Assembly (NCBI RefSeq): GCF_001632365.1 | Contig: NW_024468533.1 | Span: 250,058 to 314,057 of the forward strand | Reading direction: 5' to 3' | Origin: Laetiporus sulphureus 93-53 | Taxonomy: Eukaryota; Basidiomycota; Agaricomycetes; Polyporales; Laetiporaceae | DNA: 64,000 bases | Part shown: positions 1-64,000 of the stretch, piece after piece | How positions within the stretch are numbered: the stretch's first letter is position 1 | Layout: each line of letters begins with the position of its first letter | The notes under the pieces: model-generated | Told to the model about the DNA's origin: nothing | The model's input: only the letters and a program-made list of their open reading frames with translations | Databases searched by the model: none | Translations under genes and position numbers: made by a program

Positions 1-1815
1 TTCTCCCCATTATCGCTCTGCAGTTCCTTGATGGAGTTGACACCTCGGTGAGCCTTCACCCATGAGCTGTAGGCCTTGTACTGTGTGAGTACATCGCTTT
101 TGCGGGCAATAGGGCATACAACTGCCTCGTCTGAGTAGTCGTCGGTGAAGGAGACATAGTACTCCTTGCCACCGAGGGACTTCACCGGCGCTTTCCCCCA
201 GACATCCGTGTGCACGCGCTGACCATACGCGATTACTTGCGGGCTCGAGCGCACCTTCGAGAATGACTCACGGGTCTGCTTCGCCTTTATGCAAGGTTCG
301 CAGAACTTGGTGGTCATGTCCTCGAGTCATACTCTGGTGACGACATTAGCCTCAACCATCTTCTTGAGGGCAGGGACATAGGCATGGGCCATGCGTTGAT
401 GGAACTCAGTGAGTGATAGCATTACCGTTAATGCTGTCTCCTTCACAGGCGCTGATGGGACTGGCGATCCGGGTAGCAGGTACAGACCGTTGCGCTCGGC
501 GGCTACAAACATGGTGGTACCTCGAGGAGAGATGACATGGCACCCGTCGTGCTCGAAACAGATGGTGTAGCCAGCCTTTGTAGTGCGGCTAATGAAGATG
601 AGGGCGAAAGGCATAGACGGCGCATAGAGAACGTCGCATAGGGTAAACTTGACTGTCTTTCCCTTGTGCATAGTAGCGAGCGACGCAGACGTCACCTTCA
701 CCAGTGGCATAAAAGACACGGCCATCAGCTGATGTGATCGGCTTGCATTCGATCTCCCGGAATGTGGTAAAAAACGAGTGTACTGGATTGAAGTGTCGGC
801 TTGCACCTGAATCGAGGATCCGGGTGAGCTTCGGGAGCTTCGCTCCCTCGACCTTCGAAAAATTAATCGCAATGGTGAATGCGAATGCCTCGTCATTGCC
901 TGTTGTTACCGCATTTGCACTGGCTCCCCCTGAGCCCTTGTCGTGCTTCCTCCCTCTGTTCTTGCTCCATGGCCCTTGGCCCTCTTTTCCACCATCTTTC
1001 ACCCAGCAGTCCGCTTTCAGATGGCCAGGCTTATTGCAATTGCTGCACGTCTTCCTCACGTCCTTTCCACCTGACCTCGTCATGAGCACGGAGTCTTCTG
1101 CAGTGTTCTGCGACTCATCCAGGGTGAACTTGTCACGTGCGACTGAGTAGATCTGGTGTAAGAGTTCATCGGATGTGATGGTGGGAGTGGGAGTTGTGGT
1201 GGTGCCAGTAGCCTGGATGGAAGCCAGGTGAGCAGCTGAGAGGATGGTGCATATGACAGGGCGATAAGACTCCAGGAGGCAGCTGATGATGAGCACGTGG
1301 TATTGCTTGTCGTCAAGAACACCGCCAGCTGTCGTGAATTCGGCCTTAAGCTTCTGGAGCTTATCTAGGGTTGGTCGAGGGTCCTTCTCCTCGGTGCAGC
1401 AGAGAGCATGCATGCGTCAGAGCAGTTCAGCCTGGACGAAGTCACCGCGATTGTCATACTCAGTGTTGACTATCTTCCAAGCTCCAGACACCTTCTTCTC
1501 GGGGATAATCCGGAGTTTCAGCATTTCCGGTAGCGTCTGGTACAGAAGCGTTTTGATCACCTCATGTCCGGCTGCCCATGTGTTGTATGCATCCGCGTAT
1601 GCCTCATCTGCATCGGAATCCACCCCTGGAGCCGTGGGTGCAGTAGGCTCCTTGTCACGGCCATCGAGATATCGCGCCAGCTTCTTTGCCGTCACGGCGG
1701 ACCTGAGTTGCTCCTTATAGAGCACCCAGTTTGATCCATCTTCCGCAAGGCAGGGGATCCTGACTGATGATTCATGATTGCTGAGCGACATCTCGTAGTG
1801 GCCGGTGGGGCTCAT
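1..1815 (-). pseudogene. Copia gag-pol reading frame, broken
   Basis: The start is the ATG at 1815 or the one at 1791 (MSLSNHESS). Gag has DGSNWVLYKEQL. A CCHC zinc knuckle follows (CSNCNKPGHLKADCW, near 1050). The aspartic protease motif ILDSGASRHF lies near 800, then the pre-integrase domain (FHQRMAH, near 400). The integrase core shows its first two catalytic Asp in VHTDVWG (near 205) and QSDNGE (near 15). Damage: an in-frame TGA near 1416 between AELL and RMHAL, a frameshift near 680 in the protease-to-integrase linker, and an in-frame TGA near 327 between VVTRV and LEDM. Both stops read naturally as former CGA (Arg) codons. The integrase zinc-binding part (CEPCIKAKQ) is still readable after the last stop. 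Confidence 0.85.
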
Positions 1816-1868
1816 AACCTGTAAACGGATGGAAAAGGAGTGGACAGGAGGACACACGCTAGAGTCAA

Positions 1869-2009
1869 AGGCTTCAGCTCCTTGATGATAGAAGGACTAT
1901 ATTAGTAGTATGTACCTAGAGTCAACTACGATACATTAGTATGTAAGCTGCATTCATGCAGGACAGTATCGGTACTCATAGGCTTCAGCTCCTTGATGAT
2001 AGAAGGACT
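1869..2009. repeat. 30-bp direct repeat pair in the retroelement leader
   Basis: The 30 bases at 1869-1898 recur without change at 1980-2009, a spacing of 111 bp. They lie between the presumed LTR start (2132) and gag (1815), so they may be a leader or LTR-internal duplication. I could not place the LTR 3' end or the primer binding site. Confidence 0.8.
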
Positions 2010-2132
2010 GAAGCCCGCAGAACAAGCAAAGCGGGTGAAAACTCTTACGGGCGCTAATGCTCGATAAGTACATAAAAGGAAATATCAGCTGATAAGTCCA
2101 TACTTAAGTATACTAGGCTTGATATTTCAACA

Positions 2133-2864
2133 TACCCCTGGTTGAAACAGGGAATGGACCGTATGGCTCGAATCACCGGACCAAACATCTGCGTCGATCT
2201 TATGCGTAGCCACAACGAATTGGCCTTCTACCCACTATGCTTCTTCTGATCGACCATCATCATGAACGTGATCTCCGCTGATGCAATCGTGTCGGCATAC
2301 CCCACACATCTTCTCAGCCGTCGCGGTATTTGCTCATACACCATCAGTGATTATCGGTAAGGCACTCACTGCAAGGAGAAAGCACAAAGACCGCAGTTTC
2401 TCATTCGACGACATCCGCACCATGTCCTGCACTCGCTGGAGCTGCCCTCACTGGTGATGGTTCTTCTCAGATGATGGATGCCTCAACCCTGTTTTCGACA
2501 ATGCATGCACCCACACAGTCAGCGATGTTTCATAACGTGGCGGATCAGAGACTTACCCTGCTGTAGGCCGTGTACGGCAACAGAACGAGGGCCCAACGTC
2601 TGGGCGGGTCTCGAGATGACATGGAAGAAGTCTGGGACAGCTTCCCGTATCTGCAACATGTATTCATCATTTTACGATAATGCTCAATGTCGTTCGTTTC
2701 TTTAAGTGATTCATCCTAGTTGGCTCTTGCCTGCATTGTTGCTGTTCACCAACATGAGGCTGCAGAGATGTAATATAGAGCTACGTTCACATAAGTGATA
2801 CACACCGCATCTTCTGCTACTGTGATTGAGTTTTCGTGTCATTTGGAACCGGTGCCCAGCGCCT
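2133..2864. other. Intergenic, no gene seen
   Basis: The region between the retroelement and the inverted repeat has no long open frame and no recognisable motif on either strand. Confidence 0.5.
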
Positions 2865-3526
2865 CTTCAACCAAGTGACACCGCAGACATGAAGCGTTTT
2901 GCACACGTGGCAAATGCTTAGCAAATGTCGACAGGTTTTTTGTCTTTGTGATCTCAATTTGCTATGGTTCCTTCCTACATTCCATATTAAGTATTTGCAT
3001 ATAATATGTTGGAGGCAGAAATTTAAAATCATATATTTCAAGAAATGACACTATTTTCAAACTCATCAAATACATTTAAAAACTGAGTGCTGTTGAATGT
3101 AATCATACATTTTTGAATTCCAAACCATCACATGTATAAAATACCCAGTAGCAGACAAAGGTGTAATTATGCCTACATTCTACTTCCCTACTGAAGTCAT
3201 TCTAACCAAGATTACTACAATGAAAGTCATTCGTAATTACACCTTCATCTGCTACTGGGTATTTTATACATGTGATGGTTTGGAATTCAAAAATGTATGA
3301 TTACATTCAACAGCACTCAAATTCTAAATGTATTTGGTGAGTTTGAAAATGGTGTCATTTCATGATTTAAATTTCTGCCTCCAACATATTATATGCAAAT
3401 ACTTAATACAGAATGTGGGAAGGAACCATAGCAAATTGAGATCACAAAGGCAAAAAACTTGTTGACATTTGCTAAGCATTTGCCACATGTGCAAATCGCT
3501 TCATGTCTGCGGTGTGATAACTTGAA
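2865..3526. repeat. Large near-perfect inverted repeat (foldback/MITE-like)
   Basis: Two arms of about 310 bp face each other around a short centre near 3170-3220. The left arm runs from CTTCAACCAAGTGACACCGC (2865) inward and the right arm ends with its complement at 3526. They match over nearly their whole length with scattered substitutions; for example the stretch reading GTATAAAATACCCAGTAGCAG near 3133 returns inverted near 3252. The element is AT-rich, unlike its flanks, and has no coding capacity. It resembles a non-autonomous foldback DNA element; I could not identify a target-site duplication. Confidence 0.85.
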
Positions 3527-3682
3527 GCCACCGATGCGTCGCGGTCACGTGGTGGCGCTTCGGGATTCGGGAGTTGCTGCGTGGCGCGCGCGTGGCATTG
3601 CAGTACCGCACTACATCTTGGGATGAACGCCCACCCTCGTACTGGGAATCACCGTCGTATCGTGTTTACATAGTGCGGTACA

Positions 3683-6600
3683 ATGTCCTCAAAGAGGCCT
3701 CGTGTTTCCGGCGGTTCGGATAAAGAGCCACAGAAAGGTGCGAAGCACCAGAGGATGGCGGATTACACGTTTTCCATACCGTCGCCACCATCTCCATCGA
3801 TTTCTGAACATCCAAGTATGGCAGCAGCGGGAGATCCGAGCGACTTCGGCGTTACTTCAAAGAGTACCAATTTGAGAGGGCGAAAGAGGTTTCTGGCAGA
3901 TCTAGAGGCTGTGCAGAGGGCATCTATCGAACATAGGGGCTTGAGGCTCACTGGTATGTCAGCATTTGGCCAACGATGAGTAGCAGCTCTCGTCATATGG
4001 CGAGTTTGTATAACGGCATATGCAGATATACAACTCGGAGAGGAGGAAGGGACATTCAACTGTCGCGTTTCGCGAACCGGTGGTGTGCATGTTCTTTCGC
4101 TGAACTTCCTAGTATCCGGTACGTGATGCCATCGCTTGGTTAGAGTATGTAGTCAGAACCGTTTTTCAGACACATCTGAGTACCCTAGCGACCATGTGCT
4201 GTTCTGTTATTCATCAGATGAACCCGTTCCCGAACAATTCAAGGAAGCAATTGATGAAATCCCACGCCAGGGAGCCCTTAGCCTTAGGCACACATTAGAC
4301 GGGCTTCTTACCACCTTTGCTAAGATTTTGAATAGAGAACCACACTCAGTCGACGAAGAAGAGGATCAAGATGAAGAAGAAGACGTAGATGGAATATTTG
4401 AAGATTATGACACTTACTCGGAGGACAATCTCGGTATCACAGCCAAGAACAAGAGCAATATCGACATGAATCTCATGCAACGGTGAGTTTTCAACATTTT
4501 CATCTTATGCAATGATCCGTGATTCTCTCTGCTCAGAGATTTCAATGAGATGATCGTCTGGAATTATCGGCCTGGCTACATTTCCTTCGGGACAGACGAG
4601 TTTATACTTTCTGTCTCGCTGCCAGTGGTCGCGCTCACCCGAGACATTCCTGCTCGTGCGTTGATGGCATGGGACCGTCGGTTGCTATCCCAGAGCCAGC
4701 ACCTGACAATGCTCATTTCGGGTATGCGAGGCACTTATCCCGTTCTCGAGCGTGATGGCATCCTGCACCCAGAAGCTTCTATGCGAGATGCCATCTTGCA
4801 GTTCCGGGTCGGACTCACTCCCAACTACAAGCCCACGAAGCAGGACGCCATGGATGCAGTACGCGTGTTCAGAATGAAACAAGAGGTTCAAAACCTCAAA
4901 TCAAATTCAAAAGCACAAACCGCTTCTGCTGTTGGTGCTCCTGTATCATATGATGGCGACGACGCCTCTGAAAACAACGACGAGGAGCCACAGCCCGATC
5001 CGTCAACTTTCCAGTCATTCAGTCTGAGCGCATCGCTCGAGTCGCTAATGAATGACTATTTCCTCCGTGTCATGCAGCTACGGCTGAAGTATGACCTAGG
5101 ATGGGCAGGCGCAGAAATGCTATGCTGGCAAGCTGAGAAGATGCAGCAAAGGCCAGAGGATGCCTTAAATTTTGTCTGGATGGTAATGTTTCTCGAGTGT
5201 TGGATTGTGGATCAGCAACTGATGCGACACTCCAGCATGTACGAGCAGCTGACGAACAAGAGGCGGTTTTGCAACAAAGCTACAATCTACCTCCGGATCC
5301 ACTTCTCTCTGGTCAGTCTGACGGACACATCAACCTGCCCTTGTTGGCATTCTGCTATCTAATTCGTCGACTGATGGTGCGTGGGCAAGCTTGGCTCCGC
5401 CTTAATGTCGAACGCTGAGATATGGTCAAGCTTTGTTCTCGCTACTGCATTGTGTGTCATGATAGGCTGAACACAGAGTACGAAACGTTGAAGCCATACG
5501 TCTGTGACTCGAGGCTCTGTACTTACCAATACTACTTCCTGAATCGTGGTCTGTCGCTTGAGGTCCGTCTTCTGAGCTTAGACCATAAGTTCCTGCAAAC
5601 TCGCTTACACCATTCGCCGCAGTACGAGATTCGTGCCAACCCCGAGGTTGTCGACCTTCTTGTCTCGTTAGCCTTCGTGGCAGCGCGGGAAGGGGCACTT
5701 GATAATCCCTTGCCCATCGGAATGGGTCTTCGAGTGGCCAACCCCGGAGGCGCACCGACGGGCGAGCCCGATAGCCTTTGCGACTTCGACACTTTGACTC
5801 TACCACAGGTACAGCAGTTCTGCATATCATGCTTGTCGATGCGGTCGACTGACCTCTCCAACAGATGCAGTCAGCCATAGCGAACCTCATACAGACTTTG
5901 CCTCCAGTACGTCCTGTCACTTATTCCTTTGATCTCAGTGCCGGCACAGATCGTGATTTCTGCCTGTAGATTGCGGATGTAAAGAAGTTTCTAGATAAAC
6001 ATGATACCATTGGTAAGGCGAAGCCGAGGCTTCACGACATGAACCCCCAGACCCCTAGTGCCGCTTGGCTGGTGCTTCGGTGGTACAGTGTTACCCCGAT
6101 TGTTTTGAGCGAATCAGCATTACTGATGACAAACAGGTGTATTGCATCATGCACAGCTCATGTGGAGGAGCTAAGCCCTGTGGATTGCATCCAGGGCATC
6201 GGTGCGTGACGTCCGATCTGGCCGCATTTTCAGCTAACACAATTTGTGGACTGCTTCTAGATTCTACTTGGAGACAGTTTCGCTTCAGCATAGGAGCTCC
6301 TGATGTAGAAGCCCGATTCAAGACTGCGTTGAAGGCGGCCCAGAACCAGGATCCCAACGCCTTAGACTATCCTGCGCTCTACGTTCGTATTACACCTGCG
6401 GCTTTTCACAGGCAATCTAATTATGTTTGTAACAGGCTTTCCATGGCTCTCCGCTGAAGAATTGGCATTCAGTGAGTCGACTCTGTCGCTGATGTGTTCC
6501 AGCTAAGTCTCGCAGATCATCCGCCATGGCCTATGGTATAAGACTATTGCTAACGGTCGGGCGTACGGTGACGGTACGTTAGGATGTGATTTATCGTTGC

Positions 6601-8171
6601 GCAGGCTAATGGTGCACAGGCGTGTACTTTTCAAAGGAAGGATCTCTCTCGATGCAAACGTATGCCAGGACGAGCACGTCGTGTTGGTCGAACAGTTCGA
6701 TCGGTGCTCAGCAGTGCTGTGCTCTGGCAGAAATCGTGAACCTTCCACAACAGTTTGTCAGGACAAACCCATTTTTCGTCGTGAAGGATACCGAATGGAT
6801 TATGTGGTACGTCACGGATCTCGAGTGATTTGCAGCAAGATTATAACTGCAGAGCGCTCGATCTCTCAGCCGTTATCTCCTTGTAAAATCGGCTTCAAAC
6901 ACCGAGGAGGTTCCAGAGGATAATACTGAGACGGAAGTTGAGCAGGAAGTGATCCCATTTGTCCCCTTGGATCCACGTCATCCCATCACTATGTCCACGG
7001 CGTCGATTCGCATTCCAGATCCCTCTTACAAGCTCGTGAAGCTTCTCGAGGTCCGTCAGCAAGAGCAATCCGATGCAATGGACCTCTTCGATGAAGACGA
7101 CATGAGAGTATTTGATTATCAAGCGGTCGCTCCGGATCCTGCAGTATGCGAAGAGCCCACCAATGCGGACGACTGGGTTCACGATGCTGCCTGGGTCAAC
7201 GCGACTGTTGAACATTTACTGCCTCCGCCCAGCGAGGCGACTCCACAGGCGACCATGGCGCTGCAGAAGGAGTTGAAATCCATGCTCCGCGAACAAGAAA
7301 AAGCGAAGAGCCTGAGGGAGCTCGGCTGGTATATGCCTCCTGATCTGATCGGCGATAATCTCTTCCAGTGGATTGTCGAGTTGCATTCGTTTGAGAAAGA
7401 GTTACCGATCGCGAAGGACATGGAAGCCCAGTTCGTTTTCGGAAGAGTTGCTGTGGGGCAATTTGCTAAAAGCTGATTTGACAGAGGTATCAATTCTATC
7501 GTATTCGAGATACGCTTTCCACCGAGCTATCCGCATGCGCCGCCTTTCTTCCGTATCTTGAAACCGCGGTTCCTTCCCTTCATACGTGTAAGGTAGTTTC
7601 CTTGTGCCATATATGCTTAGCTGAACATCAACAAATCAGGGCGGAGGAGGCCATGTCACTGGTGGTAAGTTGCCCGCTTGTTCACATATTTGCCGAAGTG
7701 AAACATTTTGACTTGTACAGGAGGATCGATGTGCATGGATCTGTTGACTGCAGATGGTGAGTTACATTTCGCAAAGCAAATTCATCTACAATTACTAAGG
7801 TGCCGTTAGGCTGGCTACCAAGCTACAGGTGAAAACATGCCTTGGTCCACTTGGCACGCTCGCAAGCTAATTTCGCTGCAAGCATATCCGCGATCTTGCT
7901 GCAGATAAAGCTGGCGATATCAAACCTCGATCCACGACCTGCTCGCCTTGCGAGTAACTGGGATCAGTTCGTCTTCCTACCGTTCGCACGTCATTTCCAG
8001 CTCACTGTGGTCTGCTACCAGGGCCTATAACATGAACGAGGCTCTCGAAGGATACAAGAGAGCCGCGAATACCCACGGTTGGAAGGTAAGATAGCAATTA
8101 GCTCAGGAGACGATTTCATCTAATCTGCTCTATAGATCCCTCAAGGTCTTGAACGTCTTGCGTTGAACTGA
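3683..8171 (+). CDS. PARP-type ADP-ribosyltransferase fused to a UBE2Q-like E2 (UBC) domain
   Basis: This is a multi-exon gene starting at MSSKRPRVSGG. A basic N-terminus is followed by an acidic stretch near 4350. The middle carries a PARP catalytic domain of the PARP6/8 kind: FHGSPLKNW (about 6440), IIRHGLWYK, NGRAYGDG joined across an intron to GVYFSKEG (about 6620), then WIMCRYLLV after an intron at 6807-6869. The active-site His and Tyr are present, and the position usually held by Glu in PARP1 is not Glu, which suggests mono-ADP-ribosylation. The C-terminus is a ubiquitin-conjugating fold: FEIRFPPSYPHAPPFFR (about 7505), then HVTGGGSMCMDLLTADGW, with Cys at the catalytic position, and last NEALEGYKRAANTHGW before the stop. 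A VCDSRLCTYQY Cys pair lies near 5500. Exon joins outside the quoted motifs are approximate. Confidence 0.88.
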
Positions 8172-9053
8172 GTGTCCTTGTTTTGCCAGCATATGTCCCA
8201 TCCTCTGTACAACTTCTGTGTATTCATACCATTGCTGTCGTTATGTAGATGTGAGATATGTGAAACATTATTGACCAGAGCAATGCTTCAGCTCGGGCAA
8301 AAGAAAGGACCCAGTAGCCCCGGGGAGATCTGGGGTGGTCATACAGCGTATGCTCAGAACTAAAGAATGTCGAGCAGTGTACTGTCAAGGCTGCGTGGTT
8401 GGTGCGGATCAGTTGCGCGTCAACATCGCGTATTACAGCGCCGATGTCGTTCTGCTGCGGAACGGTGGCTGCAGAACCGTCCGTTAAGTACAATCATTCA
8501 TACTGAGATGCACTGAACATCATCTGTATCAGAACATTGAGCGATCCCTTATCTCAATCGAAGGAAATGGAATTGTTATCGTCAACGATGATAGAAATAT
8601 GTTTACACAGGAGCGACTCTGCTAGACAGTAGGTCGGGAATATAATTGACAGATAACTCAACAAGCAAACGCAAACGCACAGCGACATATTAGAATAAAT
8701 GTTAGGACGTGTGAGAGTGGCCCATAGCGCAAATCGCGGCACTTCGTCGTGAGAGGCGATCGACGATGGGAGTCAGCCGCTGAAGGGACAGGGTCACAGA
8801 CAGGAGGCATAGTACCAGAGAGAGGACCAAAGACAAATTCGAGAGAATCGAGGTACGAGGTTGTACCGAAAAGAAAAGAAACGAGAATAATCGCCGTAGA
8901 TAGCTGGGACCGTTCGTCGAGAACTAATAGTGGACAGTCCCGTGATGTGTTCAGCGTCGGAAGTACAACCATACACAGTACATCGAATTCAGATCGGTTA
9001 GATTGGGACGACGGGTTGCTTGCTTGTGAAACCCAGTGGCAAATCCGCCGAGT
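8172..9053. other. Convergent intergenic region
   Basis: The 3' ends of the PARP-UBC gene (+) and the membrane-protein gene (-) face each other here. I see no further gene. Confidence 0.5.
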
Positions 9054-10751
9054 TTACTGCGCAGTGCCAAAGTGCACATTCTCTTCGCCGAGGTGCGTTT
9101 CCTCCGCAGATGTGGCAAAACTCTGCCTCTGCGCATCGACCGCGGCAGACGTGCGTGGCTCTGGCGTAGTCGGATACAGGGACTCAGGTGAAGCCGGCGG
9201 GGGTGGGTGCGGCGCAGCAGCATCTGGAGGTGATGCAGGCGTGTAAAGTATACGCATCGTGCCGCTCCCTAGATTTGCAGCGGGCGGAAGCAGTGCAAGA
9301 GCTGCTGAGGGAGGCGGTGAACGTAGCGTTTGGTCAGCATAGGCACGAAGCATGGCGTCCGGGGACATCGCTGCAGAGACATAGGGGATGGTGCTCGCGA
9401 TCGGAGATACGGTGGACTGGTGGACTGGCTCAGGTGCAGTGGGTAAGGTAGTGTGCTGGGAAGGTGGCAACGTGGAAGCGCCAGGGAAAACCATCTCGTC
9501 CTCTGCGCTGGACCTGCCGGTACGCATCACTAAAGAAGAGCATAAGTAACATGCAAGAGTATTCGTTGTTGTGGACTCACTAGATAAGGCAGGGAGAACT
9601 GCATCCATGCTCGTACGCGGCGGTACGTCCTGACCAGCCATACGCGCCCGAATGTCGTCTACTGTTAAAGTCATGGGACCCTCCGTTTGCGTGGGCGACA
9701 TCTCTCCGGGATCTCGCGTGTAGGCATCCGGAAGCGGAGGGACATGGTCAGCATGGAATGCCCGCGTGCGGCGGTATTCTGAGGACGGACGCGTATCCGG
9801 CGCGAAGGACACCCGCGAGACACGCGATGTTCTGTCCGCGGCGCTGTACGCCGACGTGCGCACGTTCGGGCGCACCTGCGCCATGTGCGGCGCTGAGAAG
9901 TCCAAACTTGGCTTCTCCGTCATCATCTGCACCCCGCGCGTGCCGATGCCCGCATGCCCGCTTTCCACCGCAAATGTGCTCGAAGAACGGATGTTGCTGA
10001 GCGAAAACGACGAGCGGTTCTCCGGGGAGGTCGACGTGCGCTCGGACACATGCATGCTGTTCCGAATCGCCGCCGTCGCGCCCGCCGTAGTGACCGACTT
10101 CCACTCCGACGAGATGGTCGACATGCGCTTGTCAATCGCAACGCTGAACCGCTTCCGCTCGCTCCTGCCTTTCTTCCGACTTCGCCATACGTACACGCCA
10201 ACCACGATGGCGATGACCACCAGTAGTGGCAAGATCACCGCCGCAGCGGTTTTACCACCGGAGAGTCCATGAGAGGTGGATGGGACGTTGTCTACCTTCG
10301 TGATCGCCTCAGATGAGCTGTCTTGAGAGGTACTGCTATTCTGGCTTCCGCTGTAGGTCATATTGAAGATGGGACCTGCGGGGAGGGTCGCCATGAAGAG
10401 GGTATCGCCGGACTCGATAATCTCGAGCTGTAGACGGACACTCGACGTTGAATTCCACCAAGATGGCTGAAATGTTGTGTTATAGCTGCCAAATGCATAG
10501 TCGACTCCCTCCCACGCGTGTATTCGCGGCGTTTCTGTGTCCGGGGCGAACAGGTATATGTCCACAGCCGTCGTGTTCAAGCAGGAAGTATCCCAGGTGA
10601 TGTTGACCTGACTGGTCGACGAGATGACATCCCCCGAGCTGGGAGACTTGTAAAATCCTCCAGAAGAGCAGGCTGCAAAGACTTCAGGTACATCCATTGG
10701 ACGTCTGCTGCTAGGACTCACTGTCGCGTTTCCTGCTGGAACGCAGAACAT
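9054..10751 (-). CDS. Secreted-domain single-pass membrane protein with long Ser/Thr-rich tail
   Basis: No named family is certain. The extracellular part has CSSGGFYKSPSSG, VNITWDTSCLNTTAVDIYLF and many N-x-S/T sites, like the Ig-like Ser/Thr-rich (Kre9/Knh1-like) ectodomains common in agaricomycetes. One membrane helix follows (AAAVILPLLVVIAIVVGVYVW, near 10200), then a basic stop-transfer (RSRKKGRSERKR) and a long cytoplasmic tail rich in Ser, Thr and Pro. The given start is the first ATG of the open frame, but a GTGAGT..CAG pair at about 10722-10674 suggests the true N-terminus, with a signal peptide, lies in an upstream exon I could not fix. A second likely intron, 9580-9530 (51 bp), is in frame without a stop, so retention would only insert 17 residues. 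Probable role: cell-surface or wall-stress sensing, by architecture only. Confidence 0.7.
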   Translation of the reverse strand: MFCVPAGNATVSPSSRRPMDVPEVFAACSSGGFYKSPSSGDVISSTSQVNITWDTSCLNTTAVDIYLFAPDTETPRIHAWEGVDYAFGSYNTTFQPSWWNSTSSVRLQLEIIESGDTLFMATLPAGPIFNMTYSGSQNSSTSQDSSSEAITKVDNVPSTSHGLSGGKTAAAVILPLLVVIAIVVGVYVWRSRKKGRSERKRFSVAIDKRMSTISSEWKSVTTAGATAAIRNSMHVSERTSTSPENRSSFSLSNIRSSSTFAVESGHAGIGTRGVQMMTEKPSLDFSAPHMAQVRPNVRTSAYSAADRTSRVSRVSFAPDTRPSSEYRRTRAFHADHVPPLPDAYTRDPGEMSPTQTEGPMTLTVDDIRARMAGQDVPPRTSMDAVLPALSSESTTTNTLACYLCSSLVMRTGRSSAEDEMVFPGASTLPPSQHTTLPTAPEPVHQSTVSPIASTIPYVSAAMSPDAMLRAYADQTLRSPPPSAALALLPPAANLGSGTMRILYTPASPPDAAAPHPPPPASPESLYPTTPEPRTSAAVDAQRQSFATSAEETHLGEENVHFGTAQ

Positions 10752-11184
10752 GTCCTGAGCGGATCTTCTTCATACCAATCGCCATTCTGTTGTTCAGAGG
10801 TGTGCCGCAATAGCTTAAAGAGAGTATTGTACAGGGAGCGTGAGCAATAAAAAGGAGCGCAGAGCGGCGAGAACGTCGAGAATAATAGCGGCGACAAGGA
10901 TCGCAACGACGACGGCCGCGAACAAGGATGTCAGCCACGCCCAACGCCCAAAATGGCAACTGGCATCAAAGTCCAGAATTCAACTCGTCGAACTACGCGG
11001 TCTAAACGTTCCGTGGTCGCACAACCTTTGCTGAGTACTGGTTTCAAAAGAGGTATAATCATTGAACGATGAAAAAAATGAAGAAAACATATTGTACGCC
11101 AGATCAAGACACAGTCCCGCGGTGGACCCACATGGGTGTCGACTATCCAAACATATTCCGAACAGACATGCCACACTCGATGCT

Positions 11185-13418
11185 TCACCGGAGTGTTGGT
11201 GACCGTGACGATTTCCTCCCCGGCAAGTCAAGAGGCCTAGGCTCCACCAAACCCTCGCTTGACTCTATTCCATCAGCCTTGATCGCCACCGCCTGTTCGG
11301 GACTTCCATACGAATACGGCGCCAAGCGAATATTCTCGTCGCTCAGGTCCACGTCAGCTCCGTACGACGTGTACGGGCGGCCGTTCGCAGCGACGCCAAA
11401 CGCCTCATCGAAGTTCATCCGTGTGAACGGCTTGCCGTCCGCGTCGACCGTGGTGACGCGCGGGCCGCGCGTGTACGGCTTGTGCCGCATGTAGTCCCAG
11501 AAGAACTTGAGCGAGCCGACGATCTCGACACCGAAGTCGCCTAATAGAAGATGGGATGGTTAGTAAGGGAACGTGTGAAGACGATGATAGACGCCTATTT
11601 ACTGTAGTTGATGCTGAGAGAGGGTTTGTGAGTGAGGAGCTGCTTCAACAGTCGAGAATTTACTCACCTATCCCAGAGTGGCCGCCAAATTCTCGTGGTC
11701 ACACCCGACTGCTTGTATTCAGATGCGGAAAATGACCACAACATGAAGCCCGAGAAGAACACCATCTATTACTCAAGATCAGTTTGCGAAACACAAACAC
11801 GGGACACATGATAATACCGACGCACTTCAATACAAGTGGCTAGGGCGTTCAGACCGTCCGCGATGTTCGTCTCCGTCCAGTATTCCGTTGCTGATGGAAA
11901 GAATGTGTGATGAAAAGTGTACTCTCGAAGCCAGCGACGACGTACCATGGATGACTCTCCCTTCGAGTGCATCGAACTGAAGATAATTAAGCGCTCTCAT
12001 TTAACGCAGAAGCAATGTGCACTCACAACCAGACCTTGATAGAACGTGAACATGACAATGAGTTTGATGGAAAGGAACTTCGAGAGCGGCCGTTTGCCTT
12101 GCAACTCTTCTTTCGTGAGAGCATAGAAGATGATAAGGCCGTACAGAGCGATGCTGAGAAGTTGTATTCAAGTTGACACGCATGAGGCTAGGCAGTTGGG
12201 ACAGAAAGCTCAGAATGCATACGTTATACTGACGCCATCAACCACCTCGAGATACGCATTCGCAGTCTTGAAACTCCAAGATCCAGATTCGCATAGGACA
12301 CCCTCTGCTTGACAGATGATGCCGACAATCGATATTACTACGACACCGGCGAGATACTGAGCATCAACGAAGTAAACTTGTCGACCACGTGCTGTGGCAA
12401 CTCACGCGGCCTAATGATCACATATTGGAGAACAGACCACTGTATATCGCGGTGAGTAGGCTATATTTTCATACGTACCAGACAACGAGACTACCTTGAG
12501 GGTATACATGAAGTAGGCCTACGCGCCGAGGTGAGCAATGAGACATTCACACTCGCTCAATACATACCTTGGTCGGTCTGTATCTCAAGCAACAAAACTA
12601 ACATTTCATAAGCAACGATAGTAGCGGTCGCGGAGAGTTGAAGACAAACCGGAAGAGGCAGTTTTTTCTTCTCCTTACTTGATATTGCGTTGTCGACATT
12701 GTGGTCTTTCGTCGTTGCAGCAACGTACTCAATGAGTAGGAGTCTAGCGATTGTCAGATAGGCGTGTGGGGGTAGAGATGAGGTACCCACAGGAAGGCGC
12801 TAAGGGTTACGGACTGGGCGTCTGGTCAGGCTCCTACTGGCCTTCATCTACGATCATCACACACCTCATACGCTGGTAATGGAATTAAGAATCAGGTAGA
12901 AGCGCTGAAGTCACACAACGCACCAGATTCAATGAGCGAGTAGTATGTGTAGCTTCGGAAGTATCGGTACGAGAAGAAGGATATCACAGCATACACAGCA
13001 GGCATGTACAGGACCCGGAGGCTGTGGCAAATCATCATCATCCCAAAAGAATCAATGGGAGCGCAAAGAGGAAATGAGGGAGGAGCCGTACATCTGACGC
13101 TGCTCCCCAGGATTGGTATAATGTCTGCGAAGCCCGACATCAGCCTGTCACCACGGGGATCAAACTCAAGGGTTCTCACCTAGCATGTTGCAGCACGTTG
13201 ATCACGGTGAGCAGAACCGTCTGATGAACGCGCGTTTATTCCGGTGAACTTTGCACAGCCACTCTATTCGCAAAGAAAAGACGTACAACCACTGCACAGA
13301 CGCCAGCAATGAGCCAGCCTACTCGGTGCGCATCCCAATCGATGCCATTGTTGCTCCAGAAACTATCCTGCTCCACCGTCTCGCTGTTGTCGGATGGGCA
13401 TAACGTTGAGTTCACCAT
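11185..13418 (-). CDS. Ost-alpha / TMEM184 / LAZ1-type (DUF300) seven-helix membrane protein
   Basis: The start is at MVNSTLCPSD (13418). Seven or more short exons encode successive membrane segments: HRVGWLIAGVCAVVV, then YMPAVYAVISFFSYRYF and YYSLIESGY (about 12960), AYEMLVLLLEIQTDQ, LQYVIIRPLVS (about 12420), the segment ending LYGLIIFYALTKEELQGK, and FLSIKLIVMFTFYQGL (about 12060). Next come a segment with WTETNIADGLNAL, and FFWDYMRHKPYTRGPR at the start of the last, cytoplasmic exon. Helix order, the RPL segment and the ALTKEEL turn fit the organic-solute-transporter-alpha family, which includes fungal vacuolar and plant vacuole-membrane members. The C-terminal exon (11185-11490) is hydrophilic. 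Transport substrate cannot be told from sequence. Exon boundaries are approximate. Confidence 0.85.
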
Positions 13419-14605
13419 TTACTGCGGCTAATCAACGAGTATCTTGTAATCGACCTGAGCGGAGAGTGGCTGAATAACAAAGTGTTCGTCGTCAAGGGGG
13501 ATGTGGGTCGAACAAGACGCTTGAATATGAGCCCAGCGCAGATCGCAAAGATAAAATCGAGAGCAAAGAGGGTGTAGCACAGGTTTGAAGGAGCGCTGCC
13601 TTGTTGTCGCAGCCCGCTGCAAGAAGCACTAAATCCGATGCTGCGCAGCGGCTGAAACTAGCGAAGACTGGAGAAAACTGCCGACCCAGGCTTGCCGGTG
13701 GCGAGGTGAGCAGTGAACACAGCAAGCGAGCGTAGCCGAGAGTTCGCTTAGTCGCAATGGAACCGCTGGGTACGGCCACGGTCAGTGTACGAGAGCAAAG
13801 TGCAGGCAGCCACCGTAACCGAAGACGGGATAGTAGATCTCAGATTTTGGCGCCGAACGCAAGTCGCACAGATGCACTTACTACAAAAGCTTTCATATAT
13901 GCGCTTCGACCCACCAGTGGTTTGTTACTGCTGCATGAAACTGAAAGTTTCTCCGCCAGAGAATGCGTTTCTGATTCACAGTGCCGCTAGTATGTATTGT
14001 TGTTGAACACCGTAAACTTTCGATCACATTTTACTAGCCACGCAGCGTCCACTGCAATAATCACTTGTGCACGACTTGCGCTGCGTCATATCTCGCATTG
14101 TTGCTTCCAAGTGTTCATTGTGTACCACGATAGTGCAAATATGGCTATACTAACGAATAATTCCTTAGCTGATCATGATCGGACTGAGAATGCTGCGATG
14201 TAGAGCCGTCAAATTGGACATCGCGAAACAGGGAGTTGGGGTTCCAGGTGATCAATCAACGTGCTTTTTTTTTTGACTCTGGCCAAGTCGTATCGTATTT
14301 TATGACGCTTTATTAACAAAAAGCACAGCAATGTCGAGCATTTTTCTTGGCCAGCGTCTGATCAAAGCCGTAGATGACGCGTTGTTTGGGCCACTGATGC
14401 GGCAGCCTGCAAGCCGCAGGAGAGTATGATGTGTTCGCTCGGCAACCAGCAAAGACGTTAATCAGCGGCCGACCCGGGAAATCTCAGGCTGACTCACTGG
14501 TCGCTGCGGGAGTCCTATAAATCTACCTGATGTGTCCTCGCCCAACGTTAACATCACGAAGCATCTTCCTCTTGAACTCCTCCGCAATATCCATCAGCAA
14601 ATAAG
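13419..14605. promoter_or_regulatory. Divergent promoter region between DUF300 and MDR genes
   Basis: Two divergently transcribed genes start at either end. The right-hand side carries a TATA box for the oxidoreductase (listed separately). I see no other gene. Confidence 0.5.
14516..14521 (+). promoter_or_regulatory. TATA box of the MDR oxidoreductase gene
   Basis: TATAAA lies 90 bp upstream of the ATG at 14606, a normal distance for a fungal core promoter. Confidence 0.6.
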
Positions 14606-16070
14606 ATGACTCCGTCGCACTACAACCGTATCATCCTCGTACAGAGACCCACAGGGCCCGTGGATTCGTCCACCTTTCGACAGGAAACCCTGCCTTTTGA
14701 CCTTAAGCCTGGAGATGGCCAAGTCCTCATACGCATCCAATATCTCTCCGTTGATCCTGCGCTGCGCATGCTGCTCGACGATATAAAGTCATTTACCACG
14801 CCGACGCAGATAGGCGAACCCGTCCGGTGCATAGGGGTCGGCACTGTTGTCGAGTCCGGCAAGAACAGCCCTCTTGTCCCGGGTGACATCGTTAGCGGAT
14901 TTGTCGGTGAGCGATCTGTCTATGCACTCTTGGCCTACAAAGTGCAGTCGCTGATGAAGAAACGTAGGATGGACGGAGTATGTCGTAGCTGATGCCGAAC
15001 AGTTCACCAAGGTCGTGTAGGTTGTCACAAAAATGTGCTCACTAGCAGACACTTCCTGAGCTTTGTCAAGTGTACCAGATGACGCTAATATTGTCGACGC
15101 GTTAGGAGCCCTGGGCCATATCGGTTTGTGTTTTAGCTCTTGTTTCGGAGCTATGCTCACAAACCGTGCACAGGGCTCACTGCTTACTTCGTGTGTCGAA
15201 CGTTATTGCGTCACCGGGCCAACCTACTCACAGCGCTCGATCCAGGGTCTCATAGATGTCGGCAAAATCCAGGCCGGCGAGACTCTGCTCGTCTCCGCTG
15301 CCGCAGGGGCCACCGGATCGCTCGTCTGCCAGCTCGGTCTTGCGAAAGGCGCCAAAGTCTACGGCATTGCGGGCTCGCAGGCTAAGTGCGAATATCTCGA
15401 GAAGACGGTCGGCGTGACCAAGGCGTTCAACTACAAGAGCCCGACATTCCACGAGGCCCTCGCCAAAGAGATTGGCGGCTTCGATTTGTTCTTTGACAAT
15501 GTCGGCGGAGATATGCTCGACTTTGCACTGACGCTGATGAACACGCATGCGCGTGTCGTGTTGTGCGGTAAGATGAGTCCACGCCTCTCGTCCTCATTGA
15601 CTGACAACTCCTCTATGCGATGATACAGGAAGCATTTCTGAGTACAGTAAGCATCTTCACGTTTCACCGACCGTGCTGTCTTGATAAATTGTCCATGATA
15701 GACTCGACGCAGCTCAAGCCGCTTACGAACCACGTCCAGCTGCGCATGAAGCGTGCCAAGATGGAGGGATTCAGTTTGTAAGTACTAACGCCACCACGTT
15801 CAGCCGACACCTCTCCCACGCGTCGTCATTCTGCAGAATCGACTATCTCCCGCGCTTAGCCGAAGGCAAACAGTATCTGGCGGAACTGATGAAGCAAGGG
15901 AAGTTGAAACAGCAATATCATATCGTCAATGGTCTGGAGAACGCGCCGAAGGCGCTGGGCATGCTATTCACTGGCGAGAACAAAGGGAAGCTGTACGTCC
16001 TTTGACAGCGGAAACGTCTGTTCTGTGGGCTGACTGAGGTTCTCTTAGCATTTTGAAGGTGGCAGATTGA
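14606..16070 (+). CDS. NADP-dependent MDR oxidoreductase (leukotriene B4 dehydrogenase / CurA type)
   Basis: The start MTPSHYNRIILVQRPTGPVD is the first ATG after the TATA box. The N-terminal GroES-like part has YLSVDPALRML and GEPVRCIGVGTVVESG. The Rossmann part has the nucleotide motif AAAGATGSLVCQLG (near 15300), then GAKVYGIAGS and FDLFFDNVGGDML, the usual run for zinc-independent medium-chain reductases acting on enones or alkenals. At least seven introns occur, among them ones near 15122-15177 and 15570-15625. The last exon is very short: the splice after GKL joins ILKVAD and a stop at 16068-16070. Everything from about 15950, including the last intron and the 3' UTR, has been copied several times downstream (see the tandem array). 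This copy appears intact. Confidence 0.88.
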
Positions 16071-16644
16071 TGAGATATCAAGGTCTTTTGAAGCGTCTGT
16101 ATTTGTATTGCGGCTCGTGTAACCTCATAAACCACTTCGAAATCGTCGGTCTTGATGTATAAATTCGCCAGGTATGGCCTTAGCCAAGCAGCTCTGCGGT
16201 TATGTAGTGCTTCTGGATCCTCGTTTTGTGCACGCAGCTACTAACACTGCTGTGCGGGAGGCACGCCACTGAGAGCCGGAAGTCTCATCCAAGTCGTTAT
16301 TGATGTTGCCTGCTGGCTGGTTTGAAGATTTCTCGTGCAATCGCCTTCGATTTCCGGCTGACCGCCATAGCACCCTGCACGCGTTGATGATGCCCCTTCT
16401 CAGCTCTCGATGTCGTCGAATGACATGTCAATGATCGTCGGACTCAAGGCTCGAAAATAAATCTACGAAAAGAGACGGTTCGTACCCTGCTGCCCTATCC
16501 AACAAATCTTACGTCGTGACAACGCAGCGTACCCGTCTATACGTCAGATTCCCTCCCTTTCGGGTATGTTTACATCAACACCATGACTCCACTGTGCCAA
16601 TTCAGCTTCTGCGCTGCTCGCAGGTAGAATAACAAAAGAATTTA

Positions 16645-17074
16645 TTAGTTCTTCGACTTCGCAGTTCCCTTTGCCGTCCCCTTTGCGGCCAGTTTTTTGG
16701 CCTGTTTTTTTTTTGGCCTAAAGAACACACTGATTAATCTGAGAATAAGAAATACACGCACGGCTCTACACCTCACCGGAGACGATGCCGCTTTGACAGG
16801 AACCGAGCCTTTGACTGCAGTGGGTTTATTTTCTTAGCCTACGGTCAGTGGTTACGGTTCAGCCCTTCCTTGGTCCACTTATGTAGGTTGGCTCGGCCAT
16901 CGATGCTGACCGTAGGTGTAGGTTAACCTTCCTCACAGAATCGGATGTCCTCGTGATCTTAGGATGTGCTTTGGTGGATGCTCCCGTTGCCGCTGCAGTT
17001 ATCGTCTGCGTGACGGTCGTATTGCGCACGTTGATGAGGTTCACGGCGGTGACACCCAGCTTGAACGAGGACAT
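16645..17074 (-). pseudogene. Lys/Ala-rich small protein family, copy 1, probably decayed
   Basis: The layout matches the three-exon members: exon 1 from MSSFKLGVTAVNL (17074), a middle exon near 16790-16855 (SVPVKAASS in its sisters) and a last exon ending KGTAKGTAKSKN. Relative to copy 2, exon 1 has 5 extra bases just before the donor, whose sequence is GTCAGC instead of GTGAGT or GTGAGC. The middle exon has 4 extra bases near its start, and the donor after it follows CCG where sisters have CAG. Joining at the family splice sites meets a stop in the middle exon. Another splice choice could rescue it, so decay is likely but not proven. Confidence 0.6.
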
Positions 17075-17164
17075 GTTTCTTATCGATCTCAAGCGCTAGC
17101 AAGACGTTCAGCGAGGATTTAGCTTGTGCTTATGGGGGATGAAGAGAGGGCTGCTGCTGGGGTG

Positions 17165-17184
17165 ATGCACATCCTTTATCTGCC
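17165..17184 (-). promoter_or_regulatory. Conserved upstream element of the small-gene family
   Basis: The minus strand has GGCAGATAAAGGATGTGC about 90 bp upstream of the small-gene ATG. The same block occurs at about the same distance upstream of copies 2, 3, 4 (as GCCGCAGATAAAGG) and 5, near 18070, 19525, 20515 and 21487. The AGATAAAG core could serve as a TATA-like box. Copy 6 lacks it. It is shared by descent, so conservation alone does not prove function. Confidence 0.4.
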
Positions 17185-17677
17185 GAAATACTGCCGCATG
17201 TGAGCAGCAGGAGATGAAAGAAGCCGAGGAGGCGCTTTCTTCAACGTGCATGTCGCGTTTTGGTCCCTCATAATGGCAACGCCTCGGACTGGGAATGCTG
17301 TTCACCGGCGAGAACAAACGAAAGCCGTACGTCCTTTGACAGCTGAATGGTCTGTTCTGTGGGTGGCTGACCGTCATACTAAGGCACGCTGCAAGCGTTG
17401 ATGATGACTTCTCTGAGTCAATGTCCGGAATGAGTCTGACAAGTCAACGCGTCGTCTGGTTCTAAACCAGAGAAGAAAATTACAAAAAGTGACGGTTTGT
17501 ACTCTGCTGCCCTATCCAACAAAGTGTACGCCTTGACAATGCAGCGTAGTACGCGCCTACACACCAGATTTCCTCCCTTTTCGATATTTTGGACATCAAT
17601 TCCATGACTCTGGCGGTCCAATTCAGCCTCTTACTGCTCGCAGGCTGCGCGTAGAATAATTCGTGCAGAATAGTCCT

Positions 17678-17978
17678 TTAAAGCTTCGACATCGCCATTT
17701 CCTTCGGAGCCGGAGTCTTGGCGACGACTTTGACTGCAGTGGGCTTTTTACCCTACATCGGTAGTTATTCAGCCCTTAGTCCACTCGTCTAGGTTGGCAC
17801 GGCCATCTGTACTCACCGTAGGCATAACCTTCTTCACAGAATCGGATGTCTTCTCCGGCGTAGGAGGAGTATCGGTATCAGTGGATGTTCCCGTTGCCGT
17901 TGCAGTTATCGTCTGCGTGACGGTCGTATTGCGCACGGAACGGAGGTTCACGGTGACATTCAGGTTGAACGAGGACAT
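17678..17978 (-). CDS. Lys/Ala-rich small protein family, copy 2 (two-exon form, 78 aa)
   Basis: I do not recognise the family. Exon 1 is 17817-17978 and exon 2 is 17678-17752, joined by GTGAGT..GTAG. The start is the ATG of MSSFNLNVTVNL; the frame extends upstream only through non-ATG codons. Exon 1 gives a beta-prone N-terminus, a Thr-rich stretch (NTTVTQTITATATGTSTDTD) and SDSVKKVMPT. Exon 2 gives one 20-residue unit, PTAVKVVAKTPAPKEMAMSK, then Leu and stop. The intron would read on as STDGRANL..EWTKG, which is tempting as coding but is bounded by clean splice sites in every copy. No signal peptide or membrane segment. The predicted product is small and basic. Confidence 0.65.
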
Positions 17979-19027
17979 GTTTCTTATCGGCGTCAAGCGC
18001 TGGCAGGACGTTCAGCGAGGATTTAGCTTGTGCTGACGGTGGATGAAGAGAGGAATGTTGTTGGGGCGAGGCACATCCTTTATCTGCCGAAATACTGCCG
18101 CATGTGAGCAGCAGGAGATGAAAGAAGCCGAGGAGACGCTTTCTTCAACGTGCATATCGCGGTCTGGTCCCTCAAGATGGCAACGTTTCCGACACTGGGA
18201 ATGCTGTTCACCGGCGAGAACAAAGGCCCGAAGCCGTACGCCCTTTCACAACGGAATGGTCTGTTCTGTGGGCTGACTGAGGTTCTCCCAGCATTGTGAA
18301 AGTGGCAGATTGATGAGACATCAAGATCATCTTCTGAAGCATCTGTATTTGTATTGCGGCTCGTGCAACCTCCTGAAACAGAGCTCAGGACGTCCACCAG
18401 CTACTTCAAAATCATTAGTCTTGACGTATCAGTCCGCTAGGTATGATCTTAGCCCAGCAGCCTCAGCTCGTTACGATCAACACAGGTCGCCGCGCAACTC
18501 TGACTGACGCACATCGCGAATGCGGTGCTGCTCGCGCAGCCAAGTGCATATCGCCCGAATGAGTTCCACAAGCGGATGTCGGTTGAACACGGACCCCGCT
18601 GCAGTTATGTATTGCTTCTGGATCCTCGTTTTGTTTAGACAGCGCCCAACACGGCTGTGCAGGTTTGAGAGCCGGAAACCTCATTCATGCAAAATTGTTC
18701 TTAATATTCCATGCTGACTGGTTTGAAGGCTTTTCATGCGATCACCTTCATCACCGGGGAATGCACGCGTTGTTCCTGGCGTTCTTAAACTTTGTACCGG
18801 AACGATAAGTCAATGGATCATCGGATTCAAGACTCGAGAATGATATTACGAAAAGAGGCGGTTCGTGCCTTGTTGGCCTATCCAACAAATTGTACGCCGT
18901 GACAATACGGCGAATGCGTCCGTACGTCAGATTCCCTCCCATTCGGTAATGTTAACATCGACATCATCACTGTATCGTGTCAACTCAGCTTCTGCGCCGC
19001 TCGCAGGTAGAATAACAACATACTCTG

Positions 19028-19444
19028 TTAGTGCTTCGACTTCGCAGCCCCCTTCGCTGCCTCGTTCGCGGCCGGCGTCTTGGCACCGGCCGGCCTTTTG
19101 GCCTGAAGAACACAATAAACTCCCGAATATGAAATGCACGCACGGCTCTATGCCTCACCTGAGACGATGCCGCTTTGACAGGAACCGAGCCTTTGACTGC
19201 AGTGGGCTTCTTAGCCTACGGCCAGTGGTTGTTCAGCCTCTTCCTTGGTCCACTCATGTAGGTTGGCTGGGCCATCTATGCTCACCCTAGGCGTAGATGC
19301 AGCTTTCTTTACAGAATCGGATGTCTTCGTGGTCGTTGGATGAGTAGAGGAGGATTGTCCCGCTGGTGTTCTTGCCTGCGTGACGGTCGTATTGTGCACG
19401 TTACTGACGTTCACGGTGACATTCAGCTTGAACGGGAAGGCCAT
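19028..19444 (-). CDS. Lys/Ala-rich small protein family, copy 3 (three-exon form, 96 aa)
   Basis: Exons are 19286-19444, 19159-19215 and 19028-19102, with GT..AG introns and an open frame throughout. I chose the ATG of MAFPFKLNVTVNVSNVHNTT by comparison with the other copies; another ATG lies 15 bases upstream. The Thr-rich section is shorter than in the two-exon form. The middle exon reads KKPTAVKGSVPVKAASSQ. The last exon is a Lys/Ala tail (AKRPAGAKTPAANEAAKGAA then KSKH). Such tails resemble histone H1-type tails in composition only; no globular H1 domain is present. Function unknown. Confidence 0.65.
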
Positions 19445-19677
19445 GTTCCTTATCGACATCAAGGTACCGGCAGGACTTGTGCTGATGGTGGATGAAGGGA
19501 AGAATGTTGCTGGGGTGAGGCACATCCTTTATCTGCCGAAACACTGCCGCATGTGAGGAGCACGAGAGGAAAGAAGCCCGCCGAGGCGCTTTCTTCAACG
19601 TGCATGCCGCGTTTTGGTTCCTAAAGATAGCAGCGCCTCACACTGGGCATGCCGGCCACCGCGACAACAAGGGGAAG

Positions 19678-19807
19678 CTGCACGCACTTTGACAGAGAAA
19701 TGGTCTGTTCTGAGGCCCCATGATGCCCTCTAGGCTGAGTTCCTGCACGCACTTTGACAGAGAAATGGTCTGTTCTGAGGCACCATGATGCCCTCTAGGC
19801 TGAGTTC
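19678..19807. repeat. 65-bp tandem duplication inside array unit 4
   Basis: The 65 bases at 19678-19742 (CTGCACGCACTTTGACAGAG onward) are repeated at 19743-19807 with one visible change. The sequence is a degraded copy of the oxidoreductase-tail segment. Confidence 0.8.
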
Positions 19808-20057
19808 TCAGTACCCGGAATGACAAGCAAATGCGTCGACGGGTTCTAAACCAAAAAGACAATTACAATAAGTGATGGTTCGTACCCTGCTACCCTGCCC
19901 AACAAAGTCTATGCCTTGACAATGTGGCATATGTGCCTATACTTCAGATTGCCTCCCTTTTCAATATTTTGACATCAAATCCATGACTCTGACGCTCCGA
20001 TTCAGCTTCTGCACTGCTCGCAGACTGCGCGTAGGATCATTCATGCAGAATAGTCCT

Positions 20058-20418
20058 TTAAAGCCTCGACATCGCCATTTCCTTCGCGGCCGGAGTTTTA
20101 GCAGCGGCTTTGGCCGCAGTGGGCCTCGACATCGCCATTTCCTTCGGGGACGCAGTGTTAGCAGCGGCCTTGACTTCAGTAGGCTTCTTAACCTACATCG
20201 GTAGTTGTTCAGCCCTTGGTCCACTCGTATAGGTTGGCACGGCCATCTGTACTCACCGTAGGCATAACCTTCTTCACATAATCAGATGTCTTCTCGGTCG
20301 TAGGATGTGTATCGGTATCGGTGGATGTTGCCGTTGCAGTCGCAGTTATCGTCTGCGTGACGGTCGTAGTGCGCACGTTAGGGAGGTTTATGGTGACATC
20401 CACCTTGAACGAGGCCAT
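20058..20418 (-). CDS. Lys/Ala-rich small protein family, copy 4 (two-exon form, 98 aa)
   Basis: Exon 1 is 20257-20418 (MASFKVDVTINLPNVRTTTV onward) and exon 2 is 20058-20192. Exon 2 contains two adjacent 20-residue units, PTEVKAAANTASPKEMAMSR and PTAAKAAAKTPAAKEMAMSR, where copy 2 has one. So the tail grew by an exact 60-bp in-frame duplication. Exon 1 closely resembles copies 2 and 5. Splice signals are GTGAGT and GTAG. Function unknown. Confidence 0.65.
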
Positions 20419-21030
20419 GTTTCTTATTGACGTCAAGCGCTGGCAGGACGTTCAGCGAGGACTTAGCCTGTACCGATGGTGGATGAAGAGAGGAATGTTG
20501 TTGGGGTGAGGCACATCCTTTATCTGCGGCAACACTGCTGCATGTGAGGAGCACGAGAGGAAAGAAGCCGAGGAGGCGCTTTCAGCTCAACGTGCACGTC
20601 GCGTTCTGATCCCTCATAATGGCAACGCCTCCTCTGGGAACGCTGTTCGCCGGCGAGAACAAAGGCCTGAAGCCGCATGCTCTTTGACAGCGGAATGGTC
20701 TGTTCTGTGGGTGGCCGACCGTCAGTCATACTAGTAGGCGCCCTGCACGCATTGATGATGCCCTCTCCGAGCTCTCAATACCCCGGAATGACAAGTCAGC
20801 GCGTCGTCGGGTTCTAAACTAGAGAAGTAAATTACGAAAAGCGACCATTCGTACCCTGCTACTTTGTTCAACAAAGTGTACCCCTTTACAATGCGGCATA
20901 TGCGCCTATACGTCCGAAAACTCCTTCCCTTTTCGATATTTTGGACATCAACCCCATTACTCTAGCACTCCGATTCAGCGTCTGCACTGCTCACAGGCCG
21001 CGCGTAGGATATCCCATGCGGAATAGTCCT

Positions 21031-21391
21031 TCAAAGCCTCGACATCGCCATTTCCTTCGCGGCCGGGATTTTGGCAGCGGCTTTGACTGCAGTGGGCTTC
21101 GATATCGCCATTTCCTTCGCGGCCGGAGTTTTGGCGGGGGCTTTGACTGCAATGGACTTGTTAACCTACATCGATCGTTGTTAAGCCCTTGGTCCACTCG
21201 TATAGGTTGGCACGGCTATCTGTGCTCACCGTAGGCGTGACCTTCTTCACAGAATCGGATGTCTTCTCCGTCGTAGGAGGGGTATCGGTATCGGTGGATG
21301 TTGACGTTGCAGTTGCAGTTATCGTCTGCGTGACGGTCGAAGTGCGCACATTAGGGAGGCTCACGGTGACATTCAGGCAGAACGAGGACAT
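21031..21391 (-). CDS. Lys/Ala-rich small protein family, copy 5 (two-exon form, 98 aa)
   Basis: Exon 1 is 21230-21391 (MSSFCLNVTVSLPNVRTSTV onward) and exon 2 is 21031-21165. Two 20-residue units again fill exon 2: SIAVKAPAKTPAAKEMAISK and PTAVKAAAKIPAAKEMAMSR. The two-unit state is shared with neighbouring copy 4, so the 60-bp duplication probably came before the duplication that made these two genes. Donor is GTGAGC, acceptor GTAG. Function unknown. Confidence 0.65.
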
Positions 21392-22189
21392 GTTTCTTAT
21401 CGACCTCAAGTGCTGGCTGAACGTTCAGCGAGGATTTAGCTTGTGCTTATGGGGGATGAAGAGAGGGCTGCTGCTGGGGTGATGCACATCCTTTATCTGC
21501 CGAAATACTGCCGCATGTGAGGAGCACGAGAGGAAAGAAGCCGAGGAGACGTTTTCTTCAACGTGCATATCGCGGTCTGGTCTCTCAAGATGGAAACACC
21601 TCGCACTGGGAATGCTGTTTACCGGCGAGAACAAAGGCCCGAACCCGTACGTTATTTGACAGCGGAATGGTCTGTTCTGTGACTTAGTGTGAATATCTCG
21701 GCATTGTGGAGGCGGCAGATTGATAAAATACCAGAACCTTCTGAAATCGCCTGTATTTGTATTGCGGCTCGTGCAACCTCCTGAAACAGAGTTCAGGATG
21801 TCCATCAGGTCCATCGAAATCGTCAGTGTTAATGTATCAAAGCTGGATATGACCTTAGCCAAGCAGCAGCTCACTACGATCAACGCAGGTGCTGCTTGCG
21901 TAGCCAAGTGCACATCGCACGAATGAGTTCCGTAAACAGCTGTCAGTTGAACACAAGCGCTGCAGTTATGTATTGCTTGTTAATCCTCATGGTGTTCAGG
22001 CAGCGTGAAACACGGCTCCGCAGTATGCACAAAACTGAGGGCCGGAGATCTACACCCAACTCGTTATTGATATTGCCCGCCGGCTGGTTCGAAGGCCTCC
22101 CGTGCGATCACGCTCGATTTCCGGATAACCGTCATAGGCGCCTCCTGCTCGCACATTGCACGTAGAATAACCCACACGAAATAGTCCTT

Positions 22190-22704
22190 TCAACGCTCCG
22201 ATTTCACCGTGACCTTAGTCGTCTCCTTCGCGGCTGCCTTTGCCGTTCCCTTCGCGGCCCCTTTTGCCGTTCCCTTCGCGGCTTCCTTTGTCGTTGCCTT
22301 CGCAGCCCCCTTTGCTGTTCCCTTCGCAGCGGTCTTCGCAGCGGTCTTAGCAGCGGCCAGCTTTTTGGGCTGAATTACACGATAAAAGTGTGAATACGAT
22401 GTGCACGCATGGTTCTATGACTCACCTGAGACGACGTAGCTTTGGCAGGAACTGATCCCTTGGCTGCGGCGGGCTTCTTAGCCTACGTTCGGTGGTCCTT
22501 CTTAGTCCACTAATATAGGTTGGCTCGACCATCTCTGCTCACCGTAGGCTTAGATGTAACCTTCTTCGCAGAATTGGATGCCTTCGCGGCAGTAGAACGA
22601 GCAGAGCTCGAAGATTGTCGCGCTGGTGGTCTCGCCTGCGTGACGATCATATCGTGCACGTTGCTGACGTTTACCGTGACATTCAGCTTGATCGGGGAGG
22701 CCAT
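22190..22704 (-). CDS. Lys/Ala-rich small protein family, copy 6 (three-exon form, 132 aa)
   Basis: Exons are 22543-22704, 22426-22482 and 22190-22369, open throughout. The start is MASPIKLNVTVNVSNVHDMI. Exon 2 reads AKKPAAAKGSVPAKATSSQ. Exon 3 is the longest tail in the family: 59 residues of nearly perfect four-residue periodicity, x-x-x-K with Ala, Thr or Gly between (TAAK, GTAK, GAAK, ATTK, EAAK and so on), ending VTVKSER. Lys every fourth residue on an Ala-rich background predicts a long, strongly charged helix, or a disordered nucleic-acid-binding tail. The last member of the array; its promoter flank differs from the others. Confidence 0.68.
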
Positions 22705-22770
22705 GTTCCTTATCGGCACAAAGCACTGGCAGGTCGTTCAACGAAGGTTTAGCCTGTGCTGATGGTGGAT

Positions 22771-25298
22771 GAAGAGAGGATGTTCAAGCTGGGGTGAGGC
22801 ACGTAGCACGGCCGCGTGCGTGGGAGGAGCACGAGATCTAGAGGAAAGAAGCGTGTTCTGGGCCAATGATCAATGTGGCAACGCCTCGCGCCGTGATGCC
22901 ATTGATTTGAATCGTTGTATTTCAATGCCTCTTCGAAGGTGGGTTGCATATGACGAGATGGTACCAGTCATGAAAAGCATCAATATTTGCCGCGTGCGCA
23001 CGAGTGGGCGGTATGGCATGCGCGATACAGGTTGGTGTGCTGGCTTTGTCAGCGGTTGCACATGTGCTTGAGCAGTAGGAAGCTCTATACCGATTTCGAT
23101 AGACGCAAGTGCTCGTTTGGCGATGGATATGCTCAACGGAAAAAACTCCTGGCTGCAGCTATTCAAACAGAATCCAACAGCTCATAGGTTTGTGGAGTTG
23201 GCGCACACGATCACATGATCGTGGTAATGGGGCGTCCGTGATATCGGCAACAAGTTCATATTTCATCTCTCTGCTCGAGGTCTTTTTTTTCTCTTTGAGT
23301 ATTCTGGACATATATTTTGTCATCTCTCCTCAAGATCATTAGCAGCCACCTACGGGCAATGCTCTTGCCTCTCCGATGTCGAAACTACCGCCACCAACAA
23401 TATATAACACTCCACAGGAGATGGAGAACGGCCCGAGGAAAACGAGGAACGCTCCTCACATCACTACATCGGCAACAAACTCATCAACAGATACGGAAGA
23501 GAATGCTGAAGCTGCCGCGCATGCGCCAGAACCAAACTACTGAGGATCCGGCTTATTTGCATCAGCATAAAAAACCAATTTTTATTGATTGAACTGCCAT
23601 AATTTGCCTGGCGTTGAGCAGCATGAGAGGGGAAAGGAAAGACAAATTCTATATAGGCATGTGGCACCCGATGGCCACGAGGCCCATCCGTGCAAGTAGT
23701 CGCCATATCTACGTGGCCCAAATCTTTCGTATCCACGCTCGTCGTATGGTCGCTGAGGTTAAAGTCGCCCGTACGTACCTTACGATTCATGTCCCTTTTC
23801 ACGTTGCATGGACTGATGGCTTCCAGCACCCGATACAACCTTTTCTCGAATCATCAGACTTGCGTTCTGGTCCGACCACCACGGCCGTACGACCTAAGGC
23901 TATGTTTGTGAGATGCGGTCATTGCATTCCTATTATGAGCTCCTCGGAGTTAACGTCAAAGGTCCTGAGAACCTGACGCTCGGGTACCCAGCTCTCAGCT
24001 CTCAGCGCTCAACGTCCGTCGGGGTCGGGGTCGCACCGGCTCGGATCAGCATTTCTTCACCGAGGCTACCCCGAGGCTGTGAGCTCTTGCGGTTACTCGT
24101 GGTGTAAGACTTCGATTCTCTGTCATGTTGCGCAGGAGTACAGCCATGGCGTCACCACCCGTCTACGTGTTCATTCGGATCCGGGACGCGTCCTCCAGCC
24201 CTTGCCGAACTGGACGGCATTCAAGGATGTGTAAGCAAGGATCAAAGGTTGCTTGGCCTAGAACGCGTCGCGATGGCAGTTAGGCGGTCTTTCTAGTGCC
24301 CCAGAGTAGTATGCGATAGCCATTCGTGGCTCAATCGATCTTCATAGCCGCAGGTGAGCCAGATTCTGTTCGCCGTCGACATGCTGCTAAAATAAAATGT
24401 CATAATCACCGTCGGCTGGCCAGGCTGGTGCTGATTTACAAACACCGCTGTCCCGCAGTATTCACGCCCAGCGCTATATAAGCCAGATCGGACGGATGAT
24501 CGCAAGCAATTGTGCGGACATGAAGCTGTGTCGTGCGTCTGAGTCCTTGACAGCTGCCGGATAGGCTGGATAATACAGACTCTCGGTAGGGTGCCCGAGG
24601 CCAGCATCCCTTGACTGACATCGCATAGCGCTTCATACGTGCTAGAGCCTATACGGAAGTCGTGACGCGTGAACCCTCTGACCAGCAGCTCGGGGGTTGA
24701 ACTGGCCTGACCGGTGCTTCTTCGCGAGATTCTCTGGGAAAGCATCCGAGAGAGCGCCGATACATCGAACAACGGAGGTACCTGCCAGAACGCATTTTTG
24801 GCGGGCTCATCCACTCGCAAGGTCGATGGTAGGATCAAGCTTTGTCTATGTTTGGCCTGCCTCCAGGAAATGTTGCCACATGATGGTGGGTCGCAATCTC
24901 CTTTAGCACGCCACAAAGCACGACTCAGAACTGCATCTTCGTATAGTTCTATTCATGGCATGCTAGATCTGATGTCGTTGTCGCGATCACTGACCAGAAT
25001 ATCATTGGCCATGCAGTTCGGCGATGGTTCGGTCATGCCGTTGTATCAGCCCGATGTGGTTCAATGCGTGGAGCAAGCATGAGGCAGTTGCGTATGGTGT
25101 CTCGCCGAGGGAAGAGGTTCTCAGAACGGTACTGTATTGTCTATGCCGGTTGCAACCCGGGCCTCCACAAGAAAGATTCTCCTACCTCGGTGTGTTTCAC
25201 TCTTGAACTAGTAAGTATATCTGTCAACTTTGACGTTACGTACATCAGTGGTGTTGAGACCGGGCGCTCAATTGATAATCTTCTGCGCGCGAGAAAGC
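22771..25298. other. 2.5-kb region without a supported gene
   Basis: Only short open frames occur, with no recognisable motif or consistent splicing. The first 100 bases still resemble the promoter flank of the array units; the rest looks like unique intergenic sequence. Confidence 0.45.
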
Positions 25299-25305
25299 TA
25301 TATAA
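25299..25305 (+). promoter_or_regulatory. TATA box of the A-T-R reductase gene
   Basis: TATATAA lies 68 bp upstream of the ATG at 25367. Confidence 0.6.
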
Positions 25306-25366
25306 CCAAGGCCTGTTCTGAGGTGCACCCCAACTTACTCTGATTGATTTCACCAGCTCGCAAGTT

Positions 25367-28300
25367 ATGGCTACTGTTGATATTCCGCTTTCTCCTCCTC
25401 TCGATGGCTCCATCCCTGTGCTTCCCGGATTCTTGGACTTCCATGCACAGCACAATCCTACTCGTCCTATGTATCACCTAATCTCTGAGGACGAGAAACT
25501 TAGCAACACGACAATATCCTTCCAGCAGTTTGCATACGCCACGCACCGGGTAGCCCGTCTCTTCCACTCGATACATTCAACACCTGGAAGGCCTGTGGTC
25601 GCTTTGTTGATAAACTGCGATACAGTCCTCTACCATGCACTATTAGTTGGCCTGGTGCGCGCAGGTCTCGTCCCGTTCCCCATAATGCCTCGCAATTCCG
25701 CTCCTGCGGTTCTCAACATGCTCGAGCGCATCGGCTGTCATCATGTCATATTCCAGCCTACGTTTGCGCACCTCGTCGATGCTGTCCGGTCATCAAACAC
25801 AGAATACCAAGTGCACGTTCATGACCTGCCAGATATCACCGACATCTTTCCGGAACTCGTCAACTCCTCTGTCACTGAGGTCCCTGAAGCATACACGATG
25901 CCTGCTCCGCCCTCGCCGTCTGATGTTCTATTCTATCTTCACTCATCTGGGTCCACGGGCTTTCCAAAACCCATCCCTCAGACACGGAACACTTTGTTAT
26001 CCTGGTCTCGATCGTCGTCTCTTGTGGATGCCAGAGATCGGGGCTTGCATTTCGGTCCCATGGCACTGCCCGCGTTCCACACGCTTGGGGTCATCATTCA
26101 ATTGTGTGCTCCCCTCGTGTCCGGTCAATACGCTGCCTTGTTCTTTCCTCGAGCACATCGTTCGCTGCCACCGTTGGTCCCAACTCCGGAGAATACTGTT
26201 GCGGCTGCACGCCGTGCGCGCATCGACGTGCTCGTCTTCGTTCCTACATTTCTCGAAGTAAGCTTACCTTCTCTGCCATGTTGTTTTGTATCTGATGAAC
26301 GTTGCGAATAGGCCTTGGCAAGAGACGACAAAAGCGTACAGTACCTCGCATCACTACCCGCGGTGGTAAGTCCGGACATATATTCGTGAAGTCCGCCTTG
26401 TGTTTACGCTCCTTGGAACTGCTAGTGCTTCAGCGGCGGTCCTCTAGCTGATGCTACGGGAGCAACACTAGTATCCGCAGGTGTCAATTTGTATCCAATA
26501 TACGGCGGTACCGAGTTCGGTGCGCCTGTGCGCATATTCGACTTTGATGATGACCCGAACAACACATGCGCTGTCAAGAGCAAGGCGCGCATTGATTGGA
26601 AATATATGCAAATAGTCAAGGAATGCAATCCGCGCTGGGTGCCACAGGGCAATGGTACGTACGAGCTGCAGTTTCTGGTACGTCGACTCTCACTTGCTCC
26701 TCGAAATTGATGAGTGACCGTCCTTCGAACGTAGTCTTGTCCCGGACATCAGTTGGGCGTGGAAAATCTTCCAAATGGCGAGCATGGATATGCAACGTCT
26801 GACCTATGGGAGCCACACCCATCAAAGCCAGGCCTCTGGCGAATGTATGTATCTGAATCTCATTACGTCTTATGCCCCATCATTTAATGCTGATTTCTCA
26901 TCTTCAGCGTTGGTCGCAAAGACGACCTCATCATCCTCAGTACAGGCAAGTATTCATCATGATCTCGTCTGCAGTGTTTTAAAACCTCATCGTTGAACTG
27001 TCAGGCGAGAAAGTAACGGTCGAACAAGAATACTCTATCGGTTCGAGCCCCTTAGTGCAGGGAGCTCTCATGTTTGGGCGAGGTCGCGCGCAAATCGGGC
27101 TGCTTGTTGAGCCCCAACCAAATGTAGCGATTTCTCCGCAAGACGAGTCGGTGCTTGCTCAGTTTCGGAATGCTCTATGGTGAGCTGATGGTCCATGACA
27201 TCTTCCTGACCGCAACTCATGTCCACATGTGCAGGCCGGACGTGGAAAAGGCTAATCGCGTGATGCCGGCATTCGCTCGCATTTACAAGGAGATGATTCT
27301 GGTGACGGACGCGTCGCGTCCCTTGGTTCGTGCGGGGAAAGGAACGGTCATACGCGCCCCATCACTCGCACTGTACGAGAAGGAAATCAATGCTCTGTGA
27401 GTATATATCCCCTTCTGCAATTGCCACATCTTTGAGACTCACGGCACTCCTTGAACGCAGCTATGAAGCAGTAGAGCAAAGCTCGAGTTCCGATGCCGCT
27501 CACCCACCACCTTCCTGGAAAGGGTCAGATCTAACGAGTTGGCTGATCGATCAAGCGACATTGTTGAATGATCACCGGTCGATTGACAAATCCAGAGATC
27601 TCTTCGAGCAAGGGTTTGACAGGTATGGAATACAAATGTTCCATGAACGTTATACTGTGCCCGCTCATGCTTAGTTGTTTCAGCCTCAGTGCAACCTTCT
27701 TGCGCAACAAGATCATAGGCGCACTCCGAGCGTCGCCCGACCCTGCGGCCAGCTCTGCTGCCCTTGAGATTCACTCCGACTTTGTCTTCTCTCATCCCAC
27801 AGTGGGTGAACTCGCTGATGCGATCTCCAAGCTAGTGCATCCGGAAGAGTCTACCAGCATGCATACGCAATCTCCAGAAGAGCAAATAGCCACGCTAGTA
27901 GAGAAATATACCGCCAGCTTGCCACCAGCGCCCAAGTTTGACAACGTTGACCGTTCTCGTCATGCAGTCGTTATGATCACTGGAACGACCGGGAATGTAG
28001 GAGCAAACGTTCTTGCTCAAGCTCTCGCGAACGAGCGAGTGTCGCGTGTCGTTGCGGTCAACCGCGGTTCATCTCTGTTGGAGCGGCATCGAAAGACGTT
28101 TGCTGCTGCTAAAGTGCCTCTTGAACTTCTCTCAAATAGGAAGCTCGTTCTCTTGGGAGTCGATTTTGATAGGGATGACCTAGGGCTGGAAGAAGCTGTC
28201 CTTCAAGAGGTACGCTGTAATCTCGCTCGTATGCGGTCATCTGCTAAGTGGTTCCCCTACAGCTTCGTTCTTCCGTGACACACGTTGTCCACTCAGCGTG

Positions 28301-29316
28301 GCGAGTGGACTTCAATTTGAAGCTTTCCTCCTTTGAAAGCAACATCAGTGCCGTAGTGCGACTCATGACAGCGCTACCGAGAGCACATCTCATCTTCACA
28401 TCCTCCATCTCCGCTGTACAGTCATGGAATATGGCAGAACGCGGTCCGATTGTACCGGAAAGGCCTATTGAAGATTCGGCTGTAGCTGCCGGAACTGGGT
28501 ACGGGATGTCAAAGTATGTTGTCGAGCAGGTATGTGCAATCCTCCATTGTGTATGCATGCAGTATGATTGAACCTGCTTGACTTGATAGATACTCTCCAA
28601 GGCCAATAGCGCTGGTTGGCGCACTACTGTCGTCCGCATTGGGCAGGTGTGTGGTTCGGCCGACACCGGTACGTGGAACACCGCAGAGTGGGTTCCGATC
28701 CTCGTCAAGAGTAGCATGGCTCTTGAATCCTTCCCTGCCATGGATGGGGTGAGTTCCTTCGTGTACTCTTGTAGTCTTATCGTTCACATCGTGGAACAGG
28801 CCGTCTCGTGGATTCCAATATCAGCGCTCGCCTCTAGCATCATGGATCTCGTGATGGCTGAGCACCCTCCCGAACTGATCAACTTGGCGCATCCTCGACC
28901 AATTCCATCTCACGACGTTTTCCATGCGATCGCCGTTGCTTTGGGGATTGATCTGCCCGTCATATCGATGGAGAGATGGATCGCCAAGCTTGAAGACTCT
29001 GCAAAGGACTCATCAATAAAGGGACTTTCCGACATCGTAAGTATCCTTCGCTATAGACAATGATGTTCTACGATCGGCACTCAATTCGATTGTGTAGCCT
29101 GCTATCAAATTGCTCGACTTCTTCCGAACTCGTGCCGTGCAAACGAAGGAGGCCCAAGATGCGGGCGTAGAAACCGTCGAAATGGGCGGCCTCCCCCTGA
29201 TGGCAACTTCTGAAGCCGTTCGAGCTTGTCCGACCCTCAAGGACCTGGAGCCCCTATCGCAGAAGCATGCATCAGCATGGGTGCGATTTTGGAGGAGCGA
29301 AGGCTTCATTGCGTGA
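25367..29316 (+). CDS. Adenylate-forming reductase (NRPS-like, A-T-R domains)
   Basis: The start MATVDIPLSPPLDGSIPVLP follows the TATA box. The adenylation domain has VVALLINCDTVLYHALLVGL and the A3-type motif YLHSSGSTGFPKPIPQT (near 25935), and continues with VNLYPIYGGTEFG (26490). The carrier domain has FEQGFDSLSAT, read across an intron near 27622-27685, with the Ser that takes phosphopantetheine. The reductase domain starts VVMITGTTGNVGANVLAQAL (27970), the NADPH site, and keeps the YGMSK catalytic pair near 28500. It ends VRFWRSEGFIA. About ten short introns occur. Such enzymes activate a carboxylic or amino acid and release it as aldehyde or alcohol. The domain set is complete and no break was seen. 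Substrate is not predictable by eye. No tailoring genes sit close by. Confidence 0.88.
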
Positions 29317-29548
29317 TTATTTAGCCATACATTAGTCGATATAACAGCACTTTTTGTCAATGTATTCCGAAAGTAATTTGATAATCCGATGTCTGGGCTC
29401 CTATAATTTCTTTGGTAAACGAGATGATATAGTTGCTCAATATTCTCTGCTCCTGGGAAGCCTTTTAGATTTCCCTGTCCCCCACATACTGACCTTTGGC
29501 CCTGCAGACATCGACGTAGGTATGTATTCCATTGTTATTGAATAGCTC

Positions 29549-29986
29549 TCAATGCTTGGGTTTCGTCGTGACCTTCACGGACGTCTTGGTGACGGTCGAT
29601 TTCTTTGCCTAATGGCCATACTCAGTGCGTGTGCAAGAATGAGGATGTCAGGGAACTCTTACATGAGACGATGCACTCTTTGACGTTGTCGTAACGGTGT
29701 GAGCTTTCTTTACAGGAGTCGACGTCTTTGTCGCACTGGGCTTCTGACTCTGTTGTGAATAATAATCAATAATCTTAATCGAAAATGTGTCGTACCACAA
29801 GATGGAACTTACCGTAGGCTTAGCCTTCACCTTCACGACAGCATTCGAAGAATCAGACGGTTTCGCCGCAGTGTGGTGATGATTGGAGGAGGAGGACGGG
29901 CGTGCAGGCGTGACAACTCTGGTGAGAGAGTTATGTACGTGATTCACGTTTACTGATATTGACAGCTTTGGAATTGGAAAGATCAT
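29549..29986 (-). CDS. Lys/Ala-rich small protein family, dispersed copy 7 (three-exon form, 106 aa)
   Basis: Exons are 29813-29986, 29663-29749 and 29549-29608. The start is MIFPIPKLSISVNVNHVHNS; no in-frame ATG lies just upstream. Exon 1 ends VVKVKAKPT and has a short His run (SSSSNHHHTAAKPSD). The middle exon reads SQKPSATKTSTPVKKAH onward and the last gives AKKSTVTKTSVKVTTKPKH. The same phase-0 intron positions as array copies 3 and 6 show common descent despite strong divergence. It lies convergent to, and only 230 bp after, the A-T-R reductase gene. No oxidoreductase-tail fragment accompanies it. Function unknown. Confidence 0.62.
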
Positions 29987-31190
29987 CGTGCTTGCGGACG
30001 TCACGCAAAGGACCTTATGATAGACGGTTTTGAGCAGAGGTCGAGGGTTGCAGCCGAAAGGACGGAGGGAACTTTGCGGCGGTCATCTTTTATGTGTGGC
30101 ACTAGCACGTAGGTAGCAAGCATGACCAGTCGACCAAAGCAAGGTCGTTTGCGTCCAGAGACTCGCTTGCTTTGTGATGATCACCCGCTCAATTAGACTG
30201 CAGAGCGCCCTCCCTTGCTCGGGATCATATTGAGGCGGTGGCTCATTTGAGATCTACCTCGACACCCAAAGGGTCGAGTCTTAGACTCTTTGCTGTGTTG
30301 AGTCTGGATGAGGCAATGGTTACCACTAGTGTGAGAGGGATGGACCGTATTCAGTCCAGCTGCAGGCCGGGCCCAGTGTTAGTTGTCAATGTTTCACAAA
30401 GGTACTCGGACAATGCCGACTGATGGCGTAGATCCCGTCATTGCTGTGTGCCATGCACAATCGGGGATAGCCTCCGGGGACCAGAGTCACCAGACAATAT
30501 GAGGTGAACCGTCAAGCGGGAGATCCATGCGTGCACCGCGGAGATTTCACATGAAGCAACCAATGAATAAGCCGATGGGAATCATTTATCAGGGTAGGAG
30601 CTCGGATGCTGAGTTTTGTGGATCAGGTACTTCTCTGGCTGCAACGATGTGGATTTGTAATCGAAGTGAACTCACCTATGACTGCATCTAAGTTGTGCAG
30701 CACAACTCGAGCGATGGGGGGAAGTTGCAACGCGGCGGCCTTCAGCGCATATCGCGGGGGCATCGAATAATGTCTGCCGCTAGGCACATATACTTGTGAT
30801 CTGTGAAAAGGTCACGGTGACAAGCGCCGAGCGAGGGAGGCGCTTGTTCGACACGTGGAAAGAGCGCTTATGTCCTCGGGTCCGGGCCGCCGGGTGTTAA
30901 AGCGACTTGAATGAAAACGGTGACGTTCACCTGCGCCCACTTTGTCTCGTGTAAAATTGCAATCATCGTGCAGTACTGATCCTTCAACAGCGTCCGAAGG
31001 TGAGTCTTGATAATTCGTGCTCAAAGAACGAACAGTGAGACGTTGACACCGTGAAATACTTAGTCTTGCATATTTTACTGGTCAGCAACATGGCTCAAGG
31101 TTGAAAGGTCGCTCTCAATGCTGTTATATGCGCCGCGAAAGAAGTTAATCACTAAACCGACGCTAACTTGAAGCACAACTCACTCGAATA
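29987..31190. other. Intergenic, no supported gene
   Basis: No long open frame or recognisable motif on either strand. Confidence 0.45.
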
Positions 31191-31455
31191 ATGGAACATC
31201 TTGCGTGCATGCTGCATATGGCATGCAGACCCACTACTCTTCGGCCGGAGATTACAGAAGCAAAGCATGTAATGCTTGAAAAGGTCAGCCAGGACTCGGA
31301 GGTCATTCAAGCATGTGTCGCTCATCTTTCTGAAGATTATCTATTCCTTCCTTTCAATCAGTGAGTATTGTGTATGTTGATCATTGTAAGCTGAACGTAC
31401 ACAATGAAACCTACCGAGCAGGTCTTCGATCATATATTTTCCGCCGCAGGATTAA
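31191..31455 (+). CDS. Hypothetical two-exon small protein (67 aa)
   Basis: An ATG at 31191 opens MEHLACMLHMACRPTTLRPE. The frame runs helically (ITEAKHVMLEKVSQDSEV) to a canonical donor at 31361 (GTGAGT), and a 61-bp intron ends at 31421. The second exon gives SSIIYFPPQD and a stop at 31455. It matches no family I know. The intron length and signals match the other genes here, which is the main support. Confidence 0.3.
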
Positions 31456-33528
31456 ACAAGAAGTGCCATTCGCGTCTCAGCCTTGCCAAGGCATTTCCAA
31501 ACCACAGTGCAAATCTTTTGCACGAATAATGGCTGTAGATCATTGACACAGGATAGCTCATGCCAAGTTCCCTCGTCGATGTCTCGTTAACGAAGGGGCA
31601 ATCTGTGAGAGTAACTTACTGCTCAACACCCGAGGCGGACTAGAGCCAGTTCTTTCGTTTTCTTTTCTCAAGGCCCGAGGATAGCCTCGTGCTTCCAGAA
31701 TTCAAACTAATTGTTCGAAGCAAACGGATCTTTTCAGCTATGTCTCGCAGGATAAGGGTATCCAAGTCATAATTGATCCAGAGAAGGAGAAATGAGCCTA
31801 CTGCGGCAGCAACGAAGAGCACATGCGTTTCCTCCCGGTCCATGTTGTCCTTCGACGATCCGCAACGAAACATCTGCTGTAGTCCTGGTGCATGATTCCG
31901 AATAGGGGCCAGCTCCTCGCTGCCGCGAGAACAATTGCAATCTACTGGATGATCCACCGATATGCCGTCATCTCTTTGCTCATAGCTAGTGTCATTTTCC
32001 AGCCTTCCGACTCTGCCATCTGAGCCACTCGCCTTGCCCGGGCCGCTGCGGTACGGTCACTCGAAGCTCAGAAGAGGCGCGTGGCAACAGCTAGCCTCGT
32101 TGTGGATTAGTTGTGGATCCACTCCGCTGACGATCGATCGTCCGTGATACAAATGCGCTGCTACGCTTTGCAAGTAAGAACGAGGCTCTAGAGGCTGCGC
32201 TTCAAAGAGGCATGCTTGTGCTTCAAGGAGGTGGTTCGGTCTGATGTACATCGTGTCTCCCATTCCGCTACATATCGGAGGGACCTGTCGGACATCCACA
32301 GGCAGATCAGTACAAACGCTGCGCTCAGGGATCAATCACAGACCAGCCGCCACTCAGGTGGTGACAGACACCCACAAACGCAACGTTCCGCCAAGGCTGT
32401 GCCATGCAATCTTTCAAGGTCATTTGATTCACCCTCCGTCTGTTAATCGAAAATTTGTCACCATAACCGCATGTTTCAGCTTCGCCGCGTCGCACAAAGT
32501 CCCCTTTCGAGAGCTTCGCGGCGGATCCGAGTTGCAATACAAGGTTGCCGGCCGCATGACTTCTGGACTGCGGGGAAGTTTCTTTCGCAATCTTCTCCTG
32601 GTGGGCTGCCGAAATGAATCCATGTGATTGGACATTCCGGGCGGCATCCGACGGCTGGCCGGCGAATATACACAGCTTCCATACAAGACCTCAATCGTGT
32701 CAGCTGCGCGCGGACCATTTTTATGCTTGAGGCGGTCTCGCGGCTCAACGTTTATATGTCGCAGTTTAACCAGATGCGGCGATGATCACGCGCCCGATTG
32801 TATTCTCAGATTTGGAAATTCCCGTCGCGACAATTTGTAGCGGCGTTTCATTTGTTACATGATAGCGCTGGCAGCCTACAGAAAGACATTGGTGCGTAAG
32901 CCGAGATCTTCGTGTGACAATTATAGATTTGCGGCTCACCGTAACACACCGTAGGCATTCGTATACAATTAATCCCGCTCGCAAGAATAGCGGATCCTTG
33001 ACGGCTAGAATCTGTGGGTGTCCGCGAGACGTTTTCATCACTATTGAAACAGTTTCATCCGAGGTAAAATTGCCGCGACATGATGAAGATCGAGGGTCGC
33101 GAAGGCTATACGCATCTGGTTGCGTTCATCGGCTTCAAATTTCGTGCGAATGGACTTGCGCCGTGAGAACGGGCGCATTTCACAGAAGTAGAACAGCAGC
33201 GCAGAACGCTCATGCAGCTTTTAGCGCAAGTGAAATGATACGATGAATCTCCGCGCTTCCTTGCCACAGCGAAACGTGGCCAGAGGCCCATCACGCTTGC
33301 AAATGACAAAATCAATCTCATGTCGATTCCCAGAGCGTCGGGACGGCAAGAATCATGCTGGGAATGCGGGGTAGGGGTGGCGAACGTCGGCTGCATCGCG
33401 CAAAATGCGGGGCGGGAGGACGGCCCGTGCCGGACCGGAGGCATTCAGGCACACGTGTAGATGACCTTCCCCACGATCTCGATTTGACGGCCCGCGGGGC
33501 AGGCGCCCTACGCGCTGAATGAGATGGT
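31456..33528. other. 2-kb region without a supported gene
   Basis: A minus-strand frame near 31640-31957 includes a hydrophobic stretch (HVLFVAAAVGSFLLLW), and another lies at 32057-32335, but neither has a recognisable motif and I could not join them. This may be relic sequence. Confidence 0.4.
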
Positions 33529-33534
33529 TATAAG
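33529..33534 (+). promoter_or_regulatory. TATA-like box of the sugar-transporter gene
   Basis: TATAAG lies 95 bp upstream of the ATG at 33629. Confidence 0.5.
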
Positions 33535-33628
33535 CCCCGCCTGATGAGAATGGGTGGGCCAGGGTCGTCTTCCTGCAGTCCCCTCTTTCGTCGAGTCCTC
33601 CTGCAGACCGAACTTCACGTCGCAAACG

Positions 33629-35789
33629 ATGGGTGAGAGGCCTCTGAGCAGATTCCAGAACATCCGAGTCTATTGTGTGTACTGAAGTGTCTCCTGTTGT
33701 GATTCAGACTAATCAGGTCTCATCCAGGGCTCGCGTTCATCGTCTACTGGGGCATCATTTTGTTCGGATACGACACGTACGTCTGCGTGCCTTTCTAGCT
33801 TGTTGTTCGTGGCTGATCGGCAATCGCCAATAGTGGAGTTGGTGGTGGCGTCGTCGATCAAACGTACTTTCAGTCAGCATTTGGGCTCACCAACGCGGAT
33901 GGCTCGGTTAACACCGCAAAAGAGGACACTATTGCCTCGAATGTTGTCTCCGTGCTCCAAGCAGGCGCGTTCTTCGGTGCCATTGGCAGTGCGCCTATCT
34001 CTTGTAGGTCACCGCGACATACAGCCCTAGAGACAACCGTGCGAACTATGGCTGATCAACGTGGCTTGTAGCTGCTATCGGCCGCAAGTGGACTTTGTTC
34101 GCGTTCACGATGCTCTTTGCCGTGGGTGCGGTATGTCGTGACCCGCTATCTTTCTGCCTAGTACATACTTCTGATGATTTTTACGTCCGACAGATCCTGC
34201 AGACAGTCGCTGGCGGATCGCGTGGCATTGGCTACATCTACGGTGGTCGAGTAGTTGCTGGTGTTGGCATCGGCGCGATCTCTGCCGTGGCCCCGGCCTT
34301 TGTTTCGGAATGCAGCCCGAAAGATGTCCGTGGTCGCATCACTGGTCTATTCCAGATCATGGTCGCTATCGGTGTCATGATTTCGTATTTCATCAACCGT
34401 AAGTCCTTCAACTTTGTTTGCTTGTTGTCGTTCCTTTACAATGTTGTTGTCCTCCAGTTGGTATCAGTCTGCACATCCCCGACGGTCCAAAGGTGTGGCG
34501 CATCCCGTTCGGCTTCCAGCTCGTACCCGCCGGCATCATGGCCCTTGGTCTCCTCACCGTCAAGGAGTCGCCTCGATGGCTTGCGACGAAGGATCGTACC
34601 TCCGAGGCCCTCGCGAACTTGGCTTACCTTCGTCGTCTCCCGCCCGATGATGAGAGCGTGCTATCCGAGATGGCTGAGATTGAGGCTGCTATTGCGGAGG
34701 AGCGCGAGCTGCGCAAGGGCCTCGGCGTGAAGGAAGCCGTGTTTGGCAAGGGCAACTTTATCCGGTTCTTCATTGCCGTCGTCATCTTTATCCTCCAGCA
34801 ATGGGGCGGGCAGAACTCGGTCAATTACTATGCCCCGCAGATCTTCCAGTCGGTAAGTCGGGTGGACTTGCCGCTCCGAGGCCTGATCGATGATCCCTTG
34901 CTCACACACTCTCATCATTGCCCAGATCGGCTACTATGGAACCTCCAACTCGTTGCTGGCCTCGGGTATTTATGGCATCGTCAAGGTCGTGGCGACGATC
35001 ATCTTCGTGTTCTTCCTCGCAGACACCCTGGGTCGCAAGTGGTCGCTGCTCATATCTGCCCTCGGAATGGGCGTAATGTTCTTCATCGTCGGTGCACTTC
35101 TCAAGACGTATCCACCGGTGACAGATTCTGCGACGCCCTCGGTAGCGTCCAAGGCCATGGCCGCGATGCTATACATCTTTGTCTGTTTCTACTCGCTTGG
35201 TTGGGGTCCGTTGCCGTGAGCATCTAGTACATTGGTATCAGAGATAAGTGCTAACATCCATGCAGATGGGTCTACGTTGCAGACATCTTCCCGACGAGAA
35301 CCAGACACTATGGTCTCGCCACTGCCAGCGCGTCCCAGTGGCTCTTTAGTAAGTGATCCCATGTCTCATAAAGCGAGCCAGGCTGCTGATCGCTGTCCCG
35401 CCAGACTTCGTGTTGTCGAAGGTGACGCCAACGCTTGTGACTGAGATGGGCTACAAGATCTTCCTCATGTTCGCGACCATCGACATCGCCGGTCTGGCTG
35501 TCTTCTCTGCGTGAGTTTACGACTCTTTACCAGCGAATCGCAAAAGATGACGTATGTGCTATTCCTTTCAGCCTCATCCCAGAGACAAAAGGCCGCAGTC
35601 TAGAAGAGATGGACATCATCTTCGGCTCCGTTTCGGCAGATCGGCGCGAGGCAGAGATCAAGCGACAAGAAAGAGGTGCGGTTGCCTTCATCTATGCTTA
35701 ATGATCCCGTACTCACTGAAATCCGTGCAGTCCTGGAAAAAGAGGTCAACGAAACGACATCTGTACAGTCTGTGGAGGCCAAGGTCTAA
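33629..35789 (+). CDS. MFS sugar/quinate-type transporter
   Basis: The start MGERPLSRFQNIRVYC is followed by an intron and then FIVYWGIILFGYDTGVGGGV, the first helix with the family GYD motif. Then come GAFFGAIGSAP, IGRKWTLF, YGGRVVAGVGIGAISAVAP (34230), SECSPKDVRGRITGLFQ, the central loop KESPRWLA, FILQQWGGQNSVNYYAPQIF (34790), DTLGRKWSLL and, near the end, LIPETKGRSLEEMD. These are the sugar-porter signatures in order. Twelve helices can be counted. At least eight introns split it. The GG-rich first helix resembles quinate and hexose transporters of filamentous fungi; substrate is open. It ends SVQSVEAKV. Intact. Confidence 0.9.
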
Positions 35790-36073
35790 GGAGTGCTCTC
35801 TATTGCTGAGGAGCGTAGGCTCCGTACCTACGCGCGCCGCATGTCCTTCTATGTATGCTGTACGAGTAATGACGTCGACGATCTTCATGCTTCTTTCTTG
35901 CATTGTATTTTTAAACCTTGCAACTATGTATCATAGTCAATCTACATAATATCCAGTATGAATAACGTTCGAGTGAGCGCCCATCATTTATGATGGTATC
36001 ATGCGCGCGCACACCACGACTCGGACGCAAGGTCATCAGCAAGACGGCACGATGAACACGCTGCATTACAAGA

Positions 36074-36079
36074 TATAAA
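36074..36079 (+). promoter_or_regulatory. TATA box of the methyltransferase gene
   Basis: TATAAA lies about 100 bp upstream of the ATG at 36176. Confidence 0.55.
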
Positions 36080-36175
36080 TGTTTTCCTACCTGATTGTGG
36101 CGTCCTCTTCATATCGCACACTACGCGCCCACAGCCACAGCCGCTCACAGCCCTACCTCTATTAACGCGACTCGG

Positions 36176-36853
36176 ATGGACCCGTCCGCTCGATATTACA
36201 CGCCCTGGCTCCTACGCTTTTACGACGTCGGCATCCTCACGCTCACGAACCTCTTCATCTGGCGCTGCCCAACGAAATCCGTGCTCCTCCCCTTCTTCCA
36301 AAAGCACATCGGCGAGAATGCCCACCTCGATGTGGGAGTCGGAACGGGCTACTTGCCCGCACACTCCGCGCCTCAGCTCGCAAAGACGAAGAACGTCACC
36401 TTCCTCGACCTGAACCCGAACACGCTGGAGACCGCTGAGGCTCGCCTGCGTGCGGCGGGGTACAAGGGGTCGATCGATAAGGTGCAGCAGAGCGTGTTCG
36501 ACCCTCTCCCCGAGTCCTTGCACGACAAGTTCGACTCCATCTCGATGTTCTATCTGCTCCATTGCCTTCCTGGTGCCTTCCCGGTGAAGGCGAGCCACGT
36601 ATTTGCCCAGCTGTCGAGGGGATTGGCACCGGGCGGCGTGCTGTATGGCTCGACGGTTTTGGGACGGAGCGCGGACCACAACATATGGGGAAGGATCCTC
36701 GTGCGGCTGTACAACAACCTTGGATCATTCGGAAATGTAGATGATAGCTTCGAGAATCTGGAGAAGGCATTGAGAGGCCAGTTTGAGGAGGTTGAGGTTG
36801 AGCAGGTCGGGGTTGTCGCGCTTTTTGTAGCGCGGAAACCTATTCGATCGTGA
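36176..36853 (+). CDS. Class I SAM-dependent methyltransferase, intronless
   Basis: I start at MDPSARYYTPWLLRFYDVGI; the frame is open further upstream but without an ATG. Motif I is HLDVGVGTGYLP (36330), the acidic residue after beta-2 is in VTFLDLNPNTLETA, and the later motifs are FDSISMFYLLHCLPG and LSRGLAPGGVLYGSTVLG. The N-terminal YDVGILTLTNLFIWRCPT is typical of small fungal methyltransferases found near biosynthetic genes. Length (225 aa) is usual for the fold. No intron is needed, which is unusual in this window. It has the same orientation as the sugar transporter and starts about 390 bp after it. Substrate unknown. Confidence 0.85.
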   Translation: MDPSARYYTPWLLRFYDVGILTLTNLFIWRCPTKSVLLPFFQKHIGENAHLDVGVGTGYLPAHSAPQLAKTKNVTFLDLNPNTLETAEARLRAAGYKGSIDKVQQSVFDPLPESLHDKFDSISMFYLLHCLPGAFPVKASHVFAQLSRGLAPGGVLYGSTVLGRSADHNIWGRILVRLYNNLGSFGNVDDSFENLEKALRGQFEEVEVEQVGVVALFVARKPIRS

Positions 36854-37919
36854 GCGTGTGCTATGAGGACTGGGTTCCAGGTAAGTCAGCCGGTTCTTCT
36901 GCTTGTGCACGAACTCATCGACAGCGATGCGCAGGCGTTCACAGAGGGAGGATACAGAGACGGTATTGCAATGTTGACCGAAACAAAGCCTGAAACTGAC
37001 GACATGACTCAACTGATGTATTCTCATTGACCCCGAGTCTTGTTTGACCTCATTTACCTTTACTGTACCGCAAATGCTTCACCAAACAGGACTGTTGATG
37101 CTCTCAGAGTTACCATTCGAGAGATCTGACGGTTTGCATCAATCGGCCGATGGAGGTGATCACGAACTTCAGGTAGCTGTTGTTCCCTTATGACAGTATG
37201 CACGGTTGCTGGCCGTGATAGATTTCGGGACGAGCGTATCTACACTGATGCGTACTCCGCTCAGCTTACCATTATTTCTCCCTCAGTTGATTCGCGTTCA
37301 GATCAAAGACACATTGCCGTCAGATCATCCGGTCGAACCTCGGACTACAGCAGACCGACACCGATGAGTGTCTGAGAACATACCCTACGGTATGCTTCAG
37401 GCTGAAGGTGCTCGAGGACGTACTGACTCGGTTCAGATACGCAACAGCCGAAAGACGTTGCCGAGGTACAGTGTCCCTCCATGTGTAAAGCTCCGCGGAT
37501 CAGCGTACGTCCTTGTATCCTTGCAATTATGTTCGTTCTGACGCTCGTGTAGACATCCAGACCAAGATGGGTAGCATCGGGTGCAGCCCTACCTAGTCGA
37601 TCCCCTCAACGAGGTCATGCTGGTCGATGTCGGGATAAGCACCAGTCTCGGCTTTAAAGTATAGGAGAAAAGCAATAAAGAAAGCGCATGCTCAACGTGG
37701 GTCATTCTTTGATTGCCTCGAACCTGTACGGGTGCTTCTTCATTACTCCGTTTGAGATGAAGGCAGTTATTCTTGATCTTGACTGAGGAAGGAAGGCCGG
37801 TTAGGATGTTTTGCCCTCTGCACACTTCACGCTTGAACGTGACAGGAAAGCGGTCCTCGGCGATAAACATTGAAGATGATGTCCGCATACTGAACACTGT
37901 GTTGCACAAAGGATATCGA
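36854..37919. other. Intergenic, no supported gene
   Basis: Short frames only; nothing recognisable. Confidence 0.45.
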
Positions 37920-39520
37920 CGGCTCTGCCCCATTTGAGGCTCGACTCGGAACTTGAGCATCAGCGCCCATTCTGGCAGGCGGTCATCTTGCAAGACGGCG
38001 CCAGAGAAACAATTGTTAAGCATAAGGATCTGACTGTCTGGTATACTGTTTCGAGCTACGGTTCGTGTTCGATCTCTCCTCAGTTGATCGCGCTTCTGAT
38101 GCCTGCATGGCCTCGCTTCCTTGGTATACCTGCGGTTGCTTTCGACCTCCCGGTGGAGACCAGCATCACAGGCAAACTGCGCAAGGCACTCAATCTGATG
38201 AGTCTATGCATTTCCCCGTATCCACCCTTACAATGCTCTAGCCTTGGTAAAGCTCGCATGGTCGCGAAAAGCCGATGACCTTCTTCGTTGTATGTGGCCT
38301 GTCATTTTAAAATCATGCAGTTTCCTCGAGGTTAAGGACATTCAGTCAGTATCCTATGCTGGTTAACTTCGAGGCGTCCTGTGTGCGCCACTTACCCACA
38401 ATCGAGTAAATTGCATGATAATGCCGTGAAGACAGCACTTCGCGTCGGGTCTTCATAACAGTAACTATCCCTTGTCGCCTCTCTGGCCTCAGCACGAAAT
38501 TATAGGCACTACTTTTGATCCATCTGTGCGGATGTCGCCTACTTGAGGAACATCCTAAGGGAAGCATAACTTAGAAGACTGCACATGTCATAGCAGGCAT
38601 GCCAGGAAATAATGAAAGATACAGTCAACACGGACGATATCGGAAATAGAAGAACATTGTACGATCTATAGTGCAATAAATAACTGTGAAGCTGGGTATA
38701 AAGCACCGTGATGGGGCTTGGACTATCAACAGCCTTATCACGCACAACCGTACGGGGAGGAAGTGCCCCGAGAAATCTGCGAATGCAGCCGGTGAGATGG
38801 AGTACACGAAGGCTGACGTGTCACTCACAAATCGCAAGCGAATCATTCTCTCCCCTTACTCGTCATCCTCCCAATCCGACAGCATCTCGTCGTCGGCATC
38901 GTCCATCGTCTCTTCCTCGTTCACATTCTGATGAGCATCGCCGACAGTAAGAACACCATCCGCCATGCTGAGCGATTCTGCAATGAGTTGATCATGTTCA
39001 ATAGAGTCTTGTACGTCAAAGCGATCGCTCTCCGGGGCTCGTTCGGAGCTGCTGAGGATGTTTAATTCGAACGACATGTTTTCGACGTCGGCTTGTGTCT
39101 GAACTCCTTGCCGCGACCGGATGAAAGAGGGCGTTTGGGACTGCTCTCCGTGTGTGAACCGCGCTGCGGCGCGGACGTTCAGGAGGACACGAGAGATCAG
39201 AACGGGGAAAAGTCTGCAAAATCGTCAGTGTGTGATTTGTAGAGAAAGCTTCAGAGGACTGCCTCACGAGAATCGCAGAAAAGCGATGACAGTTTCAGCA
39301 CTCTGCCATATCCATAGTCATGTACGGCAGAGTGGCTAGCATCTTGAAGAAGATATGGCGTGGATTAAGAGTCACAATGAATGATCCTACCATGGATATG
39401 TGAACGGAAGCGGCAACTAAATGAAATATGCCGTTCGGAATGAAGGAATCCCACATCTCATCTCACATGAGAGGTCATGAAAAGAAACCAAGTTCTTGAC
39501 CTGTTGCTGGATGCTATGAC
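37920..39520. repeat. Segmental duplication, copy A (shortened)
   Basis: Stretches match the region 40780-43940 in the same order and orientation. Examples are GAGGCTC..GAGCATCA.CGCCCATTC (37932 against 40787), the block with GTGGAGACCAGC (38152 against 40990), the MSFEL..SDWEDD exon (38856-39077 against 41821-42042), and the GAATGAAGGAA..CACATGAG block (39440 against 43855). Between about 39350 and 39380 copy A jumps over roughly 1.45 kb present in copy B (42330-43785). Confidence 0.75.
38856..39267 (-). pseudogene. 3' fragment of a DUF6533-type membrane protein gene
   Basis: The last exon reads MSFELNILSSSERAPESDRF to EMLSDWEDDE and matches the C-terminal tail of the gene in copy B. All exons for the membrane segments are missing from this copy because of the internal deletion, so only the acidic tail and the end of the preceding exon remain. 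Confidence 0.65.
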
Positions 39521-40779
39521 GATCGAACCCCTGCAGCTTTCCTAGCAAACCCAGTCGAAGTGATACGGCGGGACACGCGCCTGTGGCGCGTTGGCAGTGG
39601 GGCGCGTCCGACGCACTTGGGTTCAACGTAGTCTCCCGTGGGCAGACGAGACAATTCCTTCAAACCTCCGCGGGAACGCTCCGGATATCCTTGTCTGGGG
39701 TCCTTGTCGGGAGGGCGGCAAAAATCGAGGTCTGACATCACGTGCGACTACAAACAAAGCACAATGTTGTGTTTGACGCGTCGCGGATGCGCTTTTCAAC
39801 GTCGAATGCGCCCAAGTCGAATGCGCCCAAGGCAACTCTTATCTACATATCATGATCTCGGCTGTGCTTGTGAATAATGTGAGAGACACTCTCGCAGCGA
39901 TGTCCGATGACAGCAATGATGAAGTGGTCTCCCAGGAAAGCCATTCCATTTCACTGATCTGTGCATGTTGGGTTCTTCGGCGCTGGTCCGGACGTGATCT
40001 CGTCAAGTTTTACCTCTATCCAGGATCCTCCTTTGGACTGTGCTTTACTACTAGACTTCTTCGTGACATCTGAAATTGCCCCTGAACTCGCACACGCGTT
40101 ACAGGCAGTGCATCGAACCCTGACTATCAAGGGCCTGGTCTGCAGGCTCTGCTTTCTGTCGATTCGCGGCTAGTCTATTGTTGTCATGAACGCCAGAACA
40201 AATCCAATCCCACTGCCGACACCTGTGCTTCTTAATTGTGTCTCAGATTGTGTTTCATTCAGCGACGGAGGATCATAGATCGCATGCATGCCTGGTATGA
40301 CAAGATGCAACCGATTTGACGCCGATATGAGAATAGATGATCTGTAATAAGGTAACTAGCCTATCGACAAGTTTGAAAATGCTATGTGAGTACTCTTCCT
40401 TGAAGAGCTGCCCTCTCTCGGATGCTAGTCAGCCACTGACATTTCGGCTCTTCTGCCAGCAGGTTCATCCTTCTCATGCGTCTACATCATTCTCATGACC
40501 TAGTCCTATCATTCACGTCTAAGTAAAGTGCTAAGGCCTGGCCATCTGTGTTTACAACGGGTTTCCGTAGCACCGATCATTACTTCCCTATAGCCACGGA
40601 TCAGCTCGACATCACGTTGTGATGTTCCCTCACGGCCTCTGCATGGAAGCGAACGGACGCCTCATCAGTTTCCCCACACAGCACAGCTGTAATCGAGTCG
40701 TGGCCGCACTGTGTCACTTGGGCGGCACGGCATGTCGTGCCTTTAAATGGCAGCATTGACGATTATCGACGGCTGTGTT
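39521..40779. other. Spacer between the two duplication copies
   Basis: No gene is supported. A short direct repeat (GTCGAATGCGCCCAAG, twice, near 39802) occurs. Confidence 0.45.
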
Positions 40780-43700
40780 CTGAGATTGAGGCTCAAATGA
40801 GAACTCGAGCATCAACGCCCATTCCATGAAGTCGTAGTGCAAGACGGTGTCAGACAGACGGTTCCTAGGCACCAGGACGCAACTATCTAATTAGTTCTCT
40901 CAAGCTGTGTTTCCATTCGATCTCACCCGCTCGCCTGCGCTTTCGATGCCTACACGTTCCCAGTTCCTCGGTATATCTGCAGTTGTTTGGTGGAGACCAG
41001 CGCCACAGGCAAATCGCCCAGGGAACTCACTTCGATGATACCTCGCATCTCTCGTTGTACCTTGATTATCCAGCCACGTCACCATCGTCAAAACATGATA
41101 GTCTCGGTGAAACCGAAACACGCATAGTCGCGAATAGCCGATGGTTGCCTGCGTCATGGGTAGGGGCGTCATTTTGACGTCCCACAGTCTCTTCGACGTT
41201 CGGACTGCTCAATCAATGTAATGTGCTGGTAAACTTAAGGCGTCCTGTGTATGCTGCCTCCCAACAATAAACCGAATTGCATGGCGATGCTGTGGAAGTG
41301 GCTTTCACCATGAGAGCGCTCCCTATGGCCTCCGCACGGGGGTGCTGGGCCCCAACGGTATTCTTCAGCCATGTATCGTAGCATGAGGAACTGGCTCATA
41401 GCGTACGGAGGGTTGCACAGTAGAGACAACCGTCTGCGTGTCGTGCGATTTACCGACTTGGGTACTTCTCTCAGAAAACGAAGCACAAAACATGCCGTCG
41501 CATGCGTGTTGGAACGTAATGACAGACACAAGCAACATAGGTAGTTGAGAAAGACAAATATTACACAGGATCTATTGTGCGACTGTATCTGCTGAGATTG
41601 GCTGTGAAGCCCTGAGATAAAGCTTGAAACGCGAACGGCCTAGTATCGTACGGAGCAAAGAGAAGAAATGCACAAGAAATTCCGTATAGAAGATCTGCGA
41701 GATGCAGCCGGATGAGACGGAGCGCACGAAGGATGACGCGCGACTCACAAATAGCAAGCAAAAATACAATCACCGCCGTGAATCTGACTCCAGCACGGCT
41801 CGAACACCCATTCTCTCCTCTCACACATCGTCCTCCCAATCCGATAGCATCTCTTCCTCGACATCGTCCATTCCCTCCTCTTTGTTTACGTCCTGTTGGG
41901 CATCGCCGGCAGTAGCAACATTGTTCGCCATGCTTCGGGGTTCAGCAACAATTTCAGCATGTTCAGTGGACTCTTGCCGGGGAGAGCGATCGCTCTCTGG
42001 GGCTTGTTCGGTGCTGCTGAGGACGTTTAATTCGAACGACATATTTTCGACGTCGTCTTGCGCCTGGACTCCGCGCCGCGACCGGACAAAAGAGGGCGTT
42101 TGGGATTGTTCTCCACGTGTGGACCGCGCTGCGGCTCGGATGTTGAGGAGGACACGAGAGACTAGAACGGAAGTGAGTCTGTACAATTGTCAGTGTGTCA
42201 TTGGTTGAGAAAATGTAAAAGGACTGTCTTACGAGTATTGCAAATATCCGATGACCTCTTCAGCATTCTGCGATATGCATAGTCATGTGCGGAAGAGTGA
42301 TCAGCATCTTGCAGAAGATATGGCGTGCGCGGAAAGGACATGCACTTACGGAGTTCACGAACACCAATACGGTCACTAATAAGTTCAGTAGTAGGAGTGC
42401 TCTAGATGATATGCTTCAGACGTCATCAAATTATTTCTGATTCCATTTCTCACGTCAGTTGGATTGTCCCTATGAGAATGGTGGAAGCAAATGCTATTTG
42501 AGCTCAGAAATCCATAATCACTGTTCGATAGTCATACCGTCTCTGAGGAGCAGCGCTGCAAGCGACAGATTTCTCGTGGACAGGAGGTCAGCCATGGCTG
42601 TTTTATGGTCAACATATAGCTTGCGCCAGAGAATTGCGAGGGTCATGATGGTGGCGGCTACAGCAAAGGCTGAATTGGCTGTTCCCACTGCAGCGAGATC
42701 GTCAAAGAAATGTGGAAGAAAGCATTCTTCAGATCGAACTCACATCTATTGAGAAACAAATTAGCAAGTATGGGTTAATTGGCGATACTGATTTACGCAC
42801 TTTGTAGCGACATCTTGTGCTGAAATTGAAGCGTAGGACTGGATGCATATGGCTGTCCTATTCAATATGAGCACAGAATGTGATGTTTCGAAGAAATCTT
42901 CTCATCAATTCGTCATCGTCAATCAGTAACATGTCCTGTTAAGAGGAAGCGTACTAATGTAGACATCTAATACCACGTTGAGGACAATTATCAAAGCGAG
43001 GAGCATAACAGGTCGTCGGTCGCCTCCTGTCACGGCGTATACTCGTAACGTTGTAACCATTTTGCTACAGTGTGAGCTGTGGTGATATGTCATGAAGCAT
43101 GCCGCCTACCCTCTGAGATTATCGCAATGAGTTCGAAAACCACAGTGTTCGTCACGAAGTTTGCCATACAACTGCGAGATAATAACAGTCAGACACGGAT
43201 AAGTATAGCAACAGGGAGCAAATCACTCCTACAATATCAATAACTTGAGTATGTGTCAACTTGAGGCGATATGAAACAGCGTACCACTACTGTATAAAAG
43301 TTCATGACAGACCAGACAGAAAGGCCAGCATAGACCAGCGCAAGCATCCGATTGGCAAAGAACAACCATGCAGAGAACGATCACTCGCCCCAGAATAGCT
43401 CGACCTCCTGGCTGAATGTGATGGCATGGTCGAAGCATATGAGCACTGTTGGAAAAGAAATCGTCAATTACCAGTCAGTAAGAAGTGGGAAATGCCCGAC
43501 TGACCTGCACCGGTGATAATCGCATAGTCTTCTGTGAACCTGATAACACATCATTCAATGCAGTACAGTTCCATACGTCTGAAGAGACGCACGATCCTTC
43601 CAATATAGCGATTGCTTCAGATGTGGTGATGGACATGTTTAGGTAGAGAGATTGGACTATGGATTGTGAAGTGGTTGACAGTCGGCCTGTTTATAAGCCC

Positions 43701-43940
43701 ATATCCCATCATGATCTGATGTTACATCACCCGTATACCGATATACGGCAAAACCAATTCGTCCACACATGAGGCAAAGCAGACAGTGGCTCACAATGAA
43801 TGACCCGATCATGCATACTTGAACGGATGCGGCAACTGAAAAAATATGCAGTTCGGAATGAAGGAACGCGCATCTCACATGAGGGATCGCGAGAAGAAAC
43901 TAGACTCTTGATATGTTGCTGGCTGCCGTGACAACTACAC
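40780..43940. repeat. Segmental duplication, copy B (full length)
   Basis: Partner of 37920-39520. It holds the nearly complete DUF6533-type gene with its upstream and downstream flanks. Identity to copy A is visibly below 80% in places, so the event is old. Confidence 0.75.
41821..43636 (-). pseudogene. DUF6533-type seven-helix membrane protein gene with in-frame stop
   Basis: The start MSITTSEAIAILEGSCVSSD is at 43636. The next exons give RFTEDYAIITGA and then VLICFDHAITFSQEVELFWG (about 43445), the N-terminal DUF6533 signature, followed by SFSAWLFFANRMLALVYAGL. Then MANFVTNTVVFELIAIIS (43170) and MVTTLRVYAVTGGDRRPVML (43050). The last exon is acidic and ends EMLSDWEDDV. Between FWGE and SFSAW there is TGA at 43381-43383, where CGA would restore the family pattern; no splice pair removes it. 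So it is probably a young pseudogene, or a readthrough or sequencing artefact. The family is expanded in agaricomycetes and uncharacterised. Confidence 0.65.
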
Positions 43941-45176
43941 CTTCACAGCCCATCCGTTTCACTGCCGTTGCCAGAACGTTCCTAGAGTTATCTAGCTGAA
44001 GCGACGATCTGACCGCACGTATGTACAGGATTGCGCAAGAGCGTGCGAGGGCACACATTCCCATCCTATAGTAGTTAGTGCGCAGATCAGTGATATAGAG
44101 GCCAATATCATTGTTGCTGCTGCGTACGTGTTGTTATGATGTGTAGTTCAGAATTGCATGACGAATTCGCCGTGATGTGCCGCAGCGCAGTCTCAGTGAT
44201 GGATTTCGCATTCGGCGGAGCTGCCGAGGCCGATGAGATGCGGGCGAGATTGAGCTGCATAGAAGAGGCGCTGCGGCAGTGACGCGCGGGAGAACATGTG
44301 TATGAAGGCAACCAAGATCGGGAGAGAGGTTCGGGAAAACCAAGGTCGTGAGAGAAGTGCGGGATGGCTCAGTTTGTGCTGAGATCAGTGAGAAGGGTTC
44401 AAATTGGGGTGAGTCAGCGTGCCGCCGGCAAACGGGGGATGAACAAGTAGGCATCCAGACGGACAGCCACTTCTTCATCCACCGTGCTGCGTGAAAACAT
44501 GTGCGCTTCGACGATCATGGGCCAAAGGACCAGCAGAATGGCGAAGAGGCCCGGCAAGCGCCCATGGACACCGGGTCCCCCAGGACAAAAATGCGCGCTA
44601 ACATGACATGTACACTGTGAGAGGCACTCAAGTGTTTGCTTGTAGCCCCAGAAAGCCAGCTGAAGCAGCGAAGGATTCAAGGCGATAGGCTGCAAGTGCG
44701 TACCGATGGAACACAGAGATATGCTGCGCGCACAAAAGGATGAGCCCTCGGCTGCGCCAGGCAATTAGCTGCGCTCGTCACAGACCCGTCCGTGTCTAAC
44801 AAATTCAGCATCATAGATGAAAGGGAGACAGAGAACAAAACGAGTCGGAAATCGCACCATGGGAGAGAGACAGCAGTTGACGGGCTGAGTGCACTGGCGC
44901 ATTCTCCGCGAAGACTGGAGAACGAGATTTTTAAAATGAGAATCAATATACGACCAAATGCATTGATTTGTCACAGAGACATCGGGATCGCATTGCACGT
45001 ACGATTTAATTGTCAGATGTAAAAAAACCAAAGTTTTTAGGTAGAAATTAAGAGGTGGACACCACTAACCTCCGAGGGTGGGCGTCTAGGAATCGGTTTG
45101 TGGTGTGGCGTTGCGATGAACCTTGCACATTGCACCTGCGGTCTCAGGCTCATCGCGCGATACGCCTGGTGTTTGC
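43941..45176. other. Unresolved region upstream of GPI8
   Basis: A minus-strand frame (44414-44764) has a hydrophobic segment, GLFAILLVLWPMIVEAHMF, but no family motif and no clear exon partners. No supported gene. Confidence 0.4.
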
Positions 45177-46770
45177 ATGTCGCGACTTCGTTTCCTTCTG
45201 CTCGTAACTTTGTACATCGTCAGCTGGCTCGGCGCGGCCACAGCGGATGGGCTTATTCCCAGCGATCATGCATCGCAACCTGCGAAAGACGGTGGATCGG
45301 CCCATACGAATAACTGGGCAGTCCTAGTATGCTCTTCGCGATATTGGTTCAACTATCGGGTGCGTTCTCTGGACTGCGAAAGGTCAGAGGGATCTAAAAG
45401 CATCTGCAGCACATGGCGAATGCGTTGGGGATGTACGTGCATGCCACACATATCGGTGACACGCGACTCGGTGACGATGCTAGACGTGCAGGTACCGCAC
45501 CGTGAAACGGCTAGGGATTCCAGACTCAAACATCATCTTGATGCTCGCGGACGACGCGGCGTGCAACACGCGCAACAAGTTCCCCGGCTGCGTGTATGCG
45601 AACCAGGGCCGGCATCTCGATCTGTATGGAGACAACATCGAAGTGGACTACAGGGGATATGAGGTGACGGTCGAGAACTTCCTCAGAGTGTTGACGGGTC
45701 CGTTGCTGCAATCCTTTTATACTGTCAGGGCTCAGTGAGTACTTAGAGTATGCTCTGTATAGGTCGTATGGAACCCTCCGTTCCCCGTTCGAAGCGCCTA
45801 CTCACAGACGATCGATCCAATATCTTCGTTTACATGACGGGACATGGTGGTAACGAATTCCTCAAGTTCCAAGACAACGAAGAGATCAGTGCGTTCGACA
45901 TCGCTGATGCCTTCGAGCAGATGTGGCAGAAGAAGCGGTATGCCCGTCACAGCTGCGTTATGTCCCAAGGCTGACGAAGCGCTGCTTGTCCTCAGCTACA
46001 ATGAAATATTGTTCATGATCGACACTTGTCAGGCGAACAGCATGTTTTCGAAGTTCTACTCTCCTAACATCCTTGCGACGGGGTCTTCCGAGGTCCATGA
46101 GAACTCTTACTCTGTGAGTACCGCGATCCATTTTGAGCATTCGTTCCATCAACTGGGCCCCATTGTAGCATGAGAATGACTATGAGATTGGCGTGGCCGT
46201 CATCGACAAATTCACGCATTACATCCTCCAGTTTATGGAGGGAATCAATAAGACGAGCCAGGCGTCAATGAAAGATCTCGTAGGTCCTCTGGGTGAACTT
46301 GCGTTACTTAGTGCCTGACGGTTTTTCGCACGGCGCAGTTTGACACCTACGACTTCAAGAAGATCGAGTCGCATGCGGGCGTGCGCTCAGATCTCTTCAA
46401 TCGTCCTCTGGAAGATACACTGGTGACAGACTTCTTCGGCGGCGTAGCGCAGGCGGAAGTCTTGTCCTCTGCGATTGACGGGCCCGTCTTGGAACCCGAC
46501 GCCCAGCTTACTTCCTCCGCCGAGGCCGAGCTTGAGCTTGACATGGACATGCCATTCTTCGGGCTTCCAACAGAGACAGCAAACAGTTCTGCTGCTGGAG
46601 CGCCGCCTCTAACCAGTCACGGTAGCCCGGACCTAAACCTGGAGGACATCATTGTTGCGGCTTCTTACAGCTCGCATAGTACATGGGCCGCAAAGGCCAG
46701 AGGTCTCAGGGCATGGACATCTAGCTTGCTGGTGTTAGCCTTGATCGGTTGGGTGAGCTGGCGTAGGTAA
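45177..46770 (+). CDS. GPI8: GPI-anchor transamidase catalytic subunit GPI8 (PIG-K)
   Basis: The start [20 protein letters not shown] is a signal peptide. [17 protein letters not shown] begins the C13 (legumain-like) peptidase domain. An exon join (AT|G) gives HMANALGM then [20 protein letters not shown] (45500). The catalytic His is in [15 protein letters not shown] (45840) and the catalytic Cys in [17 protein letters not shown] (46015). Next are [20 protein letters not shown] and the end of the domain. A C-terminal membrane helix follows ([14 protein letters not shown]). The enzyme cleaves the GPI signal and attaches the anchor in the ER. All key residues are present and the gene looks intact. 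Confidence 0.93.
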
Positions 46771-46893
46771 TTTACCACCGGGAGCTCGAAAAGCACATTT
46801 TATTGTACACTCCTGGCAACTTCGAGGGTTCACTATTCAGATGTCGACTACACAATTTCTTACGATACCCGCACAACGACGAATCCTAAAGAC

Positions 46894-47849
46894 CTACCTT
46901 CTTGTCCCCTCTTGAGCGCCTGTTGATATCATCGAGGAATATCTTGTTTCCACGGCGTCGTCAAGGGTGGCATAATTTCTCTGTCCTGGCCCTTCGCGAG
47001 CCCTGTCCATGCTCTCGCCGGGTTCGTCAGCCCGTCCTGTTCTGCCTTGACCTATTCTCCGTTCAAGTACAACATTGGCTACCTGACCCGCACATAGCAC
47101 CCGGCAGGGTCATCGCTCTCGAGACATATCAATCCGCGTTCCCCATCAACGACCCACATCAATGGGTACCCGTCCTCCCAAGCTTCCTCTTTCCATTCTT
47201 CGTGCCAGTGCAAGCTCACGACGGTGCCGCTGGTCAGCGCTCCTCTAAACGGAACCTGCTTTGCGCTCATCTGTGTCATCGTCTTACCTTGTTGGATCCG
47301 AAGAGGTCATGGAAGGCATCGTTGGTGATGCATGGGCATACCACGAAAGCGGAAAGGACTCGTTCAATTCGTCCCGACTCGATGATTGCCTTGACCTGAC
47401 GCCCCAGTCAGCAAACGAAGCTCTGCGACGAAGGCTCGTCTATTTGCCTTATCGATCATCGGGCTTTGTCTTCCCTGCATACCAACCATCGTCCCGAAAC
47501 CCTTCCATCTGGCTACCTCCGCGATCTCCGTAGTCTCTCGTAGATGTTTGCGACCACGGTCATTCCTCGAACACGATCTTTTCCCTATTTGACGACGAGC
47601 ATCATTGCAACCTTGCGACGCGGCGTGTTCAGAACATTGCAGCCACGCCCGCCCCCGGAATAGTCTGCGGCTCCTGAGCTTTAGGGGCCGGTCAAGACGG
47701 CGTGCAGTGTGTACGCGGATAAGAATGGTGGTCACAGCAAGGATGGCATTACCTACCTCTCCGCCCAAGTTGGGAGGCAGTATGGACAGTCCTATGAAGC
47801 CAATATGACTGAGCTTGATGCCTAATCCACAAGTTCCGTCTGTCAGCAT
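46894..47849 (-). pseudogene. Relic of a Gfo/Idh/MocA (Gal80-like) oxidoreductase
   Basis: Pieces appear in the right order but in different frames. They are IKLSHIGFIGLSILPP (nucleotide-site start, 47815), ETTEIAEVARWKGFGTMVGM with QGRQSP (47490), VKAIIESGRIERVLSAFVV (47390), FRGALTSGTVVSLHWHEEWK with MWVVDGERGLICLESDDPAG (47150), and NYATLDDAVETRYSSMISTG at the end. The catalytic-region sequence between the first two pieces is not recognisable, and no set of GT..AG introns I tried joins the QGRQSP and IIESG pieces in frame. A degraded gene is the best reading; a gene with unusual introns is possible. Confidence 0.55.
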
Positions 47850-48655
47850 TAGCCATGATTAGAGGAGAATGCCGCAGCATTGCAAGTGAGCCAGTGACCT
47901 TTGCTTTTGCCTCTCTGCAATGTCTCACAGGGATGTTGGATCACGTCATCCGTGCCCATGGACCATTGAGCTATTTTCAGGATTCGGACATTGGCCTTGA
48001 AAGCTTCACGATAGGATTACTACATATAAGAACACGGTGAGGAAGAAGCACAGGGGAACGAGCCTATGTGCCGTTTTTCCTTCTTACACAATCCCGCGAT
48101 ATTCTTCCGTCACTATTTTTAAGGCAAAGTCTCTGACTCCGTAAATGGCTTATCAAGAGCGTACGATACAACGAAGAGGAAAGGGCCGTAATTTCAAGCG
48201 AGGGAAGTGACGACCTGCTCCGCTGCTTTTCATATCACGTAACGGGGCTCGGAAGCAAAGGACGCTCATACGCAGTCTTCAACTGACGAAGTTCTGTGCA
48301 GTCGCTCGCCTTCGGTTCCAACAGCAGGATGTATCCTGCCGCCTGCGGTTTCTTATTCACTGTGTGTCTGCCGCGTTCGACCTCTGGCCTGTCGAATCAG
48401 CGAAAATCATACGGTCACAGTCCGAGGATCGAATTTCTACATCGTTGATTTACTCAATTGACCATCGGCGGTGTCAAACGCCAGCTCGACGCTTTGGGCA
48501 CATCGCAGGGTGAGCGTATCTTTCCTTCTATTTCTACTCCATACAGATCCCAGTGAGTCGTACTCAGCTTGGACTATTGCCCTGTGACAGAGTTGTCTTC
48601 GAACGATGTAGCAAACTGTGGGTGCTTAACAACTGTTTCAATGCAGCTTGATCGG
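47850..48655. other. Intergenic, no supported gene
   Basis: Nothing recognisable on either strand. Confidence 0.45.
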
Positions 48656-49983
48656 TCATCCTGTCATGCAATCGTCATTAATGGATTTTATACACGCCCT
48701 CAACGTCTGTGGGGGGCTCACATTAGACGAGTCGACAGGATTCGTGACTGGAATTGCTGCAACACCACTCTGTCGTCGTGTTCTGGACCTAGCAAATTCC
48801 AATGTGAACTCGGACTGGTCGCGTTGGACTGTCTTCTGCGTGTGTTCGACGCCTCTCCCGCCGCTCACGCGGATGATTATGAGGTCAAACGATATGCCAC
48901 CTAGTTGGAGTGTCTAATGACGGTCAATAAGGCGTGCTGTGAAGGCGGTGAGTGGCTCACAAAATCAGCCACAGGATAAACCACCGTGCTGCCAAGGTCG
49001 CTCAGAACGAATGTCAAAGCAGTTCCAACGGTATACAGCAGCGCCGATTCGATCAGAATGCGATTGATCTCGGAGAGGCTTAGGAGACTGCTTGTGCGAT
49101 CGATGCTCTGCGTGAAGAACCGGGACGATTCTCTGTGCACTGTCCATATACGATATACGATCAGGCCTTACGCGGGAAAGTGTGAGTCTGGGACTGTTTA
49201 TCTCAAATATCGCTGATGACACTCACCCGTAGTGAGGACATTGAGAGTGATCGTGATGGCGCCATAGGCTGTGACAAATGGCCTGAGCCTGTCCTTGCTC
49301 AAGACATCGGCAAGTGCATGGCTCCTCTCCAAAGTTGCTGTATAATAGATCTCCGCGGTCGCGCATACGCTCTGCGAAACCAATAAGAGAAGTGGGAATG
49401 CGACCGCAGGCCACGTATGATTAAAAATGATCCAGCAACGATAGATCTGACATGTGTAGGTTATCTCTGGATCGTGTTGCATAGCACGGACTTCGTACCA
49501 ACGCTGAATCTGCAATGGTGGACTCCAGCATCAAGCATACGGTCTGCACACAGTAAGAGAAGAGAGTCGCCACATAATAAAAAGACGTAACTTCACCTTC
49601 ATGACATTGAGCCAGTTTGAGATGTGTAGGAATTCCTCTTCAGCGCCGCCTGGCCCAGAATAGTACACGAAGCCGTTCAAATTGTGCAAGACATTGAAGA
49701 CAGCCTCCATCGTGCCAACAATAAACAGAATGGTGGTGAAGAACACCATCGGCAAGTTGATCTTCGATCTGAAGCCCGACTTCGTCCATATGGAAGCGGT
49801 CATGCAGAGCGCGAATGTCGCAATATGCACTCCGTAGGATATGCTTCCAAGAAAGAGAGCAACTAGTTGTGCTTCGGCGAGAGTAAAGGTCCTCATATGC
49901 GCAGGAACACGGATGACTGATAGCATCGGAGGACTCACGATAGACACAGACTTAAAGGGTCCTCCGCGTGATGTGCAGGTCAT
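48656..49983 (-). CDS. Agaricomycete-type multi-pass integral membrane protein, uncharacterised
   Basis: The first supported exon contains MRTFTLAEAQLVALFLGSIS and then YGVHIATFALCMTASIW, followed by INLPMVFFTTILFIVGTMEA (about 49740). Later exons give CQIYRCWIIFNHTWPAVAFP (49450), YGAITITLNVLTTGLIVYRI (49250, across an intron), IESALLYTVGTALTFVLSDL (49050), and, after a 47-bp intron, LGGISFDLIIIRV and a hydrophilic tail ending at 48656. Six or seven membrane helices and the YRCWIIF and LNVLTTGLI..R.W signatures place it in a very large, unnamed agaricomycete family. The start could be the ATG at 49983 or the one at MRTFTL. No function known. Intact by eye. Confidence 0.75.
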
Positions 49984-50595
49984 GACATCAATAAAATTTG
50001 CTGGGTTCCCGCAATACCTAGACTGCCTGCAGTGATGAGTGTTGTTTCATCCGAGATTGCATTTCAAACAGCTAGATCCTTGATGTACTTCAACTCGGAG
50101 CCGGTTGCAAACACCGCGAACATAATGCATTTCATCAGTTAGCTCAGACCATCCCCGGCGTCTCATAGCATCATGCGCTATATGCCTTCGGCCCTTCATT
50201 TCTTCAGCCCATGCTCCGCCGATGAGACCAAAATGGCATTTGGGCGCCCATCTTACATTCAGGTACTTACGCCGCTGCGCGGCTCCGGGCTGCCCGAACC
50301 AACCCTGTGGGATATATTTACCAACTTCCCATCAGTTTCTGATAACGAATCATCCCGTCTATGTCCTGTGTTGCAATTCGTAGTTAGCCATCGAAAGGAA
50401 AGCATCACTGCGCACAAGGGTATGACTTCATTGCAGAGGAGCCCTGATTGACCTGAGGCTGCGACGAAGTGGTACTTGTGGTGAAGTTGAACGATGGCAA
50501 CCCGCATCCGTTATGTGCAAGGGAGAACCTAGCAGTGTTCTATCGCGTGTATCATTGGTAACAACGACTGATAGAGGACTAAAGACATTATCGAA
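49984..50595. other. Short intergenic region
   Basis: No gene seen between the membrane-protein gene and the end of the MFS gene. Confidence 0.45.
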
Positions 50596-53004
50596 TCACA
50601 CATTCTCCTTACCAGGATCCTCATTCTCTTTGGGATTCTCAGCTTGCGGCTGCCCTTGCCTTTCCTCAAGTCCCCATCTCTCATTCCTGTCGTTATGCAA
50701 AGGTAGATCCTTCTGCAGGAGCACACTGAGCAATCCTGCAGCGCAGAACGCCAATAGAACGTGCCACAGAGTGAGCAAACTGTTCGCAAATGCCAATCTG
50801 ACTTCGTCCTGCAGCGGCTGCTGCAGCGACCTAATCAACGAGATGGCGACATATGAGATGTCGTCACCAGCGTGAAACTGATTGAGAAAGGCAGCGGGCA
50901 GGCAATGTCGAAGTCGAGTCTGAAGAATGGTCGCTCCGATGGCTATGCTCCAGGACTAAAGCAAAGTTTCATAAGGAGATGGCCAATCAGCGCGCTGTGC
51001 GGCTGAAGCCTGAGCAGATGCTCTCGATGCTTACCTGAGAGAATGTTCTGGCAAATGTGAGGAACGCCAGAGCTTGCGCGTTGTTCTCAACTTCCAGCGG
51101 AGCGAGCACAGAGAATGTCGTAACGAACAGGAATCCAAACCCTGCAGCTGCTATGATTTGGAATGGGATAGAAACAGCCACGGGAGTGTCGACGCGGAGT
51201 AGACAGAAAAGTCCCATCCCGATCAGGATCCCGCACCAGCCGATAGCATTCTGCAGAATGGAAACAAATGAAGATCTAAAGAGATGGATCAACAGAACCA
51301 CGTACAATCAAGCGGTACCGTCCGGTTTTGTTGACCAGAATTCCTTGAATTATGGCAGATGGCGACAAGGTGAGAGCACTTGGTAAAATGTACAATCCTG
51401 AGAGCACCGGAGGCGCAAGCTTCACAGCTTGGAAGTAAACCGGTCTAGTTACAATGAACATTTATGTGAACATTGTGTCAAGCAGAGATCCACGAGACGC
51501 TGCACGCACAGGTAGACTGAATAATGTGTTCAGCCGACGATATCAATATTCCAGGAGAGAAAAGCACCTACAGCTAGCACTGTATATGACTAGGCCATGC
51601 ATGAAAGAACCAAAATACCTATACGTAGCCAATTTAGTTCGCACGGAATACGTAACGATCTGGTCACATACCCGCTGAAACTAGTCCGATTCGAGACGAT
51701 GGACTGGGTATAGCTCAGTACGGGCTCACTTCGCAGTTGCTTAACGTACGGAGAGATGGCGTGCCAAGAGAAATTCATATAAGAACGCAACAATCAGGCA
51801 TACCAAGCCGATTACGAAGGGAATGAGCACTTCGACGGATTTCCACGGATGACTGAACCCTGCCCACGTCAGTCCAATAATGCATGATGTGCCACCTCCT
51901 ATGATCAATGTGTTCCCTCTATAGGAAGCACACGACTAAAGTGTCAGCATATCAACCTTTCCGAGGACGTCCACAACTCACAACCAATCCAGCTGCAGGA
52001 AACTTTCTACATAGCTATTGACTTTGGGCTGCCAAAGTCTCAGAAATATGACGATGACAGTGATGGCAATGGCAGATAGCGGTATGTTGAGGTCTGAAAA
52101 TACGGTATTTAGACCACAGTAACAAATAAGCCCCATGATTCCTGTACACACAGAATAGTCTGGTAATGACGCGACATATACGGCCTTAGTTAAACCAATA
52201 ATAGCACAAGCATACTGACCCTCTCCATGTTGTTTGTTGAGCAAACGCGCCACCGATGGATGGTCCAATCACAGATGCGACACTGAATGTTCTATACGAA
52301 GCCGTCATTGAATGCAATTTGCAAATACGTCGAGTGCAAGCTTACGCTCCAGTTATCGCGTTGAATGTTCCTCGCTCTCGCAAAGTGACCAAGTCACCAA
52401 CCACAGTCATTGTCAATGTCTGCATACCGCCTGAGCCGATGCCTTGTATGACTGCAAGAACTTGAGTTTTTGATTCATCATAAGGATACATGTGGAAAAA
52501 AAGGCACCTCGACTAGCTATCAGCATGTTGATCGACCTAGCTGTTGCACATATTATGGATCCGAGGGCGAAGAGCAGTATGAAGGTTATGAGCACGGGCC
52601 GTCTACCGAATATGTCTGCCAAGTGTCCGCTCATCGGAAGCACGCAAGCAGAAGCGAGTGTATACCCTGCCGATACCCATGCGAAAGAGGCAGTACCGTT
52701 CAAATCATGAATGATTACCGGTAGCGCAGTCGCCACTGATGCCTGTCGACGGGTAGAAAATAGTGAGAAATTGAATATATCAAAGGATTGAACGGCTCAC
52801 CAAGTCAAGGGCCGATAGGATCACACAAAGCTCCAGTGCGACGAACACTAACCAGAATCTCCAACCCCTTCCCGTTTTCTTCGGTGACCGATCTATGACA
52901 GTGAGTACTTCGACTTGGCCATCCCGCTGTGATGTAGAAGGCACAATTTCGATGGTAGTTTCAGCACTTGTTAGTGCAGTGGAACCCTTGCCCTCAGCAT
53001 CCAT
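50596..53004 (-). CDS. MFS exporter, DHA2-like (14-helix drug:H+ antiporter type)
   Basis: The start MDAEGKGSTALTSAETTIEI has a hydrophilic N-terminus. WRFWLVFVALELCVILSALD is helix 1. SVATALPVIIHDL and FAWVSAGYTLASACVLPMSG follow (52720), with DIFGRRPVLI as motif A, then GIGSGGMQTL, GDLVTLRERGTFNAITG and the antiporter motif C-like ASVIGPSIGGAFA. Downstream exons have PPVLSGLYILPSALTLSPSA (51400), GFGFLFVTTFSVLAPLEVEN (51120), the helix LTLWHVLLAFCAAGLLSVLL and a charged tail ending at 50596. About ten introns. Typical of exporters beside secondary-metabolite genes; its neighbour upstream is the UbiA gene. Intact as far as I can read. Confidence 0.85.
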
Positions 53005-54213
53005 AGCGTTTTGGAGTGCAGAAAGATCGGAGTTGGGTGTTTCTCACTTCAAGGCCTATTTCAAAGGCAGTATTCGAAATTGAAGGGAAGCAAACCTACT
53101 TCACCTTCGATAGCTGTCAGCGGAGAATCGAGATCATGTACAGATGTCGCAGATGAGCGTGCAATCGTCACGCAGACATCTCCGCGTCAGCACTGAGACA
53201 TAGATGCTGCTACCACATCCGGCCTTCCTGTTTTGTCGCATCAGATCCCACATGATGCAATTAGAACCTGTATCACTTGGCGAAGACTACCAGGAGAGCG
53301 TAATTCAGCGGCTAAAAATTAGAGCAGATTAGAACGTCTCACATATGATGACTGGTTCAAAAGTCTGGTTCTGTGATTGATCGAAGGGACCGGAGTTTGG
53401 CGCATAGCGTGCGGAGGACATAAGACATCCTTCCGACCTCCCAGCGTCATAGTATCGAAAATAGCGCAATTATTCCGATGCACTAGACCGGTCTACCCGG
53501 ATGACCACGCCGATTAGAACGTTGCGACACAATGGCTTCGCCTCAGCGCTGACAGTTGTTGCCGGCTGATTCCGGATCCCATCATCATCAGTTATAAGGC
53601 CAGCGCGTAATGAGCATTAGCGCGTGAGTCATGTGCATGAGGACTGGTCTCGTACCACATGTTTCTATCGTACTCTGCCACAGCAGAAGGATAAGACTCA
53701 AGACCTCCGGGAACGTATGTGATAATCCTAGTACCCGACATCAATAGTCAACTTCTATCTTCAAAACGAGTCGTTCTTCTTCCCTTCTTGCCACCCCATC
53801 GGAGTGGCGAGTGTTCCGCTGGTTCAATTTCAAATTGGCTTCTAGAGCCATTCCCTTTTGATTCTCAGGATATGAAACTGCTTACTTCGGCGTTGCAATT
53901 TTGGGGGACTGATCATGAGTTCTCGTCATCTGTCAATCACCAGGAGCTCTTCGACTCTCAATATCTAATACTTGTGCCTGTAAAATTATGCGCACTGACG
54001 TCTATATACGAGTGGCATCTGTGTTTGTGCCAAACACATATCATATAATTGTATCAGCACGAAAATGAGCTAAAGTGGCATCAGCAGCTGAGTGGCGCAC
54101 CTGCGACTCTTCGCGAGGTGTAAGAAGTCAAAGCCTATGACGCAATCTCCTATCTGACGACCGGGCCATCCGTTCAGGCAACATCATCGAGCTCATCGTT
54201 CATATATATTGTA
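53005..54213. other. Intergenic, no supported gene
   Basis: Between the MFS and UbiA genes, both on the minus strand; nothing recognisable. Confidence 0.45.
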
Positions 54214-55484
54214 CTATATGAACCATCGCTTCCAAGCATAATCAAATATCATTCCCATCCAAATGATGAGACCAACCATTCCATTTGACTGCACTATAGT
54301 CAATTGCAGCTCTAACGAAAGATGATCATCACGTACTTCGTACTTCGCAGCGCTGTCCTTCATCTCGCTCGTCTGCCAAGTCAACAATTGCCAGCATAGA
54401 TGTGCCGCAGCTCCTCCACAGGAGAAGATGTAATAAAGCATGCTCTGATTGTTGTAGTGCCCGGCCATCACGAAGGATACCAGGAATGCCATGCAGAATG
54501 CGGTAAGTATCATCTGGACATTGTCACCGAAGAGCACGGCCGTGGACTTCAGTCCAATTTTGGTGTCATGAACCCGATCTTGCGAGGCATACATGGTATC
54601 ATAATGAATTGTCCAGCTGTTTGTCTGTTGAGCAACGTGGTATGAAATGAATCGGCTGCCACTTACCCGATGCAACCAAAAAACAATAGATACATCGGAC
54701 ACGCATGAATATCAGGCTGCACACTCAACCACGCTGTAGGAAGTCCCCAGCTCATTGCTATACCTGTTTTACATAAGCATTCGCTTGATAGAATACGCCA
54801 CCTACTTACCTAACCAAGCCTTGTGGCCACCACGTCCAACGCTTTGTCAATGGGTATAGCGCGTGCAAGGGAAACAACCCGAAGCAACCACACAATGCCC
54901 TTGAGTCAGTCAGCCATGTCTCCGTGCCATCGAGAAATGAGAACGACTCACGCAATGTGGTTCGTGTACATGAGCATACCAATAATGACAGAACAAAGCA
55001 AGAACAGGAAGATCCGGGCTCCAGTCACAGAGACGATTCCAGCAGCAAGGGGACGGCATTTGGTCCGTTCTGGATGTTTCGATCAGATGACCCTTGCAAG
55101 TTAGCGTATTTTAAGGGCTTACCCAGCTTGCGGCCGAATTCCATATCGCATAAATCATTCAAGACGCAGCCTGCGCTATGGAGAAAGATACATCCGATTG
55201 CGAATATGAGAATCTGAGTCATGAAAGGTGCAACAGGAGTATTGACGTGGTAGGAGCTCATGGTCAAACCCCAAGCTAGCAGTACATTATCAGTGAAGGC
55301 TAAGACAGCAAGAAAGCATGCACGCACCACACGGCCAGAACACAAGAGCATTGCCCAGTAAGGATTTGTGAAGGCGCGTTAGCTCGTAGTAACCGCGCCA
55401 AGGAAATTGCATAAAGAAGTGAAGAGAAGCAAGATGTACTGTTTTACCGTCCATAGTGGAATTCTTCGTAGCGTTAGAAGCCAT
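54214..55484 (-). CDS. UbiA-family prenyltransferase (4-hydroxybenzoate polyprenyltransferase-like)
   Basis: The start is MASNATKNSTMDG (55484). YYELTRLHKSLLGNALVFW is the family's first helix signature. The first Asp-rich motif reads CVLNDLCDMEFGRK, and after an intron with donor GTAAGC continues ERTKCRPLAAGIVSVTGA. The second motif is YDTMYASQDRVHDTKIGLKS (54600). Six or more helices follow the usual pattern, ending GLIIWMGMIFDYAWKRWF. Most relatives read N-D-x-x-D-x-x-x-D; here the last Asp is Gly. These enzymes transfer a prenyl chain to an aromatic acid or act as terpene cyclases. The divergent adenylating gene and the SDR beyond it suggest a biosynthetic role rather than ubiquinone synthesis, but a COQ2 identity cannot be excluded. 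Confidence 0.85.
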
Positions 55485-56935
55485 CTGACGTTATATACGC
55501 GAGCGCTGCAAGGTTCCTTGATCATACACAAAGTGGGAAAAACACGATGAAGACCATTGAATATTCAGTGTAACTCACTTGAACAACAGATGCATCTCGG
55601 AGGAGATGGGAGGGCATGAGGAATCGGGTAACGCAGGAAAGATCCCTTGATCCGAGCCAAAGCAGCATTCTGTCGCATGACAATCGACTCCAATACCGGC
55701 TATTATGACAACGGCAGCACACAAGCGGCACCTTACACGGTCAAAAACAAGTCCATGTCTGCGTGAATCAATTCAGTAACGGCGAGCGCTCGCGTTGGCG
55801 TCGCATAATGAAGTTGAGGCATATGTGAACAAAAAAACCCCCGGAAAGAAAAAACAGCGAGATCTTCCCAGAGAAGTGACAGCAATACTGACCCCCCAGT
55901 GAAGCCTCATGTTTCCCGGATTTCACTTTTCGTATGTCTCCCGACGGATACTGATGTGACCCTCTCTCCTCATGGCCGATGTCAGGGATAGAAGTGTATT
56001 TCGGGTGCCCTCCGGTGTCGTATGGGTGGTAATGGATATCTACAGACATTAATGCATCATGTCTCGAAATGATTCGGTGGGTGATGATATGAGATGGAGG
56101 ACATGCGAACACTGCCTATCTTGAACGCCACAGTGGACGCTGGCCGGGCGAGGCGCTCAAAGCGCACGCCACGGCGGAGCTTAAAACCATGAAAATCTCG
56201 TTGCGGCAGAGGCCTGCAGTCTCTGTCTGTTTCTCGTGCATCAGAATAGATCAGAACTTACTGATATCACTGTGATCTAGAATTCGTTATAGCGGTGATA
56301 TTTTGAAATATACGGATATCGAACTGCTCAGACCAACTGTCAGGACTCAGCGGATTCGGTACTTCCAGGCTGATCAATTGACCGGTATGTTGGAATCTGG
56401 GCGCGGAGCACAGATGTGAGAGGCCCCGGTGCGACCTGTGCCACCGGCGTGGGAGAGTAGTAGCGCGCGTGTATATAATAGGGCGCGGCTACAATGGGAC
56501 GGGCCATCGGTTTGGCCCCATGGAGCCATCTTCTAGAGAGCGGGTGACTCCCAAACTCCCGGCCGCGCAAAGGGCTGGCTGGGAAAGTCAACACGGTACT
56601 CATGAAACTCCTGGGCAACTGGAAACAAGGCGAAGACGGCTGTATAATGTTACTGCGAATGTGCGTACGGTCTCGATCTGAGGTCTGTGGTGGGTGGCGC
56701 TACGGACGGCCAACTCGGAGCCATGTGCACAGTAAGCTTCCATTCTATGCGAACAGATACTGATGCATCGCGATAGAAGCAATCACTTCCTTCCACGGTC
56801 CTTGATGGTTAACTAGTCACATCTTGCGCGCTTTGAGAACATACAGGCAGGGCGCGCGTATAACAAACGGGCAGAAAGCGATAGATGTGATGTCGACCGA
56901 TACCATACGTCGTTCAAGCAACTTACCCAGTGCCC
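55485..56935. promoter_or_regulatory. Shared upstream region of the UbiA and adenylating-enzyme genes
   Basis: The two genes point away from each other. A TATATAATA run lies near 56471 on the plus strand, 460 bp before the adenylating-gene ATG; too distant for a core promoter unless the leader is long or spliced. No gene seen. Confidence 0.45.
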
Positions 56936-58900
56936 ATGTCGACAGATCACTTCCTGGCGAAAGTCCTCCCGACCTTACGCGGGAGGGCTGCAGCGCCGTT
57001 CTTTAGAAACTACCTTGGACCCGGTATGGAGTGGGGATGCATCACGTATGAGAGTTTCGCAGCGGACGTTAAAGCTGCGATCTCTCACTGGAAGGGCGTC
57101 CTCAGTGGCTTCGTACAACCCTCTTCCGTGGTGGGATTATGGTATCCATTGATTGTCAACTTCGCCGTACCAAAGCTGACGTTGCGCAGGTTGACAGGTG
57201 TGAAGTACGAGGATATACTCAACATCCTTGGAGTCTCAGCATCGGGCCACATCCCGCAGCTCTTCAGCGTACTCCATGCTAATCAAGACGTAGTCTCCGA
57301 TCTTCTTGCGATGAGTAATGCTGAAGGACTGATCGTGGACGCGCGCTTCGCGAAAGCTGCGAGCTCAATGAAAGTGCCCACGTTTCGTGCACTGACTCTG
57401 GAAGAAGCGCGCAAGATCGAGGACGCACAAAGTGTGGAGCTCGCCATGGTTTCCAAAGCCGATACTGCCGTGATTGTCCACTCTTCTGGCACTACTTCCG
57501 GAGCTCCCAAATTGATCCCTACGACTCATGGCCTGCTTCATGCTTGCCTGGATTTCAAGTATCCCTCCTGCTTGAAGCAGGGCTCATTTGACGGACCAGA
57601 TACAACAAATCGTGAGCTGTTCCAGAAGTTTCCTGGCGTCAAGAACTCCTCCTGATAGCTTTCTGATAGTGCTTGGTAGCTTAGCCCATGTTGGCTCGTT
57701 CCAGAGTATGTGATCAGGTTTTGTTGCCCATTCCTCTCCTGATCCGCCGTAATCAGCTGTGATCCGTATGGCCTACCATGGGGATATCATTGTCCAACCC
57801 TCCTCTCCCACCTTCTCCACCGATGAATTGCTCGCGATGGTCAAGAAGTGTGGACTCAATCGCATCGCAACGTATGCCCCATTTCTCGTTCAACATATCC
57901 GCAGAGCGAAGCAAGATATGGATGTCCTGGAAACGCTGAAAGGTCTCCGGCAGATCTTGCATACAGGAGTCGCGCTTAATCGTGAGGAAGAGAAGTGGGC
58001 GTATGAGCAGCGCTTGCCTATGACGGTAGGTAGCGACGCCTCGTAAGCGCAATGGTCATGCTAAGCGGTTGCATTTTCCTTACAGGTAATGTATGGTACA
58101 ACGGAGACGGGTTCGTCCCTTCACTCTTGATGCGGCAGATATTTCTGACTTGCTTTGTGTTCAGCACCATTGTTAATTTCTCGTCTCGGCGGTCCTCCAA
58201 TGATGAGACTAGTGTCGCAATGCTCCGCCCGCTTTATACCGTTTGCGGGTGTGACCGACAAGTCCAGCGAGTCTCACAAGGCCTTATTTGAAGTGGTGCT
58301 TCCTCCAGATGCTCTGGATAGTCCGCACATTTCGCTCTTCGGCGAAGACGGGTTGTATCACACGGGCGACCTTCTTGAAGAACCAGAAGAAGGCTTCTAT
58401 GTGCATCGTGGGCGCACAGGCGATTGGATTCGGATGCGCGAAGGCTTTATCGATTCAAAGTGAGTCACAGGCTGGATCGCTGCATCATGATTATAACTAT
58501 AACATGTCCTTCAAGGAGCGTGGAAGACCACGTTCGGAAGACTTGCTCAGACCTGGTGCATGATGTCGTTGTGATTGCTGAAGGTCGACCGGGTCCTGCT
58601 TTACTGGTCGAAAGCATTCGACCAAACCTGAGCGAACGGGAGCGAAAGCAGGTCGCGGAGGAAATTGTGAAGCGAAGCAAGGAGTTCAATGCTCGTGTCT
58701 TCAAAGAAGAGCAAATTAACAATCCGGGACGCATTCTCGTGCTCGACAAGGGGCAGTTGCCCAGAACCAAGGTACTATCGATTGAAGTCAATTCACATAA
58801 CCTACTGACATGACCGCTTTAGGAGAAGGGAAATATCAGACGAAATGCTGCCCAAGACTTGTTCGCTCAGGAGATCGACGCCATGTACACCGAACAGTAA
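56936..58900 (+). CDS. Stand-alone adenylate-forming enzyme (AMP-binding/ANL superfamily)
   Basis: The start MSTDHFLAKVLPTLRGRAAA is the first ATG in the frame. The phosphate-binding motif is VIVHSSGTTSGAPKLIPTTH (57475). After introns come FLIVLGSLAHVGSFQ and AYHGDIIVQPS, then VMYGTTETG (58090) and the hinge region GLYHTGDLLEEPEEGFYVHR (58345). The C-terminal lid ends LPRTKEKGNIRRNAAQDLF, with the Lys that catalyses adenylation. There is no carrier or reductase domain after it, unlike the A-T-R enzyme at 25.4 kb; its lid resembles those of NRPS-like A domains. It presumably activates a carboxylic acid as AMP ester or CoA thioester. Divergent from UbiA and followed by the SDR on the same strand. 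Confidence 0.82.
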
Positions 58901-59409
58901 CTTTTATGTGATAGTGTAAGGGAAATATCAGCCTGTGATACCATGCTATAGTTAGATATGACACGTAAAAGCGGGATGATGGCGCCATGGGCCATCTCCA
59001 TGATTATCGGACAGCCATCTGATGCGATGCGAGCATCCTCGGAATAAATGCAGACGTTCCGGATCCGCAAGCTCGGTGCAAAGCTGCTCGTCGTGGTTTA
59101 GTCTCCGCCGCTGCGTGCCGCCCGTTTATAACCGCCCATTGTTCTGAGAAGGCCCCGAACCGCGTGCTTACGATGCTGTTTTGTTAGTCCGACTAAAAGA
59201 CATCTCCCACGCAATTCCAGGGCAACGTTCTGATCATGAACACATGCAGGTTGAAGCAGGGCTGATGTAGAGATAGTCCGATATCTACATCAAAACGGGA
59301 GGTATCGAACTATGAAAGATATAATCGCACTACCCTTGTAACATCTTGACTACCTCGCTGCCTGGATTCTCCTGGAAACTGATCAGAAGGGTAGCCGTCG
59401 AGTGACTCG

Positions 59410-60512
59410 ATGATTGAACAGAAAGTCTGGTTCATTACAGGTGCGGTAGTCTCTGCAGCTTCACACTTGTTTAAAGTGACCACAGTCAATTCGCTGTTCG
59501 TTGGAATACAGGAACATCCTCAGGCCTTGGCAAATGCCTGGTCAGCTCAGCACTACAGAGAGGCGACTATGTAATTGCAACAGGGCGCCACATGCAAGAC
59601 TTCTCGGCAGACCGCACCAATCCTCGTCTGCATGTGATGGAGCTCGACGTAACGGAAAGTGAGGAAACCATCAAGCGGAATATGAACAACGCCTTGGCTG
59701 TGTGGGGTCGAATCGATATTCTCGTCAACAACGCGGGTTACGGGTCCAAATGCATGATAGAGGAGGGAGGGTAGGTGTATACGTGCTCGAAATCATCAAG
59801 CACCTGGCATAATCATGCTTTGCATATTCTCAGGTCTACAGCCGCGCTAGCCCAGTTCCAAACCAATTTCTTCGGTGTCTTGAATGTGACGAACGCAATC
59901 CTGCCGCACATGCGCAGCCGCAAGGCTGGGACGGTCGTGCTCGTAGGCAGTCGCTCTATATGGCAAGCGAACGTGCCTGTAAGTGGTGCATTCGACGAAT
60001 TGTCAAATGGACGACTGACTCTTTCATGAAGACTGCTGGCTTCTACATTGCGTCGAAAGCCGCTATCCACGGTGAGGTGCACACTCTTCGCTATGCAGCG
60101 AAGCCTGAGCGATATCTTTATTGTAGCTATCAGCGAAACACTCTCTGCTGAGCTTGCACCGTTTGGGATCCGTGTGCTACTTGTCGCTCCCGGAGGGTTT
60201 CGCACCAACAGCAACGACAAGATACCGTACTCGATGAATCATCACGTTGAAGATTACGACGGATTCCGTGAGAGCATCCTTGAGAAGCTGAAGGATTACT
60301 GGAAACACGTCAAAGGCGATCCAGCGAAGGCAATGGAGGTACTGGTCGACGTCCTCCGAGGAGAGGGAAGAGCAGAAGGGAGGGGGTTGCCTTCGCACTT
60401 GCTCCTGGGGAACCCGACCTACGACAACGCTAAGGCTTATTCTGAGCGGCTCTCGCAGACGATGAAAGCCTGGGAGGATATAGCGATGGATCTCGATTTT
60501 GAGGATGAATAA
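59410..60512 (+). CDS. Short-chain dehydrogenase/reductase (classical SDR)
   Basis: The start MIEQKVWFITG is joined across an intron to SSGLGKCLVSSALQRGDYVI, giving the TGxxxGxG nucleotide site. LHVMELDVTESEE supplies the adenine-binding Asp, and RIDILVNNAGYG (59715) is standard. The catalytic Ser lies in VVLVGSRSIWQ and the Tyr-Lys pair in FYIASKAA (60045). ISETLSAELAPFGIRVLLVA and PGGFRTNS follow. The C-terminal region (VKGDPAKAMEVLVDVLRGEG) is that of the fungal oxidoreductases that accompany metabolite clusters. Four introns. Starts 510 bp after the adenylating gene, same strand. All catalytic residues present. Confidence 0.88.
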
Positions 60513-60639
60513 GCAATGCACTCACTTTTTATAATCGAACGTCGAGCGAAGAGAGCGCAGACGTCCACATGGTGACCACATGAACGTGCTGGGAGATGTA
60601 CAATATACAAGAAATGAAGAACATGTTGGCGTGGCGGAA

Positions 60640-61090
60640 CAGCATCTGGATGGATGAGTTCCATAAGCATCAAGTGGTCGTTGTCTGGAGATCGCGTCAC
60701 AGACTCAAAACCCGTGGGCCTATCGTAAGGACCCCGCCATTCAACAGCTGCTGTGCGAAAGCTGAGAACAGCGCACCTACTCGGTTAGTGCACAGATGCA
60801 GGAAGTTGATCGCTTACCTCGATTCATAGAGTCGCTCGTCCGACATCCCGCTAATCCTTCAGCAATGGCCATTCCATCCGGATGGATGCCCCGAATACGT
60901 TCATTCGTGTGTTCATCAAACTGCTGTTTGCGACCACCCATTCTCCGTTCAGTCAACTTCAACACCAAAACCTCAAACCCAATGCAGTACTTTGGCTCCA
61001 GCCGAGCACGAGCTACTTCGTCCTGAATGTCCTGAAACCAACGGCGCCCTGATGCCGTGTCTCCACGGCTTTTCGGCTTTTTAAACGTCG
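60640..61090 (-). CDS. Possible small gene, unrecognised, model incomplete
   Basis: A minus-strand frame reads GRRWFQDIQDEVARARLEPK, CIGFEVLVLKLTERRMGGRK and IHPDGMAIAEGLAGCRTSDS, ending at a donor (GTAAGC, near 60824). A 70-bp intron leads in frame to AAVEWRGPYDRPTGFESVTR. The sequence is not low-complexity and the splice is clean, so it may be real. No ATG precedes the first exon before a stop, and the 3' end would run into the SDR gene, so both ends are unresolved. Confidence 0.35.
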
Positions 61091-61359
61091 TCCGTTAACA
61101 CCACAGCAGACAACTTCCGTGCGAATGATACTCGAATGTATTCATTGCAATGTCGTCCATAGTCAACGAGACAGGTTAGGTTAGCATCGTCTCACCATGT
61201 CACGTCACAACACATCATAGTATATGGCTCCCATGTCGTAGCACTTCGCGCGGAGTATAGCAGCATCCAATTCACTTCGTGAGCAGAAAAAGAAATCAGC
61301 CTATCCACAAATCTCGCATGAAGAACCCCAGCCCGGCCACACACACCATAAAATACCTT

Positions 61360-64000
61360 TCAATGCAAAACCCGATACGGATCCGATCCTCCATGCTCCA
61401 ACCCAGCCAACACCGCCCCCCTCACATTCATCAAATACTCCCCCAACCTCTTCCCATCCTGGCTCGCGACAAAGTCCTCGGTAAGCTTGTACCGCGAGTC
61501 TGCCACGATATTCGCGAACAGCAACGCGTGTTTCAGGCTCCTGACAGACGCGTCAAGTTAAAATGGAATCAGCGAAAAGGAGATGGGGAGATGAGATCGA
61601 AGACTGACTCGGGGAAGTGACGTCGTGCCTCGACGAGCAGGTTGTGCAGGCGTATGATGAGCTCGGGGACGTAGATCTGGCGGATACGTGCGAATTCGCG
61701 CCGCCGGGGATCACCTACAAAACAATAAGTATCTTTCACGAGAGACCCATGCGCAAGTCGTACTTGGACTCTTATTGCCAACAATCAACCATGCCTCAGT
61801 CAAGAGCTTCTTCACCTGCTCCCTCGCATATCGCAGACGGTCCTAATCACACCCCATCAGCTCACCGCACCACCAACCAAAAATAAATCCTCGAAGTCAC
61901 CTTGTACGCATTCAACCACGCCGCCCGTCCCTCCCTCGAAGTCTGCGAAGACTCCAGATCCCTACACTCTTCCACCTTCGCAAGCGAATCCCATGCCACG
62001 AAAAACATGCGATAATGCAAATAATCCGTCGCGTCCTTCTCAGGCTCATTAATCTGCGCCAGCTCGCGCGGAAGCATACCGATCAGCCTCCTGGCCGGCT
62101 GCAATCGTCCTCTTGCTGCCAGAAAAAGTTCAGTGACGGTACCGATCGCGGAGGCGAGAGCATGCGTGGGCTTACCGAGGAGGTAGCGCAGGACGGCATT
62201 CGTCCGCTCCAGAGCGAATTTATACGTAGACTCCATGAACGTCGTCCACTCAATCGCGCGCACGAGCATCATCTCCACATCCGACGGCGCCGCCGCCATC
62301 TCCTCCGCACTCGGCAGCGGTCCCTCCGCACCAGGCAATTGCTGCAACCAAACAATCAACGTCACCGGCTCTCGCGAACGTGCCCAAATAACGCACCTCC
62401 ATCGTCATGGCGATTGTGCGCTGCGTGGTAGCCTCTGCGACGCGCTGCATGTCGAGTCCGTGGTCGCGCGCGCGCGCAAGGGCGGCTCGTCGGTCGGAGA
62501 TGCTGACTGAGACGTCGAGCGAGGTGAGGAATGACGCGTAGCGATCTACCGCGTTTGTGCCCATAGCGGCCGCGTACATCGCGATCAGTTCGCGTTCGCC
62601 TCTCGCCTGTTATATGTGCTCAGCACAATGAATACACGGATAAGTTATCTAAAAAGGGATACGGACCTCGAGTACCTGCAGATACGCTTCCAAAATGACT
62701 TGAATGGCACCTGGCGAGACCGCGATATCGAGCATGCGGAAGTACAGGCACAGATGGGCGAAGAACCGCGTCATCGCGGGATATCTGCATACACAATTCC
62801 AAATTGACCCTGACTTCTGCCTTGTCACACTCGCAATTCACTCACTCTGTAGAATTCGCGTTAAGACTTTTAGCTTGCAGCTCTTTCGCATATCCATCCA
62901 TCAGCGCATCGGCGCGGTTAAGAATCACTTGCAACTGTGTCACATGGAAAGGGTTATCCGCCGGAGGCCTACCACCCAACTCAAGTCAGCTAACGCCATC
63001 TTGCTCAGAACGGTCGACTCACCCCTCCTCGACGATGGTGTTCTGCAGCGACTCGAGCGCACTGACGACTTCCTGCTCCCAAACCGCATCGTCCACCTCC
63101 ATACCGTCCATCGCCGCAGTGCTCTCAGGCGTCTCCATTGTATCGACGGCAGCCAGACCGCCTTCCCAGAAAGAATTGTGCTCAAGGCTGGCAAACGCCG
63201 CCGTCAACCGGTCTTCGCACGCAACGGATATGAGTGCCCAAAGGTGGTCCGACCACGTCCGGCATGCCGCCTTGAGCGACGCCGCAGTCTGTGGAGAAGG
63301 AGCGAGAGCGGCGTACAGAGCACGCTCCGTCGTCGACAGTGCCGGCTACAACACGCGTTTAGCCTTCAATTTGCGTTTCAAGGAAGGGACGTACGTTCAG
63401 CGCGGCCCGCGTGCATGTGGTCTTCCAGAGCTTCCTGCGCACGTTGCCGGTCCATCCCTCGTCCAGATCCATCCCGTCGGCCGAGTCTTCTTCGCCAGGG
63501 CATCCCTTCGCTGCTCTAACTTCAGATAGCAGTTCCAACCAGTGCAGATAAGCCGCTCACCGAGTGCACGCCATCGAAGCAGCAGCGACCCGTTGAGGCT
63601 CGCCGCCCGCCACGGCTGCTTTGCTCTGCGACACAGTTGAGCAGCTTCTGCCAATCGGCCCGCGCGCACAAGCATGAACAGCATATGTAAAAGTTCCTTC
63701 TCGTCGCTCTGGGAGAACCACGTCAGTCCACACACGAGAACGCAACGCACGCGACAGATCATACCGCGTCATCTCCCGCTAGTCCCCTAGCATCCGCGCC
63801 ACCCCGGTTGACCGCGTCAGGGTCCATCTCCGTGACGATGCCCGCGGTGCGCTGGCCGGTGCGCAGACCCTGCATGATCGCGATCTTCGTGAAACGCCAG
63901 TAGCCGTTGAGCGCCCCCGCGTTGGACACCTCCGGCACTGGCGCGGTTTGCTGGAGCCATTCGCGGACGACGAAGAGCTCTGAGAGCACCGGGGACGCGG
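61360..64000 (-). CDS. NUP84: Nuclear pore protein Nup84/Nup107, C-terminal part (5' end outside window)
   Basis: Reading from the window edge leftward: VVREWLQQTAPVPEVSNAGA, LNGYWRFTKIAIMQGLRTGQ, EMDPDAVNRGGADARGLAGD (63830), RAGRLAEAAQLCRRAKQPWR and AASLNGSLLLRW (63630). This run is characteristic of Nup84/Nup107, the scaffold member of the Y-complex. The all-helical remainder follows (TWSDHLWALISVACEDRL near 63260, AHLCLYFRMLDIAVSPGAIQ near 62740, AAGRLQPARRLIGMLPREL near 62080, DPRRREFARIRQIYVPELII near 61690). It ends GLEHGGSDPYRVLH with a stop at 61360-61362. Short introns throughout; no break seen. Confidence 0.88.

What the first reader, a model, noticed from the sequence alone, without database searches (positions are those of the whole stretch)
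15950..22770. Tandem array pairing an oxidoreductase-gene tail with an unrelated small gene
Each of six units starts inside the last large exon of the MDR oxidoreductase (MLFTGENKG) and ends after the promoter of a convergent small gene. The parent enzyme gene is single and looks intact. So the duplicated block broke within a coding exon and carried a useless enzyme tail along, which suggests the small gene was what selection or recombination amplified. Tandem amplification of an orphan gene in a fungus is a hallmark of dosage demand or of diversification against a partner.
Basis: partly seen in the sequence, partly recalled or inferred. Interest (0 to 1): 0.75.

Follow-up and report, generated by a model that had tools for sequence, protein, structure and literature searches.

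The report
Old tandem array of small genes
In a wood-rotting mushroom, a small gene for a lysine-rich, probably unstructured protein was copied into a row of six together with a scrap of the enzyme gene next door; the row is real and looks old, but it is an ordinary kind of gene-family expansion and nothing yet shows what the protein does.

Summary
The array is real. The window is from Laetiporus sulphureus 93-53. Six minus-strand copies of one small gene (ATGs at 17074, 17978, 19444, 20418, 21391, 22704) lie between an intact MDR oxidoreductase gene and single-copy DNA. The five inner boundaries carry the same roughly 75-85 bp MDR tail joined to the small gene's upstream region; the rightmost copy keeps a tail-free flank. 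One founding tandem duplication, possibly at a 4-bp microhomology, followed by unequal exchange explains this. Corrections: (1) an older paralogue with the same intron positions lies outside the array at 29986-29549; (2) copy A is broken, B-F are open; (3) B, D and E form a derived type without intron 2; (4) the strain's deposited proteins include an 87% MDR paralogue; (5) B-F differ by 10-31% in exon 1, so the array is probably old. Coding is supported: 0 of 25 exon-1 gaps break frame against 24 of 34 non-coding gaps. The enzyme tail drifts like the intron, while an upstream block is the best conserved of six segments. Array dN/dS is 0.43-0.90, so no diversifying selection is shown; dosage is untested. 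Function unknown; a disordered nucleic-acid-binding polycation is my guess.

The parts
14606..16005 (+). Parent MDR oxidoreductase gene, 8 exons, 338 aa, intact
   Evidence: splice model with open frame; Pfam ADH_N_2 and ADH_zinc_N
15952..15955 (.). Left break of the founding duplication inside the last MDR exon (GCGC, possible microhomology)
   Evidence: junction read by eye
16500..17074 (-). Copy A, 3-exon type, broken (off-frame gap, early stop); 3' limit approximate
17289..17371 (+). MDR tail copy at the A/B boundary
17678..17978 (-). Copy B, derived 2-exon type, 78 aa (exons 17978-17817, 17752-17678); identical to deposited LAESUDRAFT_726686
18195..18280 (+). MDR tail copy at the B/C boundary
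19028..19444 (-). Copy C, 3-exon type, 96 aa (19444-19286, 19215-19159, 19102-19028); deposited LAESUDRAFT_813283 has 27 more residues at the N-terminus
19643..19717 (+). MDR tail copy at the C/D boundary; a 65-bp piece that starts in it is repeated in tandem at 19678-19807
20058..20418 (-). Copy D, 2-exon type, 98 aa (20418-20257, 20192-20058); identical to deposited LAESUDRAFT_726688
20634..20711 (+). MDR tail copy at the D/E boundary
21031..21391 (-). Copy E, 2-exon type, 98 aa (21391-21230, 21165-21031)
21476..21566 (-). Upstream block (-175 to -85 of copy E): best conserved of six segments compared in A-E; F has only a gapped, diverged counterpart
21606..21683 (+). MDR tail copy at the E/F boundary
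22190..22704 (-). Copy F, 3-exon type, 132 aa (22704-22543, 22482-22426, 22369-22190); tail-free upstream flank; branches first among the array copies in the tree
22888..22891 (.). Right break of the founding duplication upstream of copy F (GCGC); 22893-24300 is single-copy
29549..29986 (-). Paralogue G outside the array, 3 exons, 106 aa (29986-29813, 29749-29663, 29608-29549), both introns phase 0 at the same places

Best explanation
A small, old, fast-evolving gene family (G plus the array) expanded locally. An illegitimate tandem duplication joined the last MDR exon (15952) to the DNA about 187 bp upstream of the small gene (22891). It copied the small gene whole with its proximal upstream DNA and took the last 54 nt of MDR coding sequence plus the 3' side as a passenger. 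Unequal exchange and conversion between the repeats then raised the number to six, made mosaics, lost the 3' spacer and intron 2 in one lineage (B, D, E) and left one copy (A) to decay: ordinary birth-and-death evolution. The genes encode small basic Lys/Ala/Thr/Ser/Pro-rich proteins, probably largely disordered, without an evident signal peptide. My best guess for function is an intracellular polycation that binds nucleic acid or another polyanion (inferred; about 0.3). Shown: anatomy, shared junction, coding constraint, the older paralogue. Inferred: order of events, expression, function.
For: All five inner boundaries share one junction, so the founding event was probably single. F has no tail and a unique flank, and it branches first when G is the outgroup (UFBoot 90 in the protein tree of B-G, 80 in the exon-1 tree of A-G). 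Coding: 0 of 25 exon-1 gaps among B-F are off-frame against 24 of 34 in intron 1, 5' flank and tail (pairwise counts); G keeps both introns in place and phase and aligns with F at 159 against shuffles of 55.6 +/- 8.1; pN is below pS in 5 of 5 comparisons with G, while intron 1 of F and of C has no residual similarity to G's. Three copies are deposited as predicted proteins with the splice sites that I found. Mosaic: A groups with E in the 5' flank, with the B/D/E type in exon 1 and with C in intron 1. Disorder: AlphaFold2 mean pLDDT 49.4, no secondary structure; pI 9.9-11.5, net charge +6 to +24.
Against: None of the five junctions still reads GCGC, and a match of 4 bp or more has a chance of 0.016 at one random pair of points, so microhomology is suggestive only. 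The multiple alignment did not align the last part of F's upstream DNA with the copies; pairwise alignment does, with a gap of about 30 bp, to 22883-22889 in 4 of 5 comparisons (to 22934 with D), and only A, D and E exceed the best of 300 shuffles. Exon 1 diverges no less than intron 1 in A-E (0.177 and 0.171), so protein constraint inside the array is weak. E does not align with G above shuffles (65, best shuffle 79). Charge-hydropathy puts B, D and E slightly on the folded side. The fold had only three sequences in its alignment. No expression data.
Confidence: 0.72

Rival explanations
1. Amplification was driven by selection for more product (dosage).
For: Each unit carries a whole gene with proximal upstream DNA; B-F are open; the upstream block is the best conserved of six segments compared (0.075 against 0.170 tail and 0.177 exon 1).
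Against: Copy A is dead; three copies changed structure and charge; copies are divergent rather than homogenised. In Drosophila yakuba whole-gene tandem duplications showed little expression change (abstract of PMC5460883). Expression untested.
Confidence: 0.15
2. Diversification of the protein against a partner (arms race, effector-like).
For: Two structural types; a variable Thr/Ser/Asp-rich middle; exon 1 diverges as fast as intron 1.
Against: dN/dS is below 1 in 10 of 10 full-CDS pairs and in 9 of 10 exon-1 pairs; the exception (B-F, 1.32) is not significant. No strongly hydrophobic stretch (highest 15-residue Kyte-Doolittle mean 0.45-1.05), so classical secretion is unlikely; no dedicated predictor was run.
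Confidence: 0.08
3. Mostly neutral leftover: the family is functionally marginal and the array is drifting, with open frames kept partly by conversion from intact copies.
For: One dead copy, weak within-array constraint, mosaicism; only 3 of the 6 array copies were found among deposited proteins.
Against: Frame-keeping gaps 25 of 25; in a simulated neutral null the chance that one copy stays open is 0.059 at branch length 0.10 and 0.43 at 0.03 (independent copies, no conversion modelled); pN below pS against G; conserved upstream block.
Confidence: 0.25
4. Assembly artefact or a repeat-element array.
For: Repeats can be misassembled.
Against: Copies differ by up to about 30% with many indels, too much for misassembled copies of one sequence. 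In the held genome the repeat was found only here; no Rfam match in the window.
Confidence: 0.03

Closest known systems
Tandemly arrayed gene families under birth-and-death evolution (general model, recalled)
   Same: Local copies of one gene, a dead member, mosaics from exchange, structural divergence between members
   Different: Nothing in principle; for the small protein family itself I found no described relative
Tandem duplications that form chimeric or partial gene structures (Drosophila yakuba, PMC5460883, abstract read)
   Same: A tandem duplication that cuts into a neighbouring gene
   Different: Here the partial gene is a 3' tail without promoter or start that drifts; I saw no chimeric gene formed from it
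Histone H1 C-terminal tails (recalled) and ribosomal-protein segments (compositional resemblance)
   Same: Lys/Ala-rich low-complexity tail; the PDB search with copy F gives 3 sequences at E <= 1, all ribosomal proteins, at E 0.07-0.13
   Different: No globular linker-histone domain found, no significant Pfam match; the resemblance is compositional

Membership tests
Birth-and-death tandem gene family | Several linked copies of common descent, in tandem | tested here: met
Birth-and-death tandem gene family | Both open and decayed members | tested here: met
   B-F open, A broken
Birth-and-death tandem gene family | Copy number varies between strains or species | not testable with these tools
   only one strain's genome is held
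Linker histone H1 | Globular winged-helix domain (Pfam Linker_histone; name recalled) | tested here: not met
   no such Pfam match for B-G
Secreted effector | N-terminal signal peptide | tested here: inconclusive
   no strongly hydrophobic stretch by a Kyte-Doolittle window, which speaks against; no dedicated predictor was available
Peroxisomal matrix protein (PTS1) | C-terminal SKL-like tripeptide (consensus recalled) | tested here: inconclusive
   B ends SKL, D and E end SRL; C ends SKH, F SER, G PKH; localisation untested
Transposable element | Dispersed copies in the genome | tested here: not met
   all 10 DNA matches in the held assembly lie in the array (lower bound)

The most novel reading that the evidence does not exclude
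Within the array a sub-family (B, D, E) was re-tooled: an in-frame loss of intron 2 and its surroundings, a new Thr/Asp-rich middle, lower charge and a C-terminal SKL/SRL that would send the protein to peroxisomes, while A-E share an upstream element that copy F has only in diverged form and that was not found near paralogue G. The array would then be a case of a disordered polycation gaining a new compartment and new regulation after tandem duplication.
Probability: 0.08. Interest if true: 0.5.

Novelty: new member of a known kind. Interest (0 to 1): 0.27.

Why it matters
It is a readable example of how a single imprecise duplication founds a gene array: the shared broken enzyme tail marks the junctions as descendants of one event and gives a neutral yardstick inside the array. 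It also shows a small-protein family of which I found only 3 of the 6 array copies among deposited proteins (G was not searched for there), so families like this may be under-counted in fungi.

Tried and rejected
Reading through intron 1 (open in B, C, D and E, giving a DGRANLYEWTK-like end) was considered as a coding alternative. It was rejected as the main model because GT..AG ends can be placed in all six copies (copy A's donor has become GTCAG), F has a stop there, the deposited proteins for B, C and D splice it out, and G's intron 1 shows no similarity.

Relatives in other fungi: the profile search gave 3 proteins (7,997 candidates scored), all L. sulphureus 93-53; F residues 1-75 gave 1 protein among 41 candidates. 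One further weak match of the start of F in the genome (contig C16, E 0.11, 37% over 43 residues) was not followed up. Pfam: no match at E <= 1 for F, E and the intron-1-read-through form of B; at E <= 5 none for G, B and C and one for D (E 4.5). NCBIfam gave only matches far below cut-off, for F (3) and D (1). Rfam and tRNA searches of the window were empty.

Literature: seven searches, seen as capped listings (for example 15 of 81 papers, 12 of 34), listed no paper that names this array or family; LAESUDRAFT occurs in 0 papers. One abstract was read (PMC5460883). Dating was not attempted beyond spacer distances (JC 0.27-0.31): with recalled fungal rates of about 1e-9 to 1e-8 per site per year this is very roughly 14-150 million years, and conversion makes it more uncertain. 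CpG depletion was looked for and not seen: observed/expected 1.01 for the array, 1.02 for the window.
Full report
What is there. The window lies in a 506,282-bp contig of Laetiporus sulphureus 93-53, a brown-rot polypore: three deposited proteins of that strain come from a contig of this length and two of them are identical to copies B and D. The self-comparison shows six collinear repeats. Each holds a minus-strand gene with ATG at 17074 (A), 17978 (B), 19444 (C), 20418 (D), 21391 (E) and 22704 (F). To the left is an intact 8-exon MDR oxidoreductase gene of 338 aa. A DNA search of the held assembly (38.6 Mb, 124 contigs) gave 10 matches, all in this array (counts are lower bounds).

How it was made. 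At the five inner boundaries, DNA homologous to the last part of the MDR gene begins 199-217 bp upstream of the small gene's ATG, always at the same place in the MDR gene. Copy F continues instead into DNA that does not resemble the tail and is single-copy. So one junction was probably formed once and then multiplied. Homology of F's upstream DNA with the copies ends at 22883-22889 in 4 of 5 pairwise alignments and at 22934 in that with D; scores for A, D and E exceed the best of 300 shuffles, those for B and C do not. The two parental break sites, 15952-15955 and 22888-22891, both read GCGC. None of the five present junctions keeps exactly these four bases, and a shared run of 4 bp or more has a chance of 0.016 at a random pair of points, so microhomology-mediated joining is plausible, not shown. 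With G as outgroup F branches first (UFBoot 90 in the protein tree, 80 in the exon-1 tree). Copy A is a mosaic: nearest to E in the 5' flank (6 of 100 sites differ), but to C in intron 1 (5 of 69) (Fisher p 0.011 for A-E and 0.021 for A-C, flank against intron). Exchange between repeats therefore probably continued after the founding event.

Two gene types. A, C and F have three exons and a long 3' spacer; B, D and E have two exons and a short spacer (and the spacings from it). G also has three exons, so the two-exon type is derived, through loss of intron 2 with its surroundings.

A seventh member. Searching the genome with the start of F found one further significant match outside the array: gene G at 29986-29549, 106 aa, with both introns at the same positions and in phase 0. 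Its similarity to F (159; shuffles 55.6 +/- 8.1) and C (153; 54.4 +/- 8.0) is 12-13 standard deviations above shuffles; B (83) and D (84) exceed their best shuffle (76 each), E (65) does not (79). Synonymous sites are close to saturation between G and the array (pS 0.66-0.73) and pN is lower (0.38-0.49) in 5 of 5 comparisons; the protein-guided alignment favours this somewhat. Hence the family is older than the array and not an orphan of it.

Is it coding? Among B-F, 0 of 25 pairwise exon-1 gaps are off-frame against 24 of 34 gaps in intron 1, 5' flank and tail; pairs are not independent events. A neutral simulation gives a 5.9% chance that one copy stays open at branch length 0.10 and 43% at 0.03. 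Copy A shows what decay looks like. Within the array, dN/dS is 0.43-0.90 over the full CDS (10 pairs of B-F; the interval excludes equality in 4) and 0.53-1.32 in exon 1 (excludes equality in 0 of 10). Constraint on the protein is present but weak.

Passenger and promoter. In A-E the mean pairwise difference is 0.170 in the MDR tail, 0.233 at -214 to -176, 0.075 at -175 to -85, 0.150 at -84 to 0, 0.177 in exon 1 and 0.171 in intron 1. The block was chosen after looking at the profile, and linked columns or conversion can contribute; 0 of 5000 column shuffles were as low. With copy E's block as query, the genome search (E <= 10) finds A-E only; a 21-base core occurs with 0-1 mismatches only in A-E, and with 3 mismatches at five other places. 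F has a gapped, diverged counterpart. The enzyme tail thus behaves as a passenger, and the proximal upstream DNA as something retained or homogenised.

What the protein may be. B-G are 78-132 aa, pI 9.9-11.5, 59-72% Lys/Ala/Thr/Ser/Pro, with no strongly hydrophobic stretch. There is no Pfam match apart from one of D at E 4.5. An AlphaFold2 model of deposited copy C on a three-sequence alignment has mean pLDDT 49.4 and no secondary structure. Charge-hydropathy calls C, F and G disordered but B, D and E marginally folded. I infer an intracellular, largely disordered polycation; nucleic-acid or other polyanion binding is a guess from composition. The SKL/SRL ends of B, D and E resemble PTS1 signals (recalled), but C, F and G lack them.

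The anatomy was read correctly and well. Its causal part (dosage demand or arms race) is not supported by what can be measured here: no significant excess of dN over dS, a dead copy, and well-diverged copies. The age is only roughly bounded. The gene is not an array-only orphan, and the MDR gene is not alone in the strain: P0004 is 87% identical, from a 156,887-bp contig, and I did not find its gene in the held assembly, so copy counts for the genome are lower bounds.

Noticed in passing
window 327-1896 (-): Open frames with a zinc-knuckle-like motif and copia-like gag/pol features, read by eye without a family search; apparently a retrotransposon piece.
   Followed up: no
window 25322-29063 (+): Pieces of an NRPS-like adenylation-reductase gene (AMP-binding; NAD_binding_4, one piece above and one below cut-off) between the array and paralogue G; G is convergent to it, as the array is to the MDR gene.
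   Followed up: partly
window 34403-36853 and 54214-57655: Sugar transporter, methyltransferase, UbiA prenyltransferase and a second, weak AMP-binding match below cut-off; with the NRPS-like gene this may be a secondary-metabolite neighbourhood.
   Followed up: no
P0004 (deposited protein, contig of 156,887 bp): MDR paralogue 87% identical to the window's gene, with fully identical stretches at its residues 141-197 and near the C-terminus, a patchy identity that could mean conversion; its gene was not found in the held assembly.
   Followed up: partly
window 14606-16005: The window's own MDR protein was not among the 120 listed of 5,689 hits, although the best listed one (P0004) is from the same strain; it may lack a correct deposited model.
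   Followed up: no
window 19678-19807: A 65-bp tandem duplication at the C/D boundary, copies 98% alike, probably among the youngest events in the array.
   Followed up: no
window 22190-22369: The last exon of copy F holds 12/24/48-bp repeats coding for Lys/Ala-rich residues; tail length differs between copies in whole codons.
   Followed up: partly
G000:C16:199643-199771 (-), locus L037: Weak match to the start of copy F (E 0.11, 37% over 43 residues), perhaps chance.
   Followed up: no
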